NCBI GenBank assembly: GCA_013314855.1
Contig: JABUEW010000001.1
Span: 88,377 to 140,463 of the forward strand
Direction: 5' to 3'
Origin: Bacillota bacterium
Lineage (GTDB): Bacteria; Bacillota; Clostridia; Acetivibrionales; DUMC01
Length of the DNA: 52,087 bases
This document shows, piece after piece, positions 1-52,087 of the stretch. A program made the position numbers and the translations under genes. A model generated the notes under the pieces. It searched no databases. It saw nothing but the letters and a program-made list of their open reading frames with translations, and was not told the origin of the DNA. How positions within the stretch are numbered: the stretch's first letter is position 1; every line of letters begins with the position of its first letter.

Positions 1-861
1 TATAATTTATCTAATAAAGAAATATCCGGAACTAATATACACACCCATGATTACATGCAAGTATGGTATGTTAAAAAGGGATGTTTAGAGCATTTAGTAA
101 ATGATAAAAGCCATCTTCTTGTAAAAGGTACTATTTTTGTACTCCCCCCTTTTGTACCTCATCAGGTCAACCTTGCTTCGGAAGAGGAGGTAAATATAAT
201 TGGCTGTGAATTTGTAACAGATTTTATTAATCAAAATATAACATATGACACAAATAACCCGTATATAAATTCCTCTCTTTTCGATTTTGCCTACCTACAG
301 CCTTTTCTTGTATCTACTGAAGATATCAAGCCAGGACTCCTATTAAGTGGCAGCATTCAAAATAAGGTGGAATCTCTATTCGATGAAATGTTGTATGAAT
401 TTAACCATGAGCAGAAATATTTTGAAATTAACATAAAAGCAGACCTCCTAAAGCTTCTTGCCATTATATCCAGAGAATATGAAAGGGAATATATAAAACA
501 GGGTAGTGAAAAAACCTTTGAATTGTTTGAAAAATATAGAGATGCAATAAATAAAACCATAATTTATATAAATGAAAATTACAATGAAGACTTAAGCCTG
601 GAAGATGCCAGTAAAATGTCCATGATGTCCCAGGCATACTTCAGTTTTATTTTCAAACAAATAACAGGTAAAACTTTCGTAGAGTATAAAAATGCTCTCC
701 GCATTGCTAAGGCAATAGACCTCATGAATGACAAAAATATGTCCATTACCGATATCTGTTATGCCATAGGATTTAACGATACCGCCTATTTCAGCAAAAT
801 ATTCAAAAAAGATACCGGCATGTCTCCCAGGCAATACAGGAAGGCATTTCTCCCAAAGTAA
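1..861 (+). CDS. AraC-family transcriptional regulator, 5' end outside window
   Basis: The reading frame is open from base 1, so the start codon lies upstream; 286 residues are visible. The first ATG (base 55) falls inside the conserved cupin segment (HTHDYMQVWYVKKG), which is why it is not taken as the start. The N-terminal part is an AraC-type sugar-binding cupin. The last ~100 residues hold two helix-turn-helix units, with the typical second-HTH text 'ITDICYAIGFNDTAYFSKIFKK' shortened here to its core IGFNDTAYFSKIFKK, followed by TGMSPRQYRK. Such proteins usually activate nearby sugar-uptake or catabolic genes. The gene converges on the phosphofructokinase gene with a 22-base gap, so its target is not obvious and may lie upstream of the window. 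Confidence 0.93.
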   Translation, partial: YNLSNKEISGTNIHTHDYMQVWYVKKGCLEHLVNDKSHLLVKGTIFVLPPFVPHQVNLASEEEVNIIGCEFVTDFINQNITYDTNNPYINSSLFDFAYLQPFLVSTEDIKPGLLLSGSIQNKVESLFDEMLYEFNHEQKYFEINIKADLLKLLAIISREYEREYIKQGSEKTFELFEKYRDAINKTIIYINENYNEDLSLEDASKMSMMSQAYFSFIFKQITGKTFVEYKNALRIAKAIDLMNDKNMSITDICYAIGFNDTAYFSKIFKKDTGMSPRQYRKAFLPK

Positions 862-883
862 CTTGCCACAGATGCAAAGTATC

Positions 884-2167
884 TTATCGCAAGTTAACAG
901 GGGTATATTCCGGTAATTTCTTTTCTATAAATTTTATGTTAAACTTTGCAAACCTTTGAAGGCCTTTTTCAATTTTTATTTCAGGCCAGCCGTCACCAAT
1001 TAAAGGCATTGCATAACGTATAAAATCATCGGTAACATCCACGCCGTCTTTGGTAATCCAATGGGAAGGCATATATCTTACTGAGTTTGCAACTTTCTCT
1101 AAAGGCACCTTGTCAAAAACAGCTTTATAAGTAGTTCCTGGAGCTCTCAAAATCGTAGCCATCCATCCTGTCCCTTCATTTATACCTATTTCTACAGCTT
1201 TTTTCCCAACCTCATATGCTTCTTCAATATCTACTTTAGATGCATGAATAGAAACAGATCTCTGGAGAACACCCGGCACCTGTCCCGTTACATTTCCTCT
1301 GGCATTAAGTCCTACGCTATTTAGATAGTTTACTACTTTTTGGGCTACGGTTGTTTTACTGGCACCATATTCAATGTGTCCAAAGCCGTCATAAGATTCT
1401 CCCAAATCACCCGCATCGAATCCTTCGTTAACTACTACAATACAGCGTCCGGTTTTTTTAAGCTGCCTGTTTACATTCTCAGCAAGTGACTCAAGTGTAT
1501 GATGGGATTCTGCCATGTATAGTTGGAGAGGTATTTCCCTATCAGGGTCGCCAAGCCTTGCAGCTGCAGTAATAAAGCCGGATTTTCTTCCCATAGCTTG
1601 TAACACTGAAACACACTCGGAAACACTTATCCCCTTATTTTCCTCATTAACATTTTGTATAAGATATGCCCAATATCTTGCAGCGCTTCCATAACCGGGC
1701 GTATGGTCAATAATAGTAAATTCTTCGTCACCTATATCATTGTCAATAGTTTTCGGTACTCCAGTTACAACAAGCTCAACACCCTTTTCTTGTGCAAGCT
1801 TTGAAACTTTACTAGCAGTATCCATTGAATCATTGCCGCCAATGTAAAAGAAATAACCGATATTATGAGCCTTTATAACCTCGATAATACGTTCAAAATC
1901 CTCCCTTTGGTTTTCTTTTAGCTTATATCTGCAGGTTCCGATTACACCGGCAGCAGGAGTATAGCGTAAAAGTTCAATCTCTTCCCGGGGCTGGGATGAA
2001 ATATCAATAAGTTCCTCAAACAAGACACCCTCAATACCATGCCAGCCGGCATATACTTTACCGATATGGTCAGAGTAAGAAAAACACCCATCAATTACTC
2101 CCTGGAGGGATGCATTTATTACTGGAGACGGTCCTCCGGATTGTGCAACAAGGGCGTTCTTTTTCAT
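884..2167 (-). CDS. pfp: 6-phosphofructokinase, probably pyrophosphate-dependent
   Basis: A 427-residue PfkA-superfamily enzyme that phosphorylates fructose 6-phosphate in the cytoplasm. Visible motifs are the N-terminal phosphate loop (AQSGGPSPVINAS, ~8-20), GGNDSMDTA (~110-118), PKTIDNDI (~138-145) and MGRKSGF (~192-198). ATP enzymes read GGDGS at the second motif and PPi enzymes read GGDDS; the Asp at the last discriminating position here points to pyrophosphate. The preceding Asp is Asn, which is odd. Length fits the ~420-residue PPi-type group rather than the 320-residue ATP type. A strong AAGGAGGAG site precedes the ATG. The MFS transporter gene ends 34 bases upstream on the same strand, so the two may be co-transcribed. 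Phosphoryl donor is inferred, not proven. Confidence 0.88.
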   Translation of the reverse strand: MKKNALVAQSGGPSPVINASLQGVIDGCFSYSDHIGKVYAGWHGIEGVLFEELIDISSQPREEIELLRYTPAAGVIGTCRYKLKENQREDFERIIEVIKAHNIGYFFYIGGNDSMDTASKVSKLAQEKGVELVVTGVPKTIDNDIGDEEFTIIDHTPGYGSAARYWAYLIQNVNEENKGISVSECVSVLQAMGRKSGFITAAARLGDPDREIPLQLYMAESHHTLESLAENVNRQLKKTGRCIVVVNEGFDAGDLGESYDGFGHIEYGASKTTVAQKVVNYLNSVGLNARGNVTGQVPGVLQRSVSIHASKVDIEEAYEVGKKAVEIGINEGTGWMATILRAPGTTYKAVFDKVPLEKVANSVRYMPSHWITKDGVDVTDDFIRYAMPLIGDGWPEIKIEKGLQRFAKFNIKFIEKKLPEYTPVNLR

Positions 2168-2201
2168 TCTTCACTCCTCCTTCATATACTTACAAATAAT
2201 T

Positions 2202-3569
2202 TTACTGAGTATGTTCTACTTTAAAGTTAACGCCTCTATTTCTTTCTACATTATAGCATAAATTTTTATCTTTTTGCTTTATCCCAAAAAACACAAACAC
2301 TATGATTAAATCAAATATAAAAGTTATTAAATACAGCAATTGGAAATTGCCATACTGGGAAACCGCATTACTTATCAAAGGCAGATGTCCCAGTAAATAT
2401 CCTCCCAAGACAGGAGCCAGAATTGTTCCAAGCCCATAAACTGCGCCAAACCATGATTCATAAATAGTTCTATTATCTTCCGGCATAAGGTCGTACCTAT
2501 AATTTAATAAGGCAACGTTAAAACCTCCATTTCCAATTCCTGACATTATAGAGGCTATAAAAAGCAGGAAGTATGTTTGTTTAGTTAAAAAAGCATATAC
2601 AAGGACCTCTGCGATTATAAAGAATGCGCCTACTCTCAATACAAATTTTATGCCCTTTTTCCACTCAATTTTACTCCAAAAGTTTGTGCTTACAATCATA
2701 AAAATATAAGACAAAACTGTTATGGAAGATATAAATTTATAATCAAATTCCATATACCTTATAAGGTATAACGGCGTATATGAAACAGAGGTAAACAATC
2801 CCAGGTAGAATAAAAGCACGAATATAAGATATTGCCTGTATTCCTTATTTTCCCACGGCTCAAAAATCTGTTTGGAGTTTACCCTTTTGTTACCATTTAC
2901 CGAGTTCTCCGGTTCTTCAATGTTAATCAATATCACAGCATCAATTATAGATAAAACAAGGCTTGTCACAAATACTATAAAAAATCCGACGTAGCTTTTA
3001 TTTAAAGCATCCAGAATGAACCCCATAACTATGGTAAACAATGTAAATGATATCCTTAGCCAAAACATCCTGGCATATATGAATTCCTTCCGGGTATCTT
3101 TAGGTACTGTATTCATCATCCAGACAACATTGCCGGTACTAAAAAAGCTCCATAAGATATTTCCCGTGATAACCATAATTGTCAACACAAATAATGTTAT
3201 TTTATTGTTGTAAATAATAAGAGGCAAAAATATAGTTGAACAAACCAATAGGCGTGAAAGAATGTTGAAGGTTATTATTATCTTTTTTCTTCTTTTCATT
3301 CTTTCAAAAAGCAATGAAGAGGCAAGGGCTACTACTGAAGCCCAGCCTAATGAATTATTCAGAAGTCCCGTTAAAAAGTCCGAACCTCCGAGTAATACTA
3401 TATATCCCGAGAGGAATATTCCTGACGTAAGGACTATTGCAGCATTTATTACAACTCCGTCAAGTATAAATAGTTTCTGGACGCGACTACGTTTCTTATA
3501 TCTATTTAAATAAAAACTTCTAAATATTGTACTTACCTTGATTCGTTCTAAGTATTGGAGCTTCTCCAT
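2202..3569 (-). CDS. MFS-type transporter
   Basis: A 455-residue integral membrane protein with about twelve hydrophobic segments separated by short charged loops. A basic loop (FERMKRRKKIIITFNILSR, ~88-106) lies where MFS proteins carry the conserved motif-A loop between helices 2 and 3, and a larger hydrophilic middle loop lies near residues 217-240. The N-terminal ~25 residues are basic and cytoplasmic. No substrate can be read from the sequence. It lies 34 bases upstream of the PPi-type phosphofructokinase gene on the same strand, so sugar or metabolite uptake is plausible. The start is uncertain: the GGGGGG stretch lies ~15 bases before this ATG, somewhat far. Confidence 0.8.
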   Translation of the reverse strand: MEKLQYLERIKVSTIFRSFYLNRYKKRSRVQKLFILDGVVINAAIVLTSGIFLSGYIVLLGGSDFLTGLLNNSLGWASVVALASSLLFERMKRRKKIIITFNILSRLLVCSTIFLPLIIYNNKITLFVLTIMVITGNILWSFFSTGNVVWMMNTVPKDTRKEFIYARMFWLRISFTLFTIVMGFILDALNKSYVGFFIVFVTSLVLSIIDAVILINIEEPENSVNGNKRVNSKQIFEPWENKEYRQYLIFVLLFYLGLFTSVSYTPLYLIRYMEFDYKFISSITVLSYIFMIVSTNFWSKIEWKKGIKFVLRVGAFFIIAEVLVYAFLTKQTYFLLFIASIMSGIGNGGFNVALLNYRYDLMPEDNRTIYESWFGAVYGLGTILAPVLGGYLLGHLPLISNAVSQYGNFQLLYLITFIFDLIIVFVFFGIKQKDKNLCYNVERNRGVNFKVEHTQ

Positions 3570-3665
3570 CTTAAAAAGCTAGTTTTCCCCCCTGCATAAC
3601 TTCTCAATTGCTGACTTTCATCTCTAACCTCTTACCTCTAACTTCCAACTTCTCACCTTCCACCA

Positions 3666-4532
3666 TTAAATTGGTACCAATTTAAGAGCATTTCCTGAGT
3701 AAATTTTGTCTAATACTTCTCGAGGAAGCCCCAGGCTGTTAAGAAACTCCTGGTGTCTATTATCAAAATAGTCTCTTGCATAAAGCACTCTATCTTGAAA
3801 TTCAATTAAAAATTCTTTTGCAAATTCAGGGTCTCTGGACAAGGCATTACAGCCCGAACCTGCCGAAAGGTCACAATAAAGATTGGGGTATTTTCTTAAC
3901 ATATCAATAAGCTTTCCTCCAGGCAGTACTTTTCCTTTTGGATAAGGTTCCTTATCATATTTATCATCCCCGGATATATGTGCCCAAAATCCAGGGGCAT
4001 GACCAAGAAATATGGTTTCAGGACAAGCCTTTATTGCCCTTTCAAAGGCATCAATTCCCCCGCCGTACCACCAATTGGGCCTGGGATATTTTCTTCCTGT
4101 ATCAAATTCATAGTCTATATGTACTATAACAGGAAGTCCTTTTTCACCGCAAAACTTATATATTCTTATTGCATCAGGATTATCATACATCATACGAAGT
4201 TTCAACTCACCGTAAACACGAACTCCATAAATCTCGATTGCAGCTCTTAATCTATCTATTGCGTCAGGTTTTCTCGGATCGGGAGCAAATCCAAGGACAA
4301 ACTTATCAGGTGCTCTTTCAACATAAGACAGACACCTTGCAAAGGATATGGGTCCACCAGCATTAGCTGCATCTACATTAATACAATAATTGTATGAAGG
4401 GTCATACTCATCCGGAGGGCACTCCCAGGTTAACAGCCATGTTTTATCAATATTATATTGTTTCATGTTCTCAAGAAATCTTTCAAGATTGTGTCCATGC
4501 CAATCAGCATGATTATGGGCATCAATTATCAT
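3666..4532 (-). CDS. Amidohydrolase-2 family metal-dependent hydrolase
   Basis: A 288-residue TIM-barrel hydrolase of the amidohydrolase_2 (COG2159-like) type. Metal-binding motifs are visible in order: the N-terminal DAHNH, the mid-chain His of VIVHIDYEFD, the His of FLGHAPGFW and the late Asp of LYARDYFDN. These fit a mononuclear decarboxylase/hydrolase site. An open GTG exists 12 bases further upstream, but it sits inside the AGGAGGTG ribosome site. The ATG at 4532, 11 bases after AGGAGG, is therefore chosen. It follows the M55 peptidase gene by 28 bases and is probably co-transcribed with it. The substrate is unknown. Confidence 0.82.
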   Translation of the reverse strand: MIIDAHNHADWHGHNLERFLENMKQYNIDKTWLLTWECPPDEYDPSYNYCINVDAANAGGPISFARCLSYVERAPDKFVLGFAPDPRKPDAIDRLRAAIEIYGVRVYGELKLRMMYDNPDAIRIYKFCGEKGLPVIVHIDYEFDTGRKYPRPNWWYGGGIDAFERAIKACPETIFLGHAPGFWAHISGDDKYDKEPYPKGKVLPGGKLIDMLRKYPNLYCDLSAGSGCNALSRDPEFAKEFLIEFQDRVLYARDYFDNRHQEFLNSLGLPREVLDKIYSGNALKLVPI

Positions 4533-4560
4533 AAATCTATACACCTCCTGATTTTATTTT

Positions 4561-5382
4561 TCATTTGACCAATTTTATTTCACTTGAATTCATCATTTTA
4601 ATAAAATTACTTTCATGTTCTGCATAGGCTTTATATGATGAAGTACTTCCATTTGGCCTATATTCAATTTCACGCCTGAAAGGCGGTTTCAATTCTAGTA
4701 ATTGGAAAGATTCTTTGTTTTCAATAAACCTTCTTAATGCCCTTTCTGCCCCTTCTTTTATTAATTCACGGGCTTTCTCAGGATGAAAATGTACTGCAGC
4801 CAGATTCCTGTTCCTGTACCCTTCAGTATCATAATTATCGCCTGTCCCAGGCGTTAATCCCCTCTTAACAGCTACTGTCTCTATACCTTTAATAAGTGCA
4901 GCAGCCTCTTTTGTAAATGCCTCATCTCCCGCAGCAAATATTGACCTTACTCCCAGGTAAGCAGCACACATGGCAAGTTGGCCAAATTCACCAACAGATA
5001 TACCGTTTATCTTGTAGTCCAGTACATTAAACCACCCAGTATGGGCCATGTGAGCATATTCAGTACCTGCCTTTGCATGCTGTCCTACCCATGCTACAGC
5101 GTCAAAATCTTTAGTTAAGGTAAACGGCCAGGGGCCAGGAAAACCTCTTACATACATCGTCCTATTATCCAGCAAAGATTGTGTGATCCCCCCATATCCA
5201 TGACCATCTGCCACATATATTTCTGTAGCTCCTGCTGCATAAAAGCCTTCAACAGCAGCATTTACTTCCAAAGTAAGGAGCTTCTTCCCCTCTTCATAGT
5301 ACCTTCCAGCCGGAGTTACCCAATCGTCATGGTTTAAAACGCCACAAACTCCTTCCATATCAGTCATTATGAAAATTTTCAT
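4561..5382 (-). CDS. M55-family D-aminopeptidase (DppA-like)
   Basis: A 273-residue zinc peptidase related to Bacillus DppA, which cleaves D-amino-acid dipeptides. All expected metal and catalytic residues are present: D8 and E10 in the start motif (IFIMTDMEG), D59 in ADGHG, H102 in GQHAKAG, H114 in AHTG and E132 in GEFG. The start at 5382 is preceded by GGGGGC at 8 bases. The earlier ATG at 5400 lies before that site and adds six unrelated residues. No signal peptide is seen, so it is cytoplasmic. It is the first gene of a pair with the downstream amidohydrolase. A role in recycling D-amino-acid peptides from cell wall is possible but inferred. Confidence 0.9.
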   Translation of the reverse strand: MKIFIMTDMEGVCGVLNHDDWVTPAGRYYEEGKKLLTLEVNAAVEGFYAAGATEIYVADGHGYGGITQSLLDNRTMYVRGFPGPWPFTLTKDFDAVAWVGQHAKAGTEYAHMAHTGWFNVLDYKINGISVGEFGQLAMCAAYLGVRSIFAAGDEAFTKEAAALIKGIETVAVKRGLTPGTGDNYDTEGYRNRNLAAVHFHPEKARELIKEGAERALRRFIENKESFQLLELKPPFRREIEYRPNGSTSSYKAYAEHESNFIKMMNSSEIKLVK

Positions 5383-5496
5383 ATAATATTGCCCCCTCAT
5401 ATTATTTGTTTTTTCGATAAAAACTTAAATTTCGGTAATTGCTTATATTCATGTCTCAATGCTTATATTAACACTGGTATCGCAATAAAGCAATAT

Positions 5497-5539
5497 AAAA
5501 AAATTAAAAAACTGCAGGATACGTAATCGTTCCTGCAGT
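5497..5539 (-). terminator. Rho-independent terminator after the glutamate-synthase-like gene
   Basis: On the minus strand a 9-bp perfect stem (ACTGCAGGA / TCCTGCAGT) with a short loop is followed by a T-rich run (TTTTTTAATTTTTTT). It lies about 40 bases past the stop codon at 5578. Confidence 0.9.
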
Positions 5540-5577
5540 CCGGCTTGATATTTTGGTCATTAATGCTTTCAAATGTA

Positions 5578-7170
5578 TTATTTGTTCAGAATTTCCATGG
5601 CCTCTGCACGGTAGGAATCCATGACATAAGGTATCTTTGTGACCTTGGCGCATTCTTCGGTCAAGGACATCAAGTCATCTCTCGACATGGAGGCTATGTT
5701 AAAGCATCTGGCGCCAGCCATCAACTGTTGTAATCCAACCTTGAGCTTATCGACATAACTGTATACTCCGATAGCACCAAGAGGAATATTCTTTATTTCA
5801 GACCCACCGACAATATCTTTGACCTTTTCATAGCAGACAAATATTTCTTCAGGCGTTGTACCGAACTCACTTACTGTCTTTGGAAGATCATTTTCCTTAA
5901 TCCATTTCTCTATATTCTTTCCGACCATACCAGGGATCATAAGGGCACGTCCCATACATACAGCCTTGACAAACGGTGCACCGAGAGCCAATGCCTTGAA
6001 TATTCCGTCTTCAGAGCTGAAACCACCTGCAAATGCAAGGTTTGGCACTCTTTCTCCCTTATCGTCAAGTATCTTGGCAAATTCATACGAGGCTGAATGC
6101 AGGTAAATGGATGGTACACCCCACTCTTCCATCATTCTCCACGGGCTCATTCCGGTTCCACCGGGAGCGCCGTCGATTGTCAGAAGATCGATTTTTGCCT
6201 TGGATGACCATTTAATGGCCATAGCCAGTTCACGCAGGCTATATGCGCCCGTTTTTAACGTTATTCTCTTAAAGCCCAGCTTGCGGAGCCTTTCCACCTC
6301 AGCATAGAAACCTTCCTCGTCGATAAATCCGAGACGGCTGTGGCGCTCAAATTCCTTGATGGCGCCATCTTTAAATGCGAGCTGGTTAATCGGATCGGAA
6401 GGGTCGGGAGTTACAATATACCCTCTCCTTTGAAGCTCCAACGCTCTTTCAAGAGAGTTGACCTTTATTTCTCCGCCTATACACTTGGCACCCTGTCCCC
6501 ATTTCAATTCAATGGTTTCAATTCCATGTTTCTCAATAATATATTCAGCGACACCGAAACGCGTATCTTCAACATTCATCTGAATGAGAATTTCGCCATA
6601 GCCATTATGGTAACGCTTATATACTTCAATTCGCCTGTCTATATCAGGGGCTTTCCTGATTTTCATATTGTTGTCCAGTTCAAGCTCTGGATCGATTCCA
6701 CAAACATTCTCACCACAAACTATTGTAATGCCTGATATGGCTGCGCCGACGGCAAAATGTTCCCAGTTCTTTCTTGCAATTTCAGTTGAACCCAGTGCGC
6801 CAGTGAATACAGGGACACTCATTTTTACCTTCGTGTCCCATCCGTATTCGGTTTCGGTGTTTACATCCGGGAATAGAGCAGTATCCGGATTTGCCTCCAC
6901 TCCTTCAGGCAGTCCCCTACCTCCGAGTGCATATCCATGAATGTTCAAGTGAGAATAATCGACAGGATAGTTCTTGTCCCCACCCGCCGTTATTTCACCG
7001 TAAGGTCCCGGATAAATCAATTCTCTGCCGCGGAAAGTTGCCTTGAATACCTCACAGCCTCCCCTGCAACCGTCAACACATCTTGAGCACAGGCCGCTCA
7101 TGGGAACCACACTCTTAGAACGATTGAAAGTCCTTGTAGAGTCATTTGCATTAGGTGTTTGAAGATTCAT
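5578..7170 (-). CDS. FMN-binding glutamate synthase domain protein
   Basis: A 530-residue protein resembling the FMN/Fe-S synthase domain of the glutamate synthase large subunit, without the glutaminase domain. A Cys-rich N-terminus (CSRCVDGCRGGC, ~27-38) precedes the barrel. The barrel shows IELKWGQGAKCIGG, LLTIDGAPGGTGMSPW and the glycine-rich FMN segment LAFAGGFSSEDGIFKALALGA. It probably transfers ammonia or electrons in glutamate metabolism, but free-standing members are poorly characterised. GGGGG precedes the ATG. A consensus promoter lies ~85 bases upstream and a strong terminator follows, so the gene looks monocistronic. The DNA is more GC-rich than its neighbours, as often in highly conserved, well-expressed genes. 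Confidence 0.85.
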   Translation of the reverse strand: MNLQTPNANDSTRTFNRSKSVVPMSGLCSRCVDGCRGGCEVFKATFRGRELIYPGPYGEITAGGDKNYPVDYSHLNIHGYALGGRGLPEGVEANPDTALFPDVNTETEYGWDTKVKMSVPVFTGALGSTEIARKNWEHFAVGAAISGITIVCGENVCGIDPELELDNNMKIRKAPDIDRRIEVYKRYHNGYGEILIQMNVEDTRFGVAEYIIEKHGIETIELKWGQGAKCIGGEIKVNSLERALELQRRGYIVTPDPSDPINQLAFKDGAIKEFERHSRLGFIDEEGFYAEVERLRKLGFKRITLKTGAYSLRELAMAIKWSSKAKIDLLTIDGAPGGTGMSPWRMMEEWGVPSIYLHSASYEFAKILDDKGERVPNLAFAGGFSSEDGIFKALALGAPFVKAVCMGRALMIPGMVGKNIEKWIKENDLPKTVSEFGTTPEEIFVCYEKVKDIVGGSEIKNIPLGAIGVYSYVDKLKVGLQQLMAGARCFNIASMSRDDLMSLTEECAKVTKIPYVMDSYRAEAMEILNK

Positions 7171-7258
7171 ATTTATACCCCCTTGTAATTATTATGCACT
7201 TCATTATGCATTTACCTTTAATGAATCCAAACTAATAAGAAAGAAATATTTATCCTGA

Positions 7259-7287
7259 ATTATAACATGAAAAAGTGGAATATGCAA
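7259..7287 (-). promoter_or_regulatory. SigmaA-type promoter for the glutamate-synthase-like gene
   Basis: Minus strand: -35 TTGCAT (7282-7287), 17-base spacer, -10 TATAAT (7259-7264). The predicted start near 7251 gives an ~80-base leader. Confidence 0.75.
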
Positions 7288-7504
7288 GATTAATTTGTTG
7301 AAATTGCATTTTATATCATTCAAGATGTATCTTATATATCTTTAAAGCAGGATATATTGCAGTTGACAAAATTGTTGCAGATTTTGCAACTTATCTCCAA
7401 TTTGCAAGATTTTATGCATTATGCATCATTTTCATGCAAGTAAATTATTTAACCTGGGTATCCACCTTATAAGATATATACAAGATGTAGTATTAAAAAA
7501 ATTT
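7288..7504. other. Intergenic region with repeated TTGCA/TGCAA motifs
   Basis: This non-coding stretch lies just upstream of the promoter at 7259-7287. It holds many TTGCA/TGCAA and ATGCA words, including the palindrome GTTGCA-GATTT-TGCAAC (about 7372-7388), and two related AAGATGTA..AGATATAT segments near 7320 and 7465. It looks like a cluster of binding sites for an activator or repressor of the glutamate-synthase-like gene. No known consensus was matched. Confidence 0.4.
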
Positions 7505-7800
7505 TTATATAGAAATACCTTGTTTCGAAATTGTTATATTATATCTTATAAAACGCACGGATAAATCGTTAAAACCGTAATATTCATCTGCAAAAAACAT
7601 GTGCCCAGACATTTCACCGGTAAAAACAGCATTAAGCTCTTTCATCTTTGCTTTAATTAGCGAATGGCCTGTTTTATAAAATACAGGTTTCCCGCCCAAT
7701 CTCCCAATTTCTTTTACTAGTAAATCTGAATGGGCGCATTTTATTTTTATGAAGAAAATGCGCCCATTATTCGTCCAGTTAGGATTGAACCTGAACAGCT
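7505..7800 (-). pseudogene. Phosphomannomutase/phosphoglucomutase (ManB) remnant
   Basis: Reading the minus strand gives a short piece of the ManB middle domain: [17 protein letters not shown], then [18 protein letters not shown], then [18 protein letters not shown]. These are the conserved segments [19 protein letters not shown] and GEMSGHMFF of alpha-D-phosphohexomutases. Similarity is lost after YYGFNDL, and both ends of the ~450-residue protein are missing. An open frame of 64 codons starts at 7699, but homology extends about 15 codons upstream of it. The hairpin element at 7728-7767 lies inside the upstream edge. It is a decayed fragment and should not be functional. Confidence 0.8.
7728..7767. 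repeat. 40-bp perfect-arm palindrome, minimal copy of the 26.9-kb element
   Basis: Arms AATGGGCGCATTTT and AAAATGCGCCCATT flank a 12-base centre. The central 34 bases equal what is left if the 249-bp element at 26881-27129 is collapsed between its two internal GAAAATGC words. It therefore looks like a deletion derivative or solo end of the same element. Confidence 0.7.
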
Positions 7801-7835
7801 TTAAAGGCCTTTGCTCGCCATGTTCGGCATACTCA

Positions 7836-8031
7836 TTATTTACACGAAACCTTCATCCACTTGGCATCATTGGCCTCATCGCTAGTCTTCACGTTAAGTG
7901 TTGAGCTGTCTACTAAGAATATATATGAAGTGGTTATAATTCTTGTGTGCGGATCTCTGTCCATATCTCTCCAGGTATAGTTACTGTCAAGTTTAAGTTG
8001 GCAATTTTCTTTTTCATTTTTCATCCACGTA
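7836..8031 (-). pseudogene. Nudix hydrolase remnant
   Basis: The minus-strand frame reads NYTWRDMDRDPHTRIITTSYIFL followed by [11 protein letters not shown]. This matches the segment before the Nudix box in ADP-ribose/NUDIX hydrolases (typical text: DRDPR.RVIS.AY.AL ... DDA.EARW). The Nudix box itself (GX5EX7REUXEEXGU) is absent, so only a non-catalytic piece survives. It begins inside the end of the glutamate dehydrogenase gene and ends at 7836. With the adjacent ManB piece it marks a region of gene loss. Confidence 0.65.
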
Positions 8032-9303
8032 TTATGGAAAAACACCTCTCATTTTCTTTGCCTTCACAAGCCTTTCAAGAGCTACCATATATGCACCCAT
8101 TCTTAATGTTGTATTTTTTTCTTTTGCCTTTTCCCAAACTTCATTAAAAGCTTGAATCATTATTTCTTCAAGTCTGGAATTAATTGTTTCTTCATTCCAC
8201 AAAACAGCCTGATTGTTCTGCACCCATTCAAAATATGATACTGTAACACCACCTGCATTGGCTAGAATATCAGGAACAACAACTATTCCTCTTTCTTCAA
8301 GTATCTTATCTGCTTCAACAGTTGTAGGACCATTAGCCGCTTCTACAATAATTTTTGCTTTAAGCTGTTTTGCAATTTTCTCAGTTATCTGGTTCTCCAA
8401 AGCTGCAGGTATAAGTACATCAACGTCACATGTTAATAATTCCTCATTTGAAATACGCTTTATATTACCACCGGCAGGGTAACCTTCCAAAAGGTTTCTT
8501 CCACCATTGCTATCTATATATTTCTTTATATCAATTATATCCAGCCCGGATTCACAATACAGTCCGCCTGAAACATCACTTACTGCAATAACTTTACTCC
8601 CTAGGTTATAAAGAAGCTTTGCTACCGTCCCTCCTACGTTTCCCATACCCTGTATGGCAATTCTCGCTCCTTCTATTTGTATACCTATATGTTTAAGAAT
8701 TTCTCTGGTTATATACATTACACCTCTTCCTGTAGCCTCTTTTCTCCCTAATGAACCACCAATCTCGACAGGTTTACCTGTAACCACACCATGTACGGTA
8801 TATCCTTTAAACATACTGTAGGTATCCATAATCCATCCCATTATTTCCTCATTGGTGTTTACATCAGGAGCAGGTATATCCTTTTCCGGACCAATTAAAG
8901 GAAGAATCATTGCAGTGTATCTTCTCGTAAGTCTTTTGAGCTCATTCTTCGAAATTTCCCTAGGATCAACTTTTACAGCACCTTTAGCTCCTCCGTAAGG
9001 TAGATTTACAACGGCACATTTAAAGGTCATCCATGCAGCAAGCGCCTTTACTTCGTCCAGGTTAACATCCGGGTGATACCTTATCCCTCCCTTGCAAGGT
9101 CCTCTTGAACTTGAATGCTGTATCCGGTACCCTTCAAAAACCCGTATCGACCCATCATCCATTTCTACAGGTATGGAAACTTTCAACTCTCTTTCCGGGT
9201 TTTTAAGCGCCTCATAATCTCTCGGTTGAAGATTTAACATTTTCGCTGATTTTTCCAATACTTCAAGCATCTGTTCATATGCATTGTACTTTCGGTCATT
9301 CAT
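8032..9303 (-). CDS. gdhA: Glutamate dehydrogenase (Glu/Leu/Phe/Val dehydrogenase family)
   Basis: A 423-residue cytoplasmic enzyme, the usual length of bacterial NAD-type glutamate dehydrogenases, interconverting glutamate and 2-oxoglutarate plus ammonia. The substrate-binding domain shows KGGIRYHPDVNLDEVKALA and the active-site segment NLPYGGAKGAVKVDP (~98-112). The Rossmann domain shows GMGNVGG (~220-226). The C-terminal part carries EAANGPTT and DILANAGGVTVSYFEW. AAGGGGG precedes the ATG. It has its own consensus promoter at 9379-9407. It sits near the glutamate-synthase-like gene, so this is a nitrogen-assimilation neighbourhood, but the decayed region separates the two units. Confidence 0.95.
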   Translation of the reverse strand: MNDRKYNAYEQMLEVLEKSAKMLNLQPRDYEALKNPERELKVSIPVEMDDGSIRVFEGYRIQHSSSRGPCKGGIRYHPDVNLDEVKALAAWMTFKCAVVNLPYGGAKGAVKVDPREISKNELKRLTRRYTAMILPLIGPEKDIPAPDVNTNEEIMGWIMDTYSMFKGYTVHGVVTGKPVEIGGSLGRKEATGRGVMYITREILKHIGIQIEGARIAIQGMGNVGGTVAKLLYNLGSKVIAVSDVSGGLYCESGLDIIDIKKYIDSNGGRNLLEGYPAGGNIKRISNEELLTCDVDVLIPAALENQITEKIAKQLKAKIIVEAANGPTTVEADKILEERGIVVVPDILANAGGVTVSYFEWVQNNQAVLWNEETINSRLEEIMIQAFNEVWEKAKEKNTTLRMGAYMVALERLVKAKKMRGVFP

Positions 9304-9378
9304 GTGAATATCTTACCCCCTTAGAATTCTAAATTGTCTGCTAAAAAAATTTTTCTAAAAAATTTTCTAATCGAGATA

Positions 9379-9407
9379 ATTATATTACTTTAAACGGTAA
9401 TAATCAA
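9379..9407 (-). promoter_or_regulatory. SigmaA-type promoter for gdhA
   Basis: Minus strand: -35 TTGATT (9402-9407), 17-base spacer, -10 TATAAT (9379-9384), about 75 bases before the start codon. Confidence 0.75.
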
Positions 9408-9430
9408 TCTTTTTTGAAAAAATTTATTCA

Positions 9431-9499
9431 TTAAAAAAATAAGCGCCCCTTAAAATGAAAGTCAAATTGCATTTTTGCACTTATCACTTAAGGGGCTTT
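9431..9499 (-). terminator. Terminator after the LacI-family gene
   Basis: Minus strand: GCCCCTTAA pairs with TTAAGGGGC around a ~34-base loop that contains a small TGCAAAAATGCA hairpin. The stem is followed by ATTTTTTTAA. It separates the LacI gene from the gdhA promoter. Confidence 0.8.
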
Positions 9500-9570
9500 C
9501 TCTTATTCTTTTTACAAATGTTATAACTAAGAGATTTCCTAACTAATAGATTTCCATATACATTTCTGAG

Positions 9571-10632
9571 CTAACGTATACTTGCTACCGACTTTCTTAT
9601 TATAAGTGAAGGTTCAAGTATTATTGAAACATCCTCATATTCATTAGATTCAAAACTTTCTAAAAGCATCTGGCAAGCCAGTTTCCCTGTCTCGAAGGCA
9701 GGCTGGTTTACTGTAGTTAGTGGTGGATTTACCATACAAGAAACTTCAATATTGTCGAAACCTACAATCGAAACATCCTCAGGTACACTGAGTCCATTAT
9801 TGATAAGCTCCTGGATTGCTCCAAATGCAGTCATATCATTTACGGCAAAAATAGCGCTGGGCCTTTTTTCAAGCTGTAAAAACCTTTTTACCATTCTTTT
9901 CCCATTTTCAAATTCATACGTGGCATTTTCGTATTCCTCTTCCCTTTCACCAACTATAATATTTTCTTCCCTTATTTGTATATTATTTTTTAATAATGCC
10001 AGTTTATAACCCTCCAACGTATCTCTCCTGCTTACCTTCGTAAGGGGTGAAGTTATAAATGCAATATTCCTGTGTCCTTCATTAATAAGGTATTCTGTAG
10101 CTATTAGACCTCCTTTCACATAATTAAAACCTACCTTGCTGCACTTTAGTCCTTCAATATCCTGGTCTATGGTTACAATTTTTAATCCTTTCTTCTGCAT
10201 TTCCCATAGAAATTTGCCGTTATCCCCTATAGAAGATATTATTATTCCCTTTACCTGCTTCTGATACAGTGTTTCTATGTACTTCTTTTCAGTAACAGGA
10301 TCCCTAAAGGAATTGCATAGTAATATATTATAGCCCTTTTGCCTGGCTTCCAGCTCTATTCCAAGGATAATTTGAGGATAAAAAGGATTGGATATGGTAG
10401 GTATTATCACTCCAATATCCCTGCTATCGTTTTTCTTGAGCATTCTCCCCACCATATTCGGTGCATAATTAAGCTTTCGCGCTGCATCAAGTATTTTATA
10501 GCGCGTCTCTTCTTTAACAGGATACCCGCTGCCGCTAAGCACTCTGGAAACGGTAGCTGTAGAAGTACCTACTTCCTTTGCAATATCATATATTGTAGTC
10601 TTTTTATTTTCCGTTATATTTCTTCTGCCCAT
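9571..10632 (-). CDS. LacI/GalR-family transcriptional regulator
   Basis: A 353-residue repressor. The N-terminal HTH reads TIYDIAKEVGTSTATVSRVLSG, whose core VGTSTATVSRVLSG is diagnostic. The hinge (KLNYAPNMVGRMLKK) follows, then a periplasmic-binding-protein-like sensor domain with GVIIPTISNPFYPQIILGIE and AVNDMTAFGAIQEL and VSIVGFDNIEV. The ATG at 10632 is chosen because GGAG lies 8 bases before it; a GTG six bases earlier is less well placed. A LacI-type palindrome 38 bases upstream suggests autoregulation. The likely inducer is a sugar or sugar acid handled by the surrounding enzymes, but none can be named. Confidence 0.93.
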   Translation of the reverse strand: MGRRNITENKKTTIYDIAKEVGTSTATVSRVLSGSGYPVKEETRYKILDAARKLNYAPNMVGRMLKKNDSRDIGVIIPTISNPFYPQIILGIELEARQKGYNILLCNSFRDPVTEKKYIETLYQKQVKGIIISSIGDNGKFLWEMQKKGLKIVTIDQDIEGLKCSKVGFNYVKGGLIATEYLINEGHRNIAFITSPLTKVSRRDTLEGYKLALLKNNIQIREENIIVGEREEEYENATYEFENGKRMVKRFLQLEKRPSAIFAVNDMTAFGAIQELINNGLSVPEDVSIVGFDNIEVSCMVNPPLTTVNQPAFETGKLACQMLLESFESNEYEDVSIILEPSLIIRKSVASIR

Positions 10633-10670
10633 TGTCACTGCTCCAAATCATATACGAATCAGCATTTAGT

Positions 10671-10684
10671 AGTAATCGTTTACT
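10671..10684. promoter_or_regulatory. Putative LacI-family operator
   Basis: AGTAATCGTTTACT is a 14-bp near-perfect palindrome with the central CG typical of LacI/GalR operators. It sits 38 bases upstream of the LacI gene start. Confidence 0.6.
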
Positions 10685-10716
10685 ATATTAAGTTTACATC
10701 AGAATTACTAAAATGG

Positions 10717-10752
10717 CAAGTAATATAACAAGCAATATAACAAGCAATATAA
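10717..10752. repeat. Three tandem 12-bp repeats
   Basis: CAAGTAATATAA followed by two exact copies of CAAGCAATATAA, in the gap between the LacI gene and the UroD-like gene. Confidence 0.8.
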
Positions 10753-10758
10753 AATAAT

Positions 10759-10810
10759 AAATCCATTTGAACCGGAAGACTAATTACCTCCCATACATTC
10801 AAACGGATTT
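10759..10810 (-). terminator. Probable terminator after the UroD-like gene
   Basis: AAATCCGTTTGAA pairs with TTCAAATGGATTT on the minus strand around a ~26-base loop, followed by ATTATTTTA. The T-run is weak. Confidence 0.55.
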
Positions 10811-10846
10811 TGTATTTGTGATTCTGCAACGAACTGATTCTACAAC

Positions 10847-11998
10847 TCACAACCAGCCGGTAAGTTCCGCAAGAAGCCGTGTATATTCAACAAAATTGGG
10901 CCATGATATATCAGGAGGGACGCCATGGTCACAACCGGGTATAAATCCTCCATCTTTTAATAGTGGAGGAACCACTCTCATAACTTCATTTACCATATCC
11001 TTTCCACCCTTTGCGATAGCTCTTTTATCAATTCCTCCTGTATAAGCCATATTCTTGCCGTAAAGCCGCCTGTATTCTACTATATCATTATAAGCTGCAA
11101 CTTCTATAGGATCACACACATTTATTCCGGACTCAATCCAGATAGGTATTAATTCTCCAACATATCCGTCAGAGTCCATGTCAACTATAGGACATCCACT
11201 TGCTTTTATTTCTTTAACCCAGCGTTTATACGTCGGCATAAGGAATTCACGGGTCATGGCCGGTGAAATCATACTCTTTGCCTTATATGCCATATCTTCC
11301 GATATATGAACTTTGTCCAGTTTTACCTTATTAATAAAACGGGCCATTACCTTTGAAACAAATTCAGTCCAAAATTCAATCATTTCATGGACAAAATCAG
11401 GCTCCTCAATAAATTTGATACACAAGTTTTCAAATCCAAGCCATTCCCTCAACTGCCAGAAAGGCCCATTTACATTTATTCCTACAACGTAATCCCTGTC
11501 TTTAAGCTTTTCACAGATTTCATCAAGATTTTCAGGTAAACGTCCGGTGGTATCGGGATTATAACGTTTTTTCATTTCCTCCCAGTCTTCCCTGGTTTCT
11601 ACCGGAAACTTGTGCCATTTCCTTGTGACAAAATCTTTGGCTGACCTTATATATGTATAGTCATATTTGTCGGATATTTCAGTTATCGCGCCCATCCAGT
11701 CCTGTACAATATAGTGCCCGTCTTTATGTTCTAATACCTTTTCTTCGAATTGAGGAATCATCTTAAAGTCTACATTCAAATATACCCTATCAGCTTTAGC
11801 CGGTTCAGGCAAGCCCAACATATCCATCAAAGCATCGTAGTAATTTACCCCTTCAGGCAAACCCTGATTGTGCCATGCAGCTAACGTAGATTCTCTCGGT
11901 CCCCCAGGCTGTAACGGAATTTTGTCAGGGTTGCCGAAAAGCAGTGTTTCAAGGTATCTCTCCCTCTCCGTCATTTTCTTATTAGACCACTCTCTCAT
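10847..11998 (-). CDS. UroD/MtaA-superfamily protein
   Basis: A 383-residue TIM-barrel protein of the uroporphyrinogen decarboxylase/methyltransferase superfamily. Visible family segments are the N-terminal TERERYLETLLFGNPDKIPLQ (core RERYLETLLFGNPDKIP), the mid-chain ISEDMAYKAKSMISP, and the DMDSDGYVGELIPIWIESG and AYTGGIDKRAIAKGG segments near the C-terminus. The HxC zinc motif of corrinoid methyltransferases such as MtaA is not seen, so activity is unclear. Heme synthesis is unlikely given the sugar-catabolism surroundings. The ATG at 11998 follows AGGAGG by 10 bases; the open TTG 24 bases earlier precedes the ribosome site. A damaged relative lies at 14085-14726. Confidence 0.8.
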   Translation of the reverse strand: MREWSNKKMTERERYLETLLFGNPDKIPLQPGGPRESTLAAWHNQGLPEGVNYYDALMDMLGLPEPAKADRVYLNVDFKMIPQFEEKVLEHKDGHYIVQDWMGAITEISDKYDYTYIRSAKDFVTRKWHKFPVETREDWEEMKKRYNPDTTGRLPENLDEICEKLKDRDYVVGINVNGPFWQLREWLGFENLCIKFIEEPDFVHEMIEFWTEFVSKVMARFINKVKLDKVHISEDMAYKAKSMISPAMTREFLMPTYKRWVKEIKASGCPIVDMDSDGYVGELIPIWIESGINVCDPIEVAAYNDIVEYRRLYGKNMAYTGGIDKRAIAKGGKDMVNEVMRVVPPLLKDGGFIPGCDHGVPPDISWPNFVEYTRLLAELTGWL

Positions 11999-12307
11999 CT
12001 TATTCAAACCTCCTATTAGCAAATTATTAAAAAACCTTAGATAACAGGTTATTTATGTTTCCTCTTCTCTGCTAATTAGGTTATAATATCTTAAATATAA
12101 ATGTCTTAACTTATATTGTCATATTTAAAAATATTAACATTTCTTGCTGTAAGAATTTTATATAATTCAGGTAATTCTACAGGTTATTCTACATGTAGTT
12201 AAAATAGAGTTAAAAATAAAAATAAGGCAGGCATTTTTAAATGACTGCCTTAGTAAACTTGAAACTTTAAAATCACGCGTGGGCAACGTTATCCATTAAC
12301 TTTCTAT
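11999..12307. other. Intergenic region upstream of the UroD-like gene
   Basis: This 309-base AT-rich gap holds the terminator of the NagB-like gene (12211-12251). It also holds the leader of the UroD-like gene, which includes a weak 5-bp hairpin ending in TTTTTT near 12030-12052. No open frame or clear consensus promoter was found. Confidence 0.5.
12211..12251 (-). terminator. Terminator after the NagB-like gene
   Basis: Minus strand: AAGGCAG pairs with CTGCCTT around a loop with an internal CATTTAAAAATG hairpin, followed by ATTTTTATTTTTA. Confidence 0.8.
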
Positions 12308-13258
12308 TTAATTACACTCCGGCTCCAATGGACCTGCCAATTCTTTCAGGAAGAACAGCTTACCGGGCAACGTAGGCATAAAGCTTGATGGAACCCAAAT
12401 ATCCGGGCCGTATCTTAGAGTTACCCAAAGAGAAACTCCCTGCCACATCATGCCTCTTCCCAATGTACCGTCGCAACCGCCGATAATCTTATCCGATTGC
12501 AGGAATAAGCCTGGTCCGATAGTATTTGCACGACACGGTACCAATGTTGTCCTGCTCTTGAAACTGGTTATAGCATTTTGCTCTATTGTAAGCGGATGAA
12601 GTTTTGCGGCAATCCTGTAGGTTTGTTTTTTCCATTCATCTTCACAACAAAACTCTGCTGCAAAATGAGGTTCCCAAAATGCTATATGGAATACACGACC
12701 TATTCCAAATACAGTTACAAGTTTTGCACCTTCTGCTCTTAATTTTGCAATTTTTTCGGGGTATGTAGGTAAATTGTCCTTAGTAGCAAAATTCCTTTGA
12801 GATATAGGTACAGTTAAATCCCCCAAAGGACCATACAATGCCCCTTCCATTGCATTCTGGAATGCTCCTGGATTTGTAGGCTCCAGGGTATTACCTTCCG
12901 AATCACTCCATTCGTCCATGTTAAAACCGTATACATGGGAGCAATCTATGTTCCACTCCTTCAAAAAATAAACCGTCCAGCGGTACATCCCCATAGGACC
13001 TACAGGAAGGATTAAAGCAAGTTTTCTCCCCTCTTCTTTTGCCCTCCTTATCTCCATAGCAATCTCATGTCCCATCATCATATCAAAATCATAAATGTTG
13101 TCACAGGGGATCGGTGTGAAATCCTCGTTCCAAAAAGCCTGCCTTTTTATTATTTCTTCGGGTGGGTTAGAACAACATTCATCAATTTTTTTCATATCCC
13201 ACCCGGCAGGGAAAAACCCCTCCAACAGTGAACCCTTAACTGTATCCAAAAAATTCAT
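12308..13258 (-). CDS. Glucosamine-6-phosphate deaminase-like (NagB-family) protein with altered active site
   Basis: A 316-residue protein of the NagB/ribose-5-phosphate isomerase-like fold. The segment [13 protein letters not shown] (~110-122) matches the NagB motif FNMDEY..L, keeping the Asp equivalent to E. coli D72. The second motif, normally GIG.DGHIAFNEP, reads [13 protein letters not shown] (~185-197). The His and Glu are kept, but the Asp equivalent to D141 is Val. Length is ~50 residues above classic NagB. A changed or lost deaminase activity is inferred. The ATG at 13258 follows GGGAGG at 7 bases; an upstream ATG at 13279 precedes the ribosome site. Neighbours suggest sugar catabolism. 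Confidence 0.75.
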
Positions 13259-13345
13259 GATACAACCTCCCTTAAACATTATTTATCTGTTTAAGTCTAT
13301 TATAAGGTTAAATGGGGATTATTTCAACTTGTAAAAATATTCATT

Positions 13346-13804
13346 TCAAACTACAAGATATTCTTTAATGTTGTAAAACTCCAGTCCCAAGTCCTTTTTA
13401 TCCCATTGATTATCGGTCCCAACAATAGCACAGTTCAAAATTTTAGCTGAAGATATTATCAAAGCATCAGGCATTTTCAATCCTGTTTTACTCCTTATAT
13501 TAGCAGCTTCTATGGCTATCGATTTATCAATATCAATCAAATCCAAATTGGGAAAGGTATTCAAAAAGCTTGTTATCTTATCAATTAGTAGGTTGTTACG
13601 CAGTTTCATTGGTTTAACTAAAATCTCTGCTACTGTAACAACCGATATAGCTCCCTCTACTTCTCCTTTTTCAACAATTGAGAATACTTCTTTTGAAAGG
13701 TCGCCAAATACTTCATTCCCTTCTAAAAAATATATAACTACATTTGTGTCTATCATTATTTTTTCCCTTTTTCTTAGTTCACCAGTAAGAGATTTCAATC
13801 CCAT
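13346..13804 (-). CDS. vapC: PIN-domain ribonuclease toxin (VapC-type)
   Basis: A 152-residue PIN-domain protein. The acidic residues expected in PIN nucleases are visible: the first Asp in MIDTNVVIYFL (~17-27), a Glu in VVTVAEILVKP (~55-65), the Asp in KMPDALIISSA and the late Asp in IVGTDNQWDKK. Such toxins cleave specific RNAs when freed from the antitoxin. Its ATG overlaps the stop of the upstream antitoxin gene by 10 bases (ATGGGATTGA), the usual sign of translational coupling. A shorter start at the internal Met before IDTNVV would remove 16 residues and is possible. Confidence 0.9.
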   Translation of the reverse strand: MGLKSLTGELRKREKIMIDTNVVIYFLEGNEVFGDLSKEVFSIVEKGEVEGAISVVTVAEILVKPMKLRNNLLIDKITSFLNTFPNLDLIDIDKSIAIEAANIRSKTGLKMPDALIISSAKILNCAIVGTDNQWDKKDLGLEFYNIKEYLVV

Positions 13805-14034
13805 GTTTCCCTCTCTTCCTTAACATAAGCATCGATTTCTTCAACAGTATTGCCGTAGGTCCCTTTAGCCACGCTGTAATAATGCTCAACATAGTTATCC
13901 GGCTCGGGAGTAATAATGATCTTGCCATCTTTTATCTCCATAAATAACCGGCTTCCCTTTCTTACCTTAAGCTCACGACAAATTTCTACCGGTAAAGTGA
14001 CCTGGTTTTTACTAGATACCCTTACACTATGCAT
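13795..14034 (-). CDS. vapB: AbrB/SpoVT-type antitoxin of the PIN toxin
   Basis: A 79-residue DNA-binding protein. The N-terminal half is a swapped-hairpin AbrB domain: VRVSSKNQVTLPVEICRELKV (core SSKNQVTLPVEI), then KGSRLFMEIKDGKIIITPE. The acidic C-terminal tail (VEEIDAYVKEERETWD) would cap the toxin. It precedes and overlaps the PIN-domain gene, so the pair forms a type II toxin-antitoxin operon and is likely autoregulated. A GAGGTAAGG ribosome site precedes the ATG. The pair sits beside a decayed UroD-like gene, consistent with insertion in a variable spot. Confidence 0.9.
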   Translation of the reverse strand: MHSVRVSSKNQVTLPVEICRELKVRKGSRLFMEIKDGKIIITPEPDNYVEHYYSVAKGTYGNTVEEIDAYVKEERETWD

Positions 14035-14084
14035 TTATCCTTACCTCCTCTAAATATTCCTTACATTTTTATTATAAACTTTTA

Positions 14085-14726
14085 TTAATATTTATCAATA
14101 GTTACTTTTCTTAGTTCATACTCATCCACTCCATCCATTATGGCCGTAAAGTTGTCCTTCCAGCGGTCTTGAGGCACATCCTCGGTAATACCTATAATAA
14201 ACCCATTGCCTGGGTCCGCTTGTTCAATCAATTCTATAGTTTTACGCTTAATCTCTTCAAGAGAATTCAAATGCCATGCACTTGGCCAGTTTATCCATAA
14301 GACTTTCCTACCAAATATACTGCGGGCTTCTTTGACAGGAGGACTCATACCGGGGTCATAAGCTTCAATATAATCCAGATCCGTTTTTGCAATAGCCTCC
14401 ATTATTATTGTGTTGTCAGCATCAAAATGACAGCCTATAAGTTTTCCCTTTTTATGCATTATCTCAGCGGCTTCATTATAATGAGGGATATAATACTTTT
14501 CAAAGTTTTCAACTCCTATTAACTGGGGTATTACATTCCCGCCATAATTGCAAAACTCTAAGGGTCCATTTGCTACAACCGGATATATTTTTCTGGCTAC
14601 TTCAACCAATGCGTTATAAAGTTCAAGTACCTCCTCTCATGATATGAGTTCTGCAATAGCTTCAACTTTTGAAAAATCGGCATTTGGAGGTACATTGTCC
14701 GACATTCCCAGGATAAAGCCTTTTCT
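14085..14726 (-). pseudogene. Fused remnants of two UroD-like genes
   Basis: The minus strand first reads the very C-terminus of one UroD/MtaA-like protein (KGFILGMSDNVPP to AELIS) and stops at TGA (14637-14639). The same frame then continues as EEVLELYNALVEVARKIYPV. It runs through GPLEFCNYGGNVIP, GCHFDADNTIIMEAI and GFIIGITEDVPQD to a normal end. The second piece lacks the N-terminal ~45% of the ~350-400-residue family. A deletion between tandem paralogues explains this. An open frame of 174 codons begins with a start codon at 14609, but a functional protein is unlikely. The intact relative is at 10847-11998. Confidence 0.75.
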
Positions 14727-14739
14727 TTATGCTGATTAT

Positions 14740-14780
14740 AAAAAAAGTGAAGAAAATGCACCATGATTTCCTTCACTTTT
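14740..14780 (-). terminator. Terminator after the first Gfo/Idh/MocA gene
   Basis: Minus strand: AAAGTGAAG pairs with CTTCACTTT around an 18-base loop, then TTTTTTAT. It shows that the UroD-like remnant downstream is not in the same transcript. Confidence 0.85.
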
Positions 14781-14816
14781 GTCTAATTCTTCATTCAAAC
14801 CTTTATACCCATAGCT

Positions 14817-16037
14817 TTATACCATCTTAATAAGGTCCTTAATACGGAACATTTTCTTTTCCTTTATACTCTTATTGGCACATATACCTATCATAATGGA
14901 TTTTACACCGTCATAGGAACCTGCGCAGTGATTCAACGGATCGGGAAGGTTACCCCTAAATATCATTTCACGCAATCTCTCGTCTCCTCCGCCATGCCCT
15001 CCTGATGCTTTTGGCACATCATAGGTAACTACTTCGCCTTTTCTGTTGAATAACTGAATCTGGTAAATGGACTCACGAGCTTTATGGCCACTGTGGTATT
15101 CCGCAGCTTCCAATCTGCCATTAGTACCGTTAATACTAATCTTCCATCCTTCATAGGGACTATATGCTATTAAGGAATACGTAAGAATAGTGCCTTTATT
15201 ATATTTTACAGTAACCGACATTGAGTCGTAAATATCTATTTCCTCATCAAATACACACCTGTCACGGAAATATCCGTCTTCTTTTTCAGCTTTGAAATAA
15301 AACTCCTTCATATGGGGGTCTTCATGGTATTTAACAGCAAACTCACATGTCTTTGCGTATTGGCATGTGCTGCACCTTTCTCCCCTGTTTTCCCTGGTAG
15401 GTCCATAAAACCTTAAATTCCCATTAGCATATATCTCCTCCGGTTCTTCTTCAATCCACCAATTTACCAGGTCAAAATGGTGAGTGGCTTTATGTACCAG
15501 GAGTCCTCCCGAGTTTTCCATCCGTCTGTGCCATCTTCTGAAATAGTCGGCACCATGTTTTGTATCAAGGAGATATTCGAAATCCACACTCAATATCTTT
15601 CCAACTGCACCTTCCTTTATCAACTCTTTCACTCTTGTAACATAAGGTGCAAACCTGTAATTAAATGTTACTATAACCTTTTTTCCCGTCCTCTTTTCCG
15701 CCTCAAGTATTGCATTACATTTTTCATCATCAATGGTCATTGGCTTTTCAGTTATTGCGTCACACCCATATTCCATGCTTTTTATAATATATTCATGGTG
15801 GAACCTGTCTACAGTAGTAATTATTGCAACATCAGGCTTAGCTTCTTTCATCATTTGGTCATAATCGGTATAAACAGGAATATTGGTGTCCGTATTCTTT
15901 TGAATGTATTCAGCCCTTGTCCTGTTGATATCAAATATTCCTACAATTTTAGCAACATCCTTAAAGTCATTTACAAGAGGTTTGGCAAACATACCTAAAG
16001 CTCTTCCGCTTGCGCCCACCAATACATATTTTTTCAT
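14817..16037 (-). CDS. Gfo/Idh/MocA-family oxidoreductase
   Basis: A 406-residue NAD(P)-dependent sugar oxidoreductase. The Rossmann start reads KKYVLVGASGRALGMFAKPL, with core GASGRALG. The EKP catalytic signature appears as AITEKPMT (~94-101), and the substrate-domain motif with catalytic His as GGLLVHKATHHFDLVNWW. An extra Cys cluster (RGERCSTCQYAKTC, ~220-233) is unusual and may bind metal. AAGGAG precedes the ATG, and a perfect extended -10 (TGTTATAAT) lies ~90 bases upstream. It is divergent from the tandem AraC genes, which probably control it. The sugar substrate is unknown. Confidence 0.9.
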   Translation of the reverse strand: MKKYVLVGASGRALGMFAKPLVNDFKDVAKIVGIFDINRTRAEYIQKNTDTNIPVYTDYDQMMKEAKPDVAIITTVDRFHHEYIIKSMEYGCDAITEKPMTIDDEKCNAILEAEKRTGKKVIVTFNYRFAPYVTRVKELIKEGAVGKILSVDFEYLLDTKHGADYFRRWHRRMENSGGLLVHKATHHFDLVNWWIEEEPEEIYANGNLRFYGPTRENRGERCSTCQYAKTCEFAVKYHEDPHMKEFYFKAEKEDGYFRDRCVFDEEIDIYDSMSVTVKYNKGTILTYSLIAYSPYEGWKISINGTNGRLEAAEYHSGHKARESIYQIQLFNRKGEVVTYDVPKASGGHGGGDERLREMIFRGNLPDPLNHCAGSYDGVKSIMIGICANKSIKEKKMFRIKDLIKMV

Positions 16038-16123
16038 TGTTTCAACATCTCCTTTTAATTTAGGATAGTATGTTTTATTAACCTGTTCAATGTACCTTAC
16101 TATTTGTCTTTAATATCTGTTTT

Positions 16124-16132
16124 ATTATAACA
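16124..16132 (-). promoter_or_regulatory. Extended -10 promoter for the first Gfo/Idh gene
   Basis: Minus strand TG-T-TATAAT; no good -35 was found at the usual spacing, which suits activator dependence on the divergent AraC regulators. Confidence 0.55.
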
Positions 16133-16237
16133 TAATCTTTTTCCCTTTACTTTATAAATCTTGTTCTATATAATTAAAATAATATATCAATATTGCTTTC
16201 TATATAGGAAGTAATCCGGGGAGGGGGGAGAATTATC

Positions 16238-17119
16238 ATGAGAGAAAATAAAATGCAGGCCATTTATTCTCCGAATATTTTCGGCAACAGTTTTTATGTA
16301 GAACATGTAAAGTCACTTTCAAAAACCAGTATGAAAATTGACCACTACCATGACTTCTATGAACTATATTTTTATCTCGGTGATGGAATGCGCTATTTTA
16401 TTGGAAACAAAACATATTATGTAAAAAAATATGACCTGGTTTTAATAGACAAGTTTACTTACCACAGGACATCATACAAAGACAAAGGTACTAGAGAAAG
16501 AATGTTGGTCTACGTTACTGAGGATGTGCTTAATATTATTGATGATGAGAACATAAAACAAAAAGTGATAGATTTATTTAAGAGGAAAAAAATATCTTTT
16601 TATGATAGTTTTAAAAAGCATATTTTAAATACATTTATGAATAGAATATTACCTGAGTACCATAATAACTTGAACTCTTCCATAGGTAATCTCCAGTCTA
16701 AGCTATTGCTGGTTGACCTGTTATTGGAAATTGTTGAGCTGTCAGAAAACGGCGAGGTTTTTGAAGATAATAATATTGCAAGTCCTCACGAAAAAAGAAT
16801 ATCAGACATAGTGGATTACATTAACTCAAATTATAGTAATCACATTTCTTTGGATGAACTGTGTAATTTATTTTACATAAACAAGTATTACCTATGCCAT
16901 ATTTTTAAAGATATTACAGGAATGAGCATTATAGAGTTTATAAACAGGAAAAGATTGGCTGAAGCAAAAAAGTTGCTCAAGTATACCGACTACAGCATAA
17001 CAGATATTTCCGATATGGTGGGTTTTAACAGCGTTAGTCGTTTTATAAGTCTATTCAAAAAAAAGTATGATTTAACCCCTAAAGCTTTCAGGAATAGTGG
17101 TGAATATCGTGCCAAGTAG
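16238..17119 (+). CDS. AraC-family transcriptional regulator (first of a tandem pair)
   Basis: A 293-residue regulator. The N-terminal cupin shows IDHYHDFYELYFYLGDGMRYFI (core DHYHDFYELYF), and the C-terminal ~100 residues hold two HTH units ending in SDMVGFNSVSRFISLFKKKY and LTPKAFR. GGGGAGGGGGGAG precedes the ATG. It is followed immediately by a paralogue whose frame overlaps its last 23 bases. Divergent transcription from the Gfo/Idh gene suggests control of that gene in response to a sugar. The two paralogues may form a heterodimer or respond to different ligands; that is inference. Confidence 0.92.
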   Translation: MRENKMQAIYSPNIFGNSFYVEHVKSLSKTSMKIDHYHDFYELYFYLGDGMRYFIGNKTYYVKKYDLVLIDKFTYHRTSYKDKGTRERMLVYVTEDVLNIIDDENIKQKVIDLFKRKKISFYDSFKKHILNTFMNRILPEYHNNLNSSIGNLQSKLLLVDLLLEIVELSENGEVFEDNNIASPHEKRISDIVDYINSNYSNHISLDELCNLFYINKYYLCHIFKDITGMSIIEFINRKRLAEAKKLLKYTDYSITDISDMVGFNSVSRFISLFKKKYDLTPKAFRNSGEYRAK

Positions 17120-17981
17120 AAACGAGAATAAGTATTTAGATATTACAAAAATTAATGATTTTACTATTAGTTACCATGATAGTAAAGTTACAAGTCCGTT
17201 ATCACTAGAACATTATCATGATGGCTATGAAATTGATTTTTTTGTAAAAGCAAATATTCAAATATTTGTGAAAAATATAAAATATGAAATAAATGACGGC
17301 GATGCATTATTTATAAGTGAATATGATGTCCACCGGGTTGTATACAATCTTGGTTCCCACTATGCAAGGTATGTAATTAATTTTCAAAAGCAATTTATTC
17401 TAAATCTTTTGAAGGTTTTAAATATGGAAGAGCTGTTGAGTGAAATTGAAAAAAAACAATATAAAAAACCTGTTATGACCTTAAATCAGAAAAATGAATT
17501 GGAAGAACTGTTTAAAACATTGAACCGTCTTAATAGTAGACCAAATTCTTCACAAATGCAAGATGCAAACAACAGAGCTCTAATTAAATCATACCTGGCT
17601 ATTTTACTTATCCGTTTCAATGAAATATTGAAAAGCAATAAATGGATACCGGGGCTGGAAAAGAAAGATTCCCAGGTAAGGGAAATTATTCATTTTATCG
17701 ACTCAAATTTTATAGAGCAAATTACCCTGGAATTATTAGAAAAAAAGTTTTATCTAAGCAGGTATTATATAAGTCATATATTTAAAGAAATTACCGGATT
17801 TTCAGTTGTGGAGTATATTCAGTACAGGAGAATAATTGAAGCACAAAAAATGCTGAAATTCACTGACATGGAAATAATCGATATAGCCCATGATTGTGGT
17901 TTTAATAATATTCAGCATTTTTATCGTGTTTTTAAAAAGATTGCAAAAGTTACTCCCCATCTCTACAGGAAATACCGTTAA
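17097..17981 (+). CDS. AraC-family transcriptional regulator (second of a tandem pair)
   Basis: A 294-residue paralogue of the preceding regulator, with cupin core LEHYHDGYEIDFFV and a C-terminal double HTH ending AHDCGFNNIQHFYRVFKKIAK and VTPHLYRKYR. No ATG begins the frame. GTG at 17097, 17100 or 17109 are candidates, and AGGAA before 17100-17109 is the only ribosome-like site, so translation is probably coupled to the upstream gene. Overlap with the upstream gene is up to 23 bases. Short repeats (GTTAAGAATATT) follow the stop codon. Confidence 0.9.
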   Translation: MVNIVPSRNENKYLDITKINDFTISYHDSKVTSPLSLEHYHDGYEIDFFVKANIQIFVKNIKYEINDGDALFISEYDVHRVVYNLGSHYARYVINFQKQFILNLLKVLNMEELLSEIEKKQYKKPVMTLNQKNELEELFKTLNRLNSRPNSSQMQDANNRALIKSYLAILLIRFNEILKSNKWIPGLEKKDSQVREIIHFIDSNFIEQITLELLEKKFYLSRYYISHIFKEITGFSVVEYIQYRRIIEAQKMLKFTDMEIIDIAHDCGFNNIQHFYRVFKKIAKVTPHLYRKYR

Positions 17982-18165
17982 AAATAACGTTAAGAATATT
18001 GTTAAGAATATTGTTAAAAAAGCAAACTCGCTTCGGTTAAGGATAAGAGATTTAAGTGGGGGGGGGGGTTAAAATCCCCCACAGAAGCGGAAGTCTTCTT
18101 GATGCTTAGGTTATTGATGTTTAGGTTAACTTCTTGATGCTTAGGTTAAAGTTTTAATCTTCAGG
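17982..18165. repeat. Short tandem repeats and an 11-G homopolymer
   Basis: After the second AraC gene come three GTTAAGAATATT-type units. A GTGGGGG/CCCCCAC hairpin follows, whose first arm is an 11-base run of G (about 18058-18068). Then come imperfect repeats of TTGATGCTTAGGTTAA, with CTTCTTGATGCTTAGGTTA occurring twice. The hairpin may end transcription of the regulator pair, but it lacks a T-run. Confidence 0.6.
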
Positions 18166-19416
18166 TTAAAATTTTCGCTCAAGGAACCTCCGGAAATTGC
18201 CTCCAAACAGGTTCTCCACATCCCTTGTTATTTCCTTTTCTTCAATAACCCATCCCGTTGCAAGGATGTCACTGTATTTATCAAATAACACATCTGCTAT
18301 TATTTTCCTTGAATGTGCCCACTTATATATTAACTGGTCCAATACTCTTGCATCGGAATGCTGGGGTATAGTTCCCGTACCAAGAAGTTCAAAACGCATT
18401 CTGGTAATCTCTTCAATAAGGCTTGGGTTGTTTAAGAACCACCAGCATCCAAATATTAGCAGATTTCTGAATTTTCTCGCAGCAACACATAATTCATGCT
18501 GATTTTCCCGGGCAAGCATGGTAACCATAAACTTGTTATGAGGGTACTTAGAGCAGAGATACTCTATTGTAGATATATCACTCTTTCCAACACTGTCCCC
18601 TCCTTCACGCAAACCAGGGTTAACAAGCTTTTTAACCCCTATCATCATAGCAAAAGGTACATTCTTCTCACGGGAAACAGGTATTATGCATTCTTCAACT
18701 ATTTTTGCCCTTGGCGAATCCTCCGGCACTTTAAATTCAGGAGGTAGAGAAGCCGCCATATACACAGCACCCATTTTGTCTATCCACTCTTCAAGGAAAC
18801 GCCTTATTTCTTTTAAAGTAACTTCATCTAGCTCTTGGGAAACATTATAACCCCATTCTCTCATTCTGGTACAACTATATTCCCATTTATTCAATAGGGG
18901 GTCTATCCTCAAAGCTGCCTTAAATCTTGTGTCACCTTTATAACTCTTAAGCCACACTTCCCTTTCTTTATCAACAAACGGGTCATTTGTCATAATAACT
19001 TCATTTACACCGGATATTTCGAAAACCTTACCAATATAGTCCTCAAGCCGCATATCTCTAAAATACTCCCTATAGCTTTGAAGGTCACGGCCAGCTACAT
19101 CAAGCCCAAGCTTGTCCAATACAGTCAGGACACCTCTGCAGGCTTCACTATATGGCGAGTTTTTAATAAAAAGCGTATCCCATATTAAATCAGCCTGTTG
19201 GGTTTTTGACATTCTCCAGAATTCGTCGTATGAAATGTCAACCAGGCGCATTGTCTCTGCTATTAGGTAATGGTAATTAATTAGTTCATCTACACCCCAA
19301 AGAAGCAAATCCCCAAAGTCCTGTGAAAACAAATGGGTATGTACGTCAGTTACTTTGACATTGTCAACTGCTCTGTCAATAGTTTTTCTTAAGTCATATG
19401 TATTTTTTATTTTCAT
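18166..19416 (-). CDS. uxaC: Uronate isomerase (UxaC/glucuronate isomerase family)
   Basis: A 416-residue amidohydrolase-fold isomerase, likely converting D-glucuronate or D-galacturonate to the ketouronate (fructuronate or tagaturonate). The N-terminal metal motif reads VTDVHTHLFS, and the C-terminal part carries GTGTIPQHSDARVLDQLIYKW, with the family's SDAR-type metal Asp. It is ~50 residues shorter than E. coli UxaC, so it belongs to a divergent branch. The ATG at 19416 follows GGGAGG at 11 bases; an earlier TTG at 19443 precedes the ribosome site. UxaE, the next pathway enzyme, lies 2.6 kb away, which supports the assignment. Confidence 0.8.
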   Translation of the reverse strand: MKIKNTYDLRKTIDRAVDNVKVTDVHTHLFSQDFGDLLLWGVDELINYHYLIAETMRLVDISYDEFWRMSKTQQADLIWDTLFIKNSPYSEACRGVLTVLDKLGLDVAGRDLQSYREYFRDMRLEDYIGKVFEISGVNEVIMTNDPFVDKEREVWLKSYKGDTRFKAALRIDPLLNKWEYSCTRMREWGYNVSQELDEVTLKEIRRFLEEWIDKMGAVYMAASLPPEFKVPEDSPRAKIVEECIIPVSREKNVPFAMMIGVKKLVNPGLREGGDSVGKSDISTIEYLCSKYPHNKFMVTMLARENQHELCVAARKFRNLLIFGCWWFLNNPSLIEEITRMRFELLGTGTIPQHSDARVLDQLIYKWAHSRKIIADVLFDKYSDILATGWVIEEKEITRDVENLFGGNFRRFLERKF

Positions 19417-19494
19417 AGTTTTCAAACCTCCCTGTCTTTGCATTTTTTATTTTTTATTTTTTACTTTTTAACTCTTTAACTAAATAGTTGTAAT

Positions 19495-20394
19495 TTACAG
19501 GCCAATTGGAATGATCTGACTCCAAGCCCTCCTTTCCTGAGCATCCTTGCATTCAACCCGCACAATTCGATCGGTGTCTTTTATAATATAGGTTCCCTCC
19601 GTAATTAATCCATTTTCTTGGCGGTATATCCTATCCCTGCAGTAAAAAGTATCTGTCATAAAAGCAATAAACTCGACCGGAGAAGTTTCAACGTGTATTC
19701 TATCTTTAGATACGTAAATTTGCTTTATTTCAGGCCCCTGGGAACTGTAAAAATTTCCTCTTTTTATGTTTTTAATTATGTAATTCTTTTCCAGGCTTTC
19801 ACTATTCACCATTATGTAGCCACCGAATAAATCCCTGCTGTAAAAATGAGTATCATCTGCTGCAAATATGTGGGGATATATTCCCTTTGATGCACATACA
19901 TCTATATAGCATGTTGAATCCCCCCTATTTGACATAAAATCGGATACTGTGTTCCATATTTCAATACCTAAACATCCGTCCAATTCCATTATGTCTTTGT
20001 ACGTAAGAAGAGACCAAAAAGGATGGGCAAGAATTGCCAGGCCATTATTCCGGATAATACTATCTACAATATATTGGGGAGTTAATTCCGTACCGCCTGG
20101 TTCCAATATGCTTTCTATTGAAGTTTTATCATCTAAATCAATCCCAACAATATGCCAGGCCCTTCTTGAATCATAATCGTTTATATCAAACTCTACTCCG
20201 CTTATTAATAAAAAATCTTTTTCAGTTTTTCCTTTATACAATTTCCTATGATCGGTTATGGCCAAAAAACTGTATCCGGCATTTTTATACATTTCTATGC
20301 ATTCATCGGGATCAGCCAGGCCATCTGATAACTTTGTATGTGTATGAAGGTTCCCTTTATACCATTTATTATGCGTATTGAATATTTCCACCAA
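19495..20394 (-). CDS. PHP-domain phosphoesterase
   Basis: A ~299-residue protein with the PHP metal motifs in order: NLHTHTKLSDG, AITDHR, ISGVEFD, LAHPFW and FAADDTHFY. The C-terminal ~100 residues form a beta-rich appended domain. PHP proteins hydrolyse phosphate esters such as histidinol phosphate or nucleotides; no substrate is evident here. The frame is open back to an ATG at 20415, but AAGGAGAGG lies inside it. TTG at 20394 (or GTG at 20391), 9-12 bases after GGAG, is therefore the likely start. Its upstream region holds the 132-bp structured element. Confidence 0.82.
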   Translation of the reverse strand: MVEIFNTHNKWYKGNLHTHTKLSDGLADPDECIEMYKNAGYSFLAITDHRKLYKGKTEKDFLLISGVEFDINDYDSRRAWHIVGIDLDDKTSIESILEPGGTELTPQYIVDSIIRNNGLAILAHPFWSLLTYKDIMELDGCLGIEIWNTVSDFMSNRGDSTCYIDVCASKGIYPHIFAADDTHFYSRDLFGGYIMVNSESLEKNYIIKNIKRGNFYSSQGPEIKQIYVSKDRIHVETSPVEFIAFMTDTFYCRDRIYRQENGLITEGTYIIKDTDRIVRVECKDAQERRAWSQIIPIGL

Positions 20395-20533
20395 GCATTT
20401 CCTCTCCTTTATCATTATTCGCTTTATTATTGATTCTTTTTATTTTTCTACAATTCATTTTTTCTACAATTTATAAACTATAATACCATATAATTATTGT
20501 TATTACAATTTATTAAATAAATCAATAAATCAA
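20395..20533. other. AT-rich intergenic leader
   Basis: This is the leader and promoter area of the PHP gene on the minus strand. It contains several TATAAT-like words but no convincing -35/-10 pair, and no frame of note. Confidence 0.4.
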
Positions 20534-20665
20534 CTTCAATTTGCAATATGAGAGTGCAGCAGCATGTACAAATTGAAATAAGCATAAAGAATCGAGACGT
20601 TGCTGCCGTTAAGCGAACGGTCTGCTTATGAAATTGCACATGTTGCTGCACATTACAAATCGAAG
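20534..20665. repeat. 132-bp imperfect palindrome with nested hairpins (MITE or structured RNA)
   Basis: Outer arms CTTCAATTTGCAAT and ATTACAAATCGAAG (20534-20547, 20652-20665) are followed inward by GTGCAGCAGCATGT and ACATGTTGCTGCAC (20554-20567, 20638-20651). Further in are ATAAGCA and TGCTTAT, and a terminal CCGTT-AAGCG-AACGG hairpin. GTTGCTGC also occurs once inside (near 20600), so the GCAGCAGC arm could pair with two places. No open frame is present. Confidence 0.6.
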
Positions 20666-20671
20666 CTAAAT

Positions 20672-20713
20672 AAAAAGAGACTACCTTTTATTTTATCCAG
20701 GATAGTCTCTTTT
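20672..20713. terminator. Bidirectional terminator
   Basis: AAAAGAGACTACCT pairs with AGGATAGTCTCTTTT, giving A/T runs on both sides. It serves the Gfo/Idh gene on the minus strand and would end any plus-strand transcript through the structured element. Confidence 0.85.
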
Positions 20714-20807
20714 AATTATCGCCGTTTTTATATTAACTTCATAATTGGTGTGGTATAAAATGTTATAGCAAGCAAAGCGTCACCGTCTTACATAACAGTA
20801 TTATATT

Positions 20808-21878
20808 TTAATACTCCCTTGAAAGGGGATTTTGCCTGTGGCACTCCTCTATTACTGCAATTTGTTGTCTTACCTCCTGAGGTGTTATTTCCAGAGGTGC
20901 TCCTTCAGTAAGTGTTTTATACAGCATATTATAGAAAGCTTTTGCCATCGTGTTAAAAAGGTCTTTCTCTTCTTCCGGTACATTCCAGCTTTCTTCGTAC
21001 CATTTCAGGGTTTCTCCGCAATATGCCGGCGTACCGTCGGGTTTCTCCAGGGGTTCGGTTATCAGTTGCTGTTTTGGCGCCTCTTCCTCTTTAAAGTATT
21101 TCCAATCAATATGGGTCATGGTTCCCTTCAGTCCTCCCCGTGTACCCTGTACATTATAAGTAAAACAAGGGTACGCACAACAAGAAGATATCTCCAAATC
21201 AATTACTGGACGACCTTTACCCTTTAAAATTAGTTTTACGTAATCTTCCGCATCACCGAATGTATTACATCTGTCCATTATACAATAGACTTCAGGCATT
21301 ATATCCGTACCAAACAACTGAAGTGCTTGGTCAAGGGGGTGGGGGCCGGTATTTAAAAGGTTCCCTCCATAATTTTTCTGCATGCATTGCCAGTCCCATC
21401 TCCGCGCAAAACCGTTAAATGCAATGCTTATTTGAACAATTCGTCCAAGTACCCCTGAATCTATAACTTTCCTTACCTGTCTGAAGTATGGCGCAAAGCG
21501 GGATTGCTGGTAGATGGCAAACACTTTCCCGGATTTTTCTGCCGCATCTATCAACATATCTACTTCTTCAACTTTCCTGGCAAGGGGTTTTTCACATAGT
21601 ACATTAAAACCTGCATTTAATATGTCAAGAGTAATGGGAACATGAAGGTGGCTTGGTGTAGCATTAACAATCAAGTCAATGTCATCACGCTTTAATATTT
21701 CTTTATAGTCTACGTACGACTCACAGCCATATTCTTCTTCTGCCCGTTTTCTTCTCTGTTCAATAGGATCGGTAACCGCAACAATCTTATACTGTTCAGG
21801 AACCTGTTTTAAGTATGCGCCATGGATATCTCGACCGCTTCTTCCCTGCCCTAATATTGCTACTCTTATAGTTTTCAT
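20808..21878 (-). CDS. Gfo/Idh/MocA-family oxidoreductase
   Basis: A 356-residue NAD(P)-dependent oxidoreductase. Visible are the Rossmann start IRVAILGQGRSGRDIHGAYL (core GQGRSGRDIH), NATPSHLHVPI, the catalytic VLCEKPLAR (~93-101) and NYGGNLLNTGPHPLDQALQLFG with the substrate-domain His. It lacks the Cys cluster of the paralogue at 14817. GGCGGG precedes the ATG. It lies between the UxaC-type and UxaE genes, so oxidation or reduction of a uronate or related sugar is plausible. The gene ends at a strong bidirectional terminator. Confidence 0.9.
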   Translation of the reverse strand: MKTIRVAILGQGRSGRDIHGAYLKQVPEQYKIVAVTDPIEQRRKRAEEEYGCESYVDYKEILKRDDIDLIVNATPSHLHVPITLDILNAGFNVLCEKPLARKVEEVDMLIDAAEKSGKVFAIYQQSRFAPYFRQVRKVIDSGVLGRIVQISIAFNGFARRWDWQCMQKNYGGNLLNTGPHPLDQALQLFGTDIMPEVYCIMDRCNTFGDAEDYVKLILKGKGRPVIDLEISSCCAYPCFTYNVQGTRGGLKGTMTHIDWKYFKEEEAPKQQLITEPLEKPDGTPAYCGETLKWYEESWNVPEEEKDLFNTMAKAFYNMLYKTLTEGAPLEITPQEVRQQIAVIEECHRQNPLSREY

Positions 21879-22054
21879 AGATACCCGCCTTTCTAATTCT
21901 AATTACAATTGTTAATAATTATAATTATTTTAGGAATAGTTTTAAGCTCTATCTTGCAACCCTTTCTTTTTATTATTGTAGTAAATGACACTAATAAATT
22001 CATTGACAAATTAATAAAATACTTGGACTTTCTTATAATCCGGATTTGGTTTCC

Positions 22055-23623
22055 TTATAATCCAAGTCTATCCAAATGCTTTCCAATATGTCTCTTAAGG
22101 CTGGAATAATAGTCTTCTTCATATTCATGCAGTGTGCTGTATATATCATCCTTAAAAGCAAATTTCCCGTTAGGTTTTTTTGCCTTTAGTATCAGCCCGT
22201 AAGTAATATGCATAACCTGCCTTGAATCATCCTTGTCCATGAGGTCCGGAAGCTCTTCATCTTTAAGTGTGTCAATATCAGGTATTTTTGACGGGTCACC
22301 GCTTATATGATAATATTTTTTAGCCTCACAAAGATTTTCCAGAGCAAACTTGTGCATTCTCCTGTACAGGGAGGGATTTTTTGCTGCAATCACCCTTACA
22401 GCTTCAAGCCAGTTTGTACCTGCTGTCTTCAAGTGATATTCAGCCCCGGTAGTTTTGCCGATGATTGGGAATACTGCAAATTTATCACTTCCTGAATGGA
22501 CGCTTATTTTATATCCAAAAGTCTGCGCTATTTTTACATGCATAGTAAACTCTTTTTTAAATTGCTCAATGTCTCCTATGTAATCAATCCCTTTTTGAAA
22601 CTCTCCGCAAAACCTTGGGGCAAGGCTTGTTATTTCCACGCCTCCGGCAATTAATTCGGAAGCGACAAAATAATGGGATTCCGGTGTAGTAGAAGTCAGG
22701 GTTTCGTCAACAGACATTTCAAAATCAATATTTCTACCGCAATTTTTTATAATCCGGTTATATATATCTATTGTATATTTTACTGCCTTTAAATATACCA
22801 ATACAATTTTCTTGAAATCCTCCCGGTTAAAAGTCACTGTAGTGCCGTCCTTTAGTCTGAAAGACTTTCCCGTGTATTTTGATTCAAGCCGTTGCCTTTC
22901 CCTTTCTTCAATTTCCATATATTTATTATCAACTTCAATCGGCGAATAAGCAGCAGCTTTATTATCTATATGCTCAGAACAGTCCAGGGTTATCATTGTG
23001 AACCCGTTATCAAGGGCCATTTCAACTTCTTCAGGAGTTTTCAGGTGGTCTCCGTCTGCCCCGAAACCTGACGTATATCCCTCCTGGAAAACAGCCCAGG
23101 ATGCTGCACATAACACATCCTTATATGTCCGCCCTGTTAGGTTAAGTTCACGGATGGACTGCTGGGCCAGTACAGGAAACACGGGCATATTTTTTATAAG
23201 GCGTATGTGTCCTGGGGATGCAAGGCCTAGTCTATCTCCAAGACCAATAGTAGTTTTTTTGCCTTTATGATTTGTGGGCCTGGTATATGGGAACATCCTC
23301 ATAATAACATCGCAGTTCTTATTATTCATGTCACATATTTTAATAGGTTTACCATTAACTGCTGTTTCAATCCCTTCAAAGTCATCATAGAAACTGTTTT
23401 TACCATATAATATTAGTGATTTCTTAATATTGTCCCGTGCTATAAACAGCCACCCGCCGGCATAAGTATTTATTGATTCCGGGTATACTCCATACTCCTG
23501 GAATTTTTCCTCTGCTTCTTTTTTTAGTTTAGTTATTATTTCTTTATGCTTTTCTTCCGAACCTGGTTTTTCTAAATCTAAAACCTCACCATCCAAAAAA
23601 TTACAAAATTTTTCCCAATTCAT
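22055..23623 (-). CDS. uxaE: Tagaturonate epimerase UxaE
   Basis: A 522-residue protein matching the UxaE family, which epimerises D-tagaturonate to D-fructuronate in bacteria that use a galacturonate route without UxaB/UxaA. Distinctive segments are TSGFGADGDHLKTPEEVE, MITLDCSEHID, DFEMSVDETLTSTTPESHYF and KISVHSGSDKFAVFPI, rich in His and Asp as expected for a metal enzyme. GGAGG precedes the ATG. It begins 16 bases after the malic enzyme gene and is probably co-transcribed with it. With the UxaC-type isomerase it gives two consecutive steps of galacturonate (pectin sugar) catabolism. Confidence 0.85.
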   Translation of the reverse strand: MNWEKFCNFLDGEVLDLEKPGSEEKHKEIITKLKKEAEEKFQEYGVYPESINTYAGGWLFIARDNIKKSLILYGKNSFYDDFEGIETAVNGKPIKICDMNNKNCDVIMRMFPYTRPTNHKGKKTTIGLGDRLGLASPGHIRLIKNMPVFPVLAQQSIRELNLTGRTYKDVLCAASWAVFQEGYTSGFGADGDHLKTPEEVEMALDNGFTMITLDCSEHIDNKAAAYSPIEVDNKYMEIEERERQRLESKYTGKSFRLKDGTTVTFNREDFKKIVLVYLKAVKYTIDIYNRIIKNCGRNIDFEMSVDETLTSTTPESHYFVASELIAGGVEITSLAPRFCGEFQKGIDYIGDIEQFKKEFTMHVKIAQTFGYKISVHSGSDKFAVFPIIGKTTGAEYHLKTAGTNWLEAVRVIAAKNPSLYRRMHKFALENLCEAKKYYHISGDPSKIPDIDTLKDEELPDLMDKDDSRQVMHITYGLILKAKKPNGKFAFKDDIYSTLHEYEEDYYSSLKRHIGKHLDRLGL

Positions 23624-23639
23624 TTTAAATCCTCCAATT

Positions 23640-24821
23640 CTAATCTTGTTCTAATCTTGCCACACCTGATTTTCTCGCAGTTTCTGCAACTGCAGCTGCA
23701 ACAGTTTTTCCTACCCTTGGATCAAATGGGACAGGTATAATATATTCCTCACTTAATTCTTCATCGCTTACTAGAGATGCAATAGCTTTCGCTGCGGCAA
23801 TTTTCATCTCATCATTTATGTCTCTTGCCCTGACATCCAGAGCTCCCCTGAATATTCCGGGGAATGCAAGTACATTGTTAATCTGATTGGGAAAATCCGA
23901 CCGGCCTGTCCCTATTACCCTAACTCCTGCTTCTTTCGCTTCTTCAGGCATTATTTCGGGCACCGGATTTGCCATAGCAAATATTATCGGGTCTTTTGCC
24001 ATGCTTTTCACCATGTCTCTTGTAACTACGCCCGGAGCAGATACCCCTATAAACACATCAGCGCCTTTGATTACATCCTTCAGCATTCCCTTCTTTTTAT
24101 AGGGGTTGGTTACCTTTGCCATTTCAGCCTTTTCAGAATTAAGGTTATCCCTGCCTTCATATATCGCGCCTTTTGTATCACAAAGGACAACATCCTTCAG
24201 TCCTAAGTTCATCAGAAGTTTTGTTACTGCAATACCTGCAGCACCTGAACCGTTAACAACAACAGAAATATCACTAATATCCTTGTTTACTATTTTCAGT
24301 GCATTTATCATAGCTGCAAGGGTTACTACCGCCGTACCGTGTTGGTCATCATGAAATATGGGTATATCACATTCTTTTTTAAGTTTTTTTTCAATTTCAA
24401 AGCACCTGGGAGCGGATATATCTTCCAGGTTTATTCCCCCAAAACTTCCCGATATTAATTTAACTGTATTTACAATCTCGTCTACATCCTTTGATTTTAT
24501 ACACAGTGGAAATGCATCAACGTTGGCGAAGGTCTTAAAAAGTACACATTTGCCTTCCATAACAGGCATTCCTGCTTCCGGCCCGATGTCTCCTAATCCC
24601 AGGACAGCAGTACCATCGGTAACAACTGCTACAAGGTTCCATCTTCTCGTATATTCATAGGACAGGTTGATGTCATTCTTTATTGCAAGGCACGGCTCCG
24701 CAACTCCCGGTGTATATGCCAGGGATAGGTCCTTTTTATTAGATACTTTAACAGTACTTATTACTTCAATTTTCCCTTTCCATTCTCCGTGCAGCCTCAA
24801 TGATTCCTGTTGTATTGACAT
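23640..24821 (-). CDS. Malic enzyme (malate dehydrogenase, decarboxylating)
   Basis: A 393-residue short-form malic enzyme converting malate to pyruvate and CO2 with NAD(P). Visible segments are SLAYTPGVAEPCLAI, VVTDGTAVLGLGDIGPEAG, the metal-binding PIFHDDQHGTAVV (~152-164), the Rossmann VVNGSGAAG and AMANPVPEIMPEE. Cofactor preference cannot be read reliably. GGGAGA precedes the ATG. It is followed after 16 bases by uxaE, an unexpected partner. In cellulolytic clostridia this enzyme is part of the malate shunt that makes pyruvate without pyruvate kinase; that role here is inference from the PPi-type phosphofructokinase and hydrogenase setting. Confidence 0.95.
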   Translation of the reverse strand: MSIQQESLRLHGEWKGKIEVISTVKVSNKKDLSLAYTPGVAEPCLAIKNDINLSYEYTRRWNLVAVVTDGTAVLGLGDIGPEAGMPVMEGKCVLFKTFANVDAFPLCIKSKDVDEIVNTVKLISGSFGGINLEDISAPRCFEIEKKLKKECDIPIFHDDQHGTAVVTLAAMINALKIVNKDISDISVVVNGSGAAGIAVTKLLMNLGLKDVVLCDTKGAIYEGRDNLNSEKAEMAKVTNPYKKKGMLKDVIKGADVFIGVSAPGVVTRDMVKSMAKDPIIFAMANPVPEIMPEEAKEAGVRVIGTGRSDFPNQINNVLAFPGIFRGALDVRARDINDEMKIAAAKAIASLVSDEELSEEYIIPVPFDPRVGKTVAAAVAETARKSGVARLEQD

Positions 24822-24908
24822 GTGTTATCTCCCTTTCCTTTGTTTATTCCTTAATATGGACAATTTCCTTGCTGTTTTTCCTACATTAATCTTATCATAT
24901 ATCATATT

Positions 24909-25961
24909 TTATAATAATTCCTCCAGTTCCTGTATTCTTTCCATACCTTCCACTATTTCTATTTCCAGATCGAAATGCCGTATTTCTCCCGGTTTAATAA
25001 ATTGCAGCACTCCATCTTTCCTGGCCTTTGCCCTGCCTTCTACATGGCAGTTGCATGGCTCTATACCAAGCACATATTCACCTTCTCCCATTTGCTTCCA
25101 TTGAGTCATATTATACAACTGGTTTTTATTAAACCATATTGCCACGCCAAGTTGCTGTATTGGATTAATTAACGCGGCAAAAGTCCTACCTTTTTCATCA
25201 GCCTTTAAGTCATGGTAAAAAACCTGTTCATTATACCCCGGGGTAGGCAGCTGAAACTTGTTATAGCTGTCAATACCTTTAGCCGCCTCCTCATCTCTCG
25301 GGACTACATTAATTGAAGGCGCAAGCAGATAAGATTTACTGGAAAGCAGAGGATAACCAAGGTTAAAATGGTAAATAAGCATCAAAGGTTCTTCTCTAAA
25401 TCCGTAATTTTCCACGGTATCATTTACGTATATTTTATTCTCTCCATAATATGTACTTATTTCCCTATGCAGTACTATATTCTCCGCGAAAACCCTCGCT
25501 TCCCTTACTTTGCCCCCGACTTTCATTACTACAGTACCTTCAATCCATTCAGTACCTGAATATACCTCCTCTGCAGGTGTATTTGATATCCTGCCGTGCA
25601 ATCCCAGCTCTTCGCCTGCATCTTTACAGGGTGCACCCGCATACCTCAAGCCGCATGTAGTTAAGAGGCCGCCAAAAAAGCTCCGTAAAAACTCAAGTTT
25701 TTCCTCATTATAGTATTGTGGAGCAACTATGCCTGTTTTAGAGATATAACTTAAATTAACCCCTTTATACGTAAGGTAGGAAATATCAAGCCCCCTGTCA
25801 GGTAATACCGTGAACTCCAGGCCTGTGCCGTTTTTAACATCAACAGCTGTCACCCCGTCGGCTTTACCGCCAGTAAAACGGTAGTTCTTCACTCCAAACA
25901 GTTGCGAAGTATCTCCTATGTATTTTAAAATCTCCCTTCGGTCTAAATTATTTTTATACAA
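24909..25961 (-). CDS. DUF4432 (aldose 1-epimerase-like) protein
   Basis: A ~350-residue beta-sandwich protein of the galactose-mutarotase fold, DUF4432 branch. Family text includes FTVLPDRGLDISYLTYKGVNLSY (core VLPDRGLDIS), FFGGLLTTCGLRYAG, GLHGRISNTPA with the mutarotase-type His, and the late IEPCNCHVEGR. It likely acts on the anomeric form or epimer of a sugar. The frame is open from a GTG that is part of the AGGAGGTG ribosome site, so the TTG at 25961, 8 bases after AGGAGG, is the likely start. A TGTTATAAT extended -10 lies ~65 bases upstream. Confidence 0.82.
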   Translation of the reverse strand: MYKNNLDRREILKYIGDTSQLFGVKNYRFTGGKADGVTAVDVKNGTGLEFTVLPDRGLDISYLTYKGVNLSYISKTGIVAPQYYNEEKLEFLRSFFGGLLTTCGLRYAGAPCKDAGEELGLHGRISNTPAEEVYSGTEWIEGTVVMKVGGKVREARVFAENIVLHREISTYYGENKIYVNDTVENYGFREEPLMLIYHFNLGYPLLSSKSYLLAPSINVVPRDEEAAKGIDSYNKFQLPTPGYNEQVFYHDLKADEKGRTFAALINPIQQLGVAIWFNKNQLYNMTQWKQMGEGEYVLGIEPCNCHVEGRAKARKDGVLQFIKPGEIRHFDLEIEIVEGMERIQELEELL

Positions 25962-25994
25962 TAAAACCACCTCCTAGTAAATTTTATTTGTCAC

Positions 25995-26047
25995 ATAATT
26001 CAATGTTATAGATAATTCGGTATTATAACATAATTCAATGTTATAAT
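25995..26047. repeat. Palindromic 17-bp direct repeat
   Basis: CATAATTCAATGTTATA occurs twice, about 36 bases apart. The second copy is itself part of the palindrome ATAACAT-AATTCA-ATGTTAT. The repeats lie in the promoter region of the DUF4432 gene and just past the stop of the membrane protein gene, so operator or terminator function is possible. Confidence 0.55.
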
Positions 26048-26055
26048 TACTTATT

Positions 26056-26769
26056 CTATTCATCATTACGCCTAACGTTGGAAATGCCGTACTCAAGGTC
26101 TGTATACAACATGGCTACTAACCTTTGCTGCATAATTGTAAGTACCGATGTTATAAAGGAAATTATGAAACTGAACATAAGATTATTAGTAGTGTATGTT
26201 GCAATAATAAATATTAAAAGCAATGGAAAGAAAAGAGTTAGGTTAAACACGACATATATAGCAAATATTTCCATCTTCCTGCCATAACTTAAATTCCTGC
26301 TTGTATTAAAAGCTTCTATAACTCCAATGTTTTTATCCAGTATATAACAAATATTAAACATAAACATAAAATAGAATACTATGCCGGGTATAATAAGCAG
26401 GAATAATCCGGTAATAATTATAGCAACAAAAGCAACGTATGCTATAATTATTTTATAAAATTTGCCGAGTACATGGTTTATGCAACTCTTAAAAGGACAT
26501 ACTTCTCCTTTTAATTCTTTTAAATAAGCTTCAAGGTATACTGTAGATGCAAGGTTGAGGACAATAAAGCTGATGGCGTTGTAAAGGACATTTAAGTATA
26601 CGGATTCTGCCAGCATGTCGGATACTATTGTTCCTGAAAAACCTGTAAATAGAATTACAACAAATATTACCGGGGTCAAATTTTCATTCTTCAATTCATA
26701 AAACTTTAATGAGTTTAATATATAGTGCTTAATATTTCTTAAGTTTCTAGGCTTCCTGCCCTTGAACAT
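26056..26769 (-). CDS. Polytopic membrane protein of unknown function
   Basis: A 237-residue protein with about six hydrophobic segments (near residues 33-55, 65-82, 107-140 as two helices, 165-190 and 195-215). Its N-terminus is basic (MFKGRKPRNLRNIKHY). The pattern ALIIPGI/LLIIPGIVFYFMF followed by ...A...S..L..G... resembles YciC/DUF975-like integral proteins, but I do not recognise it securely. GGAGG lies before the ATG at 26769. A TTG 15 bases earlier forms part of the ribosome site. It is flanked downstream by the palindromic repeats and upstream by the 249-bp element. Confidence 0.7.
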   Translation of the reverse strand: MFKGRKPRNLRNIKHYILNSLKFYELKNENLTPVIFVVILFTGFSGTIVSDMLAESVYLNVLYNAISFIVLNLASTVYLEAYLKELKGEVCPFKSCINHVLGKFYKIIIAYVAFVAIIITGLFLLIIPGIVFYFMFMFNICYILDKNIGVIEAFNTSRNLSYGRKMEIFAIYVVFNLTLFFPLLLIFIIATYTTNNLMFSFIISFITSVLTIMQQRLVAMLYTDLEYGISNVRRNDE

Positions 26770-26880
26770 TGCATCTACCTCCAAGTATTTATTTGCATTA
26801 CTCCTTAATCAAAGAAGTACATATATACATATAAATATACTAATACAAATTTAAAGAATATTCAATCAGGAATGAATTTT

Positions 26881-27129
26881 AAGGGCGCATTTTATTTTTA
26901 TGAAGAAAATGCTTCCAGTAACTAAATGCTCCAAGTCTTAAGAGCCTGTAAATTCACTTCGGGGCAAATCAAACTCGCAAAATAATTTGAATAGAATTTA
27001 ATAATATTTCAATGTAATTATTTTGCTCAAACAGTTGATTTGCTTATCCCTCGTCGGATTAACAGGCTCTATAAGACTTTCCGCAATGTTACTTCCAGCA
27101 TTTTCTTCAAAATTTGAAAATGCGCCCTT
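26881..27129. mobile_element. 249-bp MITE-like long inverted repeat
   Basis: The whole stretch is an imperfect palindrome with arms of ~120 bases. The outermost bases are AAGGGCGCA and TGCGCCCTT. Matching blocks inward are GAAGAAAATGC, AGTAAC, AGTCTTA/AGAGCCTGT, CAAATCAA and GCAAAATAATT. It has no open frame. Its left 30 bases recur at 7731-7760. Such a structure fits a miniature inverted-repeat transposable element, though no target-site duplication is clear; flanks are TTTT and TTTC. It occupies most of the gap between the membrane protein and LysM-GH18 genes. Confidence 0.7.
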
Positions 27130-27197
27130 TTCAAGATATGGAGTTTGTAGAATTTGTTCAGCTAATTTTAAAGGTATTCCACTTGCCTAGGTATATA

Positions 27198-28484
27198 CTA
27201 CACCACCTTAACTATCCTGAACATATCGTCCAGCACATACCAGTTTTGAGGGAAGGGTTCTCCCAGTACCCAATAGCTTACCCCACGCAAACCAAATTCG
27301 TTTACCAGGAGGTATTTCGCCTGGACACTGCGCGCATCTTCAAACCATACCACATGCCTTACACCCTGGGCATCAGTATAATTAAAGTAAGGTGATTGTG
27401 TCTCAGTATTATATTGAATTGTCACTCCATACCTGGCTGCGAGTATAACTGCACCCTGAGGGCTTACCCTTCTTGCCCATGGTCCTCCGGGCATGTAAGG
27501 TAGAATCCAATCGTAGCCATAGAGAGGAACACCCATCATAATTTTGTTTCTTGGTATAACAGAAACGGCATATTGAATTACCTGCCTTACCAGATTTATA
27601 GGAGCTACTGCATATGGAGGTCCTCCGGACCAACCCCATTCGTACGTCATAATTATAACAAAATCAACAATTTCTCCATGAGCGCGATAGTCATGGGCAC
27701 CATGCCACTCACCTGTTACATAATCTGCAGGCTTCGGCACCAAGGCTGTAGAAACTACATAATTCAAAGGATGCAATGCATCTACCACTCTCCTTAAAAA
27801 ATTGTTGTACAGTTGCCTATCCCCTGGTGGAATTCTTTCAAAGTCTATATTAAGCCCATAATAGCCTTTATTTCTCATTGTAGTTATGACATTATTTATT
27901 AAAGTCTGTTGGATTGATTCATTGCTCAGTATTGTATGGGCCAGATCACTGTCAAAATTGCCTCCCCTGAAATTGGTAATTACCATCAAAGGTGCAACTC
28001 TTTGCTGTTTAGCCTCTTGCAGAATTGTCTCATCTCTAATCTGTACTACTGTTCCGTCTTCCCTTGCCTGGTAGCTGAAAGGACTTATATAGGTCAGATA
28101 CCTTCCTACTTCATTTATAATTTGTCTTTCAACATCGCTTGTAGTAGGTTCAATATACCCGTTAACTTCAACTGTACCATATAATTTTGAAAATTCAGGT
28201 ATTCTAAGGACCATACCCGGGTATATCAAATTCGGATTAGTTATATTGTTTAACTCTACAATGCTGTTTACCGATACATTAAATCTCCTTGCAATAGACC
28301 ACAGAGTATCCCCGGGCTGTACCCTGTATGCTCTCTCTGTTGTTGGAATAACAAGTGCCTGGCCTACAACCAGATATGGTATTTGATCTAACCTGTTCAC
28401 TTCACTTATTCTTTGCATACTTACTCCAAATCTTCTTGAAATCGACCATAATGTATCTCCAGGCCTCACTACATATATAGTCAA
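27198..28484 (-). CDS. LysM-GH18 spore cortex-type glycosidase (SleL/YaaH-like)
   Basis: A 428-residue protein. Two LysM peptidoglycan-binding repeats come first (IYVVRPGDTLWSISRRFGVS at ~2-46; YRVQPGDTLWSIARRFNVS at ~53-97), followed by a GH18 domain. The GH18 active-site strand reads GYYGLNIDFERIPPG with the catalytic Glu in DFE; later landmarks are FVIIMTYEWGWSGG and GVSYWVLGEPFP. No signal peptide precedes the first LysM, as in Bacillus SleL/YaaH, which act on spore cortex during germination. The start is a TTG at 28484, 8 bases after AGAAGG; the open GTG nine bases earlier overlaps that site. Confidence 0.9.
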   Translation of the reverse strand: MTIYVVRPGDTLWSISRRFGVSMQRISEVNRLDQIPYLVVGQALVIPTTERAYRVQPGDTLWSIARRFNVSVNSIVELNNITNPNLIYPGMVLRIPEFSKLYGTVEVNGYIEPTTSDVERQIINEVGRYLTYISPFSYQAREDGTVVQIRDETILQEAKQQRVAPLMVITNFRGGNFDSDLAHTILSNESIQQTLINNVITTMRNKGYYGLNIDFERIPPGDRQLYNNFLRRVVDALHPLNYVVSTALVPKPADYVTGEWHGAHDYRAHGEIVDFVIIMTYEWGWSGGPPYAVAPINLVRQVIQYAVSVIPRNKIMMGVPLYGYDWILPYMPGGPWARRVSPQGAVILAARYGVTIQYNTETQSPYFNYTDAQGVRHVVWFEDARSVQAKYLLVNEFGLRGVSYWVLGEPFPQNWYVLDDMFRIVKVV

Positions 28485-28507
28485 TGGATTCACCTTCTTT
28501 ATAAACC

Positions 28508-28546
28508 AATAGTTTTATTCAATAGTTTTATTCAATAGTTTTATTC
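28508..28546. repeat. Three perfect tandem 13-bp repeats
   Basis: AATAGTTTTATTC is repeated three times exactly, 24 bases upstream of the LysM-GH18 start, between its ribosome site and likely promoter. Confidence 0.85.
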
Positions 28547-28770
28547 TTTTAAACATCTTCATAAACAGTATATTCTCCTCAAACTAAAATGTTTACATAA
28601 GAAATAAAATGTTTTAAACTTAACCACCCTGAAATAAATTATAAAAACTTGTATAATTATTTATCGAATTTGTTGTATAATAAAAATTAATAAAACTGTA
28701 TAATACAATAAAAAAAGTAAAATACCATTATACGGCAAATTATAAAAATATGATACTGGGGTGAACATAA

Positions 28771-29676
28771 TTGAAGCATATTGTCAGTGTGAGTTTAGGT
28801 TCCTCTACAAGAGACCATAGAGTTGAAACTGAATTTTTCGGTGAGAAGTTTTTAATTGAAAGAATAGGGATGGATGGGGACTATAAAAAGTTCATTGATA
28901 CAATAAAAAGCCTTGATGGAAATGTAGATGCAATAGGTATAGGCGGAATTAATATATTTTTACCTGTAAGAAACCGGACCTATACAATCAGAAGTGCACT
29001 ACCACTGGTAAAAGTAGTTACAAAAACCCATGTGGCTGATGGTTCATGCTTAAGAAATACTCTTGAACCTTACGCTGCATATACCGTTAATAAAAGAGGT
29101 ATTGTTGATTTTCCCGGGAAAAAAGTCATGATTACATGCGCAGTTGACAGGTATGCTCTTTCTGAAGCTTTTGTCTCATTAGGATGCAGCATTATCTGCG
29201 CCGACCTCATTTTTGTCCTTGGCATACCCTTTGTTTTAAAATCACTCGACAGTTTGGACAGGCTTGCAAGAATGTTTGCGCCGGCCATAACCAAATTGCC
29301 TTTCGATATGTTGTACCCGACCGGCCAAAGAGAAGAAAAGGTTGAAGACCCCATCAAATTTGCCCGGTTTTATCAAGAAGCGGATATAATTGCAGGGGAT
29401 TTTAATTATATCAAAAGGTATATGCCTGATAACCTGAAAGGTAAAATAGTTATTACAAATACCGTCACTAAAGAAAATGTTGAAGAACTTGGAACAAGGG
29501 GTGTATCTCTCCTGGTAACTACAACCCCGGAATTTGAAGGGCGTTCCTTCGGCACAAACGTTATGGAAGCACTTATCGTGGCTATATTAGGGAAACCCGC
29601 CGAAAGAATTACAAGGGAAGAATATATAAGCACCTGCGCAAAACTAGGCTTCGAGCCAAGGGTGGTGAAATTTTGA
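28771..29676 (+). CDS. Quinate/shikimate 5-dehydrogenase-like protein
   Basis: A 301-residue soluble protein that I associate, with limited certainty, with clostridial proteins labelled quinate 5-dehydrogenase. An N-terminal half with VDAIGIGGINIFLPVRNR precedes a nucleotide-binding-like half (GKKVMITCAVDRYALSEAFVSLGCSI, core VMITCAVDRYALSEA). Other segments are GKIVITNTVTKENVEELGTRG and TTTPEFEGRSFGTNVMEA. The start is TTG, 9 bases after GGGGTG; no ATG is suitably placed. It stands alone on the plus strand between minus-strand units, and a GC-rich hairpin follows. The activity is not supported by context. Confidence 0.6.
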   Translation: MKHIVSVSLGSSTRDHRVETEFFGEKFLIERIGMDGDYKKFIDTIKSLDGNVDAIGIGGINIFLPVRNRTYTIRSALPLVKVVTKTHVADGSCLRNTLEPYAAYTVNKRGIVDFPGKKVMITCAVDRYALSEAFVSLGCSIICADLIFVLGIPFVLKSLDSLDRLARMFAPAITKLPFDMLYPTGQREEKVEDPIKFARFYQEADIIAGDFNYIKRYMPDNLKGKIVITNTVTKENVEELGTRGVSLLVTTTPEFEGRSFGTNVMEALIVAILGKPAERITREEYISTCAKLGFEPRVVKF

Positions 29677-29805
29677 TGTGTACCTGGCACCGCCCGAATT
29701 ATGTCGATTAATGTCGAATATTGTAAGATAGCTTGTGCTGGGGTTTTCCATAGACTTGTCCTGGGTTCTTCCATAATTGTCTGTGGTGCTATTATAAAGA
29801 TTATA

Positions 29806-29844
29806 AGCCTGCCGTTCCTTAATTGGAATTGGAACCGGCAGGCT
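29806..29844. terminator. GC-rich bidirectional hairpin terminator
   Basis: AGCCTGCCGTTCC pairs with GGAACCGGCAGGCT (one bulge). It lies between the convergent ends of the quinate-dehydrogenase-like gene and hydA. T-runs are short on both sides. Confidence 0.65.
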
Positions 29845-29866
29845 CTATTTGTTATTCGTCAGGGTA

Positions 29867-31615
29867 TTATTCTTCAGGATAGTTCTCCCTTGGTGCATAA
29901 TGGGTGTGAAGCAGTTCATGGGCCTTATGGCTTCCAGGTTCTCCTAAATACTCTTTATAAAGCCTTTGCACATGTGGGTTTTCATGTGACTTCCTTATGG
30001 GCATATTCTTGTCTTCTTCATATATTGCTTTAGCCCTTTCTTTCCTTATATCTATCCAGCTTCTGACTTCAGAAAGCTGTATAGGCTGGCCACCGCCATT
30101 TACACAACCGCCCGGGCAAGCCATTATTTCAACAAAATGGTAATCTGCCTCTCCTGCTTTTATTCTATCAAGAAGCTTTCTGGCATTACCCAATCCATGA
30201 GCAACAGCCGCTTTTAATTTAAAGTCGCCAATTTGAATTTGAGCTTCTTTTATACCTTCAACACCTCTAACATCAGTATATTCTATATCCTCATGAGATT
30301 CTCCTGTCAATATGTCTGCCACTGTCCTTAAAGCTGCTTCCATGACTCCACCTGTTGCACCGAATATAACACCTGCTCCAGTTGCTTCTCCCATAGGCTC
30401 ATCAAAGGTGCTGTCAGGTAAACCTTTAAAATCTATACCTGCTTCCCTTATCATCCTGGCGAGTTCTCTTGTAGTTAATACAACATCAACATCCGGATAT
30501 CCTGTAGCTGCCAGTTCCGGTCTCCTGGCTTCAAACTTTTTAGCAGTACAAGGCATAATAGATACTACAAATACTTTCGACGGATCTATTCCCATCTTCT
30601 CTGCATAGTAAGATTTTAAAACCGCTCCAAACATTTCATGCGGCGATTTGCAGGAAGAAAGGTTGTCAAGGAATTCCGGATAGAAATGTTCACAGAACTT
30701 TATCCATCCAGGGCTGCATGAAGTTATTAAAGGCAGTTTCCCACCATTTTTAATCCTGTTTATAAGTTCGGTACCTTCCTCCATAATAGTCAAATCTGCT
30801 GCTGTATCAGTATCAAATACCTTATCAAAGCCCAAATGCCTTAACGCTGATACCATCTTTCCGGTTACTCTTGTGCCAATAGGCATACCAAACTCTTCCC
30901 CGAGGGCTACCCTTACAGCAGGAGCAGTCTGGACAACTACATGGAGATCATCGTTTGCCAATGCACCCCATACCAGTTCTGTACTATCTTTTTCCCTGAG
31001 GGCACCAACAGGACATACATTAATACACTGGCCGCAAGTAACACAGGGCACATCGTTTAATGATCTATTAAACACAGATGAGACTATAGTGTCAAAACCT
31101 CTCTCAACTGTATCAATAGCCGCTACTTTTTGTATATTCTTGCACATGCTTACGCAGCGTCTGCACAATATACATTTATTAGGATCCCTCACGATTGAGG
31201 GAGAAAAATCGTCCAAAGGCATTCTGTGGGTTTCTCCATTAAACCTGATATCTTTAACATTCAATTCTTCAGCCAGTTTTTGCAGTTCACAGTTACGGCT
31301 TCTTACACAGGTAAGACAACTTCTGTCATGGTTTGATAGAATAAGCTCTAAAGTAACTTTCCTTGCCTCTCTTATAGCAGGACTTTGAGTCCTAATTACA
31401 AGTCCCTCCGATACAGGATACACGCATGCCGCCTGAAGGCTCCTGGCTCCTTTTATTTCTACTACGCACATCCTGCATGCTCCTATCTCATTAATATCTT
31501 TTAAGAAGCAGAGGGTAGGGATCGATATATTTGCTTGTTTTGCAGCTTCAAGTACGGTAAAGTTTTTAGGTACCTGAATTTTCCTATCATCTATTGTAAT
31601 GTTTACCATTTCCAT
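29867..31615 (-). CDS. hydA: [FeFe] hydrogenase catalytic subunit HydA of the trimeric NADH/ferredoxin enzyme
   Basis: A 582-residue H-cluster subunit. In order it has an N-terminal [2Fe-2S] domain (C36, C47, C50, C64), a His-Cys cluster (HDRSCLTCVRSRNC, ~96-109), two [4Fe-4S] ferredoxin motifs (CILCRRCVSMC ~148-158; CVTCGQCINVC ~191-201) and the H domain. H-cluster motifs are TSCSPGW (298-304), MPCTAKKFE (354-362) and EIMACPGGCVNGGGQP (496-511). The L1 motif has Ser where the textbook motif TSCCPxW has the second Cys. With HydB and HydC it should use NADH and reduced ferredoxin to make H2. AGGAGG precedes the ATG, and it is the last gene of the operon. Confidence 0.96.
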   Translation of the reverse strand: MEMVNITIDDRKIQVPKNFTVLEAAKQANISIPTLCFLKDINEIGACRMCVVEIKGARSLQAACVYPVSEGLVIRTQSPAIREARKVTLELILSNHDRSCLTCVRSRNCELQKLAEELNVKDIRFNGETHRMPLDDFSPSIVRDPNKCILCRRCVSMCKNIQKVAAIDTVERGFDTIVSSVFNRSLNDVPCVTCGQCINVCPVGALREKDSTELVWGALANDDLHVVVQTAPAVRVALGEEFGMPIGTRVTGKMVSALRHLGFDKVFDTDTAADLTIMEEGTELINRIKNGGKLPLITSCSPGWIKFCEHFYPEFLDNLSSCKSPHEMFGAVLKSYYAEKMGIDPSKVFVVSIMPCTAKKFEARRPELAATGYPDVDVVLTTRELARMIREAGIDFKGLPDSTFDEPMGEATGAGVIFGATGGVMEAALRTVADILTGESHEDIEYTDVRGVEGIKEAQIQIGDFKLKAAVAHGLGNARKLLDRIKAGEADYHFVEIMACPGGCVNGGGQPIQLSEVRSWIDIRKERAKAIYEEDKNMPIRKSHENPHVQRLYKEYLGEPGSHKAHELLHTHYAPRENYPEE

Positions 31616-31633
31616 AACTTGCGCCTCCTTCCA

Positions 31634-33436
31634 TTACACATTCTTAAATATGGCCTTAAATGGACATTTTTCCATACAGGTTCCACACTTAATGCACTTA
31701 TCCTGGTCTATGACATAAGGTACTCCCCTTTGTCCGCTAATACATTTAACAGGGCAGTTCCTAGCACAAATTCCACAGCTCTTGCAAAGTTCAGCATTAA
31801 TTACATAATGCATCATTGACTTACATACACCTGCAGGACACTTCTTGTCCCTTACGTGCGCCTCATACTCATCCCTGAAATACCTTAAAGTACTCAATAC
31901 AGGGTTTGGTGCAGTCTGGCCCAGACCGCAAAGGGCCGATGCCTTAATGTTCTTTGCAAGTATTTCCAGTTTCTCAATATCTCCTTCTTCACCCTTGCCC
32001 CCGGTAATCCTCTCTAAAATCTCCAGCATCCTCTTTGTACCAATACGGCATGGAGGACACTTTCCGCAGGATTCATCAACCGTAAATTCGAGGAAGAACT
32101 TTGCAATGTCAACCATGCATGTATCTTCATCCATTACAATGAGTCCGCCCGAACCCATCATAGACCCTAACTGGACAAGCGTGTCATATTCTATGGGTGT
32201 ATCAATGTGACTTGCAGGAATACATCCTCCGGAAGGACCTCCTGTCTGGGCTGCTTTAAATTTCTTACCGTTGGGTATTCCACCGCCAATGTCATATATT
32301 ACTTCCCTTAGGGTTGTACCCATAGGTATTTCAACAAGGCCAGTATTATTGATTTTACCGCCTACTGCAAACACTTTCGTACCCTTGCTCTTTTCGGTAC
32401 CAATAGAAGCAAACCATTCCGGACCTTTTAATATAATCACAGGTATGTTTGCATAAGTTTCAACATTGTTCAACAGTGTAGGTTTCTGCCATAATCCCTT
32501 TACAGCCGGGAAAGGAGGTCTTGGTCTTGGTTCACCTCTTTTTCCTTCTATTGAAGTCATAAGAGCTGTCTCTTCACCGCAAACAAAAGCCCCTGCTCCT
32601 AATCTCAATTCAATATCGAAAGAAAAACCGGTACCAAAAATGTCCTCACCCAACAGGCCATACTCTCTCGCCTGTTTTATTGCAATGTCCAGCCTCTTTA
32701 CTGCTATAGGATACTCAGCTCTAACATAAATAAAGCCTTGGTTCGCACCAATGGCATATCCTGCAATTATCATTGCTTCAATAACAGAATGAGGGTCTCC
32801 TTCAAGAATACTTCTATCCATGAATGCACCAGGATCACCTTCGTCTGCATTACAGCATACATATTTTATATCATCCTGACTTTTAGCGGCAAATTCCCAT
32901 TTAAGTCCTGTGGGGAAACCTCCGCCGCCTCTTCCTCTTAAACCCGACTTCTTTATGGTATCGATTACTTCTTCAGGTTCCATTTCAGTCAAAACTTTTG
33001 CCAATGCCTTATAACCGTCATAAGCTATATATTCGTTAATGTCCTCGGGATTAATTATTCCGCAGTTTCTTAATGCTATCCTCAATTGCCTTTTGAAGAA
33101 ATCTACTTTTTCGAGAGACTTAGCGGAAGTATCCTCTTCTGTCTGTATATCACTCAGTAAAAGCCTCCTTACAATTCTTCCCTTAAGCAAGTGCTCTTCA
33201 ACTATTTCTTTAACATCCTCAGGTTTGACCATTGTATACATGGAACCTTCAGGATAAACTACAACAATAGGACCTTGGGCACATAAACCGAAACATCCTG
33301 TCTTTATCACTTTAACTTCATTCTCAAGTTTGTTATTTTTTAACTGCACCTCAAACTCTTCTATGATTTTTCCTGAATTTGATGACGTACAACCAGTACC
33401 TCCACAAACTAGTACATGCGACCTATATATTTGCAT
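31634..33436 (-). CDS. hydB: Hydrogenase NADH-binding subunit HydB (NuoF-like)
   Basis: A 600-residue flavoprotein. It has an N-terminal thioredoxin-like [2Fe-2S] domain (C11, C16, C48, C52) and a NuoF core with FMN/NADH site GLRGRGGGGFPTGLKWE (~165-181) and NADEGDPGAFMDR. An SLBB segment and the NuoF cluster ESCGKCPPCRIGT follow. Two C-terminal [4Fe-4S] ferredoxin motifs (CKSCGICARNCPVKC, CIKCGTCMEKCPFK) complete it. It takes electrons from NADH. The frame is open back to 33514, but those 26 extra codons overlap the upstream ferredoxin-like gene and precede the AAGGAGGG site, so the ATG at 33436 is used. Gap to hydA is 18 bases. Confidence 0.96.
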   Translation of the reverse strand: MQIYRSHVLVCGGTGCTSSNSGKIIEEFEVQLKNNKLENEVKVIKTGCFGLCAQGPIVVVYPEGSMYTMVKPEDVKEIVEEHLLKGRIVRRLLLSDIQTEEDTSAKSLEKVDFFKRQLRIALRNCGIINPEDINEYIAYDGYKALAKVLTEMEPEEVIDTIKKSGLRGRGGGGFPTGLKWEFAAKSQDDIKYVCCNADEGDPGAFMDRSILEGDPHSVIEAMIIAGYAIGANQGFIYVRAEYPIAVKRLDIAIKQAREYGLLGEDIFGTGFSFDIELRLGAGAFVCGEETALMTSIEGKRGEPRPRPPFPAVKGLWQKPTLLNNVETYANIPVIILKGPEWFASIGTEKSKGTKVFAVGGKINNTGLVEIPMGTTLREVIYDIGGGIPNGKKFKAAQTGGPSGGCIPASHIDTPIEYDTLVQLGSMMGSGGLIVMDEDTCMVDIAKFFLEFTVDESCGKCPPCRIGTKRMLEILERITGGKGEEGDIEKLEILAKNIKASALCGLGQTAPNPVLSTLRYFRDEYEAHVRDKKCPAGVCKSMMHYVINAELCKSCGICARNCPVKCISGQRGVPYVIDQDKCIKCGTCMEKCPFKAIFKNV

Positions 33437-33461
33437 TTGCAACCCTCCTTCACACATTCGC

Positions 33462-33836
33462 TTATTTATTCTTTTCTTCAGCTCCAATGGTATAGTCAAG
33501 ACAAACCCTTCCATTTACAATATGCTCTGCTACTACCCTGGCAGCCTTTTCAGCAGTCATTTTTACATAGGTAACTTTTTCCCCTTTTTCATCAACGACT
33601 TCCACTATAGGTTCTAGCCTGCATGCACCAATACAGCCGGTCATAGTAACCTTAACATCGTTAATGTTCCTCCTCTTAAGTTCCTCTAAAAATGCATTCA
33701 TTACCGGCCTTGCGCCTGCTGCTATACCGCAGGTAGCCATTCCCACAACTACTCTCATCCGTACATCTTGATTTCTTACACTCATTTGTTCAAGAGCTTT
33801 CTTTCTAATTGCTTCCAACTCAGTTATGGATTTCAC
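33462..33836 (-). CDS. Thioredoxin-like [2Fe-2S] ferredoxin-fold protein of the hydrogenase operon
   Basis: A 124-residue small protein related to the [2Fe-2S] domain of NuoE/HydB. The signature GMATCGIAAGARPV (~32-45) and TGCIGACRLEPIVEVV (~66-81) give C36, C68 and C72. The fourth Cys expected four or five residues after C36 is missing; C112 is the only other one. The cluster may be incomplete or use C112. Proteins of this kind are often found between NuoE-like and NuoF-like hydrogenase genes. Its start overlaps the end of the ATPase-domain gene by 17 bases, so translation is coupled. Confidence 0.88.
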   Translation of the reverse strand: MKSITELEAIRKKALEQMSVRNQDVRMRVVVGMATCGIAAGARPVMNAFLEELKRRNINDVKVTMTGCIGACRLEPIVEVVDEKGEKVTYVKMTAEKAARVVAEHIVNGRVCLDYTIGAEEKNK

Positions 33837-34386
33837 TTAATACACCCCCAAATATCTCCAATATTCCTTCATTAATATACTCTTTAATCCACATAAGAAT
33901 CTCAACATCATCAACCGGAATTTCCCCTAATTGTGCCTTAACTTCCGAAAGCTTAAATACAAATCTTTCTTTTGTATTACTTAACTCAAGCTCAAAGTCC
34001 AATTCAGGATTTGCAGCTATCAAATTCATCATCGTTTCGGATACATCTCCCAGAGGCAGCCTGTCTATATGCGATATCTTAAATGTTGCTGTTACACAAG
34101 TACCTCTACCCTTTTCCGATTCTATAATCAGCCCGCCCCCGGCCCTTCCGGTAGATGCTTCTAACAGAGGAATTCCCAGACCCACTTTCCTGTTCGTCCT
34201 AGTTGTCACAAAGGGATTTATTACTTCTTTCACCAGTGGTTCTTCCATTCCATGACCATTATCTTTAATCACGACCTTCATATGGTCTTTTTCTATATCG
34301 GCAAGTATTTCAATAACTATTCTTGTAGCCTTTGCCCTAATTGAGTTTTGTACTATATCCATCAAGTGCAATGACAAATCCCTCAT
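33820..34386 (-). CDS. HATPase_c-domain protein of the hydrogenase operon
   Basis: A 188-residue protein with a histidine-kinase/anti-sigma type ATP-binding fold but no phosphoacceptor His domain. The N box reads LMDIVQNSIRAKAT (~8-21), the G1 box VVIKDNGHGMEEP (~38-50) and the G2-type segment RKVGLGIPLLEAS (~66-78). The last ~75 residues are an unassigned tail. In clostridia such a protein commonly sits between hydC and hydB; a regulatory or assembly role is possible but unproven. It lies 13 bases after hydC and overlaps the next gene. Confidence 0.88.
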   Translation of the reverse strand: MRDLSLHLMDIVQNSIRAKATRIVIEILADIEKDHMKVVIKDNGHGMEEPLVKEVINPFVTTRTNRKVGLGIPLLEASTGRAGGGLIIESEKGRGTCVTATFKISHIDRLPLGDVSETMMNLIAANPELDFELELSNTKERFVFKLSEVKAQLGEIPVDDVEILMWIKEYINEGILEIFGGVLSEIHN

Positions 34387-34399
34387 TTATGCCAACCTT

Positions 34400-34906
34400 C
34401 TATGCAGGTATTTCCATTTGTTTGTATTTTTCAATAATTCTCTCTATATCTTCGGGTTTTAATCTGCCGTAAACCTCACCATTAATCATAATAACAGGAG
34501 CCAATCCGCAAGCACCGACACACCTGCAGGCTTCTAATGAAAACAGTCCGTCTTCAGTGCAATCCCCTACATGTATGCCCAATTTTTCCTGAAGCTTTTC
34601 AAGTATTAAATTTGCTCCTTTTACATAACATGCAGTTCCCATACATACCTGAATATTATATTTGCCCTTGGGTTTGAGAGAAAACTGCGTATAGAAGGTT
34701 ATTACCCCATATATTTCAGAAAGAGGTACACCCAAACCTTCAGATATTTTCTTCTGTACGCTCAACGGTAAATACCCGTATACTTCCTGTGTCTCATGAA
34801 GTACAGGAATTAGAGCACCTTTTTGGTCTTTATGCTTTTGTATAATTTCCAGCAATTTCTGCTCCCTTTCATCAACACATCCGCCGCAGCATTTGCCTCC
34901 GTCCAT
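34400..34906 (-). CDS. hydC: Hydrogenase subunit HydC (NuoE-like)
   Basis: A 168-residue [2Fe-2S] subunit related to the 24-kDa subunit of complex I. The helical N-terminal half includes LIPVLHETQEVYGYLP (~32-47). The thioredoxin-like half carries the cluster ligands C88, C93 (CMGTAC) and C129, C133 (CRCVGAC). An extra N-terminal CCGGC (residues 6-10) is notable. It passes electrons between HydB and HydA in the cytoplasmic trimer. TAGGAGG precedes the ATG. It is the first gene of the hyd operon, with a ~135-base leader, a consensus promoter and a Rex-type operator upstream. Confidence 0.95.
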   Translation of the reverse strand: MDGGKCCGGCVDEREQKLLEIIQKHKDQKGALIPVLHETQEVYGYLPLSVQKKISEGLGVPLSEIYGVITFYTQFSLKPKGKYNIQVCMGTACYVKGANLILEKLQEKLGIHVGDCTEDGLFSLEACRCVGACGLAPVIMINGEVYGRLKPEDIERIIEKYKQMEIPA

Positions 34907-34956
34907 AATTAATACCTCCTAATTAATTTTAACCGCTTTGTTGTTTTATTTACCTA

Positions 34957-34976
34957 TTGTTTACAAGAGTAAACAA
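34957..34976. promoter_or_regulatory. 20-bp palindrome in the hyd leader
   Basis: TTGTTTAC-AAGA-GTAAACAA is a perfect 8+4+8 inverted repeat, about 50 bases before hydC. It resembles but does not match the Rex consensus (two bases longer). Confidence 0.55.
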
Positions 34977-34987
34977 CTGTAATATTA

Positions 34988-35012
34988 AAACAGTGTCATA
35001 TACACACTGTTT
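34988..35012. promoter_or_regulatory. 25-bp palindrome in the hyd leader
   Basis: AAACAGTGT-CATATAC-ACACTGTTT is a perfect 9-bp inverted repeat with a 7-base centre. It may be a second operator or a leader hairpin. Confidence 0.55.
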
Positions 35013-35016
35013 ATGT

Positions 35017-35034
35017 ATGTTAAGTATTTAACAA
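35017..35034. promoter_or_regulatory. Rex-type operator for the hydABC operon
   Basis: ATGTTAAGTATTTAACAA matches the Clostridia Rex consensus TTGTTAANNNNTTAACAA at 17 of 18 counted positions (first base A). It lies just downstream of the predicted transcription start, a roadblock position. Confidence 0.8.
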
Positions 35035-35045
35035 ACTATGTCTCA

Positions 35046-35074
35046 ATTATATCAGATTTTTGTTTAATATTCAA
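35046..35074 (-). promoter_or_regulatory. SigmaA-type promoter of the hydABC operon
   Basis: Minus strand: -35 TTGAAT (35069-35074), 17-base spacer, -10 TATAAT (35046-35051). Predicted start is near 35039. Confidence 0.85.
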
Positions 35075-35189
35075 TAAGTTTTAAAAATTTTTGTATACTT
35101 GCATATGCTAAAAAGCAAATAATTTAAGGTTTTCCCAAAGGGCATCAAGTTTTTTGTATACACAAATAAAGCCTTGGAAACGTTTAAAG

Positions 35190-35906
35190 TTACTTATTAT
35201 ACTTAAGCCTGTTTATTAAGCATATGATATCCTTTTTGTCAAGTTCAATAAAAGTTTCCCGCTCAAGAATATCTCCCAGGTTATGAGCATCCGATGATTT
35301 TATAACTCTGAATTTTTTCAGTTGAGGATTTGTTTCGAGATATTTATCAAGATCACACACCCGTGACACTTCTAGGCAATTTATGCTTATTTCATTCGGA
35401 ACCATACCAAGATTTGATATTATGCTGTACGAATCCCTATCTATATGGGCGGGTATCATAGCCCCATTTAATTTTTCAATTATATGAAAAGCTTCTTCCA
35501 GGCCTATATCGGCTGCTATTAGAAGCATTCTTTTTAATTTTTTTCTAATGTTGTCATTTTCGTCCACGATTATTTGTTCACCAAATATATCCTCCCTGTT
35601 TTCCAAAGGAGGCATAGCCTTGTAAACCACATCCTGCATTTTCATAGCTTTTTCAATATCAGGGAAAAGGCATACTACATGTACCTCTTCTCTAGTCTCA
35701 AGCTCCATTCCAGGTACTGCCAAAATCCCTGCTTTTTCTGCGCACTTCAACACAGCTTCTGCATTCTCTACCGAATTATGGTCTGTAACAGCAATAATAT
35801 CCAGACCTTTAATAACAGCCATCTTTACAATATTATTAGGGGTCATATCATTCTCTGCACATGGCGAAAGAGAGGAATGAATATGCAAATCAATGTAATA
35901 TTTCAT
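35190..35906 (-). CDS. PHP-domain phosphoesterase of the hydrogenase sensor module
   Basis: A 238-residue PHP protein. Metal motifs are YIDLHIHSSLSPCAEND, AVTDHNSVENA, PGMELETREEVHVV, MIPAHIDRDSYS and VIKSSDAHNLGDI, a complete trinuclear set. Its length fits TrpH/YciV-like nucleotide or 3'-5' phosphoesterases. The ATG at 35906 overlaps the stop of the DRTGG gene by 17 bases and has GGAGGG just 4 bases before it. ATG at 35927 is the alternative. As the last gene of the sensor operon it could degrade a nucleotide signal or phosphorylated product made by the other members; that is inference. Confidence 0.85.
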   Translation of the reverse strand: MKYYIDLHIHSSLSPCAENDMTPNNIVKMAVIKGLDIIAVTDHNSVENAEAVLKCAEKAGILAVPGMELETREEVHVVCLFPDIEKAMKMQDVVYKAMPPLENREDIFGEQIIVDENDNIRKKLKRMLLIAADIGLEEAFHIIEKLNGAMIPAHIDRDSYSIISNLGMVPNEISINCLEVSRVCDLDKYLETNPQLKKFRVIKSSDAHNLGDILERETFIELDKKDIICLINRLKYNK

Positions 35907-36228
35907 GAGCCCTCCAGCAAATTTCATATGCGCTCATTTCTGAACTTAATACAACAATGTTTTCTTCCGAGGCTTTTTTTATAGTTGCCTCTTCTACTTT
36001 TATCCCTTCCGGTACAATTATGCATGGAATTTCCAACAATACTGCCACCGCAACTGTATTCAAGTGGGTCTGTACCGTTATCCAGGCATCTCCCTTATTT
36101 GCATGGGACATAACCCAGCTCAAAAGGTCGCACACATATACGCCGGTTATTTCTCTTTCTAATCCTTTATCTCCAGTTAACACCCTCATATTTAATTCTC
36201 TGGCAAATTTTTCAACATTCACAAACAC
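35890..36228 (-). CDS. DRTGG-domain protein (second copy)
   Basis: A 112-residue single-domain protein of the DRTGG type, a small regulatory fold found with CBS domains and phosphotransacetylases. Recognisable parts are LNMRVLTGDKGLEREITGVYVCDLLSWVM (core TGVYVCDLLSWV), AWITVQTHLNTVAVAVLLEIPCIIVPEG and the final IVVLSSEMSAYEICWRAHEIL. It is a paralogue of the protein at 38176. Start may be GTG 36228 or GTG 36222; GAGG spacing favours the latter. It sits between the HydS-like gene and the PHP gene. Ligand-binding function is presumed from the family. Confidence 0.82.
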   Translation of the reverse strand: MFVNVEKFARELNMRVLTGDKGLEREITGVYVCDLLSWVMSHANKGDAWITVQTHLNTVAVAVLLEIPCIIVPEGIKVEEATIKKASEENIVVLSSEMSAYEICWRAHEILH

Positions 36229-36312
36229 AACACCTCGAACTTAACAACCACTGCACTAAAGTACAGGGGTTATGTCATTTTAATGGCAGATAATTTTAAA
36301 AGCTCTGGAAGC

Positions 36313-37740
36313 TTATTTTAACTTTGAACTTTTATTGCCATCCTTGTCCAATACAGGAGGCATTTTTGCCTCAAGTTCTGCCATCTGTACTGCTAGACTC
36401 CTTACTCTTTCTCTTAGTTTAAATATGCAGTCGGTCTCATTTGCATTGCCTCGTACAATATCTTCCGCCAATGCCCTGCAGCTCGGTGCTCCACATGCAC
36501 CGCAGTCTAAGCCGGGGAGCTCATCGTTTAACTTTTCAAGGGTTTCCAGTTTCTTAATAGCCCTAGTCAAATCTTCATCCAGCTTCATGATAGGCCTGTG
36601 TTCAATGTCTCCTGTCCATAAAAAGTTTTCAAATTTATCTTCAACAATACCGGAATCAACATCAGTAACAGCTGTACCGGCAGTAGCATAAGTCCCAGTA
36701 TCGGCAACAGCAGCAACAACAGCAACATCAGTATCACTGGTAATACCAGTATTAACAAGCATCTTTTCCGCTTCTTCCATATGTTTTTTTAACCTTCTCC
36801 TTGACAAATAGGCATTTTCTACAGTTAAGGGACCTCCCAAACATCCTCCTGTACATGCCAGTGCTTCTACAAAATCTATGTCTTCCAGCCTTTCATTCTC
36901 AATTTCCTCAAAAATTCTTATCACATTGTGGATACCATCAACTGCAAGGTAATTTTCTATTCCTAAAGCAGAGCTTTCCCCTCCGGAGCTGGCCCAGCGT
37001 ATACCCTCCATCCCTGCTTGTTCAAGGGTTTCATAAACTTTTCCATCTTTCATGGCATCAAGTAACTTAAGGTAAATATCCTTCATGGATATTGCCCCAT
37101 CCACCAACGACTTGTCCGTTTCATAGGGGGCTTTCACACTTGTAACCTTTGCAGCACAAGGAGTAATAAAAAAAACACCCACATCCCCTTCTTTGAAGCC
37201 ATATTGTTTTTGGGCCTTGGCCTTTGCCATTCGTGCAGCTACTTCCATAGGAGATGCAATTCTCAAAATGTTATCAATAAGGTTTGGGAACCTTACCTGG
37301 ATTAATCTTACAACAGCAGGGCAGGCAGATGAAATAATAGGTTTTTTATAATTACCTTTTTTTATAAACTTTTTTGTTGCCTCAGTTACAAATTCTGCAG
37401 CTTTTGCTACTTCATAAACGTCATCAAAACCTATAAGCTTTAAAGCAGATAATATCCTTTTTCTTGAATATGTTAAATTAAACTGCCCGTAAAGAGCTGG
37501 GGCAGGCAAGGCTATCTTATATTTAAAGTTTTTAAGTATTTCCATGGAGTCTGTTATGGCTTTTTTGGCATGGTAGGGGCAAACCCTTATACATTCACCA
37601 CAATCTATGCATCTTTCTTTTATTATGCGAGCTTTGCTCTTTCTAACCCTTATAGCTTCTGTGGGACATCTTTTTATACAATTAGTACATCCTCTGCAGG
37701 TTTCTTCGTCCAGCGTTACAGAATGAAAGTAATTCTGCAT
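36313..37740 (-). CDS. HydS-like putative sensory [FeFe] hydrogenase
   Basis: A 475-residue protein. Two [4Fe-4S] motifs (CRGCTNCIKRC, CIDCGECIRVC, ~15-54) lead into an H-cluster domain, and a RnfB-type Fe-S segment (DCGACGAPSCRALAED ... C437) closes the protein. H-domain motifs are SSACPAVVRL (137-146), ITPCAAKVT (192-200) and EALACTGGCLGG (292-303). The four cubane cysteines C140, C195, C296 and C300 are present, but the proton-relay Cys is Ala139, as in Thermotoga maritima HydS. Sensing rather than turnover is therefore likely. A Thr/Ala/Val/Asp-rich insert (~334-365) links the H domain to the C-terminal Fe-S domain. GGTGAGG precedes the ATG. Confidence 0.9.
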   Translation of the reverse strand: MQNYFHSVTLDEETCRGCTNCIKRCPTEAIRVRKSKARIIKERCIDCGECIRVCPYHAKKAITDSMEILKNFKYKIALPAPALYGQFNLTYSRKRILSALKLIGFDDVYEVAKAAEFVTEATKKFIKKGNYKKPIISSACPAVVRLIQVRFPNLIDNILRIASPMEVAARMAKAKAQKQYGFKEGDVGVFFITPCAAKVTSVKAPYETDKSLVDGAISMKDIYLKLLDAMKDGKVYETLEQAGMEGIRWASSGGESSALGIENYLAVDGIHNVIRIFEEIENERLEDIDFVEALACTGGCLGGPLTVENAYLSRRRLKKHMEEAEKMLVNTGITSDTDVAVVAAVADTGTYATAGTAVTDVDSGIVEDKFENFLWTGDIEHRPIMKLDEDLTRAIKKLETLEKLNDELPGLDCGACGAPSCRALAEDIVRGNANETDCIFKLRERVRSLAVQMAELEAKMPPVLDKDGNKSSKLK

Positions 37741-37757
37741 TTACCTCACCTTACTAG

Positions 37758-38195
37758 TTAATTTATATGTATTTCAATAGTAACAGTAGTACCCTTTCCT
37801 AATTCAGTATCTATCTGAAGCTTGTCTGAATACTTTTTCATATTGGGAAGTCCCATGCCTGCTCCAAAACCCATTTCTCTTATTATGTCGGGAGCCGTAG
37901 AATATCCTTCTTGCATTGCAAGCTCTATATCCGGAATTCCAGGTCCCTTATCCCGAACCCTTATAGTGATTTTTTTACTGTCTATTTCTACCTCTGCAAC
38001 ACCTCCATTAGCATGGATAACAGCATTCAATTCTGCCTCATACATTGCAATAGAAGTTCTCTTAATAATATCAGGTCTAATTCCCAGTTGGTTAAGCATC
38101 TTTTTTACATTACTTGAGGCCTCTCCTGCAAGGGTAAAGTTGTCTCCCGGTATATTATAGCAAAGTTTTACAGATTCATTGTCCAATCCATCCAT
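37758..38195 (-). CDS. RsbW/SpoIIAB-like ATP-binding protein
   Basis: A 145-residue HATPase_c protein of the anti-sigma-factor serine kinase type. The N box reads SIAMYEAELNAVIHANGG (~48-65), the G1 box RVRDKGPGIPDIE (~77-89), and the G2 segment FGAGMGLPNMKKYSD (~109-123). No His phosphoacceptor domain is present. It overlaps the end of the first DRTGG gene by 20 bases and precedes the HydS-like gene by 17 bases, so all three are translated from one message. It could phosphorylate or bind a partner in response to the HydS-like protein; no sigma or anti-anti-sigma gene is in view. Confidence 0.87.
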   Translation of the reverse strand: MDGLDNESVKLCYNIPGDNFTLAGEASSNVKKMLNQLGIRPDIIKRTSIAMYEAELNAVIHANGGVAEVEIDSKKITIRVRDKGPGIPDIELAMQEGYSTAPDIIREMGFGAGMGLPNMKKYSDKLQIDTELGKGTTVTIEIHIN

Positions 38196-38535
38196 CCCCT
38201 CCGGTAATGCCTTGTGAAAAAAGTTTACCGCAAGCTATAAACATGGGATACTCGGTTGTCAACAAAATTATACTTCTTTCCCTTGCCATACCGATTATAG
38301 AATCTCCCGGCTTTTTACCCCTCACAAATATGATAACTTTTATATCCATCATCTCCGCTGTTCTTATTACCTGGGGGTTGACCAACCCGGTAAGTAATAT
38401 GTCCTTATCACCGGCATAAGCCATAACATCACTCATTAAATCAGAACCGCAGGCAGTTTTTACATCAAGTTCCAGCTCCTGTTCTCCAGTTAGGATTCCC
38501 GCATTAAGTATTTCAATTATTTCTTTTATTCTCAT
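38176..38535 (-). CDS. DRTGG-domain protein (first copy)
   Basis: A 119-residue DRTGG-fold protein: IIEILNAGILTGEQELELDVKTACGSDLMSDVMAY (core TACGSDLMSDVMAY), ILLTGLVNPQVIRTAEMMDIKVIIFVRG, and IILLTTEYPMFIACGKLF. It is the first gene of the sensor operon and a distant paralogue of the protein at 35890. Its promoter overlaps a perfect Rex-type operator. Function is likely ligand binding or protein-protein regulation, by family. The leader between promoter and gene contains AAGGAGACAAC and a GTTAGGTGT before the ATG. Confidence 0.83.
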   Translation of the reverse strand: MRIKEIIEILNAGILTGEQELELDVKTACGSDLMSDVMAYAGDKDILLTGLVNPQVIRTAEMMDIKVIIFVRGKKPGDSIIGMARERSIILLTTEYPMFIACGKLFSQGITGGDGWIGQ

Positions 38536-38600
38536 ACACCTAACCTCTTTTTAGCATTAAGTCAATTTGTTGTCTCCTTCTTTAGTGTAATTATAGTGTA

Positions 38601-38629
38601 ATTATAACACATTGTTAATGAATTAACAA
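38601..38629 (-). promoter_or_regulatory. SigmaA-type promoter of the sensor operon
   Basis: Minus strand: -35 TTGTTA (38624-38629), 17-base spacer, extended -10 TGTTATAAT with TATAAT at 38601-38606. Confidence 0.85.
38612..38629. promoter_or_regulatory. Perfect Rex-type operator for the sensor operon
   Basis: TTGTTAA-TGAA-TTAACAA matches the Clostridia Rex consensus exactly. It covers the -35 and most of the spacer, where bound repressor would exclude RNA polymerase. It also overlaps the xylB stop codon. Confidence 0.88.
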
Positions 38630-40158
38630 GCCTGTAATCTTTTTGTCAATTCTTTGAAATCCTGTTTCAGTGAAGTATACAACTTTTTATATATTCTATA
38701 GTATCCCAAATATATCTCATATAAGGAAGTATCAGCCTTTTGCCTGCTCACTACCCTAATCGCTTCATCACAAGCTTCTTGCACACTGCTGTAAATACCT
38801 GTGCCGACCCCCGCAAGCAAAGCTACTCCAAGGGCTGGTCCTTCGCTGGAATTCACTGTAGTAATATCAGTGCCAAACACATCTGCCTGCATCTGCCTCC
38901 ATAATTTACTTTTTCCTCCCCCACCTGAAGCCCTTATCTCAATAGTGTCAACACCCATTTCTTTTATAATTTCAAGGCAATCTTTAAGGCTGTAGACCAC
39001 TCCTTCCATGATAGCCCTTATTAAGTGAGGTTTTTCATGACTCGCAGACAATCCAAAGAATACACCTTTGGCATCAGGGTCAAGGTGGGGAGTCCTTTCA
39101 CCCATAAGGTACGGCAGGTATATTAAGCCATTACAACCCGGAGAGATTCTTTCCGCCTCTTTATCCATTAAAATGTAAGGGTCTATGCCCATTAATTCTG
39201 CAGTTCTTTTTTCTTCAATACAGAAATTGTCTCTGAACCATTTAAGAGACAGTCCTGCTCCCTGTGTTACACCCATAATATGCCATGTGTTTGGAATGGC
39301 ATGACAAAAAGTATGCACCCGTCCTTCAGGGTCAATACTTACTTTATCGGAGTAGGCAAATACTACACCCGACGTGCCTATAGTAGAAGAAATAACCCCT
39401 GGCCTTACTATACCGTTACCCACAGCACCTGCCGCCTGGTCACCTGCTCCCCCTACCACCGGTGTACCCTCCTTAAGACCTGTCAGGTTTGCTGCTTCTT
39501 TTACAACTGTACCTGTTATTTCCTGCGACTCATACATTTTGCCTAGCATAGATCCATCAATACCCAGCTTTGAAATGACTTCATCACTCCAGCATCTGTT
39601 GGAAATATCCATAAATTGCATACCACTGGCGTCTGTAACTTCTGTAGCAAACTCCCCTGTTAATCTGAAACGTATATAGTCTTTAGGAAGTAAAATTTTC
39701 CTTATTTTTTCAAATATGTGTGGCTCATTGTTTTTTACCCACATTACTTTAGAGGCTGTAAACCCTGTTAATGCAGGGTTTGCAGTTATTTCTATTAACC
39801 TCTCTTTTCCTATTAGTCCCGTTATCTGTTGACATTCGGCTGCACTTCGCTGGTCACACCATATTATGGCTCTCCTCAAAACCTTATAATCCGCATCCAG
39901 AAGTACTGCGCCATGCATCTGTCCGGAAAGGCCAACACCTTTAATATCTGCCGGATTGACACCACTTTTTGTTATCACTTCCTTTATTGAGGTATAAGTT
40001 GCTTTCCACCAGTCTTCCGGATCCTGCTCAGCCCAACCCACATTAGGTTGATACATTGGGTATTCTTTTAATGAACTTGCTATAGTTTGTCCCTTTTCAT
40101 CAAATAAAACCGTCTTTGTACCTGAGGTTCCAATATCAATACCCAGTAAAAATGCCAT
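38623..40158 (-). CDS. xylB: Xylulokinase
   Basis: A 511-residue FGGY-family kinase phosphorylating D-xylulose to xylulose 5-phosphate. Visible features are the N-terminal phosphate motif LLGIDIGTSGTKTVLFD, VGLSGQMHGAVLLD typical of xylulokinase, the catalytic Asp region VVGGAGDQAAGAVGNG (~236-251) and the C-terminal IRASGGGGKSKLWRQMQADVF. Length matches the family (~500). GGGGGTAGAGG precedes the ATG. No xylose isomerase gene lies in the window. The gene's last bases form part of the Rex-type operator of the downstream sensor operon. Confidence 0.95.
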   Translation of the reverse strand: MAFLLGIDIGTSGTKTVLFDEKGQTIASSLKEYPMYQPNVGWAEQDPEDWWKATYTSIKEVITKSGVNPADIKGVGLSGQMHGAVLLDADYKVLRRAIIWCDQRSAAECQQITGLIGKERLIEITANPALTGFTASKVMWVKNNEPHIFEKIRKILLPKDYIRFRLTGEFATEVTDASGMQFMDISNRCWSDEVISKLGIDGSMLGKMYESQEITGTVVKEAANLTGLKEGTPVVGGAGDQAAGAVGNGIVRPGVISSTIGTSGVVFAYSDKVSIDPEGRVHTFCHAIPNTWHIMGVTQGAGLSLKWFRDNFCIEEKRTAELMGIDPYILMDKEAERISPGCNGLIYLPYLMGERTPHLDPDAKGVFFGLSASHEKPHLIRAIMEGVVYSLKDCLEIIKEMGVDTIEIRASGGGGKSKLWRQMQADVFGTDITTVNSSEGPALGVALLAGVGTGIYSSVQEACDEAIRVVSRQKADTSLYEIYLGYYRIYKKLYTSLKQDFKELTKRLQAC

Positions 40159-40196
40159 ACCTCTACCCCCTTTGTTAAATTTATATGCCGTCGGTT

Positions 40197-41861
40197 TTAG
40201 AAGCAGCTACCTCCGATAAATTCCCTTAGTATAGAATTGTTAGGTATTTCATATATATCAGTAATTGGAAGAAAATAGCTTAAGAACTCTTTTAATCTTT
40301 TTGCTTCAGAATATTCAGGGTAAGAGTCGTCAATTTTAGACAGTAATGGTTCGGCAAAAATTTTTAGCACGCCATGTTCGTATTTTAAGGAAGAATTAAA
40401 CATAACATCTGCTTCTTCCTGAAAAGGAAATATATTTCTCTCTTCTCCACGTCTTACAGAAGGCCATCTTTTGATAGTTTCTACAGCACTGCTTCCCCTA
40501 AACTTATGGTCTCTTACTATTCTTCTTATTAGCCTTGTATCTGTAGTAGGCACCCGGTTATGGTCATCAATATTCATTGATGTAATAGCGCTTATATAAA
40601 TTTTGAATTTATTTTCCCGGGATATGGGTGCGGTCAATTTCTCATTAAGGGCATGAATTCCTTCAATAACCAACACCTGGTCTTCTTCCATCCTGACTTT
40701 TCTTCCCACAGGTTCTCTTCTACCAAGAGGGAAATTATATATGGGTACTTCAACTTCAATACCGTTTAGCATTTTTATTAAATGGTCATTAAATAAATCA
40801 ATATCAACAGCTTCCAAAGCCTCAAAATCCAACTCCCCGTTTTCATCCAGGGGTGTTTTGTCCCTATCAACAAAATAGTCGTCCAAGCCGATTATAACAG
40901 GTCTTACTCCGTTTACCCTGAGCTGTATAGCCAGTCTGTTGGAAAAGGTAGTCTTGCCTGACGAAGACGGTCCCGCAATTAGTACAACTTTTTTCATATG
41001 GTTACTTCCGGTAATCATGTCTGCTATTTCGGCTATTTTTTTCTCATGGAGTGCCTCGGATATTCTTATAATATCTCTTATTTTACTGTTTTTAACAACA
41101 TCATTAAGGGCACCGACACTCTCAACTCCCAATATCCGTCCCCATTTCCTGTTTTCGTTGAATATTGTAAACAGTTTTTTTTGTTCCTTAAACTCCGGTA
41201 ACACATTAGGCTGGGTTTTGTCAGGGAAAAGGAGAACGACGCCCGGTGGATAATATATTAAATCAAATAAGCCGGTATAGCCTGTATCCGGGGCCATATA
41301 GCCATAAAAATACCCCTCAAAGCCATCACAGCTATAAATAGTTACATGTGGCTTCTGCCTGTCTTCTATCAAGTGGAGTCTATCAATCCTCCCGTTTTCC
41401 TTTAATATTTCCCTGGCATCCTCAATAGGCACAACCAGTTTTCTGAAAGGCATACGGGCGTTTATAATCTCTCTCATCCTTTCTTTGATAAGCCCTACAT
41501 CATTCTCTTTCAGTTCTTCATCTCCCTTTATTTCAAAATATAACCCCTTACTTATGGAATGGTTGATTATTACCTTTCTTTCAGGGTAAATGTCATTTAC
41601 TGCTTTAATTAGTATAAAAGTAAGGGTTCTTCTGTAAATACGCATGCCGTCATCAGTAGTAAGGTCAATAAACTCAACTTTACAATCACCTTTCAGCCGA
41701 TAGCTCAATTCTTTTATATCGTTGTTTACTTTTGCAGCAATTATGGTAGAAGTATAATTCTTTTGGAATTCTTTACTCAACTCCAGCAGTGAGATGCCTT
41801 GGGCAACCTTTTTACTGCTACCGTCAACAAAAGTAATAGTGATTGTTGTTTCTTTTTTCAT
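40197..41861 (-). CDS. TGS-domain nucleoside kinase (uridine kinase-like)
   Basis: A 554-residue fusion. An N-terminal TGS domain (~1-65) and a threonyl-tRNA-synthetase-like second domain (~66-280, with NHSISKGLYFEI and CDGFEGYFYGYMAPDTGY) precede a phosphoribulokinase/uridine kinase domain. The P-loop GPSSSGKTTF is at ~297-306, and IGLDDYFVDRDKTP and VLVIEGIHALNEKL follow. It probably phosphorylates uridine or another nucleoside; the N-terminal parts suggest sensing or RNA-related control, unproven. TGGAGG precedes the ATG. It is 38 bases upstream of xylB, so co-transcription is possible. Confidence 0.9.
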   Translation of the reverse strand: MKKETTITITFVDGSSKKVAQGISLLELSKEFQKNYTSTIIAAKVNNDIKELSYRLKGDCKVEFIDLTTDDGMRIYRRTLTFILIKAVNDIYPERKVIINHSISKGLYFEIKGDEELKENDVGLIKERMREIINARMPFRKLVVPIEDAREILKENGRIDRLHLIEDRQKPHVTIYSCDGFEGYFYGYMAPDTGYTGLFDLIYYPPGVVLLFPDKTQPNVLPEFKEQKKLFTIFNENRKWGRILGVESVGALNDVVKNSKIRDIIRISEALHEKKIAEIADMITGSNHMKKVVLIAGPSSSGKTTFSNRLAIQLRVNGVRPVIIGLDDYFVDRDKTPLDENGELDFEALEAVDIDLFNDHLIKMLNGIEVEVPIYNFPLGRREPVGRKVRMEEDQVLVIEGIHALNEKLTAPISRENKFKIYISAITSMNIDDHNRVPTTDTRLIRRIVRDHKFRGSSAVETIKRWPSVRRGEERNIFPFQEEADVMFNSSLKYEHGVLKIFAEPLLSKIDDSYPEYSEAKRLKEFLSYFLPITDIYEIPNNSILREFIGGSCF

Positions 41862-41908
41862 AAATATGCACCTCCATATGCAGAGTTGGTTTTGGGAAGA
41901 GGTTAATG

Positions 41909-41937
41909 AAAGCCCGATATTCTTACTATCGGGCTTT
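41909..41937. terminator. Terminator between yqeY and the nucleoside kinase gene
   Basis: AAAGCCCGATA pairs perfectly with TATCGGGCTTT around a 7-base loop. T-runs are short on both sides. Confidence 0.75.
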
Positions 41938-41975
41938 TAATTACATTCTTTTTGTAAGTTCGCTTAAGTTTTTAC

Positions 41976-42419
41976 CTATACTAGCAGCCTTTTCACTATC
42001 TGGTTCACAAGTCTACCGTCTGCCCTTCCTTTAATTTTTGGCATAACAGCCTGCATTACTTTACCTATATCTTTTGCCGATCTCGCTCCGGTATCCTGAA
42101 CGGCTTGTTTGATAATGCCTTCAAGTTGTTCTTCTGTTAATTGTTCAGGTAAATACTGCGTTAAAATTTCAATCTCTCTTTTTAACTTTTCTATTAAATC
42201 ATGCCTTCCGCTATTTTCGTATTCAGGTAAAACATCTTTCTTCTGTCTTATTTGCTTTGCTATTACCTCAATAATACCATCATCGTCGAGGGTGACTTTT
42301 TGGTCTTTTTCAACCTGAAGCACTGCAGACCTTACCATTTGGACAGCATCTTTCCGCACGGTATCCTTATCTTTTATTGCAGTTTTAAAATCTTCCAATA
42401 ATTTCTCCTTAAGGGACAT
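41976..42419 (-). CDS. yqeY: GatB/YqeY-domain protein
   Basis: A 147-residue helical protein of the YqeY family, related to the tail domain of the GatB amidotransferase subunit. Family segments are MSLKEKLLEDFKTAIKDKD (core LLEDFKTAIKDKD), EIEILTQYLPEQLTEEQLEGII and AKDIGKVMQAVMPKIKGRADGRLVNQIVK. It may bind tRNA, but its role is not established. It follows rpsU by 13 bases, a conserved firmicute pair, with AAGGAGG before the ATG. Confidence 0.95.
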   Translation of the reverse strand: MSLKEKLLEDFKTAIKDKDTVRKDAVQMVRSAVLQVEKDQKVTLDDDGIIEVIAKQIRQKKDVLPEYENSGRHDLIEKLKREIEILTQYLPEQLTEEQLEGIIKQAVQDTGARSAKDIGKVMQAVMPKIKGRADGRLVNQIVKRLLV

Positions 42420-42432
42420 ATTTGATGCCTCC

Positions 42433-42609
42433 TTATCTGTATTTCCTTTTTCTTGCAGCTTCAGATTTCTTTTTTTTCCTTACACTTGGTTTCTCATAGT
42501 GTTCCCTTTTTCTTACTTCGGCCAATACTCCAGCTTTGGCACATTGCCTCTTGAACCTCTTTAGGGCACTATCAAGTGATTCATTTTCTCTAACCCTTAC
42601 TTCAGACAC
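42433..42609 (-). CDS. rpsU: 30S ribosomal protein S21
   Basis: A 58-residue basic protein found by direct translation of the gap. It starts with GTG and reads [19 protein letters not shown] and ends [19 protein letters not shown], the whole S21 pattern including the Arg/Lys-rich tail. GAGGGAGGG lies before the GTG. S21 joins the small subunit near the anti-Shine-Dalgarno region. The yqeY gene follows by 13 bases. Such short genes are easily missed by length cut-offs. Confidence 0.96.
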
Positions 42610-42819
42610 GTATTTCCCTCCCTCCGATGATGTGAATTGTGCTGAATTTATACTGTTTTTTATGCTATAATTATTATTTCAAACATTGCATAGCACAGTT
42701 TTATTATATCTTATTTTAGAAATCAAAGTCAATAACGCATGGATACATATTTTATTTTAATATATTTTTTGTATTATTTCTCCATAATTATTTCCAAGTC
42801 CTAAGGCTTACTTACATTC

Positions 42820-43164
42820 TTATATTATTTTGGGTCCAAGGGTTACTCCACCTATCAAATGGTAATGTAGATGTTGCACAGTTTGACCTGCATCAGCACC
42901 GCAATTATTTACAAGCCGGTATCCTTTTTCATAAATACCCATTTTCTTTGCCACTTCATTGACCGCAAGGTGGATATCCATGAGAATATTTGCATTACTG
43001 CTGTTAATATCCTTCATACTGGCAATATGGATTTTTGGGACTATTAATACATGTACCGGAGCAACAGGCTGAATGTCTTTAAATGCAATCACCTTATCAT
43101 CTTCATATACAATTTGCGAAGGTATTTCCTTATTAATTATTTTACAAAAAATACAATCTGCCAT
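42820..43164 (-). CDS. hinT: HIT-family nucleotide hydrolase
   Basis: A 114-residue HIT-domain protein, likely hydrolysing AMP-linked phosphoramidates. The start motif DCIFCKIINKEIPSQIVYEDD (core CIFCKIINKEIPS) and the catalytic triad QTVQHLHYHLIGG (HxHxH, ~96-102) are intact. Length is typical of HinT. GGGAGG precedes the ATG. It lies between alaS and rpsU on the same strand, with ~210 bases to rpsU, so rpsU probably has its own promoter. Confidence 0.95.
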   Translation of the reverse strand: MADCIFCKIINKEIPSQIVYEDDKVIAFKDIQPVAPVHVLIVPKIHIASMKDINSSNANILMDIHLAVNEVAKKMGIYEKGYRLVNNCGADAGQTVQHLHYHLIGGVTLGPKII

Positions 43165-43259
43165 AAAATAAAACCTCCCTAATATTCCGGATATTTACTA
43201 ACCCGGTTTGTTGTCGCTTGCATCCTTATAAGCAATTATTACAAGCACAAAAAGTCTAA

Positions 43260-45902
43260 CTATTGCACAAGTTGGCTTTTAATTACTTCAACCGCTTGTT
43301 GCAATGCTTCATCAATTCTTGACGAGTCCCTCCCCCCTGCTTGCGCCATATCCGGTCTTCCGCCGCCTCCACCCCCGATGATTTCAGCAGTCTTTTTTAT
43401 AAGATCTCCCGAGTGAATGCCTTTTTTAACAGCATTCTTTGTAGCAGCAGCAACAAAATTCACTTTTCCATTATAGTCTGACGCAAGGATAATAATCCCA
43501 TCTGTAAACCGGCCTTTCAGGATATCAGCCGTATTTCTTAAAGCCTCCATATCCATTCCGCTAAACTTTGCTGTAACAACACTTGTACCATTTATTACCA
43601 ATGCATCTGATATTATTTCATCAATCCTGGACATGACAAGCTTAACCTTTAACTGTTCAATTTCCTTATATGCATTTTTGACCTCAGCCATAAGATTCTC
43701 AACTTTCTTTACCGAATCCTGGGGTGTTGTTTTCAGCGCTTCTGCAATGCTGTCTAAAAGTGCCTCTCTTTCCCTATAATATTTTAATGCATAATGGCCG
43801 CTTGCTGCTTCAATCCTCCTTGTACCTGCAGCGATTCCCGTCTCGCTCAATATCTTGACCAATCCAATTTTAGCAGTGGATTTCATATGGGTACCACCAC
43901 AAAGCTCCATGCTATAGTCCCCTATTTTTACTACGCGGACCCTCTCTCCATACTTCTCTCCGAACAGAGCCATAGCCCCAAGGTTTTTTGCTTCATCAAG
44001 CCCCATTTCTTCCACATAAACAGGCATATCCTCCAGGATCTTTAAGTTCACTTCATCCTCTATGCGCTTCAACTCATCTTCTGAAACAGGCTCGAAATGT
44101 GTAAAGTCAAATCTCAACCTTTCAGCTTCAACCAGGGAGCCTGCCTGTGCAACATGCTCACCCAGTATATTGCGGAGGGCTTTGTGTATTAAATGAGTTG
44201 CTGTATGGTTTCTGGCAATTGACTCTCTTCTTGCAACATCAATTCTTGTCTCTCCCCTTTGCCCTTTTTCAACATATCCTCTCACAACTTTGCCATAGTG
44301 AAGATATATTCCATCCGTCGTTTTTTTACAATCCTCAACCCTAAGCAGCCCCGTTTCCGTTTCAATAAAACCGGTGTCTCCTGTCTGTCCGCCGCTTTCT
44401 GCATAAAAAGACGTCTTGTTAAGTATAATTGTTGCGCTCTCACCCTCGAAAACCATCTCTACCGGCTCATCATTTTTAAGTATATACAGTATTTCAGCTT
44501 CGCAATTAAAATACTCATAACCACAGAACCTGCTTTCAAAAGTCCTGTCAATTTTAAGGGACAGTCCCTGTCCCCATGCCGAACCTTCTTTCTTCTTCAG
44601 GGCTTCACGTGCTTTAGCTTTTTGGGCTTCCATTTCTTTTTCAAATCCTTCTTCATCAATTACAAGCCCATTTTCTTCGGCAATTTCCCTGGTCAAATCC
44701 AACGGAAAACCATATGTGTCATGAAGCTTGAATACAAGCTCTCCTGGTATCACCTTTTCGTTGCTTTTCATCATGTCCTCAATATAATCACCAAGAATTG
44801 ACAATCCCTGGTCTATGGTGAAGTTAAACTTTTCTTCTTCTACCCTGGCCACCTTCTTGATGTATTCCCGTTTTTCACCGAGCTCAGGATATGCACCTTT
44901 CGACTCCATAACGACAATATCTACTAAATCGGTCAGGAAAGGCTTTTCTAAGCCAAGGAGCTTTCCATGCCTTGCTGCCCTTCTTAACAGCCTTCTTAAA
45001 ACATAACCCCTACCTTCGTTTGACGGAAGAATTCCGTCGGATATCATCATGGTTATGCTGCGTATATGGTCCGTAATTACCCGTATTGAAACATCAGTCT
45101 TATAGTTTTTGCCATATTCCGTCCCCGCCACTTTACATACTGAATCTAATATGTTCCTTATAGTGTCTACTTCAAACAGGCTATCCACATCCTGCATTAT
45201 ACAGGCAAGCCTCTCAAGGCCCATACCTGTGTCAATGTTCTTTTTTTGTAGAAGCGTATATGAACCGTCTTCTTCTTTGTTGAACTGGGTAAATACAAGG
45301 TTCCAAAACTCTATATACCTGTCACAATCACATCCTACTTTACAATCAGGTTTACCGCACCCCTTTTCAGGTCCTCTGTCAAAATATATCTCTGAGCAGG
45401 GACCACATGGACCTGTGCCGTGTTCCCAAAAATTATCCTCCTTGCCCATCCTCACAATTCTTTCGGCAGGAAGCCCGATATCTTTGTTCCATATTTCAAA
45501 AGCCTCGTCATCATCAACATAAATTGAAACCCAAAGCCTTTCTCTTGGCATTTTCAAAACCTGGGTTACAAACTCCCATGCCCATGAAATGGCTTCTTTT
45601 TTGAAGTAATCACCAAAAGAAAAGTTACCAAGCATTTCGAAGTAAGTGCCATGCCTTGCTGTCTTTCCCACCCGCTCAATATCAGCAGTCCTTATACATT
45701 TTTGGCAGGTGGTAACCCTATTGCGCGGCGGTTTTAATTCACCGGTAAAATATGGCTTCAACGGGGTCATACCTGCGTTTATCAACAGTATGCTCGGGTC
45801 ATTTTCAGGGATAAGGGAAAAACTTGGCAGCCTGAGGTGGCCTTTGCTTTCAAAGAAATTTAAATATTCTTCTCTCAGTTCATTTAATCCAATACTTTGC
45901 AT
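43260..45902 (-). CDS. alaS: Alanyl-tRNA synthetase
   Basis: An 880-residue class II synthetase that charges tRNA-Ala. It begins SIGLNELREEYLNFFESKGH. The editing domain shows ARNHTATHLIHKAL (HxxxH, zinc) and MELCGGTHMKST. The C-terminal glycine-rich IGGGGGGRPDMAQAGG identifies the C-Ala domain. The frame is open to 45968, but the first 22 codons encode an unrelated Leu-rich stretch. The ATG at 45902 fits the family start, with GAGG at 9 bases. No T-box leader was seen in the ~110 bases before it. It follows the AI-2E family gene. Confidence 0.97.
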   Translation of the reverse strand: MQSIGLNELREEYLNFFESKGHLRLPSFSLIPENDPSILLINAGMTPLKPYFTGELKPPRNRVTTCQKCIRTADIERVGKTARHGTYFEMLGNFSFGDYFKKEAISWAWEFVTQVLKMPRERLWVSIYVDDDEAFEIWNKDIGLPAERIVRMGKEDNFWEHGTGPCGPCSEIYFDRGPEKGCGKPDCKVGCDCDRYIEFWNLVFTQFNKEEDGSYTLLQKKNIDTGMGLERLACIMQDVDSLFEVDTIRNILDSVCKVAGTEYGKNYKTDVSIRVITDHIRSITMMISDGILPSNEGRGYVLRRLLRRAARHGKLLGLEKPFLTDLVDIVVMESKGAYPELGEKREYIKKVARVEEEKFNFTIDQGLSILGDYIEDMMKSNEKVIPGELVFKLHDTYGFPLDLTREIAEENGLVIDEEGFEKEMEAQKAKAREALKKKEGSAWGQGLSLKIDRTFESRFCGYEYFNCEAEILYILKNDEPVEMVFEGESATIILNKTSFYAESGGQTGDTGFIETETGLLRVEDCKKTTDGIYLHYGKVVRGYVEKGQRGETRIDVARRESIARNHTATHLIHKALRNILGEHVAQAGSLVEAERLRFDFTHFEPVSEDELKRIEDEVNLKILEDMPVYVEEMGLDEAKNLGAMALFGEKYGERVRVVKIGDYSMELCGGTHMKSTAKIGLVKILSETGIAAGTRRIEAASGHYALKYYREREALLDSIAEALKTTPQDSVKKVENLMAEVKNAYKEIEQLKVKLVMSRIDEIISDALVINGTSVVTAKFSGMDMEALRNTADILKGRFTDGIIILASDYNGKVNFVAAATKNAVKKGIHSGDLIKKTAEIIGGGGGGRPDMAQAGGRDSSRIDEALQQAVEVIKSQLVQ

Positions 45903-46013
45903 TATCAAAAACCTCGCATTAGTAAACTTAACTTTAGTGCTTAACAATAATAACAATAAGTTTAACAATAATATATATTAGTGTAAATTTTGTGTCAAGA
46001 GTGGGTTGCGTTA

Positions 46014-47063
46014 TCACACCAACGTTTCAATAGCTCTTCTCACTATAATCCTCAGTATAGCTGTCGCAGGTACTGCAACAAGCATCCCGGTAATACCAAA
46101 AAACTCCCCCCCAATAAGGACAGCCATTATTGTAGCTACAGGGTGGAGTCCAACCCTCCCCTCAACAATTTTTGGGGTGATTATAACATTATCAATTTGC
46201 TGTACTGCAACAAACAAAATTACCGTCCATACTGCTTTTAACGGCGAATCAACCAGTGCTATCGCTACTGCCGGAATTGCCCCTATTATTGGTCCGAAAT
46301 AGGGTATTACATTTGCAATTCCACCAATCAAGCCCAATACCAATGGATATTTTACCTTTAACAGTATTAGTCCGACAACTTCCATAAACCCTATGATCAG
46401 TGCCGTTAGAAGCTGTCCCTGGATAAAGTTTAACAACACAAAATGAATTTCCTTTCCTGTTAACGCTATGCCTTTCCTCCACTTTTTAGGAATAAGTGAA
46501 AGAACTATAGATTTAAAGAGGTCTGAGTCCTTAATAAAGTAGTAGGCAATAACCATTGCCAAAAGAATATCGAATATTACTGTCAGCGTATCTACCAGTC
46601 CTGCCAGGGCTTTCTTTAAATTGCCAACAATATAGTTTTGGATCACTTCCGTACCTGTATCGATTTCTTTAAACATCACTTCCTTTATTTCATCAGGCAA
46701 CCTGCTCTTCCGAACAGAAGAAATTATATTGTTGAATAGTTTTTGGTATTCAGAGATTATATCAGGTAATGCGTTTATAAGTTGTTTTGTATTGTCTATT
46801 AATTCAGGAACAATAAAAACAATAATAACTGCAGAAACCAGAAGTATACCCGAATATACAAGTATTATCCCTGTTGTACGCGGTATTTTCTTTTCTTCCA
46901 GCTTTATAACCAAGGGATGCACAAGGTACGAAATTACTATTGCTAGGAAAAATGGACTTATGATCCGTCCGATTTTTCTCCTGTAGTTATAAACAAACAG
47001 TAACACCAATATTAAAATAATTAATAGAATTGCAAGAAACAACAACTTCCTTTTTGACAACAT
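46014..47063 (-). CDS. AI-2E family transporter (PerM/YtvI-like)
   Basis: A 349-residue membrane protein with about seven to eight transmembrane segments: one N-terminal (~5-25), a second ~33-52, a third ~62-85, then a cytoplasmic or extracytoplasmic region, and a C-terminal cluster. The family signature GGIANVIPYFGPIIGAIPAVAIAL (core NVIPYFGPIIGAIPA) and DNVIITPKIVEGRVGLHPV are clear. Members move small solutes or act in Na+/H+ exchange; substrate unknown. It precedes alaS, a common clostridial arrangement. AGGTG precedes the ATG. Confidence 0.92.
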   Translation of the reverse strand: MLSKRKLLFLAILLIILILVLLFVYNYRRKIGRIISPFFLAIVISYLVHPLVIKLEEKKIPRTTGIILVYSGILLVSAVIIVFIVPELIDNTKQLINALPDIISEYQKLFNNIISSVRKSRLPDEIKEVMFKEIDTGTEVIQNYIVGNLKKALAGLVDTLTVIFDILLAMVIAYYFIKDSDLFKSIVLSLIPKKWRKGIALTGKEIHFVLLNFIQGQLLTALIIGFMEVVGLILLKVKYPLVLGLIGGIANVIPYFGPIIGAIPAVAIALVDSPLKAVWTVILFVAVQQIDNVIITPKIVEGRVGLHPVATIMAVLIGGEFFGITGMLVAVPATAILRIIVRRAIETLV

Positions 47064-47093
47064 GTCATTTCACCTAATAATCATAATAATATT

Positions 47094-47124
47094 AAAGACT
47101 GGATATATATGAAATCCAGTCTTT
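47094..47124. terminator. Hairpin between the YtxH-like and AI-2E family genes
   Basis: AAAGACTGGAT pairs perfectly with ATCCAGTCTTT around a 9-base loop. The T-run after it is weak, so partial termination is likely. Confidence 0.65.
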
Positions 47125-47170
47125 CTTGAGGATTTGAGAGCAAATTTTATCTCACGATTTAATTGCCAAA

Positions 47171-47350
47171 TTACCTGAAAGCATCCACAACATCACTAAT
47201 AATGTTGCCGGTTCTTCTTAAAAAGTTTCTTCCTGCCCTTATCATTCTTTTCTTATTCCTTCTTTTCATTATATCAGGCTCCATCATCATGCTGATGGAC
47301 GCTCCCAATATACTCCCCACTATTAAACCTTTTGTAAATCCATTTAACAT
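47171..47350 (-). CDS. Small YtxH-like protein
   Basis: A 59-residue protein found by translating the gap between the AI-2E and PRC-barrel genes. The N-terminal ~20 residues form a short glycine-containing hydrophobic helix (MLNGFTKGLIVGSILGASIS). A strongly basic stretch follows (MKRRNKKRMIRAGRNFLRR). This matches the small YtxH-type membrane-anchored proteins often found in this spot. AGGAGG lies 10 bases before the ATG, and codons are ordinary. Function unknown. Confidence 0.8.
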   Translation of the reverse strand: MLNGFTKGLIVGSILGASISMMMEPDIMKRRNKKRMIRAGRNFLRRTGNIISDVVDAFR

Positions 47351-47389
47351 TACTGTATATCCTCCTTTTTATCAAATTTAGTACCAGCA

Positions 47390-47989
47390 CTATGGCAAAT
47401 AAATTTTACTTTCTCCGAATAATTTATTTTTTATTCCCCCACCTGTATCTATTATTTCTTCAACTGCATCATTATCAACTAATAAACCATCTTCTCCAAA
47501 TTCATACTTTCCAATGAGCGGTATTATTTTTCTCCCCTCCATCAGATCTTGAAGTATTCCGTCTGATATCTCAACCCCTTCAATATTTCCCGTCCTATAA
47601 TCAAATAGGACATCCTTCACTACTCCCAGCTCATTTCCCGATTTTGAATAAATTTTTGTGTCTTTTATTTCCTTTAATTGCTCACTGCATCCAATTTTTA
47701 ATGTTTTTTTAGTTTTACTTTTATTATAATTTTTATTACCCTTTTTATAACGGTATTGCTCTATCCTTTTTTCATTTTCTTTATTAATTAGTATTCCATC
47801 ACTACTTATTTCATTAATATCTTCAAGCATTATCAGCCCCGTACCGGATTTACCCTCCATTTTTTCAATTATAACTGCCTTTACTTGTTTTTCTTTACTG
47901 TTATAAACAACATCCTTTACAAAACCAAGTTCTTTTTCGCCAGGTATAACAATTACCGGTAAGCCAATAATTCTTCTGCTCTTTTCCAA
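47390..47989 (-). CDS. Tandem PRC-barrel domain protein
   Basis: A 199-residue protein with two PRC-barrel units. The first has IIGLPVIVIPGEKELGFVKDVVY (~7-29) and the second TKIYSKSGNELGVVKDVLFDYRTGNIEGVEIS (~111-142, core GNELGVVKDVLFD), separated by a Lys-rich linker (YRYKKGNKNYNKSKTKK). PRC barrels bind RNA-processing or photosynthetic partners; here it is the first gene of the PRC/YtxH/AI-2E/alaS run. The start is TTG, 6 bases after GGGGGAT. Confidence 0.87.
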   Translation of the reverse strand: MEKSRRIIGLPVIVIPGEKELGFVKDVVYNSKEKQVKAVIIEKMEGKSGTGLIMLEDINEISSDGILINKENEKRIEQYRYKKGNKNYNKSKTKKTLKIGCSEQLKEIKDTKIYSKSGNELGVVKDVLFDYRTGNIEGVEISDGILQDLMEGRKIIPLIGKYEFGEDGLLVDNDAVEEIIDTGGGIKNKLFGESKIYLP

Positions 47990-48145
47990 TAATATCCCCC
48001 ATAATCAACTTTCTTATTTTAATCATAATTTTTGCCTAAACATAATTTTATTATTTCACATTTTAAAAAATAAATTCATATATTGGATACTTTAATATTC
48101 CTGGTATTTCGGTGTTAAGCAGAATTTAAGTTAAATGGAATTTAT

Positions 48146-48174
48146 TTGACTGGAAGTTAAATTTTCTGTAAAAT
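48146..48174 (+). promoter_or_regulatory. SigmaA-type promoter for the DUF1015 gene
   Basis: -35 TTGACT (48146-48151), 17-base spacer, -10 TAAAAT (48169-48174). A GTCTTTAAAAAGAC palindrome follows at the start of transcription. Confidence 0.75.
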
Positions 48175-48220
48175 GTCTTTAAAAAGACTTCATATTAAAC
48201 TTAAAAGCGAGGTATGATGT

Positions 48221-49591
48221 ATGATAAATTCAGAATTAAATAATAAATTTGAAAGTGTTGGGGTTTTACTTCCTGAAATCTTATTACCCGCAGAAGGGGT
48301 TGATTTATACAAATGGTCAGTGATAGCTTGTGACCAATATACTTCTCAGCCTGAATACTGGGAAAAGGTTGAAAAAACAGTAGGAGACGACCCTTCTACC
48401 TTAAAGCTTATACTTCCTGAAGTTTTCCTTGAAAATAACGATGTTGAGGAAAGAATAAATAAAATAAACATTACAATGAAAAAATACCTCGATGAAGGAA
48501 TATTATGCCCTCAAAAACCCTGTTTTGTATATTTAGACCGGGAAACACCCCGTGTTAAATCCAGGAAAGGCTTACTTCTTGCAATTGATCTTGAAAAGTA
48601 TGACTATAATAAAGGTTCAGAAACCATGGTACGTGCAACAGAAAAAACTGTTATTGAAAGGCTCCCTTCAAGGGTAAAAATCAGGAAAAATGCCATCGTC
48701 GAAATTCCTCATATACAGCTTTTGATTGACGATCCCGGTATGACAGTAATTGAGCCCCTGTCAGAAAGCATTGGAAACTTAAAGAAAATTTATGACTTTG
48801 ATTTGATGATGGGAGGAGGGCATGTAACAGGTTACAGAGTAGATGATTATGAAATAATCAAAAGGATTGTATATTACCTGGAAAAACTTGCTAGTCCCGC
48901 AAATTTTTCTATGAAATATAATACAAGCCCTGAAAAAGGAGTGCTTCTTTTTGCAGTTGGCGATGGCAACCACTCCCTGGCTTCAGCCAAGGTCCATTGG
49001 GAAAATATAAAATCCGTATTGCCTGAGGAACAGCGAATGTCCCATCCCGCCCGTTATGCCATGGCAGAGGTTATTAATATCCACGACAGTGGCTTGATTT
49101 TTGAGCCCATCCACAGGGTTTTGTTTAACGTAAACCATGAGAATTTACTTAATGAAATGCTCCACTATTTTGAGAGTTATTCGAATGTAAGTCTTAAAAC
49201 ATTTGTTTCAATTGAAGATTCCGAAAGGGAGCTGGAATTAATCAAGAAAAGCGCAAAGGGCTGTCACATTATCCCATTTGCTTACAGTAAAGGCCGTGGT
49301 GCCGTTATTATTGAAAAACCACGACATAACCTTGATGCAGGCACTCTGCAGGAATTTCTTGATTATTACATTTCAAAAAATGAGAAAACAAAAATAGATT
49401 ATATTCACGGGGAAAACGTTGTTTCATCAATTGCACAAAAAGAAGGCAATTTCGGCTTTTACCTTCCTCCAATAAATAAACACCGGCTTTTTAAAACGGT
49501 TATTTCCGATGGGACGCTTCCCAGGAAGACTTTTTCCATGGGTGAAGCTGAGGAAAAGAGGTATTACCTTGAGTGCAGGAAGATAATATAA
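48221..49591 (+). CDS. DUF1015-family protein
   Basis: A 456-residue soluble protein of the DUF1015 group. Typical parts are the early YKWSVIACDQYTSQPEYW, the central LFAVGDGNHSLASAKVHW with the GDGNHS motif (~247-252), HPARYAMAEVINIHD and IHRVLF. The family has no settled function; the GDGNHS motif is shared with proteins near serine and phosphonate metabolism genes. GAGGTATGATGT precedes the ATG, and it stands alone on the plus strand with its own promoter. A fluoride-riboswitch-like element points at its 3' end from the opposite strand. Confidence 0.88.
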   Translation: MINSELNNKFESVGVLLPEILLPAEGVDLYKWSVIACDQYTSQPEYWEKVEKTVGDDPSTLKLILPEVFLENNDVEERINKINITMKKYLDEGILCPQKPCFVYLDRETPRVKSRKGLLLAIDLEKYDYNKGSETMVRATEKTVIERLPSRVKIRKNAIVEIPHIQLLIDDPGMTVIEPLSESIGNLKKIYDFDLMMGGGHVTGYRVDDYEIIKRIVYYLEKLASPANFSMKYNTSPEKGVLLFAVGDGNHSLASAKVHWENIKSVLPEEQRMSHPARYAMAEVINIHDSGLIFEPIHRVLFNVNHENLLNEMLHYFESYSNVSLKTFVSIEDSERELELIKKSAKGCHIIPFAYSKGRGAVIIEKPRHNLDAGTLQEFLDYYISKNEKTKIDYIHGENVVSSIAQKEGNFGFYLPPINKHRLFKTVISDGTLPRKTFSMGEAEEKRYYLECRKII

Positions 49592-49687
49592 GAGAAACAT
49601 CTTTTATTTCTGTGCGTTTGGGTCAAATCCCTGGTCAGTCGTAAAAGCTATTATTTCCTTATTTGTACAAAATCTAAGTAAGTGAAA
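49592..49687 (-). pseudogene. Possible 3' remnant of the gene once controlled by the riboswitch
   Basis: Read on the minus strand, one frame gives NKEIIAFTTDQGFDPNAQK then a stop (about 49608-49670), which looks like a protein C-terminus. No start codon, ribosome site or upstream coding part is present. I cannot assign a family. Low confidence. Confidence 0.3.
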
Positions 49688-49732
49688 ATAAAAAACTCCT
49701 GACAAATCCAAATATCAGATTTATCAGGAGCT
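49688..49732 (-). terminator. Expression-platform terminator of the fluoride riboswitch
   Basis: Minus strand: CTCCTGATAAATC pairs with GATTTGTCAGGAG, followed by TTTTTTATTTT. Its first arm overlaps the aptamer's 3' pseudoknot strand, so the two structures exclude each other. Confidence 0.8.
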
Positions 49733-49783
49733 ATTATCTACGACTACTTTCTGCCGTAAGAATTAACGACGAGCTCCATCGTC
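49721..49783 (-). ncRNA. Fluoride riboswitch (crcB motif) aptamer, orphan
   Basis: On the minus strand the RNA begins GACGATGGAGCTCGTC, the crcB-motif start (G-GAUG..GxxCGCC type). GACG pairs with CGUC to form P1. The loop GGAGCU pairs perfectly with AGCUCC near the 3' end as the pseudoknot, and a UUACG/CGUAG helix lies between, before the conserved UAAU. The geometry agrees with the known Thermotoga petrophila aptamer. A consensus promoter sits just upstream and a terminator follows. No crcB, fluc or CLC-F gene is downstream; the next gene (DUF1015) is convergent. Confidence 0.75.
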
Positions 49784-49802
49784 TTATTTAATTTCATAAT
49801 GA

Positions 49803-49831
49803 ATTATAACATACAGATTTTGTAAAATCAA
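49803..49831 (-). promoter_or_regulatory. SigmaA-type promoter of the fluoride riboswitch
   Basis: Minus strand: -35 TTGATT (49826-49831), 17-base spacer, extended -10 TGTTATAAT with TATAAT at 49803-49808. Predicted start is ~13 bases before the aptamer. Confidence 0.8.
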
Positions 49832-49940
49832 TATAAATTTTGTGTAAATTTTGTGTATAAATTTTATGCAAAGCTAACTGCGATAAAAAAATTTATTCTT
49901 GCAGACTACACCAAAAAGTGTTATACTAACTTAAAGGGAT
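49832..49940. other. AT-rich spacer between riboswitch and insertion sequence
   Basis: Contains three AAATTTTGTGTAAA-like short repeats (49832-49865) and a TTATACTAAC word near 49921. No gene is seen. Confidence 0.4.
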
Positions 49941-49988
49941 CGGGAGTTTGACAGTTAGTTGCTGAAAATCAATTATCAAAAAGTCTGA

Positions 49989-50015
49989 AACCCATTGAAA
50001 AATGGGCTTTTTTTA
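49989..50015 (+). terminator. Terminator inside the left end of the IS
   Basis: CCCATT pairs with AATGGG around a 3-base loop, then CTTTTTTTAT. It blocks outside transcripts from reading into the transposase. Confidence 0.8.
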
Positions 50016-50060
50016 TGCAAATAATCTGTCAAATTTATAAAATTTTTTTGTTGTACGGTG

Positions 50061-50089
50061 TTGTACTATTATGTATTTTATGTTATAAT
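50061..50089 (+). promoter_or_regulatory. Transposase promoter
   Basis: -35 TTGTAC (50061-50066), 17-base spacer, -10 TATAAT (50084-50089). The predicted transcript start (~50096) lies after the ATG at 50092, which rules that start out. Confidence 0.8.
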
Positions 50090-50124
50090 GAATGTATAAT
50101 ACATATGGGGGGAAGCGTATACAT

Positions 50125-52005
50125 ATGAAGCTTAATTATGATAAAAAATCCAAGGATCCCACCTACTTTGTACAGATCGGTATCCGAAACGGGAAGAAAG
50201 TTACAACTAAGAATGTCGCAAGAATCGGTAAACACTCGGAACTGCTTAAGATCACTGATGATCCTCTTGCTTACGCAAAAGAACAGGTTAAAAAGTACAA
50301 TGAGGAAGTAAAGAAAAATAACAAGGTTGGTATGGAGATACATCTTGATTTCGCCCAAAAAATCAGATCAACAGATGAGGCTGCTTCTGCCAGTACATTG
50401 AAAAATATTGGTTATCTATATTTGCAAAGGCTTTACTATCAACTTGAAATTGATAAATTTTTCAATAATATAACAAAAAACAGAAAAATCACCTTCAATC
50501 CTGACCTTGTCAACAGGTTTATAACCTATTCAAGGATTCTTGATCCTGATTCAAAACTCGGAAGCTATGAAAAGCTGAATACCTTCTATGAAGAGCCTGT
50601 ATTTGATTATCAGCATATCATGAGAACAATGGATCTGATGTATGAACACTACAACGAATACATCGAACACCTGTTTAAGGCAAGTGGAAAGATTCATAAA
50701 CGCAATACTGCCGTCTGTTATTATGATTGTACCAATTTCTATTGTGAAACGGAAAGCCAGGATCCAGACTATGTAGACGAGGTTACCGGGGAAGTCTTTA
50801 CAGGACTTCGTCAATATGGTTTTCCCAAAGACCATAAACCTAACCCTATTGTTGAATTGGGATTATTTATGGACACTAACGGTATTCCGATTTCCATGTG
50901 CATAGCACCCGGTAACACAAATGAGCAGACAACTGCCATTCCACTTGAAAAAGAGCTTATCAAAATGTTCGGAGACGAGAGGCGAAAATTCATATATTGT
51001 GCTGATGCAGGTCTGAGTTCCTACCACATAAGAAACTTTAACTCCATGGGAGGCAGAGCCTTTGTTGTTACGCAGTCAGTTAAAAAATTATCCGATGCCC
51101 TGAAGGAGGCTGTATTTAATGATTGCGATTACAGACTTCTTTCTGATGATTCCCCTGTAAGCATTGAGATGCTGAAAACCTTCGACAAAAAAGATGAAAA
51201 GAACCGATTTCTATACGAAGACAAGGCTTATAAAATCATTGAAGCAAACACTTTGCTTGATGTAGGAATTTATGAAGATAAAATTCTTAATAACGGAAAA
51301 ACAAAAAAGGTAAAATCAAAGGCCACCCTAAAGCAGCACGTCATCGTTACATTTTCAAGAAAAAGCATGGAATATCAACGTTTTATCAGAAATCGTCAAA
51401 TTGAAAGAGCAAAGAAGATTCTTGAGAAAATAGATCCTGAAGAATACAAAAAGGGACCTAATGATGTTACCCGGTTCATCAAGAAAGTGGGACATTCAAA
51501 AGATAAATATGAGTTGGATCTTGAAAAAATCAGAGAGGAAGAAAAGTACGACGGTTTTTATGCTGTTGCTACAAATCTGGATGATAATGTGAAGAACATA
51601 CTCGCCATCAATGATCAACGCTACAAGATTGAAGATTGCTTCAGAATACTCAAGACAGATTTTTCATCAAGGCCATATTTCCATCACATAAGAGAAAGAA
51701 TCATTGCTCATTTTATGATTTGTTATACAGCACTTTTGATTTTCAGGCTGCTTGAAGTCAAGTTGAACAGGTTTGATAAAAATACACATTTTACCACGAG
51801 GAATATCATTGAAACCCTGCAGAATATGCAGGTAGCCAACATCTCGGATCTTTGCTATTCTTCACAGTATACAGGTTCAAAAACATTAAGCGCATTAGAG
51901 GGAGTATTTACCCTGGGATTAGACAAGCAATATTACCTGCCAAGGGAACTTAACAAAAAATGCAGAAAAAATTTTATAGGGAACAATCTCATACAACATT
52001 CTTGA
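50125..52005 (+). CDS. IS1634-family (DDE) transposase
   Basis: A 626-residue transposase of the IS4 superfamily, IS1634 branch. The DDE residues are visible: D201 in VCYYDCTNFYCE, D294 in YCADAGLSSYHI, and the late Glu in NDQRYKIEDCFRILKTDF after YDGFYAVATNLDD. The N-terminal segment THFVQIGIRNGKK-like (YFVQIGIRNGKKVTTKNVARIG) is typical. The ATG at 50125 follows GGGGGGAAG at 8 bases; the frame is open from 50092, but that ATG lies at or before the transcript start. The full length implies a functional enzyme. Confidence 0.95.
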   Translation: MKLNYDKKSKDPTYFVQIGIRNGKKVTTKNVARIGKHSELLKITDDPLAYAKEQVKKYNEEVKKNNKVGMEIHLDFAQKIRSTDEAASASTLKNIGYLYLQRLYYQLEIDKFFNNITKNRKITFNPDLVNRFITYSRILDPDSKLGSYEKLNTFYEEPVFDYQHIMRTMDLMYEHYNEYIEHLFKASGKIHKRNTAVCYYDCTNFYCETESQDPDYVDEVTGEVFTGLRQYGFPKDHKPNPIVELGLFMDTNGIPISMCIAPGNTNEQTTAIPLEKELIKMFGDERRKFIYCADAGLSSYHIRNFNSMGGRAFVVTQSVKKLSDALKEAVFNDCDYRLLSDDSPVSIEMLKTFDKKDEKNRFLYEDKAYKIIEANTLLDVGIYEDKILNNGKTKKVKSKATLKQHVIVTFSRKSMEYQRFIRNRQIERAKKILEKIDPEEYKKGPNDVTRFIKKVGHSKDKYELDLEKIREEEKYDGFYAVATNLDDNVKNILAINDQRYKIEDCFRILKTDFSSRPYFHHIRERIIAHFMICYTALLIFRLLEVKLNRFDKNTHFTTRNIIETLQNMQVANISDLCYSSQYTGSKTLSALEGVFTLGLDKQYYLPRELNKKCRKNFIGNNLIQHS

Positions 52006-52012
52006 AAAACAG

Positions 52013-52057
52013 TAAAGAGGCATAAACCTTGAAATTTCAATGTTTATTGCCTCTTTT
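52013..52057 (+). terminator. Terminator at the right end of the IS
   Basis: AAAGAGGCA pairs with TGCCTCTTT (with inner TAAAC/GTTTA and a TGAAATTTCA tip), followed by TATATTCTTT, just past the transposase stop. Confidence 0.8.
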
Positions 52058-52087
52058 ATATTCTTTAACTGTCAAACTCGGGATAAT

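Follow-up and report, generated by a model that had tools for sequence, protein, structure and literature searches.

Five genes that precede hydABC in a 52,087-nucleotide stretch of DNA from a clostridial member of the Bacillota (the window) form a real conserved module, chained in part by gene fusions. They encode a DRTGG protein (DRTGG-1, D1), a SpoIIAB-like ATPase, a HydS-like H-cluster protein, a second DRTGG protein (DRTGG-2, D2) and a PHP phosphoesterase. Our main reading, to which we give a probability of about 55%, is that the five products make up one H2/redox-sensing complex, which, as part of a Rex circuit, would tune hydABC by way of a SpoIIAB-type kinase that targets the DRTGG proteins.

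Layout of the module

The sequence-only reading placed five tightly packed or overlapping genes here, and all five open reading frames are found on the minus strand, with overlaps or short gaps between them (Table 1). The ATPase frame overlaps that of D1 by 20 bp, gaps of 17 and 84 bp separate the ATPase from HydS and HydS from D2, and PHP may alternatively start at 35903, in which case its overlap with D2 is 14 bp. Domain calls are Pfam matches above curated cut-offs. The two DRTGG domains claimed earlier both lie narrowly over the cut-off of 25.2 bits, and the PHP phosphoesterase call is likewise borne out.

Table 1. Features of the module, the hyd operon and their upstream regions (positions in the window)
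Feature	Position	Strand	Evidence
HydA, [FeFe] hydrogenase group A6	29867..31615	-	NF040763 953 bits, cut-off 765
HydB (NuoF-like)	31634..33514	-	profile matches
Thioredoxin-like (Trx) 2Fe-2S protein	33462..33836	-	PF01257 23.8 bits, just below cut-off 24.8
Second GHKL ATPase (ATP2)	33820..34386	-	188 aa; HATPase_c 54 bits
NuoE/HydC-like 2Fe-2S subunit, first hyd operon gene	34400..34906	-	PF01257 188 bits
Second Rex-like site, TTGTTAAATACTTAACAT, upstream of hydABC	35017..35034		1 mismatch
PHP phosphoesterase	35190..35927	-	237-245 aa; Pfam PHP 40.8 bits
DRTGG-2 (D2)	35890..36228	-	112 aa, GTG start; DRTGG 28.1, Hpr_kinase_N 31.5 bits
HydS, fitting group D (M2e) sensory-type [FeFe] hydrogenases	36313..37740	-	475 aa; Fe_hyd_lg_C 125.7 bits
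SpoIIAB-like GHKL ATPase, probable kinase	37758..38195	-	145 aa; HATPase_c 53.3 bits
DRTGG-1 (D1)	38176..38535	-	119 aa; Pfam DRTGG 27.6 bits
Sigma-70-like site TTAACA-17-TATAAT, best of the region	38590..38618	-	11/12 consensus matches
Rex-operator-like palindrome, TTGTTAATTCATTAACAA	38612..38629		0 mismatches to TTGTTAANNNNTTAACAA

Conservation and gene fusions

The survey covered 138 HydS-type loci, 99 from the window's own class and 39 from elsewhere in the phylum. D1 accompanies HydS at 130 of them, the ATPase at 135, D2 at 130 and PHP at 121, and most loci have the order D1-ATPase-HydS-D2-PHP on a single strand. Among 391 genomes of the class, HydS is found in 184 and PHP in 182; both occur together in 180 of the 186 genomes with at least one (phi 0.97). 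The genes thus do not separate freely, the outcome by which the earlier proposal of a joint pathway was to be judged, and their recurrence in one order at most loci read across the phylum, in many fermenting bacteria, is more than chance. The most frequent neighbours belonging neither to the module nor to the hyd genes are found at only 26/100 and 20/100 loci. Exceptions exist: within the 39 phylum loci D1 was missed in 5 and PHP in 7; PHP is missing from the surroundings of L086, L154 and L160, and L133 keeps an ATPase, D2 and PHP without an adjoining HydS or D1.

Fusions are confined to the 39 phylum loci, and none occurs among the 99 from the class of the window. Three loci fuse D1 to the ATPase (L156, L159 and L179), one fuses the ATPase to HydS (L183) and two fuse HydS to D2 (L157 and L182), and these fusions point to one complex. 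At three others (L153, L162 and L171) a CBS domain is fused to the ATPase. Pairwise distances among the five module proteins correlate at r 0.42-0.61, and with those of HydB at r 0.16-0.29 (35 loci). The fusions make D1, the ATPase and D2 likely partners of the sensor, and synteny and co-occurrence do the same for PHP. The sequence-only reading contained neither the fusions nor the Rex-like operators described below; the fusions are not visible from the window alone.

The sensor-type hydrogenase

HydS consists of a Fer4 pair, the Fe_hyd_lg_C domain and a C-terminal FeS domain (PF04060, 50.6 bits). All 16 cluster Cys are kept in at least 97% of 99 sequences, among them the H-cluster Cys (C140, C195, C296 and C300) and eight N-terminal Cys, and the Cys of the C-terminal 4Fe-4S site (C413, C416, C421 and C438) are conserved. 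As first noticed from the window, the proton-relay Cys (C299 of CpI) is absent: by motif comparison, Ala (A139) precedes C140 where HydA of the window carries Cys, and Ala is found there in 91 of the 99 sequences. A PAS domain after the C-terminal cluster, by which group C is recognized, is lacking, as a Pfam search of HydS gave no PAS match up to E 0.1. By these features HydS fits the sensory [FeFe] hydrogenases described as group D (M2e).

The ATPase and the DRTGG proteins

The ATPase had been described as RsbW-like and anti-sigma-like; it is a GHKL ATPase as stated, but it is closer to SpoIIAB than to RsbW. The SpoIIAB structures 1til and 1l0o match it at E ~1e-11, and it scores 66.9 bits against a SpoIIAB family cut-off of 135. 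E53 and N57, which we take to be the catalytic Glu and the Mg-binding Asn of the N-box, are kept in at least 97% of 98 sequences. A strict anti-sigma role was rejected, since inspection by eye of the 32 most frequent neighbour families (100 loci) gave no recognizable sigma factor or STAS protein.

The AlphaFold model of D1 (pLDDT 89.4) matches the DRTGG proteins 2ioj and 3l31, with a TM score of 0.80 on the query length against 2ioj. In D2, residues D34, S37, T51 and N57 are invariant among 38 sequences.

The PHP phosphoesterase

The residues H15, H17, D49, H50, E75, H83, H161, D213 and H215 of PHP, presumably the metal ligands, are kept in at least 97% of 87 sequences. By VIA-align and Foldseek, the predicted fold (model pLDDT 97.1) is nearest to nucleic-acid and nucleotide phosphoesterases. 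The best VIA-align match is EndoQ (Z 22.0), followed by the putative phosphoesterase 3o0f (17.7) and RNase AM (7ug9 and 9etk, 16.9 and 16.5); AMP-bound 2yb1 matches at 16.1. The tyrosine phosphatases CpsB and YwqE reach only Z 7.8-8.5, far under EndoQ, and a protein phosphatase role by homology was rejected.

This fold gives some weight to a rather unlikely alternative, that control is post-transcriptional: the HydS complex would gate PHP, here a nuclease or a phosphoesterase of nucleotides with hyd mRNA, pAp, Ap4A or the like as substrate, and the DRTGG proteins would bind adenine nucleotides. The match of D1 to the DRTGG part of the clostridial pyrophosphatase regulatory region, structures of which contain AMP and Ap4A, and the CBS domains fused to the ATPase are consistent with it, whereas proximity of fold does not give a substrate. 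No nucleotide cyclase or synthetase was recognized by eye among the conserved neighbour representatives of 100 loci, which also counts against this alternative. For the same reason, the idea that the module both makes and breaks down a second messenger lacks support and was rejected, even though the PHP fold is nearest to nucleic-acid and nucleotide enzymes. The pathway originally envisaged, one that senses, transmits and degrades a signal, is at most putative.

The hydABC neighbourhood

The hydABC genes are the commonest neighbour of the module, and at 92 of the 138 loci HydB lies no more than about 10 kb away (25/40, 37/59 and 30/39). HydB, counted where the printed E value is 0, occurs in 145 of the 184 genomes with HydS versus 26 of the 207 without, so that the module is not a constant companion of hydABC-type genes. 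At the remaining 46 loci as fetched, some of which end at contig ends, HydB is not seen, and the output of the module may lie elsewhere. The proposal of hydABC as the most natural output agrees with the neighbourhood at most loci.

It is unlikely that HydS is a slow redox valve or an assembly partner of HydABC rather than a gas sensor, in a complex that would modulate HydABC activity or assembly directly, for example through phosphorylation of HydB or of the Trx protein, and would have no output at the level of gene expression. The module does lie inside the hyd operon at several loci, ATP2 and the Trx protein are common beside hyd genes, and no transcription factor was recognized by eye among the conserved neighbours of 100 loci; the loci where no nearby HydB was found, and the weak tracking of HydB by the module protein distances, argue the other way.

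Rex-like operators and promoters

The palindrome TTGTTAATTCATTAACAA is the best Rex-like site of the window and the only perfect consensus match in the genome, and the first hexamer of TTAACA-17-TATAAT falls within it. The site TTGTTAAATACTTAACAT is just below a promoter-like TTGAAT-17-TATAAT at 35074-35046. Promoter-like sites in total number 15 versus a shuffle mean of 13.9, so there is no excess. A Rex-type protein is encoded in the genome (PF06971, 80.7 bits; G000:C95).

With at most 2 mismatches allowed within 300 bp upstream, Rex-like sites precede D1 at 21 of 95 loci (shuffles 0.6%) and NuoE at 44 of 65 (shuffles 1.4%); the counts before HydS, D2 and the ATPase are 1/97, 1/96 and 1/97. 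Eighteen of the 21 D1 sites belong to the window's order, and none of five Thermoanaerobacterium-type loci has a site with fewer than three mismatches; Rex control as a universal trait was rejected on these grounds. In the lineage of the window, the sites suggest that Rex (NADH/NAD) probably controls both promoters, and by this putative control H2 and NADH signals would meet at the module. That the Rex sites are all the regulation that matters, with HydS a low-rate metabolic hydrogenase co-regulated with hydABC, agrees with the sites before both transcription units of the window and the Rex-type protein but is very improbable, as it leaves the fixed kinase-DRTGG-PHP company and the fusions unexplained, the D1 sites have the narrow distribution just given, and a low turnover is reported for the group D enzyme TamHydS (PMC11803613).

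Proposed mechanism

For the sensing complex that we favour, the gene company and the fusions are observed, and from them we infer the signalling steps. The H-cluster of HydS would read H2 or the redox state of ferredoxin, and the resulting change of shape would be passed to the SpoIIAB-type ATPase and its bound DRTGG proteins. The ATPase would act as a Ser/Thr kinase, and a DRTGG protein would take the place of STAS as its substrate or switch partner; a candidate phosphosite is the Ser that is invariant in the D-L-[M/L]-S motif, and adenine nucleotides may bias the switch. PHP would reset the switch, or act on a bound phospho-compound or RNA, and the complex would chiefly set how much HydABC-type hydrogenase is present or how active it is.

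Only tentatively do we suggest that this is a new kind of cassette, in which an H2-reading hydrogenase drives a SpoIIAB-type kinase, a DRTGG partner stands in for STAS and PHP is the eraser. If true, partner switching has been rebuilt with adenine-nucleotide-sensing domains, and H2, NADH (through Rex) and energy charge are sensed together at a single operon across much of the phylum.

Relation to published work

The partner and output had been taken as undescribed, but the sensory assignment, a nearby kinase-like gene and the link to hydABC are in print (PMC3561251, PMC3608648 and PMC8163306). What seems to be new is the company of D1, D2 and PHP; the sensor type and its hydrogenase link were known before. 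The open-licence literature (few subscription journals, no supplements) gave no mention of a constant association of the sensor with D1, D2 and PHP, nor was an experiment on the whole module found in the literature searched. One paper, on a Desulfovibrio mutant library, was listed for both DRTGG and hydrogenase. A 2026 paper states that the partners of the sensor still need identifying; the fusions and synteny give concrete partners and a contact order, which makes the question testable by co-purification.

Among the bacteria that carry the module is Thermoanaerobacterium saccharolyticum (L184); this species produces ethanol, and hydrogenase mutants of it exist (PMC12288451). A literature search on Tsac_1545-1550 led to the hfs operon, not to the module. 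H2-dependent switching among ethanol, acetate and H2 is relevant to biofuels and to fermentation generally.

Comparison with known systems

Among the closest known systems are the group D enzymes, for example TamHydS of Thermoanaerobacter mathranii (PMC8163306, PMC13104023, PMC3561251 and PMC3608648). TamHydS and the HydS of the module both have N-terminal 4Fe-4S sites, a C-terminal 4Fe-4S site, an H-cluster domain without the proton-relay Cys and no PAS domain, and both lie near a GHKL ATPase and hydABC. Matched by motif, both have Leu at the M497 position, while at the M353 position HydS has Thr and TamHydS is reported to have Ser (Thr in 66/99 sequences, Ser in 32/99). A change of secondary structure induced by H2 is reported for TamHydS (as cited in PMC13104023), in line with the sensing complex proposed here. 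A contig scan for the TamHydS locus gave three Thermoanaerobacterium loci and none from Thermoanaerobacter. The HydS of L146, a locus with the whole module, carries Cys at both positions mutated in TamHydS (20 and 379), and at the two Met positions it has Ser and Leu; the resemblance is only suggestive, and three further loci also match both Cys numbers. An 'AraC' flank is given for the TamHydS locus in PMC8163306, whereas HydS here is flanked by the ATPase, DRTGG and PHP genes; our guess is that 'AraC' is a mis-named DRTGG gene.

The group C proteins HydS/HfsB (T. maritima, R. albus and T. saccharolyticum) are likewise sensory-type H-cluster proteins with phospho-signalling neighbours, and deletion of hfsA or hfsB is reported to raise ethanol yield about 1.8-fold (PMC5707799). 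Group C, however, has a PAS domain, and hfs a serine-phosphatase-like HfsC (as outlined in PMC11837493), and the module has neither, L135 apart. There alone among the loci scanned, a SpoIIE-type PP2C lies beside D1, and such a phosphatase was rejected as a general partner.

With the anti-sigma kinases SpoIIAB and RsbW the ATPase shares the fold, the N-box and the glycine boxes, but these kinases have a sigma factor and a STAS partner, and the module has DRTGG proteins in the STAS place. The DRTGG fold of D1 is common to AF1212 (2ioj) and to the CBS/DRTGG region of the Mn-dependent pyrophosphatase (3l2b and 3l31), and a further likeness is the CBS domains, which at three loci here are joined to the ATPase. 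The DRTGG proteins of the module differ from these in being free-standing, without a pyrophosphatase part, and in carrying the D-L-[M/L]-S motif of their own.

Gene organization

The five-gene module that the sequence-only reading had placed in this stretch is borne out by open reading frames and domain matches. It comprises two DRTGG proteins (D1 and D2), a SpoIIAB-like GHKL ATPase, the sensory-type [FeFe] hydrogenase HydS and a PHP phosphoesterase, and is followed by the genes of a HydABC-type hydrogenase. Upstream of it lie xylulokinase-like and uridine kinase-like genes, named by eye.

Features of the module, the hyd operon and the Rex-like sites in the window
Feature	Position	Strand	Remarks
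D1, GHKL ATPase, HydS, D2, PHP, in that order	38535-35190	minus	ORFs and domain matches
HydS linker	36648-36768		residues about 325-365
NuoE-like	34906-34400	minus	first hyd operon gene after PHP
ATP2, second GHKL ATPase	34386-33820	minus	after NuoE-like
Thioredoxin-like 2Fe-2S protein, then HydB			after ATP2
HydA, group A6	29867-31615		after HydB; 953 bits
Best match to TTGTTAANNNNTTAACAA	38612-38629		perfect; upstream of D1
Second-best match to TTGTTAANNNNTTAACAA	35017-35034		one mismatch; upstream of NuoE

HydA carries the motif TSCSPGW, with Ser at the site of the cubane-ligand Cys of the HydS L1 motif; 85 of 86 high-scoring HydA frames at the loci have this motif, and the other one has TSCCPGW. 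In the literature searched, one listed paper contains TSCSP together with hydrogenase. ATP2 follows PHP or NuoE at many loci and is also present at three where the hyd operon is not directly next (L092, L106 and L130), and it may be a sixth module member.

Conservation of the module

Genome-wide co-occurrence and locus neighbourhoods show that the module genes, which had been read as a complete H2 or redox signalling pathway, do travel together. Of 58 genomes from the window's order, 48 carry HydS, the window's own counted, and the remaining 47 proteins are 63-71% identical to the window protein across the first 320-470 residues. In the class sample of 391 genomes, HydS (E <= 1e-60) is present in 184 and PHP (E <= 1e-15) in 182; both occur in 180 and neither in 205 (phi 0.97). 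Four genomes have HydS without PHP (G093, G126, G228 and G253) and two have PHP without HydS (G274 and G405), although in G405 HydS may be out of sight because PHP ends a 6.8 kb contig. In the phylum sample, HydS (E <= 1e-70) is present in 151 of 398 genomes.

Neighbourhoods were read at 138 loci (40 order, 59 class, 39 phylum), scoring partners near HydS on the same strand. For order, class and phylum respectively, D1 is present at 39/40, 57/59 and 34/39, the ATPase at 40/40, 57/59 and 38/39, D2 at 38/40, 55/59 and 37/39, and PHP at 38/40, 51/59 and 32/39. Contig ends explain 2 of 8 misses for D1, 2 of 3 for the ATPase, 4 of 8 for D2 and 6 of 17 for PHP. HydS and PHP are on different contigs at L076, L080 and L088, and genome G093 (L086) has no PHP at E <= 1e-15. 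At L099 a 4.4 kb insert of sugar-metabolism-like genes (by eye) parts HydS from D2; L133 has neither HydS nor D1 but retains an ATPase, D2, PHP and hyd genes; the sole module partner beside HydS is the ATPase at L155 and D2 at L172.

Other neighbour families are far rarer than the module genes, so the module is not accounted for by general synteny. When ORFs of 100 loci were clustered and families named by eye from one representative each, the commonest family besides module and hyd genes, uridine kinase-like, occurs at 26 loci, an elongation-factor-like family at 20 (on the opposite strand in 19) and a third at 16, while all others are at 11 or fewer. Pairwise protein distances at 35 loci, the pairs being non-independent, correlate at r 0.42-0.61 among the five module proteins and at a lower r of 0.16-0.29 between these and HydB.

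Gene fusions

Fusions were sought by a domain scan with profiles built in this analysis, followed by comparison with Pfam. D1 is fused to the ATPase in three families (L156, L159 and L179), HydS to D2 in one family (L157 and L182), and the ATPase to HydS at L183. Jointly, these fusions chain D1, ATPase, HydS and D2 in the same sequence as the gene order. Pfam DRTGG scores above its cut-off in L159, L157 and L182, falls under it in L156 (22.4 bits) and is unreported in L179. CBS domains are also fused to the ATPase, with one stretch in L153 and two each in L162 and L171, which form one family. Every fusion comes from the phylum sample, with none at the 99 order and class loci. Long frames were excluded at L042, which contains a run of N, and at L149, L152, L165 and L168, where the extra ends are possibly start-codon artefacts.

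Properties of the module proteins

HydS combines an H-cluster domain with two 4Fe-4S sites at its N-terminus and an FeS domain at its C-terminus; the domain search gives no PAS match in the window protein. Among 99 sequences, conservation is at least 97% for each of the sixteen cluster cysteines. In the window protein Ala precedes the cubane ligand C140 (91 of the 99), and Leu occupies the position motif-matched to M497 (70 of the 99). These features match the marks of group D (M2e) in excerpts of reports on the model protein TamHydS of Thermoanaerobacter mathranii (PMC8163306, PMC13104023), and the window HydS, placed by features, fits this sensory-type group. The sites mutated in TamHydS, 20 and 379, are matched exactly by Cys in the HydS of L146, but three other loci also fit this numbering. 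An Ala/Val/Thr-rich linker, outside the matched region for most relatives, joins the H-domain to the C-terminal cluster. The HydS frame of L186, from a low-coverage Thermoanaerobacterium MAG, is broken in two (8992-10307), perhaps by a sequencing error.

The nearest solved protein to the ATPase is SpoIIAB (E about 1e-11), followed by YycG, CheA and RsbW (2e-4 to 4e-4). Its N-box Glu53 and Asn57 are conserved; in SpoIIAB the N-box Glu is the catalytic base. The predicted structure of D1 (pLDDT 89.4) matches AF1212 (TM 0.80), and also the DRTGG part of a clostridial pyrophosphatase and HPr kinase/phosphatase. D1 and D2 share a D-L-[M/L]-S motif with an invariant Ser, at whose column the solved DRTGG protein 2ioj has Gln in the sole full-length alignment, a weak one. 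The PHP model (pLDDT 97.1) has a complete metal-ligand set and is closest to Endonuclease Q (Z 22.0, rmsd 2.5, 209 aligned), followed by 3o0f, 2anu, RNase AM and 2yb1 (Z 16-18), with tyrosine phosphatases at Z about 8.

Relation to hydABC and Rex-like sites

The adjacent hydABC, proposed as the natural output, holds up as a favoured neighbour but not as an obligatory one. HydB lies within about 10 kb of the module at 25/40 order, 37/59 class and 30/39 phylum loci. At six loci (L081, L082, L101, L112, L126 and L129) the module is nested within the hyd operon, in the order NuoE-D1-ATPase-HydS-D2-PHP-ATP2-Trx-HydB-HydA, and L084 and L109 have the same layout as far as their contigs extend. Per class genome, a top-scoring HydB (E printed 0) occurs in 145 of 184 HydS-positive versus 26 of 207 HydS-negative genomes, and a weaker match in 33 and 111 more, respectively; six HydS-positive genomes have none at 1e-150. 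Since HydB is found in HydS-negative genomes, hydABC-type genes also occur without the module.

The TTGTTAANNNNTTAACAA site upstream of D1 is the only perfect one in the whole 4.43 Mb genome, which encodes a Rex-type protein (PF06971) and has 8 sites that differ from it by no more than one mismatch, versus 4 for the reversed control pattern. The first hexamer of the region's best promoter-like site lies within this palindrome; promoter-like sites are not enriched (15 versus 13.9 in shuffles). Among relatives, Rex-like sites (<=2 mismatches) precede D1 in 21/95 (18 of them from the window's order) and NuoE in 44/65, versus 0.6% and 1.4% in mononucleotide shuffles, by which dinucleotides are not preserved; before internal genes they number 1/97 (ATPase), 1/97 (HydS) and 1/96 (D2). 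At the Thermoanaerobacterium-type loci (L144, L145, L184-L186) even the best sites carry at least 3 mismatches. The sites are not confined to the window's order, because L147 (G578; a single contig, outside the class) has them at 7839-7856 (2 mismatches) and 11092-11109 (1 mismatch), close to the NuoE and D1 starts. An excerpt of PMC5886521 proposes that Rex controls hydrogenase genes.

Proposed mechanism and comparison with known systems

With the module conserved and its fusions forming a chain, the most likely signalling path can be proposed. H2 would alter the shape of HydS and thereby the SpoIIAB-type kinase, whose partner would be a DRTGG protein. DRTGG and CBS domains may read adenine nucleotides, and PHP could reset the state or act on a nucleotide or RNA. 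The main output would be hydABC, its level probably set by Rex in the window's lineage.

The sensor belongs to a known group; its gene company is undescribed in the literature searched, where the portions available gave, among the matches listed, no description of PHP and DRTGG companions or of fusions. Excerpts of PMC3561251 assign group D M2e proteins to the sensory class and place sensory hydrogenases usually upstream of bifurcating ones, often with a histidine/serine kinase between. The pairs given there include Cthe_0335 with Cthe_0340-0342 and Athe_1292 with Athe_1297-1299; this numbering would leave room for exactly D2, PHP, NuoE and ATP2. Likewise in excerpt, the bifurcating genes of every Thermoanaerobacter strain are preceded by a group D hydrogenase and a histidine kinase (PMC3608648), an HK-like ATPase and a regulator named 'AraC' lie beside TamHydS (PMC8163306), and H2 is reported not to reduce the C-terminal cluster, with interaction partners called for (PMC13104023, 2026). 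At L135, alone among the loci scanned, a SpoIIE-type PP2C phosphatase gene (12005-13171; Pfam SpoIIE 51.9 bits) lies directly upstream of D1, an arrangement that recalls HfsC of the group C (hfs) systems.
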